From: Siphonodentalium dalli
Lineage: Eukaryota > Mollusca > Scaphopoda > Gadilida > Siphonodentaliidae
Reading direction: 5' to 3'
NCBI GenBank assembly: GCA_032622095.1
Contig: CP136061.1
Span: 187,680,369 to 187,744,368 of the forward strand
DNA length: 64,000 nt
Within the stretch, counting starts at the first letter, position 1; each line of letters begins with the position of its first letter. The notes beneath the pieces were generated by a model. The model was not told where the DNA came from, did no database searches, and saw only the letters and a program-made list of their open reading frames with translations. The translations under genes and the position numbers were made by a program. This document shows, piece after piece, positions 1 to 64,000 of this stretch.

Positions 1-1541
1 TTTCCGGCCTCGGCTACCCACCCACCCCCCCCCCCCCTGCCTCATGTCTCGTAAAAAAAATTCCCCCCCTGATTAGTCTTTATATTAGTCACTGAATCCA
101 CCAACCACATACCCGAGATCTAGAATCCAATTGTGTAAGCTCTTACGTTAATTATTATTTGAATGCAGTTGACATAATTACGGATTGCAATTGACTTAAG
201 TGCGTTGTCCTTATTCATTCAATTATTTTGTCCAAGAGAATCTTAACCTAATTTTATTTAATTAATTCTTCGGCAATAATGCTCGGTATACACTATTCTT
301 GAACATCAGTGTTCTTGTTAGTGTCATATAAAACGGTAACACTGTATATATTCCGCGATAATATGAAATATCTGTAGACAGAAATACTGTGTCCAATAAG
401 CAATAGAACACATATCTCTGTTCAACTCATAACACAAATCATCTGCATATAAAGAGCGTTCTTTGATAATATTTTCCAGATATGGTGACAATTAACAATC
501 TCTTCTGTGGGGAAAGCTGAACACATTATTAGTTCTATTCGCCTGTTAATAAAGGCTATCTGGAGGCTTAAAATTATGCGTGCATTTAAGTATTTGATTG
601 GATATAAATATACTATTATTATCAACTTGATGTAAAAAGTAAAAATAGAATGCAATAGCTATTCCATGTCGATAGAAATAACATGCATGGGGATTGTAGT
701 AAAACAAATTTCAGGAAGCTATGCCGGGATGGGGGTGGGTGGGTAATCAAAACTGCAACAACAACAAATTAAATACATACATGTATAATAATATGGAACA
801 CGAGGCAACATATGTACAGATATAAACAAAGTGGATATATACAATTAAATAGATTTTAACTTGCATGTGTTGATAGGTTTGTGTAATTATCCCCTACCAC
901 GGCAAAAACCTTGTGCCCGACTACAGTAATGCCGAAGACAGGTCAAAGAACGAACGTTGAACCGTTCCCAAATTCCCCAGGCAGGCTCATGGCCCCATGC
1001 AGTGGCAGAGGCACACTTCACATAATCTTTCAAGGAACATATATGATTAAATGTAAATGGTGTAGTTAGTTGACCTACTTTAAAAATCAAATTCTGATAA
1101 AATTCCCTAGAATTATTAATAAAGTCAGGTTGTTTTCGTTCAAAAGTTAATACATTTTCGCCAAAGACGGGTCTATACGATTCAATACTTTGTCAGCCCA
1201 GATATAAGCTCTGTAACATTTTAAACATCTCTTAACTTAAAAAAAAACATTTATGTCGTAAAAAACCATATTATATACAGAGACCCATATATTTAATTAA
1301 TTATTAACACATGTCATGTTGCATATGGGACTGTAAGGTCAGCATGATAATGAACTAAGATGACAAATTGAATAGTCATCCAGAGTGTGAACATTTTTTA
1401 AATACCCGGCCAAGTACATTTGTGTCTGCTTTTTGACCTGACTGCACATGTGACAAATTGATCTCCAACGGATAGTAAGCAAAATGGCATGAGTTGATGC
1501 TGATAACCTGGTTGACAGACTAATCAGACAATGTAGGAATT
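1..1541. other. Non-coding stretch, no gene seen
   Basis: AT-rich sequence with a 13-bp C run at 25-37. Two short phrases of the type GTAAAAAAAATTCCCC (near 51 and again near 1865) are the only internal similarity noticed. Open frames here are under 80 codons, carry no recognisable motif and overlap on both strands, so none is called. Confidence 0.6.
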
Positions 1542-1599
1542 ATGGGGCTATATGTATGGAACACGGTTAGGGCCGACATAGAATGGGCGGCGAACATGG

Positions 1600-1850
1600 A
1601 ATCCGCTAAGCGACGAAACCGCCGAAAGCGACAAAACATCTGTTGCGCGCACCGATTACCACGCGAGGGAACCGCGGAAACCGCCGAAAGCGAAAAAATT
1701 TCTCGTTTCATTATTTCGCTTTCGGCTGTTCTGTCGTTTGAAGCGAAATAATCAAACGAGATTTCGTGTCGAGGGAACCGCGGAAAGCGAAATAATCAAC
1801 GAAACGACGATTATTTCGCTTTCAGCGGGGCGAATAAATAAAACGACGGA
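1600..1850. repeat. Short inverted and direct repeats around GAAAGCGAAATAAT
   Basis: The word GAAAGCGAAATAAT and its reverse complement ATTATTTCGCTTTC recur several times, mixed with CGAGGGAACCGCGGAAA. This forms a dense patch of overlapping hairpins that is GC-richer than its surroundings. The pattern fits a small degenerate foldback or minisatellite. Short open frames on both strands through it are by-products of the repeat. Confidence 0.6.
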
Positions 1851-2571
1851 ACCACCGTAAATCGTAAAAAAAAATTCCCCTGTTAGACCCGTTTGGTGTC
1901 ATCAAGATTCCCCCGTGAATATCTTTAGCAAACAGACAGACAGACATTCCCAAATATACATATAGATTGATGATCGTATACATAGTATTAGCACAAGGAC
2001 ATAAAACACACTGAGCTTGTTCACTGTTAAACCAACCGAATGGCGATAACTCTAATAATAGCGTAATTTTTCAATATCATTCTCACGGCGGAGTCATAGT
2101 TGGACCGCTGCCATAATCACGAACATGCTATCGAGACCTAAAAGGAAACTAAACGTTAGCGATTCTATACGCCCATTGAAAACCAGTCTGTTTGTCCGAC
2201 TGTCCATCCGTCAAAACTGTATTATTCGTTTTTCGATCGACTCCTAATTTTTTAATGAATAATATATCTTCCTTTTCCGTTTTCATCGAAGATAACAATT
2301 TAGATTCTTAAATTTTTCAGAAATGTCTATGTTAACAATGAAATTATAGAAATAAATACATGAATCACGAAGAGATGATGTTTGTTGTACAATATAACTA
2401 ATAACATAGTCATGCGTTATAACAACCCCCTCCCGCCATCATCAAAAGATTACGGTAAATTTGTAAAAATCTGCTACTGATTTCCAAAATTCGCGGCAAA
2501 CAGAAATGTAACAAAATCAGACACAAATTTTGTGGTGAGAATTCATACCCTTGTTCGATGTAATATAATAA
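1851..2571. other. Non-coding stretch, no gene seen
   Basis: No coding frame, RNA gene or repeat recognised here. Confidence 0.5.
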
Positions 2572-2686
2572 ATAATGCATGCCCTGTCGTTGACTAATCG
2601 CCAAAATAGTAGAATAGTCCAATGCCCGCACTATTCCTCCTATCGGACCACTATTTTGGTATAGTCAACGAAAACCCATGCATTAT
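2572..2686. mobile_element. Hairpin (snap-back) MITE-like element, 115 bp
   Basis: The two halves are reverse complements with interruptions. ATAATGCATG, CGTTGACTA and CCAAAATAGT on the left pair with ACTATTTTGG, TAGTCAACG and CATGCATTAT on the right. The size and near-complete palindromy fit a non-autonomous terminal-inverted-repeat element. No target duplication is certain, so the superfamily is left open. Confidence 0.6.
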
Positions 2687-5600
2687 CTATATAATATAGC
2701 ATATGTAGCACGGACATTACGCTCGCTGGCGATATAACTGGCGCGGTTGAGTTTATATAGTTGCTGTGTGAAAGTTCACCAAGGATGTCCTAGACTAAGT
2801 AGACAACACCATTCGTATTGTATTCAAAACCAGTTTGGTGCCACTTTTCAGTCTTAGCGAAGTTGTCACATAAGCGGGCTTGCCAAAAGCCATATCTACC
2901 AGAATTAAAATGTATATTTCTCGCCCAAGATGTGGGTCCGAAGAAGTTGAAATGTTTTAAAGATGCACTAGTGCATCAGAAATACATGTAGCCCTTGATG
3001 GAGTCTAAAAATAGGACATGCTATGGTGCTCGTGCCATTTTTTTCAGAAGGAAAGAATGCTTACCTCCCATATACGTGCCATATTGTGACTTGAATGGAA
3101 TAAACTATTATTAAACCAAAGACGTACCAATATTTAGTGTTGACTAAAAATGATTTGATGGCTGATTTGATACCAGTCTATATACGTACCAAATACTCTT
3201 GCTTTGACTTTTTCCAGACTTTGCAAGTGTCAAAATATTGAATATTATGAAGAAAAAAAACCTGCTTTGACGAATGAGAGTTACGAATGACTTTGCTTTA
3301 AAAGTAGTTTTCATGTTTTATTTTTCTGATGCTAAGAACATTGGCTCGGTAAATTCTGACAAAATTGGTGTCAAATTGGATTGACCATTATCCATATTTA
3401 CCCATATACACATCACGGAGTTACATACAGTAGACTCTCGGTGTCAGATCAATTTGAAAAGGAAAGATAACGCATACAGACACGATAGTAAAATGGTCCG
3501 ACATCTGGCATATGGACAAGATGCGCATGTAGTTAGCAAATATAAATTATTGTTCATCAGAAAAATCGAGATTAGGCCTACGAATTTGCTATGTAAGTGT
3601 TGGTATAAAGTAGTCATGACTGTTCAGATTTCCCACGGGTGAGCCCCATACGCCTGCTATTAGCGGATAATTACTATATTGCAAGATATAATTTTACGTT
3701 ATGTGTGGTAAATAAAGAGCCTCGACGAGGCAATTAATTACAATCTATGTTCATCCGCATGCACAACACCGTCATCCTTTTGATTGTCAATAACTGCAGG
3801 TGACTATCTGTCATAAAAGAGTGAGAGATATAGCGCTACTCGAACACATTGCCATAAACCAAATAGAACCAAAGGAAAGCTACATTTTGAGGCACTCAAT
3901 ATCAACAAGGAATAATAAGGTTTGTTGTTGGTTAATTTGTTTTATCATAATTACAACCATCCCGAGGATACAACAAACAGACACATCTAATCATAATAAT
4001 TTACATTTCTATTTATCAATATCGAAAGTCACTACAGTTAAGTCAAAACGGCAATTAGGGAAAGTGGCTGCGAGATATACCACGTATTATATTACAACTA
4101 AACGACGGGCATGTCATTTGAACAATTTCATTGAATCAAGTGAGGTGTGTTTAGAGTCTCACAATAACGGGGTTTTTTATAATTGGGGGCGTGGAACAAG
4201 AATTAAAGCCCACAAATACTCGAGAGTGAATAAGTACATGTTCTTATTCATTAAGGTGACCAAAAACGAAAGCGGCGTCGTTGAAGAAAATTCACGTTCA
4301 TTCAGACGTCAGCCAACCAGGTAAATTATTGTTAATAAATGCTATAAAATTGTGAATCGCCTCTGGTGAAAAATCGAAACGAACACAGTTACAACGTGTT
4401 ACCGGATCAATAGGTCTATTCACGATTGTTCCACTCTTTCAACTAAACTCACAAAAGAATCGTTCGATCAGTTTTGTACACTTTGCCATCTTTGTTCGAC
4501 ATAACTAAACCTGGACATGTTAAGAAACATTGATATTGTTAAAACTAACACTTGTGAGCAATTTGTCGTGAAGTGAAACGTTTCTCGAATGTACTTCATT
4601 ATATTCAATCAGTTCGATTATGGACGGGTTTGAAAGGCGAACTCGGAACCGGTATTTAGCTGCCACCAATCTCACACTGTGCACATTGTTTCGTTATATT
4701 TAAAATGCCAAACTATATGAAGGTTGAAGCAGGTTGCGTTCCGTTTTATGAATGCGCTGCGTTATAATGGAAATCCGCTAATGCATCTTCTGCTTCAATT
4801 AATCCCGCGCAGAAGACCGGATGTGACCCTTACGCACCAGTTAATTGTCGTATAGGTGTTTGTGCTGTCCATTTCCATTGTGATGTACCTTTGTTATCAC
4901 TTGTATCGCTATAATGATGCCCATTAAATTCTACCAAACGGCATGCGACGCCGCTGACAAAACGTCACTCATTGTTCACTGACGAAATAATACGGGCATC
5001 AGAATCAAGTACCTCTTACAGAATTGAGACTAAACACGGTACAGTAAAAAAGGGATAATTTCAATTTTGGGCCGAAATAAATTCCTCTGAAAAAACGGTG
5101 CACACATTGTACACTGGGCGACAAATAATCCGGTGCAACAATTTGTTTTTTATAAAATTATCTGTACAGCGTGAGAAAAATAATATATACGTACGAAGGT
5201 ATGCTGTATATTGCTAAATTGGTAGAACTAGACGACCGAAAGTCATTTGCGAGTATAAAATGTTGATATTAGACTTACAACTAACATGTCTGCTTTAATG
5301 GCGAACGAATGGACATGTCGAGGTTCGCGGGCGTCGCCTTTTGTATCAGCGTATCAATGGAATTTAATTTAACTTTTAGAATGAATTACCATGCACTACA
5401 TTTTTCAGCCCACGCCATCCAACGTGGAGGCTTCTACCTTATACTACGTTCACACACTGTCAAGTTTCGCTGACAATTTTTCAGGCAAGTCTTCGCATGC
5501 AGACGACTATACTGTGTGCTATAGTATGCTACAAGATCGGTGGGATCACTGTAAGTCACACCAGTCAAACGTGTTCAATCGATAGCCGTCTGTGACTAAT

Positions 5601-5806
5601 TGCATACCCCTTAATTCGCAAAGTACTATATTTCTCGCACACCCGTCGGTTCGCGGTTTTAAAACTGAGCAAAACATTGTACGACTCAGAGTTCGGCGAA
5701 TCACCCGTAAAATAAAGGGTTTATACTACTGAGTGTTTATATATTATTCAAACCTGTGTTAAGTGGATAATTAAGAACCGAAACCGATAAGAGACTTTTC
5801 CGCATC
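2687..5806. other. Non-coding stretch with one unassigned open frame
   Basis: The longest open frame is a plus-strand one at 3800-4324 (174 codons). Its translation is low in recognisable motifs and has no domain, signal peptide or repeat that I can name. It does not continue through visible splice sites into another coding segment. I treat it as a chance frame. Nothing else in this 3-kb stretch can be supported. Confidence 0.5.
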
Positions 5807-5885
5807 ATGGTACGTGAATTAAAAGTACGCGAATTCAATATTAAGCGAAAAAAGTACTGCGCGAATTTAAATTCGAGTAAGGTCA
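5807..5885. repeat. Dispersed repeat, copy 1
   Basis: About 75 bp that recurs at 9476-9571. Shared words include GCGCGAATTTAAAT, CGAGTAAGGT and GCGCGAATTC-like phrases in the same order and orientation. The element type is unknown. Confidence 0.6.
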
Positions 5886-6439
5886 CAATTTCCAGGCCAT
5901 TTTGGCCAGGTATTGGGCGTAGCCTTTTTGGTACTGTTTACCACGATAGACCATAAAAAAGTTTCTATACGAAGATAACATTTATTGTTTCTTTTAAGGT
6001 CTTTGTGTGCCCGATTTCCCCAACATTTGATGGAGTCAAATAAAGATAAAGGATTCTGTTCACTTATATTAGTAATAATAGCAACATACCATTGGTGCAA
6101 CATTTAAGAGCATAATTCATGGTGGATTATGTTAGAAATACAAAATGTGAACTTTATAGAGATTTAATGAAATTATGTTTACTTACATTGGTCAAAGAAA
6201 CACAAAGTCCATATCTAAGAAACACATAATGTGTACATAACACTATGTAGAATGATGAAAAAATTACTTTGAACCAGTCGTTGGAAAATAATATATTCAC
6301 TTGTTTAACATGGTTGACTGAGAGCTAGAAGTGTATGGGTCACATTTTTCATGGAGTCTGGTGGGAGTGGCTATAAGTTGATGTCTACTGGTCCATGAGA
6401 CATTATCCCATGAGTGGTGACCTATTTAATACAAATAGT

Positions 6440-7435
6440 GTGATGGTCTGGTACGTTTATTCGTTTATTATTCACCAAGCGTCCACAATTCTGATCAAAA
6501 TGTCAATATTATCCACGTTCTCGTGTGTGATGGTAGTTAGTAGGGAGTTCAAACTGTCGAAACGAGAAACAATACGTGAAAGAACAGCTTGTTTCATTTC
6601 TTCCTTGGTCTGGTTCTTCGTAAACATCTCAAGTTGAAATAACAAGTTTTCAGAATGTTAGATACCATTGTGTCTATTATCATATTGTAATCAACATATG
6701 CCCCTTGGTTTCGTATTTCCTTTGACGAAGAAATGATGATATGACCAAGTTGTATGTCGAAGCTGGAATCAACGAAATCGTTCACATATATTGAAAGTTC
6801 ACACAGAAACATGTTTCCAGGCTACGTTTAGCTTCATCGTATCCTCCGACTTCCGTCAGATCAAATTCAACATATATTTGAGTGTCCTCGGTATAAAAAT
6901 GGCATCGGACCGCTCTATTCTCCAAAATACGTCCAAATGGGAGGGTGCAGATAATAAATAACAGGGACCCGAGTATACACCCTTGAGGAACTCCAACATC
7001 TAGACTGACTTCGTCCGAGCAAGTGTCTCCTACCAAAACCTTCTGCTTCCTATCCAAAATATATAGTAATACCTAAACCAACTGAGTGCGATGCCAAGAA
7101 CGCCGTGCAATATCATTTCGCAGACGATAAAACATAATGCTGTGGTCTCAAGTGTCAAATGCCGCGCTTAACCATTTCAGTGCCAAGTCCGATTTTTGTA
7201 TCAACCCATATTTCCTTGATCATTTTTCAAATTTATTGATTATAATAATGTGATACATTGATGGAAAGAGCTCTAAAATATGGGTTGATACAAAAATCGG
7301 ACTTGGCACTTAAAGGGTTAAATATAACATCAATAATAGTATGCACTTGTCAATAGAAAGGTCAATTTCGTTCTTAGCTTTTATGAGTGCCGTTCTCTTG
7401 AGTTGTTCCTTCTGCAGGCAGACTAGTATATATTG
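6440..7435 (-). mobile_element. Degenerate non-LTR retrotransposon (RT domain), interrupted by a MITE
   Basis: The minus strand reads through reverse-transcriptase motifs in order. A segment containing TALIKAKNEID lies at about 7325-7420. Motif A follows as LSAAFDT then DH, split by the MITE at 7168-7321. Next come VPQGCILGSLLF at about 6960-7000, then YTED in place of the usual YADD at about 6895-6905, and the downstream LRCLRRTRP and SRFDSLNSLL segments at about 6500-6640. There are in-frame stops and at least one frame change (6782-6812). Residue choice resembles CR1/Jockey-type elements. This is a dead copy: the changed catalytic YADD and the stops rule out activity. Confidence 0.8.
7168..7321. 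mobile_element. TTAA-flanked MITE, 154 bp, nested in a retroelement
   Basis: Both ends are TTAA. The inverted arms carry GTGCCAAGTCCGATTTTTGT then ATCAACCCATATTT on the left, and their near-perfect reverse complement on the right, with an outer TTAACCNTTT / AAAGGGTTAA. TTAA targets are typical of piggyBac and Kolobok-like transposases. The element has no coding capacity. It sits within codons of RT motif A of the surrounding retroelement. Removing the MITE with one TTAA leaves the flanking reading frame continuous, which independently confirms the boundaries. Confidence 0.85.
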
Positions 7436-8554
7436 TATACAATATGATGATAGAAATAAGTGATTATAGGTTCCTCTCCTCTCAATTCTATAATCTTGCG
7501 ACCAGGTATCTTACGCTATGAGTGTCGGAGAGATGTGTAGGTTGTTACCTCGTGGTTTCATATGCGAGATGACTGGGACCAGTGACAGTCAGGCCTCTAT
7601 GTGGCTGATGGCACGAATATGGTGTCACTGACTGACTTTGTGGTATATTTACAACTTGGCTTATATGGTAGCTTTTTAAGTCTTCAGTAACAAACAAAAA
7701 AGGACTTGAGGGTGTAATAACTTCGTTTGTTTGTCGTTTCGACCACTAACCCATCCGACATAAATTCCTGCAAATTTAACAACCATTCCCTCCCCTGACT
7801 CCCCTGTCATCTCAACGGTGAAACAAATATTAGAAATAATCAGATACTGCAGGGATGTTTGCCAGAAACTCTGAAACAATTGGAAAACGTGAGGTACAAA
7901 TTAGAACATTTTGGCGGAAAAAAAACACATCCCGGCGTCCCGTGCGTTTGCATGTTTTCCGAATTTGAAGAATACTACCGGAAGCGGACGGTGAATTGTT
8001 TAAGCATTGAACTCGCTTGCATCACACGCGTGAATAATATGCATAATCAGCGGAATTCTACCCCTGCTGATGAGAAAAGGTTCGTCGATGTTGGCACTTT
8101 CATGGACAATCAATTAAGAAACACTTAATTTGTCGGAGTCCAATTGATATTGACTTGAATTTTGTGTGTTTTCAATTTTCGAACAAGAAGCACGTTTTGA
8201 CATTTGAATAATATTGTTCTCGCGCAAAACATAACTACAATAGAGAGGACAATACCAAGGAAGTATCATAAACCCAACGCTATTTTCAACAAAACGTGTC
8301 GAGTCAGAAATTAAAACGAACCAGCAGTTATTCTCTTGTTCTGGCTGAATGGGTTCTGCGATTTGTTCACATTATATATAGCACCCCGCATTGGCACAGC
8401 AAAGAAGCAAAGACTGAATCTACAATAACATGAAATATAATTTAATTTAAATGTATTCAGTGCTCCAAACCAATGTTTATGAAACCTACCTTCTTTAAAA
8501 AGTATATAACTAGAATAGTGTCACATATAATTCTGAAATTCTGAATGAATTTTA
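7436..8554. other. Non-coding stretch, no gene seen
   Basis: An 89-codon plus-strand frame at 7859-8128 is present but has no recognisable motif and no supporting splice context. No repeat or RNA gene recognised. Confidence 0.5.
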
Positions 8555-8818
8555 TTAAAGGGACACAAGGCACTCGCAGTAGATAAATGTGCAAGAAATA
8601 TAGAAGTCTGTAAAATCGGCAAAACTAAAAAGAACATGGAAAAATAAAATAAACATTGTATTTATACTGTATTTATTATTGATAGTTCTCCAATAACGAC
8701 ATTTCGAGTGTTGAAACATAGCTGTTATACAGTGATTTGATAACTAACGCCGGTAATCGTGTTTTAAGTTTAAATATTTTAGTCTAAATATGATATTCAG
8801 ATTATGTTTTGAATATAC
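8555..8818 (+). mobile_element. Partial TTAA long-TIR element (left arm only)
   Basis: Starts TTAAAGGGACACAAGGCACT and continues in parallel with the complete elements at 55398-55895 and 57186-57709. Shared words include AAGTCTGTAAAA, TTATTGATAGTTCTCCAATA and AACTAACNNNNGT. No right arm with the matching GTCCCTTTAA end was found downstream, so this copy appears truncated. Confidence 0.7.
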
Positions 8819-9475
8819 CGACGATGGAGATTGTAACGATATTGTGCTCAAACATACTATTTGTATTCATAATTCTCCATATACTTTTATGATATAGCCA
8901 TTTCGATTCCGTGTCATGAACATATTATTGGCTTTTGATAACATTCAATCCAGTTTGTTGTGCAGTTGTGTTGTCCGATCTATAAAGTCTTCTCCCGGGG
9001 AACCAGACAACACAATTGGGTCTGAATCGGGAATTCGTTTAATATTTGAATTCAGCTCTACACTCAGATACCATAAACTGATATAAAAAAATCCCGGGGA
9101 TATTAAATTCAAACCCGGTCTTTTTGTTCACGTACGCATGACCTAAAGTATCATAGCAAACCATACATATCGATTGGGTACGATATCAGAACCAATCCTG
9201 TGTTGCGATTATGTGAGATTTGGTATAAGCTTTCAGTAGTGGATATAGCTATACGTGTATTATACCAATTCGATAGGGAATATTGCTTGAACCATTTCTT
9301 CACCAAATACTCATTGACGAGTAGTTACATCGCAACAAAATGGTGATGCACTTGTGGTATACATGACGTAAATCCGCTGTGGTGGTGTTTAATATATACA
9401 TATATCTTCAAAAACGAATAAGAACTGAAACTGTCATCAGATCCACGACATTTACAAAAGATATTTCTGTCAGTT
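8819..9475. other. Non-coding stretch, no gene seen
   Basis: No coding frame or RNA gene. Short palindromic words (CCCGGGG near 8995 and 9094) were noted without a clear element. Confidence 0.45.
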
Positions 9476-9571
9476 ATGAATTCGCGCAGATAGGTGTGCG
9501 AATTTAAAGTGCGCGAATTCAACACTGAGCGAAGGATAGTACTGCGCGAATTTAAATACGAGTAAGGTAGT
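9476..9571. repeat. Dispersed repeat, copy 2
   Basis: Second copy of the repeat at 5807-5885, ending TACTGCGCGAATTTAAAT then ACGAGTAAGGT. Same orientation, several substitutions. Confidence 0.6.
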
Positions 9572-9928
9572 ACTATAGCAGTCTCGTCTGTTCACACTAA
9601 CCGCGGAAGATCTCATTATTATCGTTATAATTACACTAAGGTCGTATATATCGGCTAACAAATATTGATGCATATTATTGGTAGTACACAGTATAATTAG
9701 TTTCGCATTATTATTGTGATTTGCAATTTATATTTTTAATTTCGTTGTTACTAGCGACCTAAGAGAATTTCGTTACACAATGAAATGCGCTTGCAACTTT
9801 CTTTTTGCATTCCTCGACCATTGACTTTACGATGCGATACGGATAATGACGAGGTTTGCAAAATGTTTCCTATATGCATGGTGTTATGCATCATAAATAT
9901 TATCAATCCATATACTTAACCAATAGTG

Positions 9929-9950
9929 ATATATATATATATATATATAT
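9929..9950. repeat. (AT)n microsatellite
   Basis: Uninterrupted alternating A and T, eleven dinucleotides. Confidence 0.95.
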
Positions 9951-9984
9951 GCTAGCCATACAGCGACAAAAGAATCAAATGACA

Positions 9985-11285
9985 TCCCGACCTATTGGCT
10001 GCCGACACACGTTACACAGTAGCCATGGAATAGTAGGTGTGACAATTTATTATGGTGGAGTTTGGTGATAATTTTTCGTCACCATTCTGTGCCATAACTA
10101 GCCATGTGAATGAATGAGTTTAATGCGAAAAGCCACAAATTAATGTGGAACATGCATAATAACATATATAGACTATGTACATTAGTATATGAATAACATT
10201 GTCATTATAATTTCATGTTCATACATAATAAATTGTATGTAATACTTATATAAATATATCATATGTATACTGTATACATATATTTGCACACGAGCATATA
10301 TATATATGTATACAGAAATATGTGTATATAAATTCACATGGATAACTCTATAGATCAGTGTACTATCTTAGTTGTATTCTTTAAAAACATGTTTCAAATA
10401 AATGTTAACGTTCTTCAATATTAATATATTTTCAATCGCAAGTAGGCCATATAACTGTTCTAGTGAAGGGTTTAACCAGTAATAGTCATGAATGTATTTT
10501 ATCCTGAGTGTGACCAAATTATCGCAGATCAAAAGAATATGTATCCGAACCGCACGTACATTTTGCATAGTAAACTCTCGTGTTTTCGCCATCTTGAAAG
10601 CTCGTTTGGCAGCCAATGGTTTGTTGTCCTAAATTTCACCAATGCTGGTATACGAGATGTTGTGGTAGATAAATAAGGTAACGACTAATACTGGAATGAC
10701 GCTTGATATTACTATATAAAGTTCCCCTTAATGATTTAGATTCCCACAGGTCACGAAACATTTTAATCCAGTATTCTTCAATCAGACGAGATTTAATATT
10801 CCGGATCTCCGTCCCCGTGAGTCCAGTTTGACTATCCCATCGGGACATAAAACCGATCTCACTCAGGGTCATTTTTATAAACTCAAACCATTTAAGTTTT
10901 CCAGAATATGTGCTATGTTGCCCGCTGAGTTTCCGCACAGTGCGTCGACTGGACCAATTAACCCATTGCGTTTAACCAAGGTTGATCTCTACTCATTACG
11001 GTATGCTACATTGTATTCTCTACGATATATATAATTGATCGATCGTCCATAATTGTGTTTGACCATTGCAACCCCACATTCATTCACATAGCATGCACAT
11101 AGTATGTCTTATTGGTGTGATCTCAATGCATGTTTATCTACTTATATTAATTTCATGAATATTAAGACATGGCTAGATATGGCATATTAATTATGACGAC
11201 CAATTGTTACCAAACTCCACCATAATAAATCGTCACACCTACTATGCCATAGCTACTACGGTATGTGTGTCCGCAGTCATTATGA
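9985..11285. mobile_element. 1.3-kb structure with long inverted arms
   Basis: The left arm (about 9985-10120) contains GTAGGTGTGACAATTTATTA then TGGTGGAGTTTGG and CTAGCCATGT. The right arm (about 11165-11285) contains the reverse complement, CCAAACTCCACCATAATAAA then TCGTCACACCTACTATG and ACATGGCTAG. Arms of roughly 100-130 bp at about 80-90% identity suggest a terminal-inverted-repeat or foldback element, or two inverted copies of one repeat. The interior includes the minus-strand retroelement fragment at 10368-10930 and AT microsatellite sequence. No transposase is visible. Confidence 0.55.
10368..10930 (-). pseudogene. Non-LTR retrotransposon C-terminal fragment
   Basis: Two minus-strand frames in succession (10938 to 10636, then 10616 to 10368) read like the C-terminal region of metazoan non-LTR retroelement polyproteins. 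The first carries FIKMTLSEIGF and a SRLIEEYWIKMF segment followed by LYSNIKRH. The second carries LRIKYIHDYYWLNPSLEQLY and LLAIENILILKN, which match the tail following the zinc-knuckle-like region in such proteins as I remember them. A frame break separates them. There is no RT or endonuclease upstream, so this is a fragment. Confidence 0.6.
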
Positions 11286-12261
11286 GGAAATCTATCTTAA
11301 TTACAATTGCTATCTAGAGTAAGGCACTCAACATATTTCACAAATCGTATTTGACCAATCAACTTTTTCCCAGAGAAGAACGCAACATCACATTAACAAG
11401 GATATTACATTTTCTGAAACTAGAGGTCTGAACCCATGAATACATCTTTGACAACTTTAACCACTTCAACCTGATATCCTTTTCTGATCAGCACTACCAT
11501 GTCTTTACTATATTTTCATGAGAGCAAATCAACACGGGGAGAGGATCATTAAGAAGATGCATAACTTGTACTCCAACTTCTGTTGCCATATCACATGTAT
11601 AATTATATCACATATTTTACCTATCAACTATATATTCATGCATAATAATTTAATCATAAGCTGTCAGTCCACAGAATACTGCAAAACAATTGGTTGACAC
11701 ACACATAGCCTTTAGGTTATTTCTCGATTTTGTGATTACTTTCCCCGCTACAGAAATGACAGCAGCGTCGAGTGACCACGGCTATTCCGCGTGCCTAAAA
11801 TGTACTGGAAACTGTTCGATACTTCCTACGATTTAACATGAAATTTCGGTGCTGTATCATAATACCTTCGGTTATGACTGTATTGACAATAACCGTACTA
11901 GGTGCTAACATTCAGTGCACAAGTAACCAGACAAATCAATACGATTAAACATTGCAAAGAAGTGAAACACTGAAATTATAATCAACAGGTGTTTGTGTCA
12001 CCGCGGTCGATTACATCAATCCCACGTGCATGTTGCAGCTGCCCGATGCTCGCATTTTGTGATCAGTTGCGAATAGCCAACCAAAAACGCTGAAATGCCT
12101 ACGCAATTTCATCACTCGGTGAGCACCCATTTTGAGTGACAGGTGTCTCTTCAAACTTAAAGTGTCTTTTTCGTCGGAAATTGTCTCAATGCTATACTCT
12201 CCTTATACTTCCAACTTTAACTTTTTGGTTGTTCTACTGTGAAATGACGGATTAAATTATA
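11286..12261. other. Non-coding stretch, no gene seen
   Basis: No frame longer than about 60 codons with recognisable content. No RNA gene or repeat recognised. Confidence 0.5.
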
Positions 12262-12415
12262 AGAAATAACTCTTGTTTCGATTAAGGTTATGAGTTATAA
12301 CCGAAAAGTTTGAGAATAAACTTTCTGTAACTGCGCTACGCGCGTTATAGCATTTATTTTCAAACTTTTCGGTTATAACTGCATAACCTTAATCAAAACA
12401 AAAAAATTATTTCTG
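12262..12415. mobile_element. Snap-back MITE-like element, about 154 bp
   Basis: Left arm words GATTAAGGTTATGAGTTATA and CCGAAAAGTTTGAGAATAAA pair with TTTATTTTCAAACTTTTCGG and TTATAACTGCATAACCTTAA on the right, around a short central loop with GCGCTACGCGCG. Arms of about 58 bp. No coding capacity. Target duplication not clear. Confidence 0.75.
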
Positions 12416-14422
12416 AAATAAATATGTTACTGCTAAATGACATCCGTAACATTGTAAACAAACTACTACGTATACTAAATATTAATGATTTTAATTGCCA
12501 ATTTGTGAAAGAGTTTATCGTATTAATCGTGAGATACAGTCACTAAACTCGACGGCAACACCAAAAAAAACTCTGATCCGAAATTCGCCATGAAAAGTCT
12601 TAATTTCAACTTGCAAAATAGCGAGAGAAAACACATCTATACAGACGCATGTCCTACAATTTCTTACTCACCACAATAGCTATAACCCTGTCTTACCCAC
12701 AGGTTGAGTCTGGTTCTAAGTTGGGCTAAAAATCGTGTCCCAACGTTTCTTCAGCATGAACTAATTAAGAGTGTTTATTGTTATGCAAATGATGATACCA
12801 AACGGCTGCAAAGTTGCTGAGTTGCAGGTAATTTCAGAGTGTTTAAGGATCGATAAATCGTGTATTTGTATAACTATCTGTTTTTGGATTCAAATGAGAC
12901 TTGTCCGCTTAAAGTATTGTTGGTACAGTGCAGATATTATTACAGCAACTTTCAAATTGTGGCAGATAAACGTGCATTATACCCTGACAAATTGCATTGT
13001 ACAAGAGAAGTAAATAATCTGAATTCTACGCCAATCGAGTTTGAGCTAGTTAGTGATCCAAAGTCATATTGAGAAAGGAATGCCGATTAATTGTGTTGTT
13101 TGATCCAATGCCGTGGACCTTTTGTGTGTCAGAATTAGAATCCGATCAATTGGCTCCCATGCTACAAGTTGTAGTAAATGCCTGCGTTTTATTCACCGCC
13201 GGGAACTCTCGAGGACCTTGACGACAATTGCCGAGCCTTTTTCGGCGACTAATTAGTAACATTTACTCATAATCTCGTTAACAAACACGCAGTCCGTCTG
13301 GCGCCGTCAAGTGGTCACATTTTAAAATCATTAACACTTGACGTTCGTTCCACATTCATCGACAGTTCCTTAATTTCAATGCAATCTCACAACAACACGT
13401 CCTTTTAGTTGTTCTTCTCCTGCTAGCTGCGGAATAGCTGAAGGCGTCTGAGTGCTCGATAAACAGGTTATATTTGATTAAATAATATTGGGAAAATAGA
13501 ATGAAATACGAAAATATTATCGGCTTGCTTGCCCTTTATTCTCCGATCTCGTTAAGGACGAGATTGTCGGAAGGTAAACAGGTTCATATACAACGTATCT
13601 CAGTCGTTGTGGTGTACACCCTAATTGAGTCCATAAAACTGTTTATATTTATCTTCGATGTACTCGTTTTGACTTTTTAAAACCCAACCCAGAACCAATC
13701 TATCTGAGAAAAAGTTGTAGTTGTAAAGATACAGAGGGAATCCATGTGGATATTGCCTACTTCAGCGATACGCATGGCGGTTAGAGTACCATTTATAAGC
13801 ATATCTTTTTAATGAATAATGCACTCAGGGTTATACCTGGTTTTGTTGGCACTGCATGGGATGTTAAAAGTTAAATAGAATAATATTAATATTCATATTA
13901 TAATTTAAATAGTCAATCAGTCGTTATTAAAATTGTGATTGTGTGTAGTTTTAGAATATCTACATAACCGTACACCCAGTAAGAGGAATGAAACAGTTTT
14001 ACTCCTAAATAATAAATCCAGACAAAAAATTATCCACTTTGTGTTTTCATCAATCAAAACATATTTATCAGCCCAAAATAATAACTTCGGCCAACAACTA
14101 ATGTCTTTATGCATTATGTCTTGTAAACACATGGGATTTCCTATTTTATATATATATACTAGCATGTTAGCTCGCCACTGGCGGTATTCGTCCCATGGCT
14201 TTGTTCGAAAAAGCAATTGCAACAGGTTCCGAGACACTTGTGCTGCATTTGCAGCAAATTTCGGCAATAGTCAGAAACATGACAATTTTAATTTAATTTT
14301 TGGTTTTTCAATGAGTTAATTATTTTGTTTTTCAATTTTGTTTTTCAAGGAGTTAATTGTGCCTTTTTAATTTTGTTTTTCAATTTTACCCGATTTGTTT
14401 TTGTTTTTCAATGAACCCGTCC
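12416..14422. other. Non-coding stretch with overlapping unassigned frames
   Basis: Plus (13939-14319) and minus (13917-14267) frames of 116-126 codons overlap almost completely. Neither shows a known domain. At most one could be real, and neither has a convincing start or splice context. Nothing else is supported. Confidence 0.45.
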
Positions 14423-14633
14423 ATGACACTTCCCGTATTTAGCAAGTTTGAGCTCAATCGGTTCGAGTCTATAAAGGACACACACATATATATGACACTT
14501 CCCGTAGGTAGCGAGTTTGAGCTCAATCGGCATTCCCTGGAATTTCCCAGTAAATATTTAGCAAGTTTGAGCTCAATCGGTTCGAGTCTATAAAGTTTGA
14601 GCTCAATCGGCATTCCCTGGAATTTCCCAGTCA
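14423..14633. repeat. Short tandem repeat built on AAGTTTGAGCTCAATCGG
   Basis: The word AGTTTGAGCTCAATCGG occurs four times. It is followed alternately by TTCGAGTCTATAAAG or CATTCCCTGGAATTTCCCAG, giving an irregular higher-order arrangement. A diverged single copy (AAGTTTGAACTCAATCG) lies near 15212. A nearby AT-rich run (14772-14805) is a microsatellite. Confidence 0.8.
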
Positions 14634-14772
14634 CCAACGCGGCGTAATTTTGGTACATATATAGAGACCAATTGTCCATCGGCTGTCATGTGTAGTAAAG
14701 ATGTCTTATAAGCCGACATTGCCGTGGGGATGCCCGTTCCTACACGCGTTTTCGATTCTACGAAGTACCCAC

Positions 14773-14806
<34 letters not shown>

Positions 14807-16393
14807 GAAGTCTCCTTCCTTCATCTATGGTATAGATTGGCAGATTCCAGTAGCTTTATAACGGTATATCTGGGGAGAAATCTGATGCTATATTCGTGAT
14901 TATCTGGGATGATTTCGGTATATAACTATATACTGTAAAAACAAAGCGCGCCATCCGTGCTCGCAGGGTTGGTCAGAAACAAATGTTTTTTAAATTTAAT
15001 GTATGTTCCGTATATCTCTCTGCAGATGCAAATAACGTTGAATGGCAAACAGACGCTCTTTATAGAGATGCGTAAAAAACAAACGCTCATTAAATAATCA
15101 CTTGATTAACCCCCGCCGTGCCTTTGCGGTGATTTTGAGAGTGGAGAACGCGTGCTCTGAGCTTCTCCAAAACGCCGCGACGACGATTCCCGTTGTTTTT
15201 ACATTTAGATGGGAAGTTTGAACTCAATCGAGCGAACCGTTTTCGATTCTATGAAGTACATATATATATACGAAGTCTCAAAATATATAGTATAGATATC
15301 GCAGTGAAAGCGTTTGTCCCAAGGATACACCAAGTGGGATCGGCGGGAAGATCACGCTATCTGTTCATGTCCACGTAGCTGTACATATTATGGATCCACG
15401 CGTATGTATTGTCGCCGCTATTAGTCATCCTGTATATTTCAAACTATAAAAATGTGTCACGATAGAAAATTCCGTTTCATTATATCGATACTACATAAGT
15501 GTTTGTAAAAGGTTTTTGCATATAATAGGCTTTCAAGGTATTCCCATTAATGTTACCATCACTCATCGATATATCAATGTAAATATTTCTATGCTCATTT
15601 ACAGGTCAACGCTCGTTAGAGCCAACATAGTTGTGAGCTGTATCACTATCCTTTTGTGTTCAGGGATTTTCTAAGTGTCTTAAAAGGACAACCACATCTA
15701 GATATTGACACCCCTTTGTCACTTTACATAAAAGGGTATGTCAAGAAACCTCGGTGTTTTCCTCTTAGTATTATATTGTCACAACCTCTGGCCGGTCGAC
15801 TTCGGATAAAGCACATCCTGTCGCACTGTGCTCTGCACCTTGAAGTTATCCTGCTTTTATCATCCGATGCGTGAAGATAATGCGCACACACAACCCGAAT
15901 AGACTTACCGCTGACAGTGCCTTCAGAAAATGTACTTATGAAAGTCGAATTACAACTGATTCGATTTAAAACTTTGCCTCCAATCATCAATAGAATGTGC
16001 CATGTCACTTTCAAGAATGTGACTCATTTGGGAAAATATTTTACGTGTTTTACTTACGAAAAGACCATGCTATGTCTCACATGCAACGGCTTGGGTTCTA
16101 TCACTTTGCATAGGTCATAATTTGTTTTAGCCTTATCCACTGTCGCTTCGCTGCAGTAGTTTTTGACAAAATGGCCTATACCATTTGAAACTATGTTAAA
16201 CCCCAGGTCAGTGATAAATCAACCACAAGTCGAAAAAAAGGCAAGCCAAATCAATTGCTGTTATATAGCATTGTTTTCGCGGGCTTTATTTCACTTTAAT
16301 CTGTTTTCTCGTTTTGCAGTTATTTTGTGGTGATCGGCCACGGCGGCTGCATGCTGACCAACGGATGATTACTCAAGAAATTTTGAAGATTGC
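14634..16393. other. Non-coding stretch, no gene seen
   Basis: Contains the AT microsatellite at 14772-14805 and the single diverged copy of the 14.4-kb repeat near 15212. The phrase CGATTCTACGAAGTAC (near 14752) recurs in altered form near 15244. Open frames at 15656-16120 have no recognisable motif. Confidence 0.5.
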
Positions 16394-16661
16394 TTAAATA
16401 TCAACAACATATGTGGCAGATTCGAATGTCACCTGAATTTTCACACCAGTTATCAATATACCACATTTAAAAACAAATGGATGAAAATATAACTGTGGTG
16501 ATCACCCGAAAGCAAATTCAAAGTCTAAACATGGCACACCTATATAACATTGATCGAATAAAACCATACATAAGCCTGCCTGTATTTCCATAGCAGTAAC
16601 TCATGTACTAACGTTTGTTTGTTCAGTCAAGGTTTGACGTAGTTTCAATTATACACTAAGA
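16394..16661. repeat. 268-bp direct repeat, left copy
   Basis: Starts TTAAATATCAACAACATATG and ends AATTATACACTAAGA. The right copy at 20423-20691 differs by about eight substitutions and a 1-bp indel. The two copies exactly bracket the minus-strand retroelement at 16662-20422. This copy abuts the retroelement 3' end. It has no terminal inverted repeats and no coding frame, so it behaves like a very long target-site duplication or a pre-existing duplicated segment. Confidence 0.85.
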
Positions 16662-16889
16662 TATATGGTTTATTGCCTCCTCGCGGGAGCGTCATGAATG
16701 TACATAAATCTGTATACATGTTTACAGATATACATTTATAACATGTTGCAACAATTTAATAAAATTAACTGTCACACTCGTATGGTCGGCTGAGATCCGT
16801 AATAATGTCTATGGTTATGCACAGCAGATTAAGAACCTGCCTATTGTTTGGTTGAGAGCTATTAGAACTACAATTTCTGATTCCAGATG

Positions 16890-18051
16890 CATCAACTATT
16901 TGCGTGTCGCACGTGTGTGGACGAGATGAATGTAACATGGCCATGTTTCCAAAGGAAATTTATCTTGTCCTGATAAAGTTACACATGGCAAAAACGTATG
17001 TGGATAATGTGTCGATGATTGCATCTCTATAATGGCCGATAATATCCAAATGAGCCGGAAAGTAACTTCATAGCGGAATGGAGTACAAAGCGGCACATGG
17101 CAGGTTGGAGAGGTATAAGAACACCTGGATGCCATGAACATCTAAGACATGCTCCCAAAAACTGTTTCTCAATGCTATGATGAGAAGAGAGGTGCAATTA
17201 ATCAACAAGTGGTGAAGTTCGTTGTTGTACACGGAGGAACACTGTTGACACGTGAGGTTATTATCGTATGTATAGTCCTGTTGAGAAGTATGGCAAGATT
17301 TTTATATTTTGCGCCGAAGGAAGGATTTGAACGCATACGTTTCCAGATATACCATCCAGAGAGTGTATCATTGATTACACCATTGAGGACCGTGAGCTTT
17401 CGATTGTTCGAGACGTATGAACGCCACAGAGAGATATAGTGTATCCGCACAGTGTTCTGCACTATCCGCTTCCAATCATCTTGTTTTGGGAAAACACCAG
17501 AATCCAAGTAGTCGTTGAGAAAGTGTTCCAGGTTATAGACTTTGAGAATGGCCAAAATTTCAGTTGCGAATCCAGATGAAAGACGGTTATATAATCGTTG
17601 TAAGTGTGCTTTAAACAAAAAGATCTTCAGAGGTACTTGTTTGTCCACATGCAGGTAGTTTTATAATATTTCCTAAAAAGCACAGTTTTCTAATGTGGAT
17701 CTCTTTTTCGACTGGCAGGAGACCTAGCAGACTAAGAGTAAGCTTCGTGTCAGTCCGTTTGGGTAGTGACTGTGTATACTTTGCACAGGTTCGCAATGCT
17801 CGCTCTATAATGGTTATAGTTGACGTTTGTTTCAACGGAATCACGTTGCAGCCATACAGAGCTTTTGGTAACACTACACTGTTAGTCAATGTTAGTGGCG
17901 AATCATGGTCAAGCATACGGTTACCGGCTATCGAGAAGAACGATTTCCTCATTTTTCTAGAAATAATAGCAGCTTTGGAGTTGTTAGTTGGGGTGGGGAT
18001 CGACCGGTGAAATGTACATGTATATATGTTCAACTTGCTTTTGGTAGTCAT
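16890..18051 (-). pseudogene. Retroelement thumb and C-terminal domain, broken
   Basis: Minus-strand frame 18051-17611 has SFFSIAGNRML, VVLPKALYGCNVIPL, YTQSLPKRTDTKL and LSLLGLLPVEKEIHIRKLCF, typical of the region after the RT palm in a widespread invertebrate retroelement group. Frame 17648-17202 continues with RLSSGFATEILAIL, YNLEHFLNDYLDSG and WKRIVQN, then a cysteine-containing stretch. After another break, the segment FWEHVLDVHGIQVFLYLSNL (about 17060-17170) matches the expected extreme C-terminus. A fragment homologous to the LNDYLDSG region recurs at 28.9-29.4 kb. Confidence 0.75.
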
Positions 18052-18329
18052 GCTGCAATGCCATTATTCTTGATTTATTTTTCAGTGTAATAACAAACGG
18101 GAGAGGAGGTACTCATAAGTGAGTCAGCACTTGTCCTCCAATCCCTTTGTCTGTATACAAATATATGTGTTATTTCCTATATATTATTGAATTTAGACAA
18201 ATAAATATGTTTAAAACTGTTAGTTGCAAACTTGTGTTGCGACAGTCCGAGATGAGTGCACTCTGTGTCCCCCTTAATCGCATCGTAGCCTATTTTCTAA
18301 GCTCGTGTCTGGCGGCTATGATCTTGAAC

Positions 18330-19152
18330 GAGATTCGTTGAAGACAACAACTTTACTTTTCTCAGACGAAAAACTGAAGCGCCATCGGATACTGTAGTAG
18401 TGGCATATTTGTAGTAGCGTTTCCATGAGCGCAATGTCGTCTGCCGTGGTCGGTGCAACACAAGAAACAGCATTTAACGATAGACCTGCCGATGAGTTCC
18501 TAAGTTATAATAACAGGTCGTTGGTGTAGATAATATAACAGAGGTGAGAGTATATCTCCCTGTCGCGTTCCCTGTCCTATGTTAAACACTTCAGAATACC
18601 ACCCGTTAAGAAATACCCTGCTGGTCACGTCTGTATGGATATTAGCGAATAATTTAACAAATTTACTCGAGAAGCCTAGGCGTTTAAAGTTGACCAACAG
18701 TCCCTCGTGCCACACGCGATCGAACGCATTTCTTGAATCAAGGAAGGCTAAGAACACTTTTGAGTTATAGTCCTTCGCATAATAGATAGCTTCTTGCACG
18801 TAGAATGATGTCATATTGCACCCCAAACCTTGCTGAAAACCATTTTTCGCAGCTGGTCGGGAAAGCCGCGCAATTCTTTCGAATTCAGTAGTCTTTTAAG
18901 AACAATGGAATCGAAGAGTTTGTATATAATCGGCAGCAGGGTTATTGCTCTGTAGCTATCAGGTGACGTTGTTTGTTTAGGGTACCCCTTGTAGACAGGA
19001 ATTATGATACATGCCTTCATGTCAGAAGGTATCCACTCAAGTTTCAGAATTGCATCGAACAAAACCAGAAGCCATTCGGTGAGTTTATCTGTGTGGTTAA
19101 GTATATGCTCACACACAATCGAGTCATGACCGGGGGCCTTGTTTCGCTTCAT
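18330..19152 (-). pseudogene. Reverse transcriptase domain, broken
   Basis: Fingers: MKRNKAPGHDSIVCEHIL, then WIPSDMKACIIIPVYKG and SYRAITLLPIIYKLFD (19152-18811). After a frame change near 18845 the palm continues (18826-18500) with motif A FLDSRNAFDRVWH, which retains its catalytic Asp, and the TRQGDILSPLLY motif. A further frame change leads to motif C as TTADDIALM. The catalytic Asp pair is encoded at 18436-18441, with Thr in place of the usual Tyr of YADD. The order and spacing are those of non-LTR RTs. The copy is inactive because of the frame breaks. Confidence 0.85.
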
Positions 19153-20422
19153 ATTTGTATTGCAGTCACTAGCTCCGTTTTAGATACAAGTTGGCACATG
19201 GGGCATTCGTCGCTTGGTACGTTCATGTATGTGTATAATTCACTCTTTATATTCCGCTCAAACAAGGAGTTGGAATGTTTCTCGGGCGAATACAGTTCAG
19301 TAAAATAAGAAGCCCATCCAGAAATTATGCCATCAGGATCGCGACAAAGACAGCCTCCGAATTCCATAAAAGAAGACAGTTGTTGTTTCGGTGATTGCTT
19401 CTTTAAACTACGCCAGAACATAGTTTGGTCGGACATAGCATAGCGTTCCAGATCATAACACTGTGTCGTCATAGAATTGCGGATAACCTCGCGATGAACT
19501 CTCCTGGATTTTCGTTTCGCTTCCTTGTAACTTAAATAAATAGGTGACGCTAATCTTGGTCTGCCGGCAGAATCCCAGGTGTTATGAAGAGATCGCATCT
19601 GAAGTTTCAGTCTATCAAGTTCTTCGTTCCAATAAGAACGCTGGTGGCGCCGAAATTGTTTCCTGTGGACCGAAATATTGGACGCTGTCAGCAGAGCAAA
19701 CACTATGTCACTGTATAAAGAGTTCAGCAGTTGGTGTGTATTAATGTCAGACGCGTGTGGATTCGGACATAGGGAGTCTAACACTTGCTTATATTTACCA
19801 ATATCAGCACGATGCCACGCAAATCGTGGGCGGTCCACCAGATGGCGCGTATTGGAGAGGATACCATCAAGAGTAAGTGTGCACGAAACAGGTAGATGAT
19901 TCGAAGAGTTAAGTGATTCATCTTTCATCACTTCACTGTGAGTAATATGTGCGGATGTACTCTCTGTCACAAGAATGTGATCAATTAAGGATGGTCTATT
20001 TACAGTGTAATAAGGGAAGTAGGAAAACTCACTTACCTTGCACTCTTTCATGGACATGAGTGATACCATATAACAACGCTTGATGAATGATTTGAAGAGA
20101 ATAGTGCGGCCACTGATATTGTGGGATATCATACTGGAGTCCCTTTGAATGTGAGCGTTAAAGTCTCCCATTAATACGATAGGTCCGTGGGACGACAACC
20201 GAGAACAAATATTCTCTAGGGTCTCGAGGTACTCTTTGAAGATTTCGTCACCATGGTGGACATTCGGCAAGTAAACTTGGATGACCGTTAGAAAGTATTC
20301 TTCATCAAATTTCATTTGAATACCAACAATCCGTTTATCTTCGACTGTTAGTTCTACACACTTGGTTACTATATCGGCTCGAATAAAGATGGCAACACCG
20401 TCGCGAGTGTAGGAACCACCAT
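19149..20422 (-). pseudogene. AP-endonuclease-like domain of the retroelement, 5'-truncated
   Basis: The open frame 20315-19149 (388 codons, extending open to 20422 without a start) carries exonuclease/endonuclease/phosphatase motifs. GDFNAH is at residues 50-55 counted from the Met at 20315, LIDHIL at 109-114 and SNHLPVS at 137-143, where the usual SDH motif has Asn for Asp. Upstream of the Met, YTRDGVAIFIR is the expected preceding motif, so the Met is internal and the true N-terminus is missing. The frame ends in ELVTAIQI and a 1-nt shift joins it to the RT start. This is the longest retroelement frame in the window. Confidence 0.85.
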
Positions 20423-20691
20423 TTAAATATCAACAACATATGTGGCAGATTCGAATGTCACCTGCATTTTCACACCAGTTAATAAATATACCACATTTAA
20501 AAACAAATGGATGAAAATATAACTGTGGTGATCACCCGAAAGCAAATGCAAAGTCGAAACATGGCACACCTATATAACACTGATCGAATAAAACCATACA
20601 TAAGCCTCCATGTATTTCCATAGCAGTAACTCATGTACTAACGTTTGTTTGTTCAGTCAAGGTTTGACGTAGTTTCAATTATACACTAAGA
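20423..20691. repeat. 268-bp direct repeat, right copy
   Basis: Same sequence and orientation as 16394-16661. It begins precisely at the truncation point of the retroelement and ends ATACACTAAGA before unrelated sequence. About 3% divergence between the copies. Confidence 0.85.
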
Positions 20692-22834
20692 CCAAACAAA
20701 TTATGTACAGATATAAACACCAAACGTCAGAGTGAGCGTGGATTGAGGTCAGAACCATTCAGAATAGGAGACTTACCATTGTGCAAATACATATGGCTAC
20801 GTGGATAAGGTGCGAAAACTTCTTGACAGCAACAAACAGAAATCGAACATGGAACTAAATTTACCACTGTTACTTTTACTCAAGAGACTGATTTTAATGC
20901 ATTAAACCATCATCATCAACTTGAATTATATGTCAAGAGGAAATGTTCTCACTACCTGCGCCAGTCTAGCTGTTTATCTGTCCTATTTATACGTCTTACC
21001 AGAAATACAGAATGTAAAGAACGCACATGTGGTAATTCGACTGTTCCCCGGACCTTGCCGTCGCTCTGATTTGGGCGTCGTTTTTATCGGGGAAGACTTG
21101 TTACAGAGCGATAGTGTCGTATGTTTTCACCGGTGACCCAGGGACGAGTCTAATGCGCTAATAACAATTAAGCTTTTGCACAAATTATTTTAAAAAAATC
21201 ATATGTATATCGTTAATTTGCTTTTTTGTCTTTTTTGTTTTGTTAACAAAACATTCATAATCCATTTTTTTAAGTTGAAAGTTAGCTTTTTTGGAAACCA
21301 GTTAATACGTCATTACATCACGACGCATAGCACGACGTTACAACGCCCTTCTGCGCGCATAACTCCATACAGGCCTGCGTCTATGTCCGGCCAGGTGAGA
21401 CATGTATTACTCGGACAGGCTATAAACGGATACATTTGTCAAGAACTTCGTTTTTTACGATACATAGGTATATATCCTGCAAAGACCATAAGTGGGCAAT
21501 AAAACTGTACATTAACAAGACCTTTATACAACTTGAAAATCGAAAAATTAATTAAATGTCAATTCTCAAATTTATTTACGGAATCGGTAAAGTTTGGTAT
21601 ATTACGATAATCTTCAAAACGTCATTTGTTGCATGGCTCGTATCTCATATACAACTTGTTAGTATATGTCGCGGAAGTTGCCGAAAATGTTGTGATATCT
21701 CCGAAAATGTTGTGATATCTCCGTAAATTAAGGATTCAAACAACGTCTTATCGAGATCGTAAATTGTTTTTATCAAATCTTCAGAAATTACCGATAAATG
21801 TCCCGGGAGTAATATTTTATTTTCGCAAATTACCAAAAACTCGCGTAAACAACATCAGTAAAGTTTCACTGATTATGGATTTTTTTTCGCTATTGCAGTG
21901 ACGTGCTAACATATTCCTGGCAACTTTCATCGAAGTTCAAAACATATCAGAAACACGCCTATATATCATGTCCGGCACGAGATTCTATTACAACATAATT
22001 TTACCGAAGAGGGTATAAGTTGAAACATGGATTCATTAAAATGCCTTATTAATTAATTGGGAGAACAAGCTTTCTCATTCTCAACGCAATAACCATTTTT
22101 ACAGTGTGTATATCTAAGATAGGACTTGGTGACATTTGAACTATATAGTCCTCTGACATTCCCGTTTGAACAGGTGACGAGGAGCGCATTTTTGGTATGC
22201 AATAATTAACATACATCGGATTAAAACATTCACACTCCTAGATTGCCTCAATACAAACACATTTTTTGCGTACTGCTTTGGTTGGTGTATCCGAAAGAAG
22301 ATCCATCTTATCTGCAACGAGTGTCTTTTATTTACTTTCTTTAAACCTTGTAGGCTTAATTTGTTTCATCTGTTCTCAATATAGCATGTACTCGCAGCAG
22401 ATACACGAACACATCAGTATTGCGATCAATGGTCTTTAAACACTGCGGATAAGCATATTCTAACTGATCACATGTGCATATCCGTATTTTCTCTACATTA
22501 CATTCGTACCATTATGTATGGTATCGTTAAATTCCAAAATGCATCTGTTCTGAGTCTTGATTCACTATATTCCTAATATATACATCTTGTCTTCGTATTA
22601 GGCAGCTTTTGCGCCTTACACGTATTAAGTTGGAAGTTAATGTTATATGCTTGTAGGCCTATATATTTGTATATGTAATCTCAGTTGATATTGAATGATA
22701 AAGGATCTATATCTCAATCCCTCTCTTCGTAGAATAAATACACATTGTTAACAAAAGACTACCCAAATGACCGCGTGTATTTTAGATTTGTCGGAATTTG
22801 ACACTGTCTTTGATTTTTGTTCGTTTACCTGTAA
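20692..22834. other. Non-coding stretch, no gene seen
   Basis: A short tandem doublet (CCGAAAATGTTGTGATATCT, 21673-21720) is the only structure noticed. Frames up to 99 codons (21203-21502) show no motif. Confidence 0.5.
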
Positions 22835-22843
22835 AGTGCAATG

Positions 22844-24203
22844 GTTACGTAGCGATTCTCCGAAGACCCATAACTCCGAAGGTCCGATTCTCCGAAGGTC
22901 CGATTCTCCGACGCCCCGATTCTCCGAAAGCCCATAACTCCGAAGTCCCGATGCTCCGAAATCCCATAACTCCGAAGACCCATAACTCCGAAAGCCCATA
23001 ACTCCGAATGCCTATAACTCCGAACGCCCATAACTCCGAAGGTCTATAACTCCGAAGGGCCGATTCTCCGAAGGTCCGATTCTCCGAAGATCATGTTTTA
23101 TCGCTTATTAAATAGTGTACAGTCCAGTGGCGGAGTCAATGACTTTTGGAGTTAAAATGGTGGTCTATTAATACCGTTTGGAATTTCACAATTCTTAGAG
23201 TGTATTGATAAGTATGGAATGCGCGTATGGTTATATTTTGTTCCGGGGATCCGGAATCCAGCTTCAATTTTACCATGGAATCCGGCGTCCAGCTTCAAAT
23301 TGACGTCTGGAATCCGGCGTACGGGTCCAAAATGGGTTGAATCCGGCGTACGAAAAGGGGGGAAGGGGCCCTCATATATTGGAAACGTTAACTATGTATT
23401 ATAATAAGGTGATATCTACACCATCAGTAGCGTGCGAAAAGCCTTAATTTTCCACAGAATGCTTAAATTTATGTAAGAAATACAATTATTTTGCCACAAT
23501 GTACGTCTTAATACAATTAATATGATTAAACTGTGCACATCCGACTGCATTGGGGTGATTTGATGCAATCAAGTTCATTTTATATATGAAAAAGGACAAG
23601 TTCTTCCCCGTTCACCCCTGTACATTTTACTCTGGCATCTCATGGGCCAACGTAACGTTATAGTATCTGGTGTATAGTCAGTGGCGGGCCAGGATTCCCA
23701 TTTAGGTGGGGGCAGTAGGAAAAGTTTGAATATTTTGATGCCCCATGAACGATTTCCGGGCGTTTACATGACATTGGACATGTTTTGGTAGGGGCCCATA
23801 TTGTCTGAAATAGCAAGTAGAGGTTTAATGGGGGCAGTAGGAATTTTGGGACCCCTTGGCTTCGCCACTGGACTGTACACTATTTAGTAAACGATAATAC
23901 CCCGATAAAACAAAATCTTCGGAGAATCGGAGAATCGGACCTTCGGAGTTATGGGCCGTCGGAAAATCGGGCCTTCGGAGTTATAGGTCTTCGGAGAATC
24001 GGCCCTTCGGAGTTATAGGTCTTCGGAGTTATAGGTCTTCGGAGAATCGGCCCTTCGGAGTTATGGGCTTTCGGAGAATCGGATCTTCGGAGTTATGGGC
24101 CGTCGGAGAATCGGGTCTTCGGAGTTGTGGGCCTTCGGAGAATCGGGTCTTCGGAGTTGTGGGCCTTCGTAGTAATAGGTCTTCGGAGAATCGGTCTGAC
24201 ACC
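22844..24203. mobile_element. Foldback element with inverted minisatellite arms, about 1.36 kb
   Basis: Left arm 22853-23089: tandem 18-19-bp units alternating CGATTCTCCGAAGG and CATAACTCCGAAGN. Right arm 23917-24194: the same units in reverse complement (CTTCGGAGAATCGG, CTTCGGAGTTATGG). Inside the arrays both arms share a unique segment of about 45 bp (TTTTATCG then ACTAAATAGTGTACAGTCCA and its complement). The outermost flanks AGTGCAATG (22835-22843) and AGTGCATTG (24204-24212) match at 8 of 9 positions and could be a target duplication. The architecture recalls Drosophila FB elements. No transposase frame lies in the central 0.75 kb. Short frames through the arrays are repeat artefacts. 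Confidence 0.75.
23679..23870. mobile_element. hAT-like MITE ends inside the foldback element
   Basis: CAGTGGCGGGCCAGG at the left end pairs with CCTTGGCTTCGCCACTG at the right. CAGTGGCG-type ends are common in hAT-like elements. A second CAGTGGCGGAG lies at 23125, so the outer pair 23125-23870 (746 bp) is an alternative reading. No 8-bp duplication is obvious for either version. Confidence 0.5.
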
Positions 24204-24212
24204 AGTGCATTG

Positions 24213-24984
24213 ACATGCACACATCATTGTAGTCAAACAATTTAACCCAATTGACACATATAATTATGTCAATCGCAACCAATCGCCTTCCGTGACAGTC
24301 CTATTATATAAGGTGCGCGATGTTTATCTCTTTCTGCGCGTAAAACAATGCGTACGATATTACTAAGATCACCTGGAGTGAAAGAGAGCAATTGGAAGTA
24401 ATAAGCTATCAGATTGTTGAAGAACCCCCTTCATACCATAGCTTCATGTTGATTATATTGTAATTACTCTATGAATTATATGGATTACATTTTTTTACAC
24501 TAAGTATATGCAGCTCAAGTGAGTGCAATCTAGTTCCTGAATTGTCTTTACTTTCTGTGACCAGAAAATTGTCAAGGTATTTTGAATACTTTACTAGCAT
24601 CTGCTTTGATTGTGTAATCAACATTTTCTTTCTGTGATAATTCCAACTGGTTAAGTTAACTATATTCTACAGGCATGTTTCCAGAGATAAAGACGGTCTT
24701 CAAACTGTCTTTCAAAGCTTCTTATTATTTTGATGACAATATATTATTCCAGATCTTTTTTTTTAAACATGTCCATGCCGGGTTCGTCCGAATGGTGTCG
24801 GGAAGGAAGTTTACATCTCACCGTCCCATATTCAACATGTCGTGTCTTAATGTCAACTCCACTAAGGTCTTTAGTAAACACGTTGCACGAGGTTGTAAAA
24901 ATGCGTGTTCTGCCCTCGGAAGATCCACCCACCCTGGCATACCTTCCTGCAATTTGTTACCACCCTTTTTAAACACACGACTTT
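24213..24984. other. Non-coding stretch, no gene seen
   Basis: Frames of 60-103 codons at 24675-24986 occur on both strands without recognisable motifs. They may belong to the upstream part of the retroelement that becomes recognisable at 24985, but this cannot be shown by eye. Confidence 0.45.
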
Positions 24985-26090
<1,106 letters not shown>

Positions 26091-26243
26091 AGTTCCAAAT
26101 TATGCGATGCAACAGAGGATACCACCAAGACATATACACCCAATACGACCAAACCATGATTTCTACAAGTTGAACTTCTTTTGTCGAACGATCTTGGATC
26201 GTAATAATTTAGAGTGGTTGTATATTCACGTCTACGCGAAGAG

Positions 26244-26771
26244 TTAAAGGTGGATTATCTCTTTGTAAACATGTATTATATAGTTACCGGGGTATAAAAT
26301 ATTAGATCTGAATCGAAGACTCCTGTCCGGAAATGCTTCTATCGATTAATATTAATTTTATTTCGAATATTTTCTGGTCTAAAAAGGTGTGTTTGTTCAG
26401 CTAACGAACAATATTGGTTACTGTTAACAGAGACCAGAAATTATATTGTGCAATTTTGTCACAAATAAACGTCAATTATACTCATTATCGCTTATATCTG
26501 TGGAACAAAACAGTACAAACAACCAATCTGTGACATTTGACATTCGTTGCGTAGATGTAGGAACAGCCCAGTGCTCTATATCGCAATACGGTCTCATCCG
26601 AATGGTCGGTTCTAAAAATAGTAACATAAATGGGCCCGATTTAATATTCGAAATAAAATCAATATTAATTGATAGAATCTTTTCCGGACATAGGTCTTCA
26701 GTTCATATCTATTATTTTATACCCACGCAACTATTTAAAAAAAATTATTTAAAGAGATAATCCATCTTTAA
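26244..26771. mobile_element. TTAA-flanked long-TIR element, 528 bp
   Basis: Begins TTAAAGGTGGATTATCTCTT and ends with the reverse complement of TTAAAGATGGATTATCTCTT. Arms of about 135 bp include GGGTATAAAATANTAGAT, GTCCGGAAA, ATTAATATTNATTTTATTTC and GAATATT, mirrored at 26630-26718. TTAA is present at both ends (26244-26247 and 26768-26771). A 104-codon internal frame has no transposase features. This is a non-autonomous piggyBac- or Kolobok-type element, distinct from the GTGCCAAG and TTAAAGGGAC families seen elsewhere. Confidence 0.8.
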
Positions 26772-28930
26772 TAAGAGCGTACTTGTAAATTTAAAAATAA
26801 AAAAAGGCGCTGAGAAGGCGAGACTTTAAATATGTAAAATAGGCCACACATTTTAATTTATGTGATGGGTCAATGGGCTTTTATGATTAATACTGTAAAT
26901 GTAACGAAAGTTATCAGGAAAGTTATCAAAATAATCAGCTTATCCGAAAAATCATTATCAGATAACAATATTTCATAAAATTCGGTTCAACATTGTTCAG
27001 TTATTATATTGTGAAATAGGTACATAATGTGATTATTTGATTCTGAAATAAGCAGATAATGTCCGTTATTTCGTTGTATGGCGCGGGCCACAGTGAAAAC
27101 ACCTGTTAAAAGGCGTACACCTGAAAATTTGTGTGTTAGCTTATTTGTGTCATTGTCTTTTACATAACATGCTTAGAATAGCCTCATTATGATTCGATCA
27201 AAAATATTCTCTTTGTCAGCACATTATCGACTCAAAATCAGGCCAATTTAAGCAGGTTATATTATAAGCAGATAATGTGCAGGTTTTCTGGATAACAAAC
27301 TGTATTATAGGGTAAAAAAAAACTACTCCACCGGGAATCTTCGGAACGGAAAAGCTTCGAACTTTCCAAGATTTTCTCAGATATAGACAATATACATAAT
27401 TTAACAATTATCTGATGAAAAAAAAGATGGAACTTCAAATGCATTTATTAAAATATTATTGAAAGCACAGTATCCCGCGAACAACCAAAACTGCTCATTT
27501 GAAAAATAAAAACACACAGAGGTACATTATACGAGCATAAACTAATGTGGTGGAATAATAAGGCATTTTTTAACATTTATAAATAATAATATCAAAATTG
27601 AAACAAAAGGCCCAGAACGTTGACCAAAACTGATTGGCCTAACCCCAATTATTCTAATTTGACGTGTATTTTAAACCAGGTCAGTTACAAATCCTTATTG
27701 CTGATTATCAGGTAAATTCAGAAACAAAGAATACTTAAATTTTATTTTAAGTCGAAAAGGCACATACATGTAGAACAAATAACTGATTCGAACGCGTATT
27801 GTATTCTTAGAAATTGCGTCACATGCATGTATCTGCTCGATCTTTATGCTTTGAAATTCTTAAGAGGTGAACGATTTTTGAGGAAAAGGAAAGGATAGTC
27901 AACTTATTTTCAGGACAAAATTATTATGAACATACGTTGAGTACAAAACTACAAATGTCTCAATTAAGTCAATTTTAAACCATATTACTAATAATCCAAT
28001 AAAACAAGGTCCGCCCCATTCAGATTTCAAAACCCGGGTGATGTGTCAAGTAGCGTGTGTAATATCGCGATGACCTATAGCGATTCATTTCGCATCCCTT
28101 TGTTGACTCATCCGTTCAAATTAAAATTGGCAGGTCCATAATGGAAAGCGGCCATGACTAGCATGGATCTCTCAAAGAGCGGACTTCAAATGACAAACCA
28201 TCACGGAGGAAAATAAAATGGCGGCTGCCGTCTGACAGTATACTTAATAGATCTATGAAGTGCACAGCGTGTTTCGCCGACACCTCGCTTCGAGATATTT
28301 CTCGACCAAGCCGCAGATGGCGAGTGGTTATTATCTCGAACCACTTCATGATGAATGGCGTAACATCTTATTCTGACAACTAGATGCAACACGCACGAGC
28401 CGGCTTTGAACCCTTTTTGTGCTCGACGCGACGATCATGGGTCTATCATGCATGTACATTCAAATACAATGTTACTATACTGTTCTAACAACACCATCGA
28501 AGGAGCATCTGCAAGTAGTACCAATCCGGAATAGTTCGATTTTTTTAATTGTGCAGTATCTTGGAGGATGTGAACACTCAGTTAATAGGAAATCACAGAA
28601 TATATATTGCCTTCAAACTATTCATGAACTATATATATATAGATTACTGCTTTAATGGCGCTTACTAACCACATTATATTTATATACCTCCAATACAAAA
28701 GAATACACATATTCAATTGTATTATGCGTATGGTCACACATATTATATAGCCTATAATGCATGGTATGTACATCGTTTCAAAAATATAAACATGTTTTTA
28801 CAATTGAGTAACAAAAAATAGAGAGAAAGTTGAGACGTCGAAGAACCGGCGATTATCCTAAATGTGTTGAGAAATCATTCGATGCCACGAATGAATCGCC
28901 ACTCGCATCCATATGGGCTAGCAACACCCA
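26772..28930. other. Non-coding stretch, no gene seen
   Basis: Words around 27221-27305 (ATTATCGACTCAAAAT, GTGCAGGTTTTC) have weak counterparts at 51063-51163, suggesting an old dispersed repeat. No coding frame is supported. Confidence 0.45.
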
Positions 28931-28948
28931 TAATTTTCCTTGGGCGGA

Positions 28949-29470
28949 TTAATTGTGTGCACGTGAAGAGGAATGATGCAGAATGAAGAATGAAGTCGCT
29001 CCACAAAATTCCGCGAAGAATTTGGCGACCAAATGCTGCATCGTATCAGTGCAGTGTACATTTAGATATGTTAGTGAAAAGCGTTCAGTTGAGAAACTGT
29101 GCCAGATTTTTCGTCTCCTGAGATTTTCCGGATGATCTGCCAGGAGTTTCCAGATACTCCATGATGACAGCGGGTCCACATGCGGAAGAAACAGCATTTG
29201 ATTATTTGCACTCACAACGGATGACAGCCAGTCTGCAAAATGATGCTCATTGACCTTTGATTTTGTAAGACGTTTCCAACTGGCTTTCGTCATGAAGAAT
29301 CCACTTGACAGAAGATGGTTAAGGTGAGAGTCGAGATCATAGATTGTAAGAATATCGATGATATCAGAAACGAATCCTGTGGTTTTCACTCCGAACAAGG
29401 TACAGTGCTAGAGCTGATATAAAAATAGACGAAGAGGAATATATACCATGGTACCCCATATAGTATAGAT
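28949..29470 (-). pseudogene. Retroelement C-terminal fragment related to the 17-kb element
   Basis: The minus-strand frame 29398-28949 contains TTGFVSDIIDILTIYDLDSH, LNHLLSSGFFMTKASWKRL and SSWSIWKLLADHP. These align with SSGFATEILAILKVYNLEHF, LNDYLDSGVF and WYIWKRM of the 17.2-17.65-kb segment. A cysteine-containing tail follows. Upstream, another frame with FLFVYFYISSSTVPCSE appears to be the same protein in a shifted frame. No RT or endonuclease is seen nearby, so this is a separate 3' fragment. Confidence 0.65.
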
Positions 29471-32400
29471 ATAGGACAGTTACAGATATTCCAGACCAAT
29501 AGAACGCGACATGTAGTACTGTCTGCCAAAACTCTGCAATCCCAATATATCAAAAGCATGACATGGTCACTCCCAAATAATTTTATGATCATCCGGATTA
29601 TCGTGAACGCAGTATCTGCATTGGAACCAAAGAAGTTGTTATGATGCCCAATTGTTATCATGTAAACCAATATACATAAGCTTTTACTTTTACTTTAAAC
29701 ATATTTTATTCGTATATAAATATACAAAAGGGACATATTTCGAGAAATTCTACTCTGAAACATCAGAACAGCGAACAGAACGAAAATATTAACCAAAACG
29801 TGCATATATTCCAAGACGGAATTATCTCGCTACCACAAGTCAGCGGAAAAGTGAAATTTTAGTAAAAGGATTGTTACTTGAAAGAAATAACAATTGGTTG
29901 CCTGAGTGCCTTTACAAACCTTATTTTAACTTTCTATAAGACTGGGTATTGTCATCAGGTTTTCGCGTTCGTCATTATCGATAGCCGTCGATAGCCACCA
30001 ATAGGCCGCATGCCCATGCAATATGTCATGCAACTCATTATAATACCAAACGATAGAAATTGCCACCTCGCGGTGTGCTGAAATTACAATACTGGACTCC
30101 CGTTGCCCGTTCGTTAGTTCTGGAATTGTCGCCGGCTGATGCAATTCAGAAACCACCGTCAAGTTGAGGCGAGATCAAAGAACTTCGACTCTCGGATGTG
30201 TCGCAATAAAGGCTGTCGAATGTAACTGGTTTTTCTATTTACAAGGTGTTGCATTAATTAGCAAAGCGCTAGCGACCGTAAGTTTTAAGATATCCCTTTT
30301 TGAAGAACAGCATATGAGAAACGGGGTTTGAAGGCGATACACCTTGACAGTGACCCAAATACACTAGCATATCAACAAATGCATATTGAAATCGATTTTT
30401 TCTTATACAATGAGAAATCACACTGGATCGTGCTATAAGCTTTTTCCATCATGAGAACTTAAAAAAACAGATTTTGCTGTTTTATGAATTGTTTTAGAAT
30501 TCAAGTTATTTATTTGTATGAGCATCCTTGACTCTCTGTATATATTACACACTTGGTCGTGATTATTAAGAATTTCGGGGTGAATTAAAAGCGATGTCCG
30601 ATCTGTGAATTACATGTACGTCCCCGGTGAGCGCACGAGATCAGCTAATCTGGAATTATTTTGTCACATATTATTGATTTGTGAGTAATGTATCTTGTCG
30701 ACTCGGACTGAGCTACAGGAGTCCCCCAAATCAATGTAATGCCATTTCAAGATTCTGAACACCGCCGAATAATAGCCACAAAAACACACGGTCCAATACA
30801 ATTTACACTGTTCCACATCTGAACGAAATGGTCGCTCACACAGCTTTCGATGAGTGAATAACAGCACGACTCTGGTGCCATTGAACCTCTCCAAACGATG
30901 CCAACATAACATTTAGCTGTCCGAATTATTGAATTGGGAATTGGTATCCTATATTACTAATCAGATTCCCGAACTGGGACCTGGAACTAAAGTCAGGTTA
31001 TTTAGCCAGCTATCTATGATCGCAGTCGCTTCGTGTCCATATCATCTATGCATGGATAAATGGCACTCTTTGATGTTCAAACCCAATCAACTGGATTATA
31101 AGACAACGGCTGGTAAGCCCGAGCAGAGCACACGAATTAATGGACGCGGGCAAACATTGGATCTCGGATCGGTAGGTTTGTTTGACGTGCGGTTCCCAAG
31201 CCAGCCATCTTCCAGTCAACACGAGGAAAAAGTAAACAATTATCATGCCATTCGCAGACGAAATTGAAATCCATTTAATTTTCCATATTGGACGCGGGCA
31301 GCAGAAGATAGGATAGCACCCTCTAGGGAGAGTAATCATCTAATAACAAATACATTTCACTCTTCTAAATTATTACGAGCATATGGAAAGCAAAGCCGCT
31401 TGCCGCGAACGCCATTTACGTACCGTAGTTAATGCGTTCCTCTTTTATTTATTCCTGCAACGATATTAAAGTGTTTGCCGTTTGTTCACGCACCAAGGGA
31501 GTCTAATCTCGTTCGTGCAAATAGCCGTTCTGTTGTTATTTGACAATTCTATGCTGTAAATTGGTCGCGGATGGTTCTCGCCGATGTCATTTTCTGTTGA
31601 ATTAATTTCTATTATCTCCGATCTAGTAAGAGAGGACATTAGGGCTCACGACTAAAAGGGAAGCAACATCGGTTATTATCCGACACGAAAACACATAGGT
31701 TGCAATCAGGGAATGTTTTACACAATCGCTTGATTTATTGCGGAGTTCATTCTCTAAATTGATTTTATATTTTCTCATTAAATGAGAGAACACTGGCAAC
31801 ATTGATGCTTGTTCTCCGTTGACTCCAGTTCAGTTCAGTAAACATCATCATGGAAATTATTTTATGACATGATGTCCACCGGTTTGCTTGTTATTAACCA
31901 ATCGCTGCCAATATTGCACCAGCGGCAAGATGTATAAAACTTGTATTTCACATATGTGTGTATATAAAATAAAATAATTCGTTTTATTCAGTAAAGGCAC
32001 TTGTTGTTTTGTTTCCTCACTTTATATTTAGTTATGCTCGTGTTTGAGATATTTTGGTCCCGCCCGGGGAATAAATTAGTCAAAAAATACGTGTTTACCT
32101 AAATACGGATTTATATGTCGTAATAAAATTATGGAAGTCATAGAATTTAATGTTCAGCATGAAACAATAAACTGCTTTCACGACAAGTCTATATTCCTCA
32201 TATGGAAAATATAAAGAGCGTTTGGCTAACTTCCATGTTAGATTGAATGCAGCTGTTAAATGGCATGACTGTATATATAAATTTGGTGTATTTATACTCT
32301 CCCGCATCCAGAATTATACATACATGGATTTTTTAGGTTTAAATGAAACATGTCTGTTAAACCGTTGAACATTCGCCCGTAACAGTTTGGTTAGAGTTTT

Positions 32401-33566
32401 GTTCAGGATCCTGCGATTTATAACAGCATATGCGACGTCTATCGAATTTATGCTGTCAACAAATGCCATCTGGGCATGTAAATATGGTCCGCCTGCGGCG
32501 AATGAACATATATTTGATTTTCTTGCGGTCTCAACATTTATCCCTGTTGCACTCCCGGAAGTTAAATATCTAAACGAAAAAGGCTTGCCCCCGGGAGTTC
32601 TGAATTGTTTTTTCTACCGGAGTGACGCAAATATGAAAGATAATTGAGAGGAAATAATAGTCAATGATAGGCGGAGCTGACAAAAAAATCGCCAAGAGGG
32701 AGAGACACCCGTCAAAATGAACATAATGAGGAATAAACATTATGTTGACAATCCACGTATTGTTGTGCAACCAAGACAGTTTGGAGATTGTCACTAATTT
32801 TGTTTTTTATCTGATAGGTGAATTGATCTGGAAAACTCAGGTGTGGGAGCGGTTTCACAGGTGTGCAACCTACAATGAATGGCGTGGTAATTGCTAACAA
32901 AAACCCTGCTGCGACATTGAATGCTCATACTGAGCACACAACTACCCCATAATTAGAGGATAGTTTGTAAGCTTGGCACTGATTTCCGTACCCGATCGTG
33001 CAGATATCTCGATGAGGTTAATCCTGGAGAATAATAGCGATTGCGCGGGAAAACTATTATTCTGACAAACACGATATTACCTGGACGTGTCTTTCAGACG
33101 AACGGTTAAATGTGGCTCACATGATTTGTCACAATCAAACTATATTTGAGATGTTAAATAGCAAAGCATAGAACGAACCCATCAGTTCATCCGTGTGAGT
33201 TTCTATGGTCAGATAGGGACTTTCGATCCAGGTTAATTATTAATTAGTTTAATTATTTTATGTTATGTGTAACATACATATATAACCAGTATACTTGTAA
33301 ACTTCCTGTTTTATTTGCCTGATAAAAGCTGTTAGTATACAGCCGATATAATGGCATGGTTTAAAGTGATGTGAAACACTCCGGTTTGGTGATAAAATAG
33401 AAATGGAGAATAATCTTGCTCAAAGTAGTTATTTTCATGAATATTAATCAGAATTTACAACACACACCGTCAGTCTTATAAATTTATTAAATGCAATGGG
33501 TATATCGATCGCGAAATCATTTGCGTTAGTTTATCGCCGATTGTTGCGTCCCGAATCGAGATGTAA
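29471..33566. other. Non-coding stretch of about 4 kb, no gene supported
   Basis: Open frames of up to 112 codons (30929-31267 plus; 31046-31339 minus) overlap each other and lack motifs. No clear repeat, RNA gene or element end was recognised. Confidence 0.45.
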
Positions 33567-34370
33567 TTATTATACCCCCCGCAACGAAGTTAGGGGGGGG
33601 GGTATACCGGAGTCAGCTTGTCCGTCCGTCCATCCGTCCGTCGTCCGTCGTCCGTCCGTGGACACAAATTTGTCCGGAGTTTTTCTCAGTCGTTTTTTGA
33701 TCAATTTCCTTGAAACTTGGCACAGACATCAACCACCATGGGAACCTGTGCACCTGCGATTATGACGTCTGTCGGACCTTTTTTTGATGGAGTTATCCCC
33801 CTTTTTCCACTTAGAAAATTTTCGCAACATGTATACTTTTGTCCGAGCTTTTATTCCTACATTTTTAGGTCAATTTTTTAAAAACGTGGGACAGACATTT
33901 AGTACCATGGGAACTTGTGCACCTGCGATTATGACGTCTGTCCGACATTTTTTGGTGGAGTTATCCCCCTTTTTCGACTTAGAATTTTTTTTGCAACATG
34001 CAGAATTTTGTCCGAGCTTTTATTCCTACATTTTTCGGTCAATGTTTTTTAATCTTGGCACTGATATTTAGTACCATGGGAACCTGTGCACCTGCGATTA
34101 TGACGTCTGTACGACATTTTTGTGTGGAGTTATTCCCCTTTTTTGACTTAGAAATGTTTTCGCAACATGCATAATTTTGTCCAAGCTTTATTCCTACATT
34201 TTTCGGTCAATAGGTTTAAGATAGGGTTATGGTTGTACACCTGCAATGGGAACTGTTATTTTATTATTTTAACTAAATGTTTACTGACATGTGAAACATC
34301 TCAGTATTTTAAATACAGGGGGGTATCCGTAGTCCCATTGGGACAGTCACACCTCTAGTTTACAATTGAG
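33567..34370. repeat. Complex repeat with a 169-bp tandem unit
   Basis: Starts with a TATACCCCCCGCAACGAAG / GGGGGGTATA hairpin and a GTCCGTCCGTCCATCC minisatellite (33620-33660). A 169-bp unit follows about 3.3 times; CCATGGGAAC marks positions 33736, 33905 and 34074. Each unit also carries GCACCTGCGATTATGACGTC and GAGTTATCCCCCTTTTT. The block ends near a GGGGGGTAT. Frames through it are repeat translations. This block organisation is, to my recollection, common in lophotrochozoan genomes, but the element class is unknown to me. Confidence 0.75.
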
Positions 34371-34889
34371 CGTAGTTCAGACGGTGTTTTCTATGGAGTT
34401 ATATGGTCGATTTCTTTGAGATTATGGGCGATGTTAATAGAATGCTACATTCCCCCAGTTGGCATAGCGCCTGAGTACTAATTTATCAGCTTCACGCACC
34501 CGACCAAGTCCAAAATATGTCTTTAAAAGAATAAAAACTACATATATATGTAGGTCCTTAATGAAGTTATCTATTCATAATCACATACTCATTAACCAAT
34601 ACGGCGATTAGCCTCGTGCCAAGGAAGACAACTTCTTGCATGTCCAGACAGTACCCCAATCAATAATTTCTGTGAAATTTTCTGGAGCTGGAAGTCCTTG
34701 CACAACTTATCGAAACATGTGTGCTTGAGGTTGTATCAACCAGTAAGTGTATGTACGAACAACAAGCTATGACATTATTTTCTCCCCAATGCCTGTTGCA
34801 TATATTTAAAATATTAAATAAATCTGTATTTTGTTTCTTGTCACAAGGATTGTAATCTTGAATGACAGAGCATAACAGAACATGTAGCT
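34371..34889. other. Non-coding stretch, no gene seen
   Basis: May include further decayed sequence of the minus-strand pseudogene that is recognisable from 34890, but no match could be made. Confidence 0.4.
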
Positions 34890-35962
34890 TTGGCGAGGGG
34901 TGGCTTGTCGGCAAATCGCATGTCTTCGGACTCGAAGAGTGATGTGGGTATTCACATAGTCCGTAATGGAGAGCATCGTCTATACTGGTGTGTTAGATGC
35001 CGCATCATAAGTCTCTGGAATAGGAGCGCCGAATCAATGTTACATTATCTTTTGCTGTAACAGCCATAGCACTTAATAACGTCTGAACATTCTTAGTCTG
35101 TTTTAATTTAAGTTAAAACACAATCTTTTCCTCCATTTCTCTAACACAATTCTCACCGAAAGAGAAAACCTCGCACATGTTGTACCAGGGGGAGTAGTAA
35201 CACGATTAGCACTGTTTTAAGGATTGTCCGTGAATTGGGAGTAAGATTTCATGGATGATTGCAATATCACGTGACATCCTTGTAACTGAAACATCCTTAT
35301 GTTGTTGACTCATTTCAGTCAGTGTTTGCATTGGTCTATTGCATTCAGTTGAGAACTGCACAGAAGAATGAAGGCGTGTGGCAAGTTGGGCGTTGTCATT
35401 ATTCACACCACTACCGCTCGTCAGCCCATGCAGCATCAACTATAACTTTATATATAAACGCATGCGTGCGTGTTCAAATGATTAAATGTGCGAGTCCACC
35501 CCATTTGCGCGCGAATCTTTTGGACGAATTCACACTCACTTTGACTTTCTTATCAACTGACGTGTTCGCATTTTTAAGACCTTCCATTTTCTGCAGATAT
35601 ATAGATATGCCGATTTGACGTGTCCAGATGAAGCGAAAATTGGCATGTCCCCCCCCCCCCCTGTGCAATTCAAAATCACTGAGTCTGCCGCCTATAATCA
35701 ATGTCCTGGTCATAGATAACATTTTCTGATATTGTATCCAGTATTTACCAATGACATATTGCGTACATGAAACTTCTCGTTTATCTTCTAGCAGAACAGA
35801 CACGCTTGATAAAATTGCATCGTCTGAAACATGGTCGACTTGCAAATATCCATCCAAGATCCTATCACTGAGAACTTTCGCATGCGAGCGGCATTCGTTC
35901 ATAGAGTGCGTAACATGGTGTAAATTGGTCATACGAAGTTTATGCACAAATGTCGCCATCAA
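34890..35962 (-). pseudogene. Broken copy of an uncharacterised repetitive metazoan protein family
   Basis: Minus-strand segments appear in order. 35962-35474 has a KYWIQYQKMLSMTRTLI segment, then GISIYLQKMEGLKNANTS and RKWGGLAHLII. 35439-35206 has LTSGSGVNNDNAQLA, VQFSTECNRPMQTLTEM and QQHKDVSVTRMSRD. Further decayed pieces follow, including a segment with DDALHYGLCEYP near 34930-34980. I recognise this pattern (a Gly-Leu-Thr motif, a DLTE-type motif, then a QHK[DE]-x2-x-R-x2-RD motif) from large unnamed multi-copy families in marine invertebrates. A C run at 35649-35661 replaces part of the middle, and frames shift at least twice. Function unknown; not a working gene here. Confidence 0.55.
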
Positions 35963-36145
35963 GATGAAAACCGACTGAATACATCTATAAATGGTCTTTC
36001 GAAAAGATGTGTGCCATTAATATGATTAGCGTATTTACCAGTATACAAACTGAAACGATCCAGAAACCAACGTCAATTGAAATATAGACAGAAACTTCGG
36101 ATTGTTATTTCTCTGGCGTTCCGTAGCAAAAGTTGAGAGATTTTA

Positions 36146-36591
36146 GGTTACACTGGTGTAAATGTTTTCCATAGGCCTCAGTGCTAACGTTTTAGCGTAT
36201 AGTGTTGGCAATATAAATGTTGGGTCCAAAATTTTCTTTAAATCTGAAAAATTGACATTTTGGGAAACTTTTTACACAAAACAATCGTGTCTGTCTAGCA
36301 GGGAATTCGCCTTTAAATCTTATGTTTTCGTAACTAGTGTCAGAACCGCATACAAAAATACAGTCATATTTTAGACCACACCAAAAAATTCAAACTTCAC
36401 TACAAAGGGTTAATTCCTGTGCCAATGGTTATTTTACCTATGGGAAATCATAGAGGTGTGATGATTTTTTTATGTGAAAAGCACACAAGGCTATTGACCA
36501 ATCAGGGCCCAGTGTCTATTTTATTCTCTCCTATATATTCCTCCCGCATCCGCTAGATGTCACTCGGAACCTTATTTACACCAGTATAACC
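36146..36591. mobile_element. B1, outermost left copy of the B element
   Basis: 446 bp. Left terminus GGTTACACTGGTGTAAAT; right terminus ATTTACACCAGTATAACC, with one change from the other copies (GTGTAACC). Lacks 5 bp present in the other copies near 36450. Its left flank (ATTTTA) is single-copy sequence, so this is the array edge. Confidence 0.85.
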
Positions 36592-37492
36592 TGAAGCGAT
36601 AGCCCGCTTTTTCGCGGAATAATTGTAACTCCCTACATTTCTTCAGAATTGCCCATCAATGGAAAAAATGTGTTCAAAAACAATATCACTTCTGTGGTTC
36701 TTTATTTATCACACACAATTTAACCCCACCCCCTTTAACAAATTATTCATCAAAAAAGCACAATTTTCCACCACCAGTCATGTTCAGGCCCCATTTTCAC
36801 TCAGTTTTAGGGATCTGGTGTTGCAAACTTGGATCAGCTATGGAAGACTGTTCAATATTCTTTCCATGAGAGAACTTCTGGTGATGTGAGGTCATTGAGT
36901 CCAGATCTGATCAGCTGAGCATCAAGCGCATGACTTTATCAGCACATTGAAGAATAAAATATGACATTTTCAGGTCTGCAAGGGTGATCCAAGACAACTG
37001 GATGTGGGTGTATATTGAATTAGTTGAATAAAGATATGCTCTCTTTGAATTGCTGAAGCATTTTCTTAAATGTGTCCAAGTTTTAGTGCTATTAACCTTC
37101 AAATGACCATACCCACCAGTGGAAATGACACACTTTTATGATATATATCTGTATATCACTGGCTATAAAATCCAAAATACTTGTTAAATTAGGTTCTTAT
37201 AACAATTGATATATGTGTCGTTGACATGCCCATGTTATGGGTCATTTGCATTATCATGTGACTATTACCACCTAGAAATTTTTGAAAATACCTTGAAAAA
37301 TTGGCATTTTTTATGAAAAATCTTACTATTATTTTGGCTGATGTAAGTGAAAGAAGGCATCAGCAGCAAGAATAGCCACATCAAGCATGAGATATTCATT
37401 GGACTGAAAGACCAGGCTCTGTAAAATGCATTAAAATGCTTTAAAGTGACTCCCAGGAATCAAAAATGATAAAAAGCTATTTTTTCCCTTTA

Positions 37493-37943
37493 GGTTACAC
37501 TGGTGTAAATGTTTTCCATAGGCCTCAGTGCTAACGTTTTAGCGTATAGTGTTGGCAATATAAATGTTGGGTCCAAAATTTTCTTTAAATCTGAAAAATT
37601 GACATTTTGGGAAACTTTTTACACAAAATAATCATGTCTGTCTAGCAGGGAATTCGCCTTTAAATCTTATGTTTTCGTAACTAGTGTCAGAACCGCATAC
37701 AAAAATACAGTCATATTTTAGACCACACCAAAAAATTCAAACTTCACTACAAAGGGTTAATTCCTGTGCCAATGGTTATTTTACCTATGGGAAATCATAG
37801 GGAAGAGGTGTGATGATTTTTTTATGTGAAAAGCACACAAGGCTATTGACCAATCAGGGCCCAGTGTCTATTTTATTCTCTCCTATATATTCCTCCCGCA
37901 TCCGCTAGATGTCACTCGGAACCTTATTTACACCAGTGTAACC
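37493..37943. mobile_element. B2, TIR element inside module A
   Basis: 451 bp with an 18-bp perfect terminal inverted repeat GGTTACACTGGTGTAAAT. Each terminus contains an imperfect palindrome TTACACTGGTGTAA. The left flank reads CCCTTTA and the right TAAAGCG, whereas direct A-A junctions read CCCTTAAAGCG. Net insertion is 454 bp, so a 3-bp target duplication (TAA, with one substituted copy TTA) fits. GG-ended TIRs with a TWA target would suit a PIF/Harbinger-like MITE. No coding capacity. Confidence 0.8.
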
Positions 37944-38845
37944 TAAAGCGATAGCCCGCTTTTTCGCGGAATAATTGTAACTCCCTACATTTCTTCAGAA
38001 TTGCCCATCAATGGAAAAAATGTGTTCAAAAACAATATCACTTCTGTGGTTCTTTATTTATCACACACAATTTAACCCCACCCCCTTTAACAAATTATTC
38101 ATCAAAAAAGCACAATTTTCCACCACCAGTCATGTTCAGGCCCCATTTTCACTCAGTTTTAGGGGTCTGGTGTTGCAAACTTGGATCAGCTATGGAAGAC
38201 TGTTCAATATTCTTTCCATGAGTGAACTTCTGGTGATGTGAGGTCATTGAGTCCAGATCTGATCAGCTGAGCATCAAGCGCATGACTTTATCAGCACATT
38301 GAAGAATAAAATATGACATTTTCAGGTCTGCAAGGGTGATCCAAGATAACTGGATGTGGGTGTATATTGAATTAGTTGAATAAAGATATGCTCTCTTTGA
38401 ATTGCTGAAGCATTTTCTTAAATGTGTCCAAGTTTTAGTGCTATTAACCTTCAAATGACCATACCCACCAGTGGAAATGACACACTTTTATGATATATAT
38501 CTGTATATCACTGGCTATAAAATACAAAATACTTGTTAAATTAGGTTCTTATAACAATTGATATATGTGTCGTTGACATGCCCATGTTATGGGTCATTTG
38601 CATTATCATGTGACTATTACCACCTTGAAAAATTTTGAAAATACCTTGAAAAATTGGCATTTTTTATGAAAAATCTTACTATTATTTTGGCTGATGTAAG
38701 TGAAAGAAGGCACCAGCAGCAAGAATAGCCACATCAAGCATGAGATATTCATTGGACTGAAAGACCAGGCTCTGTAAAATGCATTAAAATGCTTTAAAGT
38801 GACTCCCAGGAATCAAAAATGATAAAAAGCTATTTTTTCCCTTTA

Positions 38846-39296
38846 GGTTACACTGGTGTAAATGTTTTCCATAGGCCTCAGTGTTAACGTTTTAGCGTAT
38901 AGTGTTGGCAATATAAATGTTGGGTCCAAAATTTTCTTTAAATCTGAAAAATTGACCTTTTGGGAAACTTTTTACACAAAAAAATCATGTCTGTCTAGCA
39001 GGGAATTCGCCTTTAAATCTTATGTTTTCGTAACTAGTGTCAGAACCGCATACAAAAATACAGTCATATTTTAGACCACACCAAAAAATTCAAACTTCAC
39101 TACAAAGGGTTAATTCCTGTGCCAATGGTTATTTTACCTATGGGAAATCATAGGGAAGAGGTGTGATGATTTTTTTATGTGAAAAGCACACAAGGCTATT
39201 GACCAATCAGGGCCCAGTGTCTATTTTATTCTCTCCTATATATTCCTCCCGCATCCGCTAGATGTCACTCGGAACCTTATTTACACCAGTGTAACC
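38846..39296. mobile_element. B3, TIR element inside module A
   Basis: 451 bp, same ends as B2. Carries GTGTTAACG and TTGACCTTTT, variants shared only with B5 for the second. The right flank is TGAAGCG rather than TAAAGCG. Confidence 0.85.
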
Positions 39297-40194
39297 TGAA
39301 GCGATAGCCCGCTTTTTCGCGGAATAATTGTAACTCCCTACATTTCTTCAGAATTGCCCATCAATGGAAAAAATGTGTTCAAAAACAATATCACTTCTGT
39401 GGTTCTTTATTTATCACACACAATTTAACCCCACCCCCTTTAACAAATTATTCATCAAAAAAGCACAATTTTCCACCACCAGTCATGTTCAGGCCCCATT
39501 TTCACTCAGTTTTAGGGGTCTGGTGTTGCAAACTTGGATCAGCTATGGAAGACTGTTCAATATTCTTTCCATGAGAGAACTTCTGGTGATGTGAGGTCAT
39601 TGAGTCCAGATCTGATCAGCTGAGCATCAAGCGCATGACTTTATCAGCACATTGAAGAATAAAATATGACATTTTCAGGTCTGCAAGGGTGATCCAAGAC
39701 AACTGGATGTGGGTGTATATTGAATTAGTTGAATAAAGATATGCTCTCTTTGAATTGCTGAAGCATTTTCTTAAATGTGTCCAAGTTTTAGTGCTATTAA
39801 CCTTCAAATGACCATACCCACCAGTGGAAATGACACACTTTTATGATATATATCTGTATATCACTGGCTATAAAATCCAAAATACTTGTTAAATTAGGTT
39901 CTTATAACAATTGATATATGTGTCGTTGACATGCCCATGTTATGGGTCATTTGCATTATCATGTGACTATTACCACCTAGAAATTTTTGAAAATACCTTG
40001 AAAAATTGGCATTTTTTATGAAAAATCTTACTATTATTTTGGCTGATGTAAGTGAAAGAAGGCATCAGCAGCAAGAATAGCCACATCAAGCATGAGATAT
40101 TCATTGGACTGAAAGACCAGGCTCTGTAAAATGCATTAAAATGCTTTAAAGTGACTCCCAGGAATCAAAAATGATAAAAAGCTATTTTTTCCCT
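39297..40194. repeat. Module A3 (representative 898-bp A unit)
   Basis: Begins at the conserved GAAGCGATAGCCCGC (TAAAGCG in other copies), with a small hairpin CCGCTTTTTCGCGG. Ends AAAAAGCTATTTTTTCCCT. The two ends are weakly inverted-complementary (TAAAGCGATAGC-CTTTTT against TAAAGGGAAAAAATAGCTTTTT), so A could itself descend from a TIR element. No coding evidence. Confidence 0.8.
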
Positions 40195-41993
40195 TAAAGC
40201 GATAGCCCGCTTTTTCGCGGAATAATTGTAACTCCCTACATTTCTTCAGAATTGCCCATCAATGGAAAAAATGTGTTCAAAAACAATATCACTTCTGTGG
40301 TTCTTTATTTATCACACACAATTTAACCCCACCCCCTTTAACAAATTATTCATCAAAAAAGCACAATTTTCCACCACCAGTCATGTTCAGGCCCCATTTT
40401 CACTCAGTTTTAGGGGTCTGGTGTTGCAAACTTGGATCAGCTATGGAAGACTGTTCAATATTCTTTCCATGAGAGAACTTCTGGTGATGTGAGGTTATTG
40501 AGTCCAGATCTGATCAGCTGAGCATCAAGCGCATGACTTTATCAGCACATTGAAGAATAAAATATGACATTTTCAGGTCTGCAAGGGTGATCCAAGATAA
40601 CTGGATGTGGGTGTATATTGAATTAGTTGAATAAAGATATGCTCTCTTTGAATTGCTGAAGCATTTTCTTAAATGTGTCCAAGTTTTAGTGCTATTAACC
40701 TTCAAATGACCATACCCACCAGTGGAAATGACACACTTTTATGATATATATCTGTATATCACTGGCTATAAAATCCAAAATACTTGTTAAATTAGGTTCT
40801 TATAACAATTGATATATGTGTCGTTGACATGCCCATGTTATGGGTCATTTGCATTATCATGTGACTATTACCACCTAGAAATTTTTGAAAATACCTTGAA
40901 AAATTGGCATTTTTTATGAAAAATCTTACTATTATTTTGGCTGATGTAAGTGAAAGAAGGCATCAGCAGCAAGAATAGCCACATCAAGCATGAGATATTC
41001 ATTGGACTGAAAGACCAGGCTCTGTAAAATGCATTAAAATGCTTTAAAGTGACTCCCAGGAATCAAAAATGATAAAAAGCTATTTTTTCCCTTAAAGCGA
41101 TAGCCCGCTTTTTCGCGGAATAATTGTAACTCCCTACATTTCTTCAGAATTGCCCATCAATGGAAAAAATGTGTTCAAAAACAATATCACTTCTGTGGTT
41201 CTTTATTTATCACACACAATTTAACCCCACCCCCTTTAACAAATTATTCATCAAAAAAGCACAATTTTCCACCACCAGTCATGTTCAGGCCCCATTTTCA
41301 CTCAGTTTTAGGGGTCTGGTGTTGCAAACTTGGATCAGCTATGGAAGACTGTTCAATATTCTTTCCATGAGTGAACTTCTGGTGATGTGAGGTCATTGAG
41401 TCCAGATCTGATCAGCTGAGCATCAAGCGCATGACTTTATCAGCACATTGAAGAATAAAATATGACATTTTCAGGTCTGCAAGGGTGATCCAAGATAACT
41501 GGATGTGGGTGTATATTGAATTAGTTGAATAAAGATATGCTCTCTTTGAATTGCTGAAGCATTTTCTTAAATGTGTCCAAGTTTTAGTGCTATTAACCTT
41601 CAAATGACCATACCCACCAGTGGAAATGACACACTTTTATGATATATATCTGTATATCACTGGCTATAAAATCCAAAATACTTGTTAAATTAGGTTCTTA
41701 TAACAATTGATATATGTGTCGTTGACATGCCCATGTTATGGGTCATTTGCATTATCATGTGACTATTACCACCTAGAAATTTTTGAAAATACCTTGAAAA
41801 ATTGGCATTTTTTATGAAAAATCTTACTATTATTTTGGCTGATGTAAGTGAAAGAAGGCATCAGCAGCAAGAATAGCCACATCAAGCATGAGATATTCAT
41901 TGGACTGAAAGACCAGGCTCTGTAAAATGCATTAAAATGCTTTAAAGTGACTCCCAGGAATCAAAAATGATAAAAAGCTATTTTTTCCCTTTA

Positions 41994-42444
41994 GGTTACA
42001 CTGGTGTAAATGTTTTCCATAGGCCTCAGTGCTAACGTTTTAGCGTATAGTGTTGGCAATATAAATGTTGGGTCCAAAATTTTCTTTAAATCTGAAAAAT
42101 TGACATTTTGGGAAACTTTTTACACAAAATAATCATGTCTGTCTAGCAGGGAATTCGCCTTTAAATCTTATGTTTTCGTAACTAGTGTCAGAACCGCATA
42201 CAAAAATACAGTCATATTTTAGACCACACCAAAAAATTCAAACTTCACTACAAAGGGTTAATTCCTGTGCCAATGGTTATTTTACCTATGGGAAATCATA
42301 GGGAAGAGGTGTGATGATTTTTTTATGTGAAAAGCACACAAGGCTATTGACCAATCAGGGCCCAGTGTCTATTTTATTCTCTCCTATATATTCCTCCCGC
42401 ATCCGCTAGATGTCACTCGGAACCTTATTTACACCAGTGTAACC
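41994..42444. mobile_element. B4, TIR element inside module A
   Basis: 451 bp, same ends as B2, and shares with B2 the variant CAAAATAATCATG. It is the counterpart of B2 in the second higher-order unit. Confidence 0.85.
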
Positions 42445-43346
42445 TAAAGCGATAGCCCGCTTTTTCGCGGAATAATTGTAACTCCCTACATTTCTTCAGA
42501 ATTGCCCATCAATGGAAAAAATGTGTTCAAAAACAATATCACTTCTGTGGTTCTTTATTTATCACACACAATTTAACCCCACCCCCTTTAACAAATTATT
42601 CATCAAAAAAGCACAATTTTCCACCACCAGTCATGTTCAGGCCCCATTTTCACTCAGTTTTAGGGGTCTGGTGTTGCAAACTTGGATCAGCTATGGAAGA
42701 CTGTTCAATATTCTTTCCATGAGTGAACTTCTGGTGATGTGAGGTCATTGAGTCCAGATCTGATCAGCTGAGCATCAAGCGCATGACTTTATCAGCACAT
42801 TGAAGAATAAAATATGACATTTTCAGGTCTGCAAGGGTGATCCAAGATAACTGGATGTGGGTGTATATTGAATTAGTTGAATAAAGATATGCTCTCTTTG
42901 AATTGCTGAAGCATTTTCTTAAATGTGTCCAAGTTTTAGTGCTATTAACCTTCAAATGACCATACCCACCAGTGGAAATGACACACTTTTATGATATATA
43001 TCTGTATATCACTGGCTATAAAATACAAAATACTTGTTAAATTAGGTTCTTATAACAATTGATATATGTGTCGTTGACATGCCCATGTTATGGGTCATTT
43101 GCATTATCATGTGACTATTACCACCTTGAAAAATTTTGAAAATACCTTGAAAAATTGGCATTTTTTATGAAAAATCTTACTATTATTTTGGCTGATGTAA
43201 GTGAAAGAAGGCACCAGCAGCAAGAATAGCCACATCAAGCATGAGATATTCATTGGACTGAAAGACCAGGCTCTGTAAAATGCATTAAAATGCTTTAAAG
43301 TGACTCCCAGGAATCAAAAATGATAAAAAGCTATTTTTTCCCTTTA

Positions 43347-43797
43347 GGTTACACTGGTGTAAATGTTTTCCATAGGCCTCAGTGTTAACGTTTTAGCGTA
43401 TAGTGTTGGCAATATAAATGTTGGGTCCAAAATTTTCTTTAAATCTGAAAAATTGACCTTTTGGGAAACTTTTTACACAAAAAAATCATGTCTGTCTAGC
43501 AGGGAATTCGCCTTTAAATCTTATGTTTTCGTAACTAGTGTCAGAACCGCATACAAAAATACAGTCATATTTTAGACCACACCAAAAAATTCAAACTTCA
43601 CTACAAAGGGTTAATTCCTGTGCCAATGGTTATTTTACCTATGGGAAATCATAGGGAAGAGGTGTGATGATTTTTTTATGTGAAAAGCACACAAGGCTAT
43701 TGACCAATCAGGGCCCAGTGTCTATTTTATTCTCTCCTATATATTCCTCCCGCATCCGCTAGATGTCACTCGGAACCTTATTTACACCAGTGTAACC
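43347..43797. mobile_element. B5, TIR element inside module A
   Basis: 451 bp; the counterpart of B3 in the second higher-order unit, with the same GTGTTAACG and TTGACCTTTT variants and the TGAAGCG right flank. Confidence 0.85.
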
Positions 43798-45593
43798 TGA
43801 AGCGATAGCCCGCTTTTTCGCGGAATAATTGTAACTCCCTACATTTCTTCAGAATTGCGCATCAATGGAAAAAATGTGTTCAAAAACAATATCACTTCTG
43901 TGGTTCTTTATTTATCACACACAATTTAACCCCACCCCCTTTAACAAATTATTCATCAAAAAAGCACAATTTTCCACCACCAGTCATGTTCAGGCCCCAT
44001 TTTCACTCAGTTTTAGGGGTCTGGTGTTGCAAACTTGGATCAGCTATGGAAGACTGTTCAATATTCTTTCCATGAGAGAACTTCTGGTGATGTGAGGTCA
44101 TTGAGTCCAGATCTGATCAGCTGAGCATCAAGCGCATGACTTTATCAGCACATTGAAGAATAAAATATGACATTTTCAGGTCTGCAAGGGTGATCCAAGA
44201 CAACTGGATGTGGGTGTATATTGAATTAGTTGAATAAAGATATGCTCTCTTTGAATTGCTGAAGCATTTTCTTAAATGTGTCCAAGTTTTAGTGCTATTA
44301 ACCTTCAAATGACCATACCCACCAGTGGAAATGACACACTTTTATGATATATATCTGTATATCACTGGCTATAAAATCCAAAATACTTGTTAAATTAGGT
44401 TCTTATAACAATTGATATATGTGTCGTTGACATGCCCATGTTATGGGTCATTTGCATTATCATGTGACTATTACCACCTAGAAATTTTTGAAAATACCTT
44501 GAAAAATTGGCATTTTTTATGAAAAATCTTACTATTATTTTGGCTGATGTAAGTGAAAGAAGGCATCAGCAGCAAGAATAGCCACATCAAGCATGAGATA
44601 TTCATTGGACTGAAAGACCAGGCTCTGTAAAATGCATTAAAATGCTTTAAAGTGACTCCCAGGAATCAAAAATGATAAAAAGCTATTTTTTCCCTTAAAG
44701 CGATAGCCCGCTTTTTCGCGGAATAATTGTAACTCCCTACATTTCTTCAGAATTGCCCATCAATGGAAAAAATGTGTTCAAAAACAATATCACTTCTGTG
44801 GTTCTTTATTTATCACACACAATTTAACCCCACCCCCTTTAACAAATTATTCATCAAAAAAGCACAATTTTCCACCACCAGTCATGTTCAGGCCCCATTT
44901 TCACTCAGTTTTAGGGGTCTGGTGTTGCAAACTTGGATCAGCTATGGAAGACTGTTCAATATTCTTTCCATGAGAGAACTTCTGGTGATGTGAGGTTATT
45001 GAGTCCAGATCTGATCAGCTGAGCATCAAGCGCATGACTTTATCAGCACATTGAAGAATAAAATATGACATTTTCAGGTCTGCAAGGGTGATCCAAGATA
45101 ACTGGATGTGGGTGTATATTGAATTAGTTGAATAAAGATATGCTCTCTTTGAATTGCTGAAGCATTTTCTTAAATGTGTCCAAGTTTTAGTGCTATTAAC
45201 CTTCAAATGACCATACCCACCAGTGGAAATGACACACTTTTATGATATATATCTGTATATCACTGGCTATAAAATCCAAAATACTTGTTAAATTAGGTTC
45301 TTATAACAATTGATATATGTGTCGTTGACATGCCCATGTTATGGGTCATTTGCATTATCATGTGACTATTACCACCTAGAAATTTTTGAAAATACCTTGA
45401 AAAATTGGCATTTTTTATGAAAAATCTTACTATTATTTTGGCTGATGTAAGTGAAAGAAGGCATCAGCAGCAAGAATAGCCACATCAAGCATGAGATATT
45501 CATTGGACTGAAAGACCAGGCTCTGTAAAATGCATTAAAATGCTTTAAAGTGACTCCCAGGAATCAAAAATGATAAAAAGCTATTTTTTCCCT

Positions 45594-47394
45594 TAAAGCG
45601 ATAGCCCGCTTTTTCGCGGAATAATTGTAACTCCCTACATTTCTTCAGAATTGCCCATCAATGGAAAAAATGTGTTCAAAAACAATATCACTTCTGTGGT
45701 TCTTTATTTATCACACACAATTTAACCCCACCCCCTTTAACAAATTATTCATCAAAAAAGCACAATTTTCCACCACCAGTCATGTTCAGGCCCCATTTTC
45801 ACTCAGTTTTAGGGGTCTGGTGTTGCAAACTTGGATCAGCTATGGAAGACTGTTCAATATTCTTTCCATGAGAGAACTTCTGGTGATGTGAGGTTATTGA
45901 GTCCAGATCTGATCAGCTGAGCATCAAGCGCATGACTTTATCAGCACATTGAAGAATAAAATATGACATTTTCAGGTCTGCAAGGGTGATCCAAGATAAC
46001 TGGATGTGGGTGTATATTGAATTAGTTGAATAAAGATATGCTCTCTTTGAATTGCTGAAGCATTTTCTTAAATGTGTCCAAGTTTTAGTGCTATTAACCT
46101 TCAAATGACCATACCCACCAGTGGAAATGACACACTTTTATGATATATATCTGTATATCACTGGCTATAAAATCCAAAATACTTGTTAAATTAGGTTCTT
46201 ATAACAATTGATATATGTGTCGTTGACATGCCCATGTTATGGGTCATTTGCATTATCATGTGACTATTACCACCTTGAAAAAATTTGAAAATACCTTGAA
46301 AAATTGGCATTTTTTATGAAAAATCTTACTATTATTTTGGCTGATGTAAGTGAAAGAAGGCACCAGCAGCAAGAATAGCCACATCAAGCATGAGATATTC
46401 ATTGGACTGAAAGACCAGGCTCTGTAAAATGCATTAAAATGCTTTAAAGTGACTCCCAGGAATCAAAAATGATAAAAAGCTATTTTTTCCCTTAAAGCGA
46501 TAGCCCGCTTTTTCGCGGAATAATTGTAACTCCCTACATTTCTTCAGAATTGCCCATCAATGGAAAAAATGTGTTCAAAAACAATATCACTTCTGTGGTT
46601 CTTTATTTATCACACACAATTTAACCCCACCCCCTTTAACAAATTATTCATCAAAAAAGCACAATTTTCCACCACCAGTCATGTTCAGGCCCCATTTTCA
46701 CTCAGTTTTAGGGGTCTGGTGTTGCAAACTTGGATCAGCTATGGAAGACTGTTCAATATTCTTTCCATGAGAGAACTTCTGGTGATGTGAGGTTATTGAG
46801 TCCAGATCTGATCAGCTGAGCATCAAGCGCATGACTTTATCAGCACATTGAAGAATAAAATATGACATTTTCAGGTCTGCAAGGGTGATCCAAGATAACT
46901 GGATGTGGGTGTATATTGAATTAGTTGAATAAAGATATGCTCTCTTTGAATTGCTGAAGCATTTTCTTAAATGTGTCCAAGTTTTAGTGCTATTAACCTT
47001 CAAATGACCATACCCACCAGTGGAAATGACACACTTTTATGATATATATCTGTATATCACTGGCTATAAAATCCAAAATACTTGTTAAATTAGGTTCTTA
47101 TAACAATTGATATATGTGTCGTTGACATGCCCATGTTATGGGTCATTTGCATTATCATGTGACTATTACCACCTTGAAAAAATTTGAAAATACCTTGAAA
47201 AATTGGCATTTTTTATGAAAAATCTTACTATTATTTTGGCTGATGTAAGTGAAAGAAGGCACCAGCAGCAAGAATAGCCACATCAAGCATGAGATATTCA
47301 TTGGACTGAAAGACCAGGCTCTGTAAAATGCATTAAAATGCTTTAAAGTGACTCCCAGGAATCAAAAATGATAAAAAGCTATTTTTTCCCTTTA
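45594..47394. repeat. Terminal A9-A10 of the array
   Basis: Two A modules (899 and 902 bp) that break the 4,501-bp periodicity. Both carry GAGGTTATTG and ACCTTGAAAAAATTTG, so A10 looks like a local duplicate of A9 or the reverse. Confidence 0.85.
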
Positions 47395-47845
47395 GGTTAC
47401 ACTGGTGTAAATGTTTTCCATAGGCCTCAGTGTTAACGTTTTAGCGTATAGTGTTGGCAATATGAATGTTGGGTCCAAAATTTTCTTTAAATCTGAAAAA
47501 TTGACATTTTGGGAAACTTTTTACACAAAAAAATCATGTCTGTCTAGCAGGGAATTCGCCTTTAAATCTTATGTTTTCGTAACTAGTGTCAGAACCGCAT
47601 ACAAAAATACAGTCATATTTTAGACCACACCAAAAAATTCAAACTTCACTACAAAGGGTTAATTCCTGTGCCAATGGTTATTTTACCTATGGGAAATCAT
47701 AGGGAAGAGGTGTGATGATTTTTTTATGTGAAAAGCACACAAGGCTATTGACCAATCAGGGCCCAGTGTCTATTTTATTCTCTCCTATATATTCCTCCCG
47801 CATCCGCTAGATGTCACTCGGAACCTTATTTACACCAGTGTAACC
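47395..47845. mobile_element. B6, outermost right copy of the B element
   Basis: 451 bp, standard termini, and a private variant ATGAATGTTGG. It is followed directly by single-copy AATAGTGCC, so the array ends exactly at the B terminus. Confidence 0.85.
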
Positions 47846-48033
47846 AATAGTGCCATGTGTGACCTGACATTTGAACATGTTATTGTCAGAAATTCACTCT
47901 GCGTGATTATGACAGTCTGCGAAATGGTAATGGTATAGCATTCATGTGAATATTGTTATCTTAGACGAAGCATGGTGTTGGCTGGTAAGCTTGATGAAGA
48001 AAGTTAACATGCTTATATTGACAATTATATATG

Positions 48034-48168
48034 AATAAATAGAGGAGCTACAACAGAGTCCCCAGTTTATAGCGGAATTTATAAAACGAGTCCAGTAAAT
48101 TAGACCTAATTTACTTGACGAATTTTTAAAAATTCCGCTATAAACTCGTTGTAGCTCCTCTATTTATT
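48034..48168. mobile_element. Snap-back MITE-like element, 135 bp
   Basis: AATAAATAGAGGAGCTACAA at the left and its complement TTGTAGCTCCTCTATTTATT at the right. Internal arms GTTTATAGCGGAATTT / AAATTCCGCTATAAAC and AGTAAATTAG / TAATTTACT. TA dinucleotides flank GAGGAGC on both sides, consistent with a TA target. No coding capacity. Confidence 0.8.
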
Positions 48169-50542
48169 ACATGATCCAAAACCTCGATAAAACATACTTA
48201 ATTCAAGAAATGGAACGTGAAACTAACATCTGCTTCTATAAGGCCTGCGATGACGTTTCACGTAACTATGCGTTGTTGACCCGCGTAAAGAAATGGTCCC
48301 AGATAAATAAAGACACATTGACGTATTTAATGGCTTATATATTTAATGGAATAACTTTTCAAACTCTTTACCCATTAAAGTTTGTTGGAATAATACTGGA
48401 ACCCAAAGTATTTTGAGACGTAGCGTACGGAATGTAAACAGACGACAAACCGGTCACCTGGCACTATTTCCTGTTATGCAAATAACTTTGCACATCACAT
48501 TTTATAGAATGAGTTTATTGAATGGAATAATATTAAGATAATATAATAAAGTAATTTAACGACGCTTATATCCACCTATAACTGCAAGAAACCTGGTAAA
48601 CCATCACTGTCTGTAAATCTCAACTTCTGTTACATACAATTTCTACGGAAAACCGTGATCGGCGCGAAATTTGAAAATGATAAAAAACAGCTTTTCCGCA
48701 AGGAAGAATGAGGGGGACTTTTGTGAATGTTGGCCTTGGATCCATCATCAGTGAGGAAACCATAAACAGTTTTAGAGTAGTTGATCTGCTAAAGTTTCAA
48801 GCTGCTGTGATGAATTCAACCCCAACAATGCTGCATCTTTTGAAAGACGATATTTGACCGCCTAAACGTCCCACAAATGTGCATTCGGCTGCACTCGATG
48901 CATCAGCTGTGGCTCTTATTGTATATTATATGCAGTAGATGAAGTCTACAAAGATATACCGTCGGACAAGGGGGGGGGGGGGGGCAACATCTCTTTACTC
49001 CGCGGTGTCGTGACACTTGACTTTTGAGCGCCATCACGCTGTTATTTTTCTATTATAACGAGACAATGAACACCGATATTACAAAATGGCAGGGCATTTA
49101 ATAAGTATCACCTCGCGACTTATAGGGCTAATCCACCGACAACCCACTGAGCACACACCAATCGGCACCCATGCAGACAGGGGCTAAGTCACAGTACACG
49201 CCTTATAGTGTCTTGCGTTTGATGTGTCAGTCCAAATTAGCTGCATTATAAGTTTAGATTTGGGCCATTTGTCATTTCTGGATGTGGACAAGATCCACGG
49301 CGACAAAAATAACAGAATATAAAACGATCGCATGCCTGACAATGATCAAGGTGTTTAGCTAACCAGAACCACGGCCATGCAGTTGCACCTTAATGCATCA
49401 CAACAATCTAAGCGTTCACATTGTTTATGGTTTAAACTTATTTATTTGCCTCAATGTTAATTACAGATATCTGACGATTGGAATGGCGGTGATATTAACA
49501 AGGAACTCTGTTTATATTCCACGCTGGTCAAAGATCGGGATCTGGATATCCTAGATTATAATGTATGATACAAGTCCTTTGTGACGTATACAATCCCCTT
49601 ATAAGTATTTAACGGACATGGCTCATTGGAAGTTCCAAATGTTGTGTTCGTAATTTGGAAGGCGGTATAAGATATGTTGATAAATACACGAAGAATCGAT
49701 ATACGGGCTTCATACTCTCTGAGAACTACTTGCCAAGGTCACATAAATTTTCCAGCTGATTTTGCCTAATCCGCAGTACACCTTACTACCGGGCCATTAT
49801 TATATGTTTGATTCTTAATCAATAAATTGACTGACATTTCCACTCTATAGTCCTTAGATCATAGAGTAAGCTTTACATTTGTGTTTGTGCGATTGGGAGA
49901 TGCAATTCACGTGCGATCACAACATTAGCTTCGTGGGCAAAGCTTTATTTTCCAACTAATGTACATCACGTTGGCCCAAAATGCCTGTGTTTCTGCACTA
50001 TACAGAGACTATTGTGCAAAACGACTGCATTTAACGAGAGTACATATATACGTGTATCTGATAATCCATCGATATCATATTATCCTACTATTTCTTGAAT
50101 AAGAAGGAACATATAATAACGAACAAAGCAGAAGACATATCCATTCAGGTTCACGTGAATTCGACAATGGTGACGTATCCGCCGAATTTGAAATCGACAT
50201 GCGTTCGGGCGGTATTTTATGGGTGGAATTATGAAATTAACATGATGAAAGTGACAGTGAAATTGACAATGATTTGCTTCAGGTTCGCCATCAACCGAAG
50301 TGCTCCCTAGCGTTACCATCAATAACATTATTATTTGGCTAATTTCAGTAATATTCTCCCAATAACACATATTGGTCTCAGCATTTAAAATTCTTTGATA
50401 TAGATCGTTTATATTCTGCAATAATTTGTACACAAGGGACGGATTCTTATGTTTTATTGCGTTTTTAAACTTCGAGGTGGCGAAATCTCGGTTTGTTTAC
50501 ATTATGAAAGTTTGAGTCCGTAATTGGAATCAGAATCTGAAT
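48169..50542. other. Non-coding stretch with a G run and a dispersed repeat
   Basis: G run at 48970-48984. Segment 49616-49745 (GTTCCAAATGTTGT, AATTTGGAAGG, GGTATAAGATATGTTGA) recurs at 51608-51735. Segment near 48845 (ATATTTGACCGCCTAAACG) resembles a word of the duplicated segments at 56.7 and 57.8 kb. Frames at 48171-48416 and 50080-50433 have no motif. Confidence 0.5.
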
Positions 50543-50551
50543 CTGGATTAC

Positions 50552-50807
50552 GGTAGCGGGGTAATGTCACAAGAGCTATACTCGTCCTTGACCTCAATAA
50601 ATGGTATACTCGTAGGGCGCGCATCTATAATCTCAAATCGACGCAATTCCACCCGCATGTGCAATTTGACTTATATATCAAGATGTTACACCCACTTTGG
50701 TGTTCTAGAAACCACCCGAAAAAGACCCGTTAATTAGTTGAATATAACGTGACTGCAAATTCTGAGGTGAAGGTCGAGTATAGCTCTTGCGACATTACCT
50801 CTCTACC
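50552..50807. mobile_element. MITE with a 9-bp target duplication, 256 bp
   Basis: Terminal inverted repeats of about 50 bp. The left reads GGTAGCGGGGTAATGTC then CAAGAGCTATACTCG and CCTTGACCTCA; the right is its complement with few mismatches, ending CGACATTACCTCTCTACC. The direct 9-bp duplication CTGGATTAC lies on both sides (50543-50551 and 50808-50816). Duplications of 8-10 bp with long TIRs suit Mutator-like elements. Class assignment is inference; boundaries are firm. Confidence 0.85.
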
Positions 50808-50816
50808 CTGGATTAC

Positions 50817-51607
50817 GACGAAATAACGATTGATTGCGAATACGGTCTGTTCGTTTGCTGATTCTGGTCTGTTCGTTTACCGAACCAAGTCGTACGGGGA
50901 CTAATCCGTAATCTGAATCCAGATGATCCCACCAAATAACGACTCAGTGTAAACACATTTTAAAGGATACATCTGGTGAGCAGGTTTATTCGTGTTATAA
51001 TCCGCCCATCATGTTATAAGTTATGAGTCGATAATGGCACTAAAACATTCTCATTATCAGTTCGTTATAGACTCAAAATTAGACAAGTCTACGCCTATAA
51101 TTATGAACCTAAAACAAATCATATGATCCCATAACGTGCTGATTTTCGGAAGAACAGACTGCTAATTTCACCCTCAAAATGTTACAAAAGTGAAACATTT
51201 CTGGGCTAATTTGTGTTCTGATAATTACAAGTATAGCTCAAGCTGATATATCTCATTTGTAATTTGACAGGAGGGTATACTATATACAAATACAGGGCAC
51301 ATCGATATACATGCAATAAATACTCTGAAAAGGCCTTTCACGGTCATAGCAAACTTCAAGCTGTTTTCAAGTTTTCGCATAGATGTGAGATTATCGCTCT
51401 TTATTTTGGCCAAAACAGGGGAAGACTGATCAGGAACGTTCTTTAATCTTGCGACATTTCCAAATTATATGATTGAACCGACCTGAATACATTCCGTGGC
51501 ATATAATGTCCATATAGGAGTATTAAAAAATCTGTGTCGACCTAATTTGATCGTTGGAACCGGACCAGGTGTAATTAAAGCGAGCATTATTTCAGGCTTA
51601 AACTGAT
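50817..51607. other. Non-coding stretch, no gene seen
   Basis: Weak similarity of 51063-51163 to 27221-27305. No coding frame supported. Confidence 0.45.
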
Positions 51608-52260
51608 ATGACTCATTCGAGCTTCCAAATGTTGTCTACATAATTTGGAAGGAGGTATAAGATATGTTGACAAATACACGAAATATTGATATACCTGCTT
51701 CGTATGCTCTTAAAAATACTCCAGCTGTTTTAAAATCACCCACCCCACCACAGACGTGAAATAAACGTTATTTATGTCTACCATATCAGAAATAGCCAAA
51801 CACAGGACGTTATTCTCTGTTCCATACAGTGGAAGGCTGTTGTTTGTTTGGACACAAACACAGTGTTCAAAGTTGTATTTTGTATTACTTCAATGCGTCT
51901 TGTTGGGACATAAAATGCGCAGAAAGATGGTTCAAGTATGTATCGACCTATTTCGATATCAGGGAAAAAATCAAAGCGAATGATATTAGGTGTGGTGCAT
52001 GTAGAGCGCAATCCACTATACGGCTTTAATATTGCCCGACAAATGCTCGAAATATTGATATACCATCTTCATAAGCTTAGTAAAAATACTTGCCATGATC
52101 AAATCCATTTTTCAGCTGTATTAAATATTGTGTCTTTCTGGGACATTTAATGCTCATTCAAGTATTTATCGACCTATTTAGATACCGGGACAAATTTAAA
52201 AGCGAATATTATTAGACGGGTGTATCTTGGAGCGCAACCGACAAGTGGCTTTAAACAACA
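51608..52260. repeat. Diverged tandem duplication, about 0.2-0.4-kb unit
   Basis: Phrases in 51608-52030 recur in the same order in 52036-52260. CGAAATATTGATATACC is at 51683 and 52049. CAAGTATGTATCGACCTATT matches CAAGTATTTATCGACCTATT, and GAGCGCAATCCACTATACGG matches GAGCGCAACCGACAAGTGG. The first 130 bp also match 49616-49745. Short frames here are not convincing. Confidence 0.65.
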
Positions 52261-53185
52261 TATCCTCGTGAAAATAGGTTCACATAGGACCGAAATATTC
52301 ACATAGGTTCATATTGGACTTAATTATGATTCTGCAATAAGTTCATATAAAACTTATACCCGTTGTTCAGTTGAATGACGAGGGCCGCAGCGAATACACA
52401 TTATAAAGAGCGTTAAGCTGGTAATTATGTAAAAAGTAGATTAAATAGTGCCTCTATGTGCGTATTTCGTATGAACTAAACGCTATATACGCGCTTATTT
52501 TGAACGACTAATATTACGCACAAATAAGCTCCATTTGGGCCTAAAACGCGACATTCAAAATAAAACCACAACATGATTCAACGGCTTGCAATGGTCGGCA
52601 CAGAACGAGAAGATCGCTCTTAATCCATACCATACCAGAGTCAACGTACCTACCAGAGAACGCTCTTAAACTATCCCATGATAGGGTCAACCGACCAGAG
52701 AACGACCTTCCTGTTACCTGGCGGAGAGGACAATTGACCCTTTTATGATGTCTATCATTTTCTGATATTCCGCAGATATATAAGTATAGAATTTAGCGAT
52801 ATATTTTGATCAACAGAACGTGACAAACACGAGTTGATATCCATTATATGAGATTGTAACACACCATGATGTCCACAGTCCCTGTGTACATGCGTTACTG
52901 ATATACATAATGTCACTACAGTATAGTGTATTCAGGGATGGCAGAAGCGAATGTATTCTGTACGCATCTACACAAGCCTGGCTATGCACGAACAACCTGA
53001 ACAAAGTATGACAGTTCTGATAAAGATTTTTAGTCATATATCCATAACTGGTATGTAATGAAATACAATATAAACCAAATATAATAATTGACTAAAACAC
53101 AGTTATTTAGCAGACAATTGCATATCAAAGAGTCATAAATCATAGATCATAGTTATTGTGAGGCCCAGCATTAACATTTCAAATA
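52261..53185. other. Non-coding stretch, no gene seen
   Basis: No coding frame, RNA gene or element ends recognised. Confidence 0.45.
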
Positions 53186-53335
53186 AGGATTAACTGTCAT
53201 GTGGACTGTTTTTATGGAGATGTAACCGTGAGGTAAGTGGACTTGTGTAAAACCCGAAGGGTTTTACATACAAGTTATGACCACTTACCTCACGGTTACA
53301 TCTCCATAAATATAGTCCACATGACAGTTAATCCT
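53186..53335. mobile_element. Snap-back MITE, 150 bp, TA-flanked
   Basis: Nearly perfect palindrome. AGGATTAACTGTCATGTGGA, TATGGAGATGTAACCGTGAG and GTAAGTGG pair with CCACTTAC, CTCACGGTTACATCTCCATA and TCCACATGACAGTTAATCCT. The tip carries a second hairpin GTAAAACCC-GAA-GGGTTTTAC. TA lies on both sides (53184-53185 and 53336-53337), consistent with a Tc1/mariner-type target. No coding capacity. Confidence 0.85.
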
Positions 53336-53870
53336 TATATTTATATACATTTAGCGAAAAAGCCACTTTTGTAAATGTATTTAAATCGAAAGGTTATCGT
53401 GACAAAAACAGCCCAAAATACCCAATAGCACCCTTGGCAAAAGTTACTAGGAACAATTTCTCTTCATATTGAAACCCGATGATGTATTAAGTCAATCCTG
53501 CGCGAGTCCAAATGCGCCCAAAACATTACGCGTTCGTCTTTCCAAACCCAATGACGTATCGATGTTGTTATGAGCTTGGTGTTATTGAGCCGTTGCGCAT
53601 TCACCGAGAAATAACTGCAACTATCCACGTGGGCGCCGACCAATCAGAATGCTGGATTTAGTGATGACAACACTTAGTATGTAAATATAACAAAATATGT
53701 GATACAGTGGATGGATATGCTATATATGCAAGTATTTTCTAAAATTCTTCGAATGAGTGGGTGGTTTCTAAACATAATGAGTAATACAATTGAATGAATG
53801 TATAACGGGTTGGGTACCCGAACGTGGCCAAAATAAAAAATTGATTTTTTTGGGTAACATTTGAGCTATT
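53336..53870. other. Non-coding stretch, no gene seen
   Basis: Leads into the satellite-like region. No gene or element recognised. Confidence 0.45.
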
Positions 53871-55075
53871 ATCATGGGTTGGGGTCCGTCGTGCGTGTGT
53901 GCGTCCGTCTGTCCATCTGTCCATCCGTCAACAATCCCTCATCCGATCATCACCAAACTTCATATGGATCCTCGGTCAGCCATTTGTGATTTCAAATTTA
54001 ATCCATCGGCACAGCCTGCAGCCCGCATTTATTGAAGAATTTTTTTGAAAATTTACAGGCATGTTTATGATCACCTCTAGGTGGGAGCTATCGAATTTGC
54101 ACGATTTTCCATGAAAAACATGACCGCCGGCAGCTATCTTGGATTTTACTCTTTGCATGACTAAATCATTTGGCATATCCTACAGCCAACATCCCTCATC
54201 CGATCGTCACCATACTTCATATGGATCTTTAGTAACCTCTAGATTGGAGCCATCGATTATTTCCAAAATTATTTTAAACCATGGCTGCCAGCAGCCATCT
54301 TGGATTTTACTCTTTGCATGACTAAATCCTTCGGCACACCCTACATCTCACATCCCTCATCCGATCATCACCAAACTCCACACGGCTCTTCCGGGTGACC
54401 TCTAGATTGGTGCCATCGATTATTTATGAAATTCGTTATAAAACATGGCGTCATCTTGGGTTTCAAATTTGAACCATCGGCACACCCTGCAGCCCGCATA
54501 TATCGAAGAAATGTTTTGTAAATTCACAGGCATGATTAGGATCAACTAATTCATTTGGCACACCATACAGGTCACATCTCTCACCCGATCATCACCAAAC
54601 TTTATATGGATCTTCTAAATTGGTGATCTCTAGATGGGACCCATCGATTATTTCCGAAATCCGTAGAAAAATATAGCTGCCAGCGGACATCTTGAATTTT
54701 ATTCTTTTCATGACTAAATCCTTCGGCACATCCTACAGGCCACACCTCTCATCAAATCGTCACCAAACTTCACATGGATCTTCGGGGTGACCTCTAGATG
54801 GAAGCCGTCGATTATTTACGAAATTCGTTATAAAACATGGCTGCCATCTTGAATTTGACTATTTGCATGACTAAATCCTTCGGCACACCCTACATACCAC
54901 ATTTCTCATCCAATCGTCACCAAACTTCATATGGATCTTCGGGGTGACCCCCAGATGAGAGCCCTTGATTATTTACGAAATCCGTTATAACACATGGCTG
55001 CCAGCAGCCATCTTGGATATCAAATTTTAATCCATCGGCACACCCTGCAGCCCATATCTATTGGTGAAATGGAAA
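53871..55075. repeat. Degenerate tandem repeat, units about 155-250 bp
   Basis: Opens with a GTCCGTCTGTCCATCTGTCC minisatellite. Then come six or so irregular units, each containing CATCCGATCATCACCAAACT, GGATCTTC-GGGTGACCTCTAGAT, CCATCGATTATTT, CATGGCTGCCAGCAGCCATC and TTGCATGACTAAATCCTTCG in that order, with partial units and deletions. The layout parallels the 33.6-34.4-kb repeat (a GTCCGTCC block followed by units with an accepted ACCAAACTT-like word), hinting at related element types. Confidence 0.8.
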
Positions 55076-55397
55076 TAATTTCATTTACTCAATACAAGCC
55101 CTCTACTGCAACTTTTTGACTTTCCTTCATTCTTCATAATTATATTCATTGCTCAATAAAAGAGAAGAAATAGCCCCTAAAGCTACAGTGTACCATTGAC
55201 ACTTTCATTTTATGACAACTCACCCTGCCAAAACGTGCATGACAGAAAGACACAAAGCTACCGAAGATCAACTTATGGTGCGGCGCGATTCTAGGGCGAA
55301 AGTCTAAAGCCCTAATCATCTTTAGTAAAACGGGAATCTTAATCAACGCCACACGGGCACCACAAAGACAAATAAGACGAATTAATAAGCATTTAAA

Positions 55398-55895
55398 TTA
55401 AAGGGACACAAAGTACTCGCAGTGGGTAAATATGAAAACATAAGTCTGTAAAAACATCACCACCAAGAAGAATATGGAGAAATATATTACATTCTTATAT
55501 TCATTATTGATAGTTCTCCAATAACTAAATTTCGCGTGCTGAATCCATTGTTATGTAAACAAAACTGTTGCAGTGTTATGCCAACTAACATGTGTTGTAA
55601 GTTCAAATATTTTATTCTGAATATGATTTTCAGAATATTTTTCAATGCTTTGACATTTTCCAATGTTTACCGTCTAGTTTTGATTAAACTTTGGTATCTT
55701 ATTGGACTAATCTAACTGTATCGGTAAATCCACTTTATCATTAATGTTTACATAACACTGTTTTTTACATGCGAAATCTCGTTATGAGAGAGTTATTAAA
55801 AATGAAAATAAGTCAATCTATTTTTCATGTACTTGTTGGTGATAGTTACAGACTTATTATGCATGAACCCAATTCGAAGGTCTGTAGTCCCTTGA
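55398..55895. mobile_element. TTAA long-TIR element, 498 bp
   Basis: Left end TTAAAGGGACACAAAGTACT; right end complement of AAGGGACTACAGACCTTCGA. The inverted arms run for over 150 bp with divergence (AGTCTGTAA, ATGAAAAN, AATAACT, AATTTCGC). The left target is TTAA and the right TTGA, a single decay change. Same family as 8555 and 57186. No transposase frame. Confidence 0.75.
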
Positions 55896-56263
55896 AGTAT
55901 CATCATAGAGGGGCTCTTCAATTATCACCGATAATGGGTAATGATAATCAAATTAAAGGCTCTTCGTAATATTGGTGATCCTTTGTATATTTGGTTCCTT
56001 ACCAAAGTCTTTTGAATGCCGATAAACTGGCCATATGTAGACAACAAATTACTGATCGTACACATATAATTATTTTCCGTTATTTTCCATTTCTTTATTA
56101 CCTCCAGAATTGGAGAATAGAACAAAAATATAGACAATATGGAGACAATTCAATTCAAACACATATCATGTCTGAATAGACGAAGAAAAAAAACATAAAA
56201 CACACAAATAGATTGACTACAATGTTGGATTAGACATTGCCGTCAATGTGATCAGTTGCCAAG

Positions 56264-56332
56264 CAAACGTAACCTCAGATGAGAAACAAACGTAACATCA
56301 GATGCGAAACAAACGTAACCTCAGATGAGAAG
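56264..56332. repeat. 22-23-bp minisatellite, three copies
   Basis: The unit AAACAAACGTAACCTCAGATG repeats at 56264, 56286 and 56309 with one or two substitutions. It abuts the duplicated segment that starts near 56319. Confidence 0.85.
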
Positions 56333-58279
56333 CCTTTAATACGTCTATGCCGTTGAAACAGTATTGTCAATCAAAATTAGTCACTTCTATTATCCTTCAC
56401 AATTGAGAACCTGGCGAAGTCCCACATATAAATTTAATTAATGAATGTTCCCGACAATCGGATTATCCAGAGTTGCGAAAAGGACAAGATTCACAATTAG
56501 CTCTCATCTTATATATGTCAACTGGAAACATGTTCTCTTAATTGGTTGTGCCTCTTGTATGTCCTAGCTTTCTATTTAACGAATATTCCACTTATGATCT
56601 TGAGGACCTGAAGTGACATAACTACATTACGTGATTGGTACATTTGCTGTTGTTCTTTAATTTGTGTGTACCTGATCAAAATTGAAAATATGCCAAAACT
56701 GTCTATTTGAAAAACGATATCTGACCATCAAGACCTCCGATGTGTGAGTGTTTATAATGTCAGCCTGTTCTCGTGAAAATAAGCACAATACAGTCTTATT
56801 TCGAATGTCGCATTTTAAGCCCATATAGAGCGTATTTGGAGTCCCCCGTATACTACGAGTTAATGAATGTATGATGGTAAAACTATCTTCCCTTGCCCTA
56901 AACCAATCCTGAACATTCCGCATTGCTTTTGTGTGTTTAGTTTGAATTTGTTGTCACTTTTGTGTTGAACATTAATGCATGTGCGAACTATCATCTTTGT
57001 CCTGGTGATAGGAGCTATACAACTAAATTATTATAGCTTGTGCCCCGATCCCCATGCTTCCTACATATTTAACGAATGTACCACTTATCTGCTTGATGAC
57101 CTGGCTGGGCATAACACCAACACATGATTGCTTTAATTTTATTTGCCACTGTTGCAACAATTGACTGATAGAAATGCTTTCAATGTTAAAGGGACAAAAG
57201 GGCAATCGAAGTGAGTTCATGCGAAATAACATAAACATATGTAAAAGATATATCAACACATACAATCCATGAAAATTCGATTGACGTTGTTCATATTTCC
57301 TTTAATAATAACTCTGCAATAATGAAGTTTCGCATGGTGCCAGTCACTGTTATGTAAACATTACTATTACAGAGGAATAACCGATAAAAGTCAAATTAAT
57401 ACCAAATAAAATACCAAAGTTTAATTAAAACTTGACAGTAATACCGAAAAAGGTAAAAACATTGAACAATATTCTGAAAATCATATTTGGACTTACTATA
57501 TGATTAACGATGTTTGTTGAGAAACCACTGAAACATTTTTGTTTACGTAACAATGGATTCACGACGCGAAATTTAGTTATTGGGGAGCTATCAATAATGA
57601 GTATAGGAATACAGTTAGTCTAGTTCTCTATTTTCTTCTTAGTGGTGATGTTTTTACATACTTTATAATTTTGCACATGTATCCACTACGAGTGCTCTGG
57701 GTCCTTTAATGGATCAGATAACCATAAACGCTCTTCATCATAGGCGATTCTAAACTTTTTTGTGCGCCTGATAAAAATATAGTAAAAAAAAAACGATCTT
57801 TGACAGCCGATATCTCACCACCTAAACCTCCCATGATTTGAGCTTATATAATGCATGTCTGATCTCGGTGTTTTCCGGGAAAGAAAACGTACAATTAAAT
57901 AGTAGTGTTCTGGTGTAACTTCGGATGAAGCCCTTTAATACTGCTGTGCCATTGAACGATCATATCAAGCACAATTGGTCACTTGAGTTCCGTCATAATT
58001 GAGAACACGATGAAGTCCTACAGATACATCGAGTTAATGAATGTACTCATCAAAGAGGGTTCCGACAATCTGATTATCCAGGGTTACGAAAAAGACAAGA
58101 TCCACAATTAGCTCTCATCTTATACTTGCCACCTGGAAAAATGACCAATGTTTTCTACATTGTTTGCGCCGATTGTATGTCTCAGCTTCCTATTTAACGA
58201 ATATTCCACTTATGATTTCGAGGACATGGAGTGACATAACTACATTGCATGATTGCTACATTTGCTATTGTCGCGCGTC
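56319..58279. repeat. Duplicated segments, two long copies and one partial
   Basis: 56319-56656 and 57931-58279 share AAGCC-TTTAATAC, ATTGAGAAC, CCGACAATCNGATTATCCAG, AAGATNCACAATTAGCTCTC and CGAATATTCCACTTATGAT. A third partial copy, 57028-57150, has TATTTAACGAATGTACCACT. A companion segment (CCGATATCTCACCACCTAAA near 57820) recurs near 56720 in altered form. The TTAA element at 57186-57709 was inserted into this block. Confidence 0.7.
57186..57709. mobile_element. TTAA long-TIR element, 524 bp
   Basis: TTAA at both ends (57186-57189 and 57706-57709). Left AAGGGACAAAAGGGCAATCG; right complement of AAAGGACCCAGAGCACTCGT. Long inverted arms, with the right arm closely matching the left arms of the 55.4- and 8.6-kb members (ACATCACCACTAAGAAGAA, TTATTGATAGCTCCCCAATA). 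No transposase frame. Confidence 0.8.
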
Positions 58280-61200
58280 TTGACTGATCTGTAATCTTCT
58301 GGCCTTCTTAAATTGGTTCAGACACCTATTGCCCTATACGCTCAGCCAATTATGGCGACAGTCTTAAATATCAACCCGCGCCCTTTCACAGGTGTTAGAC
58401 CACGACGATCCCTAGCACGGAAGCCATTTGAATACCTCGTGATAGAAGACGGTAGTTAGTCTTTATCAGAAAGAAAATCGCCCTCTACCTGCTATTTTAT
58501 CAGCGTAGCCGGCTAACTTTAATGAAGTGGAAAATCATCTCCGGTGGAGCTATTGTAAGAAATGAAGACTTTTGGTGAGTGGTTGCGAGTTTAGCGGCTG
58601 TGCCCAATAATCACGCCCAATTCATTTCATTCACAATATTGCTATTCATCGATGGACAGTTCGCGAACAGAAGAATCACGGCATGTGGGATGTACCCCAT
58701 TATGATGACTTGTCGCGCATTATCCTGCGATTTCCATCAATCATCGATTTCCATTTGTGTTGAAGAGATTATGACCGACACCTTTTCGGCCAATCAGAGG
58801 CTCATGTGAGATATTTTTTGTTCAATGCCATACATCCCCCATTATGATCAATGGAATACGTAACGACAATAAATTTTAAATGTTTCATATTTTTGGTTAT
58901 TTTCTCAGATGTTTATGCGAGTGTAAACACGTTGGTTTTTCGGAATATATTCTCAGTGATCATTGTTGCATGTCAGTTTTCAGACTTGTCGAAGGTTATA
59001 CGCGCACAACACATACAAACTGATGGTGAGTATTCTGATATAGATGTCATTCTTACAAAACTAAATATACATAGTATACCTTTTATATATTAATTGGCAC
59101 TGGTTTGCTGGAATTGATTTCACTCTGAGAAGCATGTGATCAGCAGCAGGCTCAAATATCAATCGGCATTCACAGTTGAGACTCTGAATTGACTATTTTT
59201 TTTCAAAAGAGCAAACACGCATAACCTTCATCTTTGTACCCACTTATTTTTCATATTTGTTTATGTTTTCACATTTTACACAATTTGAGTGGATGCCGCA
59301 CTTCGTTCAGTTCAATTATAACTCACACACTAGATCATGCAGAATCAATTTAATTAATGAAAAGTCTTAATTGCGCGATTATTGCATTTATGTATTCATT
59401 GTAATGGCACTCTAATGTCGATATTTTTAATAAAAATACCACACATTCACAACCGCGTTAACTGCAATTGCTTTGAGACAAAAAAATCGCACCGGAAACA
59501 GTTCAATGTATTGAGAATATAGAGGCAGGCAAATCTATGTGTCATATCATACACAATAAAATGTATGAATCATATCATACAAAATAGAATAAAACTGTCC
59601 GTGCATATACTAAGTTCCCCAATAACAACTACTGGGTTTAAATAACAAACACACTCATGGTAAAAATAAAATAAATAAAAAGGAAATGAACGAAAGTATC
59701 CAAGAAAATATCCAATGTAATTGACTAAGAAGAATACAAAATTCAAAATAAACACGAGAAAAGTAATAATGACATGCAATTTGCGGATGAAAACATTTAT
59801 TTTCGATCAGTCATGTTAGTTTCTATCTTCGAATAAAATGCCACGACGACTGAAGGCGATTTATTTTCCGACAGTTCATTTATTATGTTGAATCTTTATG
59901 ACATTTTAGAACGACAAATTTCGTCTGTGAAATCCACGTGCTCTCTATTTGAACGGTCGCGGCTGATGTAATACTATACATATACATAGAAATTGTCCGA
60001 AATTGTCAGAAGCTGTTTTTCATTAAAGAACAGAACACACACATTTTGACCGGTTTGTCTAACATGTGAACCGGTGTTTCCATTTGTTTCCAATTTTCAT
60101 TTGTTTATAATGCTTGACTCTAGTTGTGCAATGTTTCTGAAGTTAGATGTGATTGTATTTTCCACTATATATGTTGATAAAGAAGGTCAGGCGACCGAAA
60201 GCTCAAGGAAAAGTTTTTATTTACTCAACCTACCAAATTAAACAGGCCGCGACAGCGATTAATATATTTGTTAATAAATTAGTAAAGAAAAGAACTGAAA
60301 TATTGAATTTTCTCAAGTTGATAATTACAGACTTCTTGCGTATGTAATCGCAAATAAGCCGCAATTGTGAACAATCTGCTACAAAATGTTATACACTTGG
60401 CATCCGAGTTACTGCATACTATATCATCGCACCCGTTATCGAAATATCGATTCGATATAACATAAAGTCTTCTACAGCATATACAACACAACACATAACT
60501 AGTAACCATGCAAATTATAAATTTAGTCAAATAGTTGAATGCATTCAGCTCCTCTGCACAAGGAGTGAATTATCCTTAGTAGAGAGTTACTCTGTGCCTC
60601 ATAATATGATAAATATGTTGAGTGCCATGATCCTAGATGGAAATTATATTTTACCCTTCCCCATTTCATTGATGAAATATTCAGATAAAACGTTCGTTGA
60701 CCTATTTTCGTGAAACCCCTCCAGGTAAATAATAGACAATTCCAATGTATACTTTTGTAACCGAGTAAGAGTATCCATTTAAGGATTAACGAAGAAAGGA
60801 AAACAATCTACAATTTATCCGGCAGATTCCTTTGGCCCCTGTAACATAAACTGTCATATACTATCACATTAAAATATTCTACGCTGATATTAGTGGTAAC
60901 AAGTGAGAATGGTTTGGGTATGATTAAATATGTTCTATATCTTCCCGACAGCAGTTCCAACAACAGCAATAATCTATTAAACTCCTTTTAAAGTCACACT
61001 TCAAATATTATTAGCAAAAAAATACACAAAATAAACATCTGGTGTTGCACATATTCCACATGAAAGGGTCTTAAAAAGGTAGATTTCAAATCAACAATGT
61101 TGTAATGTTCTAAAAAATAGCCACCTTTCTGTCCCAATTTACAGAAAACAATTAGAGAACAATAAGTTATAGTGGTACGCCCCTGTTAAATTATCTCTCC

Positions 61201-61572
61201 CTGCTCAAAGGTATTATTTGGTACCCCTGCATGAATATGTACAGAAAGTTCCAAGCTGCAAAACCGAGTTCAGTCTCCTCGCTACGCGACGTCTGAACGC
61301 TGCTGGCATGTGTATTTTCTTAAGTCTAAAATAAATTATTGAAGTATGTTGTCAGTTACAATTTATTCTGGTTTGAATTAGACAATATTCAAATGAATAT
61401 GGGCAGTTCAGTTTCTCAGAATAATGCAGAATGAATTGTAACCTTCAAAAGTCAAATAAATAAATGCGACATTTCTTCACATTACGTGTAGATGCGGGCA
61501 GTGGTAAGTCCTGTGTAGGGGACTGAACTGAAAGTTCAGGGAAGAGATACGTACATGCATAAAACATTTTGT
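58280..61572. other. Repeat-poor upstream region of the FEZ-family gene
   Basis: About 3.2 kb without any of the repeat families seen elsewhere in the window. AT-rich words with TAAT cores (for example TTTAATTAATGAAAAG near 59349) are present but not evidence by themselves. Short frames (58579-58809, 58851-59093, 60153-60347) have no motif. Promoter, 5' exon and enhancers of the downstream gene are expected here, but I cannot place a TATA box or start site with confidence. A GTAAGT at 61504-61509 is a possible splice donor for a very short (83 bp) 5'-UTR intron. Confidence 0.5.
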
Positions 61573-61586
61573 TATTTTTATTCCAG
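61573..61586 (+). other. Candidate 3' splice acceptor before the start codon
   Basis: TATTTTTATTCCAG, a pyrimidine-rich tract ending in AG, 23 bp before the ATG. It suggests that the coding exon is joined to an upstream non-coding exon. The donor may be the nearby GTAAGT at 61504 or a distant one. Confidence 0.6.
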
Positions 61587-61609
61587 AACATTCAGATGAG
61601 TAGCGGACA

Positions 61610-63139
61610 ATGAACCAACCAGACGACAACAAAAGCCCGAACATGACACACAAGGACTCGGATATGGATCGTTTCGCACCAATACCAACGAATGGTAACG
61701 AGAAGAAGAAGAGCCTGGCCTTTTCGATTGACAAAATCATGGAATATGATTCTAAGAAGAAGGAGAGGGAGGATTTCATTGAAAATGAGAGTCGAGAAGA
61801 AACACATTCCGTGGAAAAACAAAACTTCTACAACATGTGGAACTCTTCGTCGATGTTGTCTGCATACCAGGCGGCCGCGTACAATAACATGTTATACGGC
61901 AGTGAAATGCAGAAACACTACACGACGCTCAACATACCTTCGAAATACAAGGACGTTCCTTCTCAGCTGAATCTACTTCACCCTGCGTTCATGTACAATC
62001 GCGTGCCATCGGAAGATTACCATACTCATCTTCTTCGGAATCTCTCTCTACTTCAGCAAAATTCGGCAGCATTCAGATCACCAAGCATGAATTCTGCATT
62101 CGAAAAATTCAAGCACACTACTCCTCCAGAGCAGGCTTCGTTTCCAAGTCCGAAATTCGACCCAACCGTAAGTAAAGATTTGACCATCTATAAAACACCG
62201 GAACAGGAGGAGGAATCAGACAACGCACATATAGACGTGGACGCGTTCTCGGATAATGACGATGATATGAACTCAAAAACGGAACATGACAGTGACAGTG
62301 ACGATATTAAAAACTCTAGTTTGGACACTTCACATGAGAGCGATATCGTTGAAGATATTACATCAGCTAATAAATTGAAGAAAGTTGCACCAAAAAGCCA
62401 AAAGACATTCACCTGCCCCGAATGCGGAAAAGTGTTTAATGCGCATTATAACTTGACCAGACACATGCCGGTTCACACGGGAGCTCGACCTTTCGTTTGT
62501 AAAATTTGTGGAAAAGGTTTCCGTCAGGCTAGCACTCTCTGCCGACACAAAATCATACACACGTCTGACAAACCTCATAAGTGTGGCACGTGTGGTAAGG
62601 CATTCAATCGAAGTTCCACCCTGAACACGCACATGCGCATTCATGCCGGATATAAACCTTTCGTCTGCGAATTTTGCGGTAAAGGATTTCACCAAAAAGG
62701 GAACTATAAAAATCACAAACTGACACACAGCACCGAGAAGCAGTTTAAGTGCAATATTTGTAATAAAGCGTTTCACCAGATTTACAACCTAACATTTCAC
62801 ATGCACACACATAACGAAAAGAAACCGTTTACTTGTGCAATGTGTGGTAAAGGATTTTGTAGGAACTTTGACTTGAAGAAACACATGCGCAAACTGCACG
62901 ATGGGATGGAAATGGCACCGACGTCACCTACGAGGTCGAGTCCAGCGGGTTCAAATCCGATGACGCCGAAATCGAACTTGTTCTCGCCGGTGAACATGGC
63001 TACAAGTCCGAGTTCATATTTGTCACGGTCTGCTCTGTATCCACAGTCGCCAATGGGCTGTCATCGGGGCATGTTTTCGCCGTACATGCTGACGGCTGGC
63101 ACCAATGGACTCCTTCATAAACTATCATCTATGATGTAA
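61610..63139 (+). CDS. fezf: FEZ-family zinc-finger transcriptional repressor
   Basis: 509 residues in one uninterrupted frame. An Eh1 repression motif, [10 protein letters not shown], at residues 35-44 is the Groucho/TLE-binding signature of the family. Residues 198-250 are strongly acidic and serine-rich. Six consecutive C2H2 fingers follow: 267-289, 295-317, 323-345, 351-373, 379-401 and 407-430, with all zinc ligands present (for example C269, C272, H285, H289). The last ends in the family-typical [17 protein letters not shown]. The tail (431-509) is Ser/Pro-rich. Known FEZF/Erm proteins act in the nucleus in forebrain and neural progenitor patterning; the same role is inferred here. The start is supported by an in-frame TAG at 61601-61603 and A at -3. 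Length fits the family. FEZF1 and FEZF2 of vertebrates arose from one ancestral gene, so no number is given. No intron interrupts the frame. Confidence 0.95.
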
Positions 63140-63781
63140 TGTTAAATATGTTTAGTTGTCTGTGATAATTTATAAATCTATTATATGAATAAGTTTATTT
63201 GCACAAACGCTGGTCTCTGAATATTCATGCAGAAAAACGTCATACCCAACCCAAAGATAATTTGCTGGTATCATATAGCGACACATTAAAGGCCCACGCG
63301 AGCTTCAAATATGCAGATAAATTTAGTAGTTTATCAAACCTATATAGTAGTTTTATACATAGCCTTCGTCACATTCCGACGATCAAAATATGTCGAAAAA
63401 TGTTCTATACATGTATACTAATGCATGGATTTTATTTACCATGTCAAGTCGTAGTGAAGTCACAGAAATTTATGAGCTATTTTTCAACTATCCGCACACA
63501 AATGAGACACACGCTCTTTGTCGTTACCATGCCAAGTAAAAAAATGATAAGAAACACTGTTGCGTTATTTAGGGAAACCATGGCCAATATTCTTCCATAA
63601 TTATTTTTGATGAAGCGTGAGGATAGTCCGCATATAAGTATTACCCGTTGTATTCGAACTATTTTGATCATTTGGACGTGATAAAGTTGAATAATTGTTT
63701 GCTTTAATTTGAGGCTCTAATATGATGTGTCGCTGTGAAGATCAGGTAATGTGAAGTACTTCATAAATCCGACCCTGATTA
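63140..63781 (+). other. Probable 3' UTR of the FEZ-family gene
   Basis: AT-rich sequence after the TAA. A 133-codon frame at 63199-63600 has no motif and probably arises by chance. No repeat recognised. Confidence 0.5.
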
Positions 63782-63787
63782 AATAAA
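63782..63787 (+). terminator. Candidate polyadenylation signal AATAAA
   Basis: First canonical AATAAA on the plus strand noticed downstream of the stop codon, about 645 bp away. A weaker AATAAG lies near 63188. Actual cleavage site unknown. Confidence 0.4.
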
Positions 63788-64000
63788 TATTTAGCTTTAA
63801 TACAGGCTTAATATTTTTTAGACATAATGTATAGATCAATTGATCGAATTGTCTCCTAAAGTTACCTATCTAAATGTAATCCGATCGACGACGACAAAAC
63901 TTAAAACAAAGCTTTAATTGGCAACATTTTAAACTAATGCACCGGAATTTGTTTTGAACACAACTATACCCGATTCCAAATCCCACAAAAAACGTTCGTT

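Follow-up and report, generated by a model that had tools for sequence, protein, structure and literature searches.

Satellite-like A-B blocks edged by a MITE-like element in the genome of Siphonodentalium dalli

A family of dispersed blocks in the scaphopod Siphonodentalium dalli consists of a 0.9-kb segment (A), which has no long open frames, lying between direct copies of a short element (B). With moderate confidence, we take B to be a non-autonomous DNA transposon, and strings of the form B-(A-B)n to move as composite units. In 22 of the 28 blocks that have B at both edges, like elements flank other DNA and one perfect 4-bp target duplication encloses the whole, the arrangement expected of a composite transposon. 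The block from which the study started is not among these 22.

The array in the window

The window is a stretch of 64,000 nucleotides (assembly GCA_032622095.1, contig CP136061.1, positions 187,680,369 to 187,744,368). Its array, at window positions 36146–47845, has the order B A B A B AAA B A B AAAA B, with six copies of B (446–451 bp) and ten of A (about 0.9 kb) that are 98–100% alike. As the earlier note on this DNA reported, the array starts and stops on B termini to the base, at 36146 (start of B1) and 47845 (end of B6). The note also described an alternation of two modules, with perfect 18-bp terminal inverted repeats in B. Both modules are real, but alternation is not strict, since B is absent from five of the nine joins between successive A copies; the inverted repeats are perfect in five of the six B copies, and the right end of B1 has one mismatch.

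All features lie on the forward strand. The left outer element, B1 (36146–36591; 446 bp), has a 5-bp deletion, and is followed by A1 (36592–37492), B2 (37493–37943; 451 bp, with perfect 18-bp inverted ends), A2 (37944–38845) and B3 (38846–39296). A3, A4 and A5 (39297–41993) are joined directly, with CCCTTAAAGCG at both joins, near 40195 and 41093. B4 (41994–42444), A6 (42445–43346) and B5 (43347–43797) are identical to B2, A2 and B3, respectively. Direct joins recur in A7 to A10 (43798–47394), with CCCTTAAAGCG at three joins, and B6 (47395–47845) is the right outer element. A 4501-bp higher-order duplication occupies the middle of the array, where B2 A2 B3 A3 A4 A5 resembles B4 A6 B5 A7 A8 A9; at offset 4501, 197–200 of each 200 bases agree from 36600 to 41599.

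The outer tetranucleotides, TTTA on the left (36142–36145) and AATA on the right (47846–47849), differ, and the earlier statement that the outer flanks form no target duplication is correct. In addition, B1 and B6 are 1.12% different, compared with a left-right mean of 0.35% in the core blocks of the family. The right flank is a dispersed repeat that matches up to the B edge, and the left flank differs from the continuation of that repeat in the one repeat copy compared. Because of the missing duplication, the distance between B1 and B6 and the discordant flanks, movement as a composite unit, which had been suggested for this block, is not shown for it; the suggestion gains its support from the family, through the 22 duplications and one empty paralogous site. 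Rearrangement is perhaps the reason why the window block lacks a duplication.

The family in the genome

The host genome contains 12,551 exact copies of the 18-bp B end and 4,018 of the exact A-B join, and the same A was found between copies of the same B at the places sampled on all nine contigs. Long homogeneous tandem arrays are also present, including one of about 81 kb at C1:445299–526469, and A-A joins are spread over about 190 kb at C1:275.55–275.74 Mb; continuity in both cases is judged from spacing. A scan of viral contigs for the 18-bp B end and one A 24-mer gave no match to either.

Of 34 blocks examined, including that of the window, 28 begin and end with a B module, on which count an ordinary satellite with arbitrary edges was rejected. 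In 25 of these 28, both edges match the B terminus down to the final base; in L019, L026 and L029 the B alignment falls 1–6 letters short on one side or at one end. The earlier note had proposed that arrays stopping inside a module would speak against its interpretation. Four of the 34 blocks (L025, L027, L031 and L032) do end inside A, on one side, and may be truncated or rearranged copies. For the block counts, L016/L017 and L035/L036 were paired by hand, and L015 and L033 are uncounted for duplications. Rows of the paired loci are partly repeated in the counts of A rows, B rows and distance-correlation rows; the A-A joins given below are each counted once, and the left-right comparison of B is free of repeated rows.

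Blocks of B-(A)n-B type with target duplications, for which the note had recommended a search, recur in the genome. When the right flanks of the 28 blocks were shuffled, the mean number of matching duplications was 2.3 and the maximum in 20,000 trials was 10, compared with the 22 observed. The duplications are of the type TWWA, with T at the first position in 17 of 25 and A at the fourth in 23 of 25 (22 blocks and three solo B copies). They are absent from the window block and from L019, L022, L026, L029 and L041. A TA duplication of the Tc1/mariner type, hinted at by TTTA and TAAA on either side of inner B copies, was dropped because the outer duplications are 4 bp long. The 4-bp duplications likewise led to rejection of a Helitron or HINE, which would insert without one. 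Insertion of B into a pre-existing A array was discarded too, as TTTA and TAAA, which flank the inner B copies, do not form a 4-bp duplication.

The window also contains, at 50358–50552 on the forward strand, an unoccupied paralogous counterpart of the site of L024, a B-A-B block on contig C6. Both sites lie in copies of one dispersed repeat, so the empty one is a paralogue and not an allele. It has a single TTAT where L024 shows a duplication, and 174 of 198 columns are identical through the join.

Comparison of the left and right B in 23 core blocks gives a difference of 0.35% within blocks and 0.63% between them (0 of 10,000 permutations), and both halves of B are alike in this within-block closeness. 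The distances of A and of B between loci are correlated (r 0.93 over 33 loci, some rows repeated; r 0.57 over the 29 core loci, 4 of 2,000 permutations). The likeness of B within blocks and the correlation of A with B therefore indicate that the blocks derive from homogeneous A-B donors.

Element B and the A-A joins

B is 451 bp long, with 18-bp inverted ends (GGTTACACTGGTGTAAAT), termini GG..CC and 4-bp target duplications. In aligned rows, a few of which are repeated, overlapping stretches, the left end is exact in 90 of 102 and the right end in 92 of 102. In 20 B copies taken from divergent loci, the ends are better conserved than the interior: changed letters number 8 of 358 at one end and 4 of 353 at the other, compared with 333 of 8,235 in between. 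The longest stop-to-stop frame has 72 codons. All three solo copies, which were judged by their ends and flanks, have the same four letters on both sides (GGCA, TGTA and GATA); a fourth candidate adjoined A. No transposase or autonomous partner with the B end was found: 36 and 55 variant ends included no facing pair of the expected type, in a search that covered partners sharing at least 16 terminal letters but not B's first 19, and the Pfam search covered four frames outside the array. B thus has the inverted repeats, the fixed-length duplication on solo copies and the short sequence without a transposase frame that characterize MITEs, and is best read as a high-copy, non-autonomous inverted-repeat DNA transposon, MITE-like in form.

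Sixteen distinct A-A joins at five loci have TTAAA, TAAA, TTTTAAA, TTTAAA or TTTA between CCC and GCG, and TTTAA is a sixth type of remnant. The 16 joins are always TTTA plus TAAA minus 1–4 letters, with no letter of B left. Homopolymer slippage is an unlikely source, because 76 A rows show variation in only 4 of 58 homopolymer runs. The joins resemble excision footprints of B, and excision is deduced from the joins themselves. Together with the solo copies and their duplications, joins read as excision scars bear on the ability of B to move alone.

Mechanism, alternatives and known systems

In the mechanism proposed here, a transposase supplied in trans probably pairs a left B end with a right end that belongs either to that same B or to one further along, and solo B, B-A-B, B-A-B-A-B and longer strings would all insert with a 4-bp duplication. 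A may have originated as ordinary DNA trapped by B insertions on either side, one at a TAAA and the other at a TTTA site. Unequal exchange would build and homogenize long arrays, which would act as donors, and inner B copies may sometimes excise, leaving A-A joins. The window block would then be a family member whose original junctions were changed by recombination or deletion. Since unequal exchange after insertion could also turn B-A-B into multi-unit blocks, it is not proven that multi-unit strings insert whole.

The main rival is a non-autonomous retroelement of LTR/TRIM or retrozyme type, with B as terminal repeat, A as internal region, solo B as solo LTRs and B-A-B-A-B as tandem elements. 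It accounts for the layout, in which direct terminal repeats enclose a region free of long frames, 4-bp duplications occur and both solo and tandem copies exist, and it equally predicts that the B copies of one block are nearly identical; LTR elements and retrozymes are described as forming such tandems, with duplications (PMC11899658, PMC4918200). It does not fit the ends or the footprints, and we regard it as unlikely. The ends are GG..CC instead of TG..CA and the inverted repeats are 18 bp long. In the one A copy inspected, TGG is absent from the first 20 bases on either strand, and no purine tract is present at the end (over the last 15 bases, the purine fraction is 0.13 on one strand and 0.40 on the other). 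For a retrozyme, no hammerhead reached Rfam's threshold in the window or was among six weak matches at 36100–40300. A-A joins lacking B exactly, with varied short remnants, would also be left unexplained.

Composite movement has to be weighed, too, against transposition of a solo B followed by homologous recombination between the resident B and A-B DNA that is circular or ectopic, yielding B-A-B between duplications. B edges and duplications are predicted equally well by this sequence of events, and solo B copies exist; the left and right B should however be mosaics as different as B copies between blocks, which the 0.35% and 0.63% contradict, and the correlated A and B distances also count against it. 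Later gene conversion inside blocks could mask the expected differences, and we consider the explanation rather improbable. Local tandem duplication alone, in which two neighbouring B copies flanked a single-copy A and unequal crossing-over made the array in place, would necessarily leave B at the edges without an outer duplication, as in the window block. It may fit the remote origin of the family, as A is bounded by TAAA and TTTA, sequences also found among the duplications. The presence of A-B on all nine contigs and the number of exact joins mean that the unit was not assembled at the window locus, which makes this origin of the array very improbable. An assembly artefact is given equally little credence: the 4501-bp repeat is nearly exact and the evidence is assembled sequence, but the same B-terminus edges occur at many independent sites, with site-specific duplications.

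Known systems share parts of the arrangement, as far as the available text of each source describes them. In maize Ac-Ds macrotransposons and composite insertions (PMC4270019), the ends of two elements jointly move intervening DNA and generate target duplications; these are individual alleles with 8-bp duplications, whereas the A-B family has dispersed whole-unit strings with 4-bp duplications and also satellite-like arrays. CMITE of corals forms tandem arrays of full MITEs, for which its authors invoke replication slippage; its target is TTAA rather than the TWWA type, and the available text contains no account of entire tandem blocks transposing with duplications (PMC2872659). Variable numbers of satellite-like repeats, related to longer arrays, are dispersed by pearl/HINE elements in bivalves and Tetris in Drosophila (PMC5139131, PMC8268682, PMC7492417, PMC4079207). 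There the repeats lie inside one pair of element ends, whereas each A-B unit has a complete pair, and HINEs are described as lacking the target duplications that A-B blocks have. TRIM or tandem LTR elements and plant retrozymes (PMC11899658, PMC4918200) are alike in direct terminal repeats, non-coding middle, short duplications and solo or tandem forms; in A-B, no TG..CA, primer site, purine tract or hammerhead was found, and there are long inverted ends and excision-like joins instead. Among the literature matches listed, which covered few subscription papers, no MITE-bounded whole multi-unit satellite blocks with target duplications are described.

It is an open question how satellite repeats come to occupy new chromosomal sites. 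A single genome here has long arrays, dispersed whole-unit blocks with duplications, solo elements, and A-A joins with the appearance of excision scars. The jumping of whole strings by their outermost transposon ends may be one route by which satellite DNA spreads. Tentatively, the A-B family could be a DNA-transposon family whose life cycle resembles that of LTR elements: a homogenized satellite with a full pair of transposon ends in every A-B unit. Transposase could then mobilize strings of one or more complete units, establish satellite arrays at new sites and prune inner elements by excision. If this is true, satellite spread would be ordinary transposition, and in the A-B family such spread is now directly testable.

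Structure and surroundings of the array

Positions 36146–47845 of the window hold six copies of B, a 451-bp element with 18-bp terminal inverted repeats (TIRs), and ten of the module A (about 898 bp, to which a few letters are added at the joints), arranged as B A B A B AAA B A B AAAA B. Only B1, at 446 bp, differs in length from the other B copies. No two A copies differ in more than 13 of 902 alignment columns and no two B copies in more than 10 of 451, and a 4501-bp stretch is repeated almost unchanged. An earlier note had described alternation of the two modules; both are indeed repeated, but the AAA and AAAA runs lack an intervening B. Its description of an array that starts and stops exactly on B termini was confirmed at both edges, as was the lack of a target duplication in the outer flanks (TTTA and AATA). 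Neither A nor B was found elsewhere in the window at the repeat-search sensitivity used.

At 16394–20691, the remains of a LINE-like element (minus strand; endonuclease and RT matches to Pfam) lie between two 269-bp direct repeats that are 97% alike. Positions 22853–24197 look like a foldback-type element: about 700 bp are enclosed by two arrays built on a 16-bp repeat, which face in opposite directions, measure about 290 bp each and are 79% alike. Positions 53929–55071 and 55397–58271 contain tandem units of about 157–161 bp (77–86% alike), then longer inverted and direct repeats. About 14 kb from the end of the array is a C2H2 zinc-finger frame of 511 codons (61604–63139), probably a Fezf-like gene. 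This frame and the LINE-like endonuclease and RT suggest that the host is an animal.

Block edges and target duplications

Thirty-four fetched stretches and the window gave 34 blocks (strings of A and B modules at one locus), two overlapping pairs being merged and one stretch split. The stretches came from two match lists of 322 and 245 candidates; as only 40 in each list were scored, this sample is biased towards young and multi-unit blocks. The claim that the arrays are B-ended stands for 28 of the 34, in which B is outermost on both sides, but in four blocks (L025, L027, L031 and L032) one of the edges falls within A; L015 and L033 run past the end of the fetched stretch. In 25 of these 28 B-ended blocks the B alignment is complete at either edge, down to the final base, and in L019, L026 and L029 it is 1–6 letters short. 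Identical outer tetranucleotides flank 22 of the 28 B-edged blocks (the exceptions being the window block, L019, L022, L026, L029 and L041), compared with a mean of 2.3 and a maximum of 10 matches in 20,000 trials with right flanks shuffled among blocks. B-edged blocks with target duplications thus occur at other loci, and composite movement by the outer B ends, raised in the earlier note, is supported for the family but not by the window block, which has no duplication.

Of four candidate solo B copies read at their ends, three are without adjoining A and have duplications on both sides (GGCA, TGTA and GATA); next to the fourth lies A. Across the 22 blocks and three solo copies, T is at position 1 in 17 of 25 duplications and A at position 4 in 23. 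Of 25 blocks whose joined flanks were compared with the sequence searched, only L024, a B-A-B block with the duplication ATAA, gave a match through the join. This match, at window 50358–50552, runs straight across the join (174 of 198 columns) with a single TTAT, and is a paralogous copy, without the block, of the repeat in which L024 lies, not an allele. In L031 (C2:130221500–130228000) a host site that carries a damaged block has been segmentally duplicated in tandem, the 2499-bp period comprising B, truncated A and some 1.3 kb of further sequence that takes in the left flank of B. A copies in L030 (6739–7061) and L033 (2738–3056) are each split by a stretch of about 320 bp that is not part of the module and may be another mobile element.

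The joined flanks of the window block gave 25 matches, none of which runs through the join: each flank matched itself, and the 23 further sites listed all matched the right flank. The right flank (47880–48168) holds a dispersed repeat, present at these 23 sites, and an adjoining 135-bp self-inverted stretch. One copy of the repeat, on contig C2, aligns as far as the B edge (78% identity); upstream of the edge, the letters of this single copy differ from the window's left flank. Together with the missing duplication and a 1.12% difference between the terminal B copies, this weakly suggests that the window block lost an original junction, for example through recombination between two blocks.

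Joins and divergence of the modules

CCCTTTA precedes B in 70 of 71 A-B rows and CTCTTTA in one, and B is followed mostly by TAAAGCG in 76 B-A rows, with few TGAAGCG or other variants; some rows of both kinds are repeated by overlapping stretches. In 16 distinct A-A joins from five loci, B is absent and TTAAA (seven), TAAA (three), TTTTAAA, TTTAAA or TTTA (two each) lies between CCC and GCG; an A-A join in L038 has GCA instead of GCG after the remnant. The genome-wide A-A join pattern gave 397 matches (242 + 155), and TTTAA is an additional remnant amongst those listed, nearly all from one large array. Every remnant equals TTTA+TAAA minus 1–4 letters and retains nothing of B, and the A-A joins are putative scars of B excision. 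Homopolymer slippage is an unlikely source of their variety, since only four of 58 runs vary among 76 A rows, one of these in eight rows. All five A-A joins of the window array are TTAAA; same-kind joins within one array are best taken as a single event copied by unequal exchange.

The left and right outer B of a block differ by 0.73%, versus 2.06% between blocks (27 blocks, L038 being left out for its incomplete B; 0/10,000 permutations). In 23 core blocks (also minus L026, L028, L029 and L040b) the values are 0.35% and 0.63% (0/10,000). A and B distances between loci are correlated (r 0.93 over 33 loci, 0/2,000 permutations; r 0.57 over 29 core loci, 4/2,000). This indicates that block donors are homogeneous and that A and B share a common history. 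No left-specific or right-specific B lineages were seen by eye in the B copies of blocks. Amongst 20 B copies from divergent loci, the ends are more conserved than the interior. Inside B, at window 36550–36564 and the equivalent place in other copies, is CCGCTAGATGTCACT, which presumably resembles the CTCF core motif.

Mode of movement and the wider family

The most economical account is that B is a TIR transposon, whose ends would be used singly or paired across one or more A-B units. A search for a transposase source through variant ends gave none: amongst 36 matches to the TIR 18-mers with C or T as the next letter, and 55 to 16-mers whose next letter is changed, no two were seen to face each other at close spacing. 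An LTR/TRIM element, with B-A-B as its structure, would explain the block layout equally well; we regard it as unlikely, because B's end letters do not fit, primer and purine tracts and a hammerhead are missing, and the A-A joins are at odds with it. A somewhat less likely reading still is that A-B units were added afterwards, by recombination into a solo B already in place. Growth of blocks after insertion may also have occurred, and is compatible with every reading.

Maize has macrotransposon-like composite insertions with 8-bp duplications (PMC4270019), and full MITEs form tandem arrays in corals, attributed to replication slippage (PMC2872659). Satellites within or derived from transposons (PMC5139131, PMC8268682, PMC7492417, PMC4079207, PMC12628747, PMC9659126), tandem LTR elements and retrozymes (PMC11899658, PMC4918200) and schistosome satellite-like elements (PMC8490949) are also described. 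The portions of this literature surveyed contain no account of satellite units that each have a complete transposon end pair and are mobilised as strings of whole units.

Exact copies of the 18-bp B end number 12,551 (6,256 + 6,295) in the assembly (2.23 Gb, nine contigs, the window being C1:187680369–187744368), and those of the CCCTTTA-B join 4,018 (1,909 + 2,109); if half of the B ends are left ends, about 2,250 of these lack this exact A end before them. A-B joins on C1 at 8–61 Mb, a sample less biased than the 34 blocks but counted by eye and missing mutated joins, fall in at least 29 places, with one join in 20, two in six, three in one and four in two, among joins listed. C1 has a long array close to each of its ends, the continuity of both being judged from spacing. 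One, at 445–526 kb (about 81 kb), is bounded by B termini and has no duplication (TCAA/TAAA in B's orientation); the other, at 275.55–275.74 Mb of the 276.87-Mb contig, is marked by A-A joins. It is plausible that these long arrays are the donors of the dispersed blocks.
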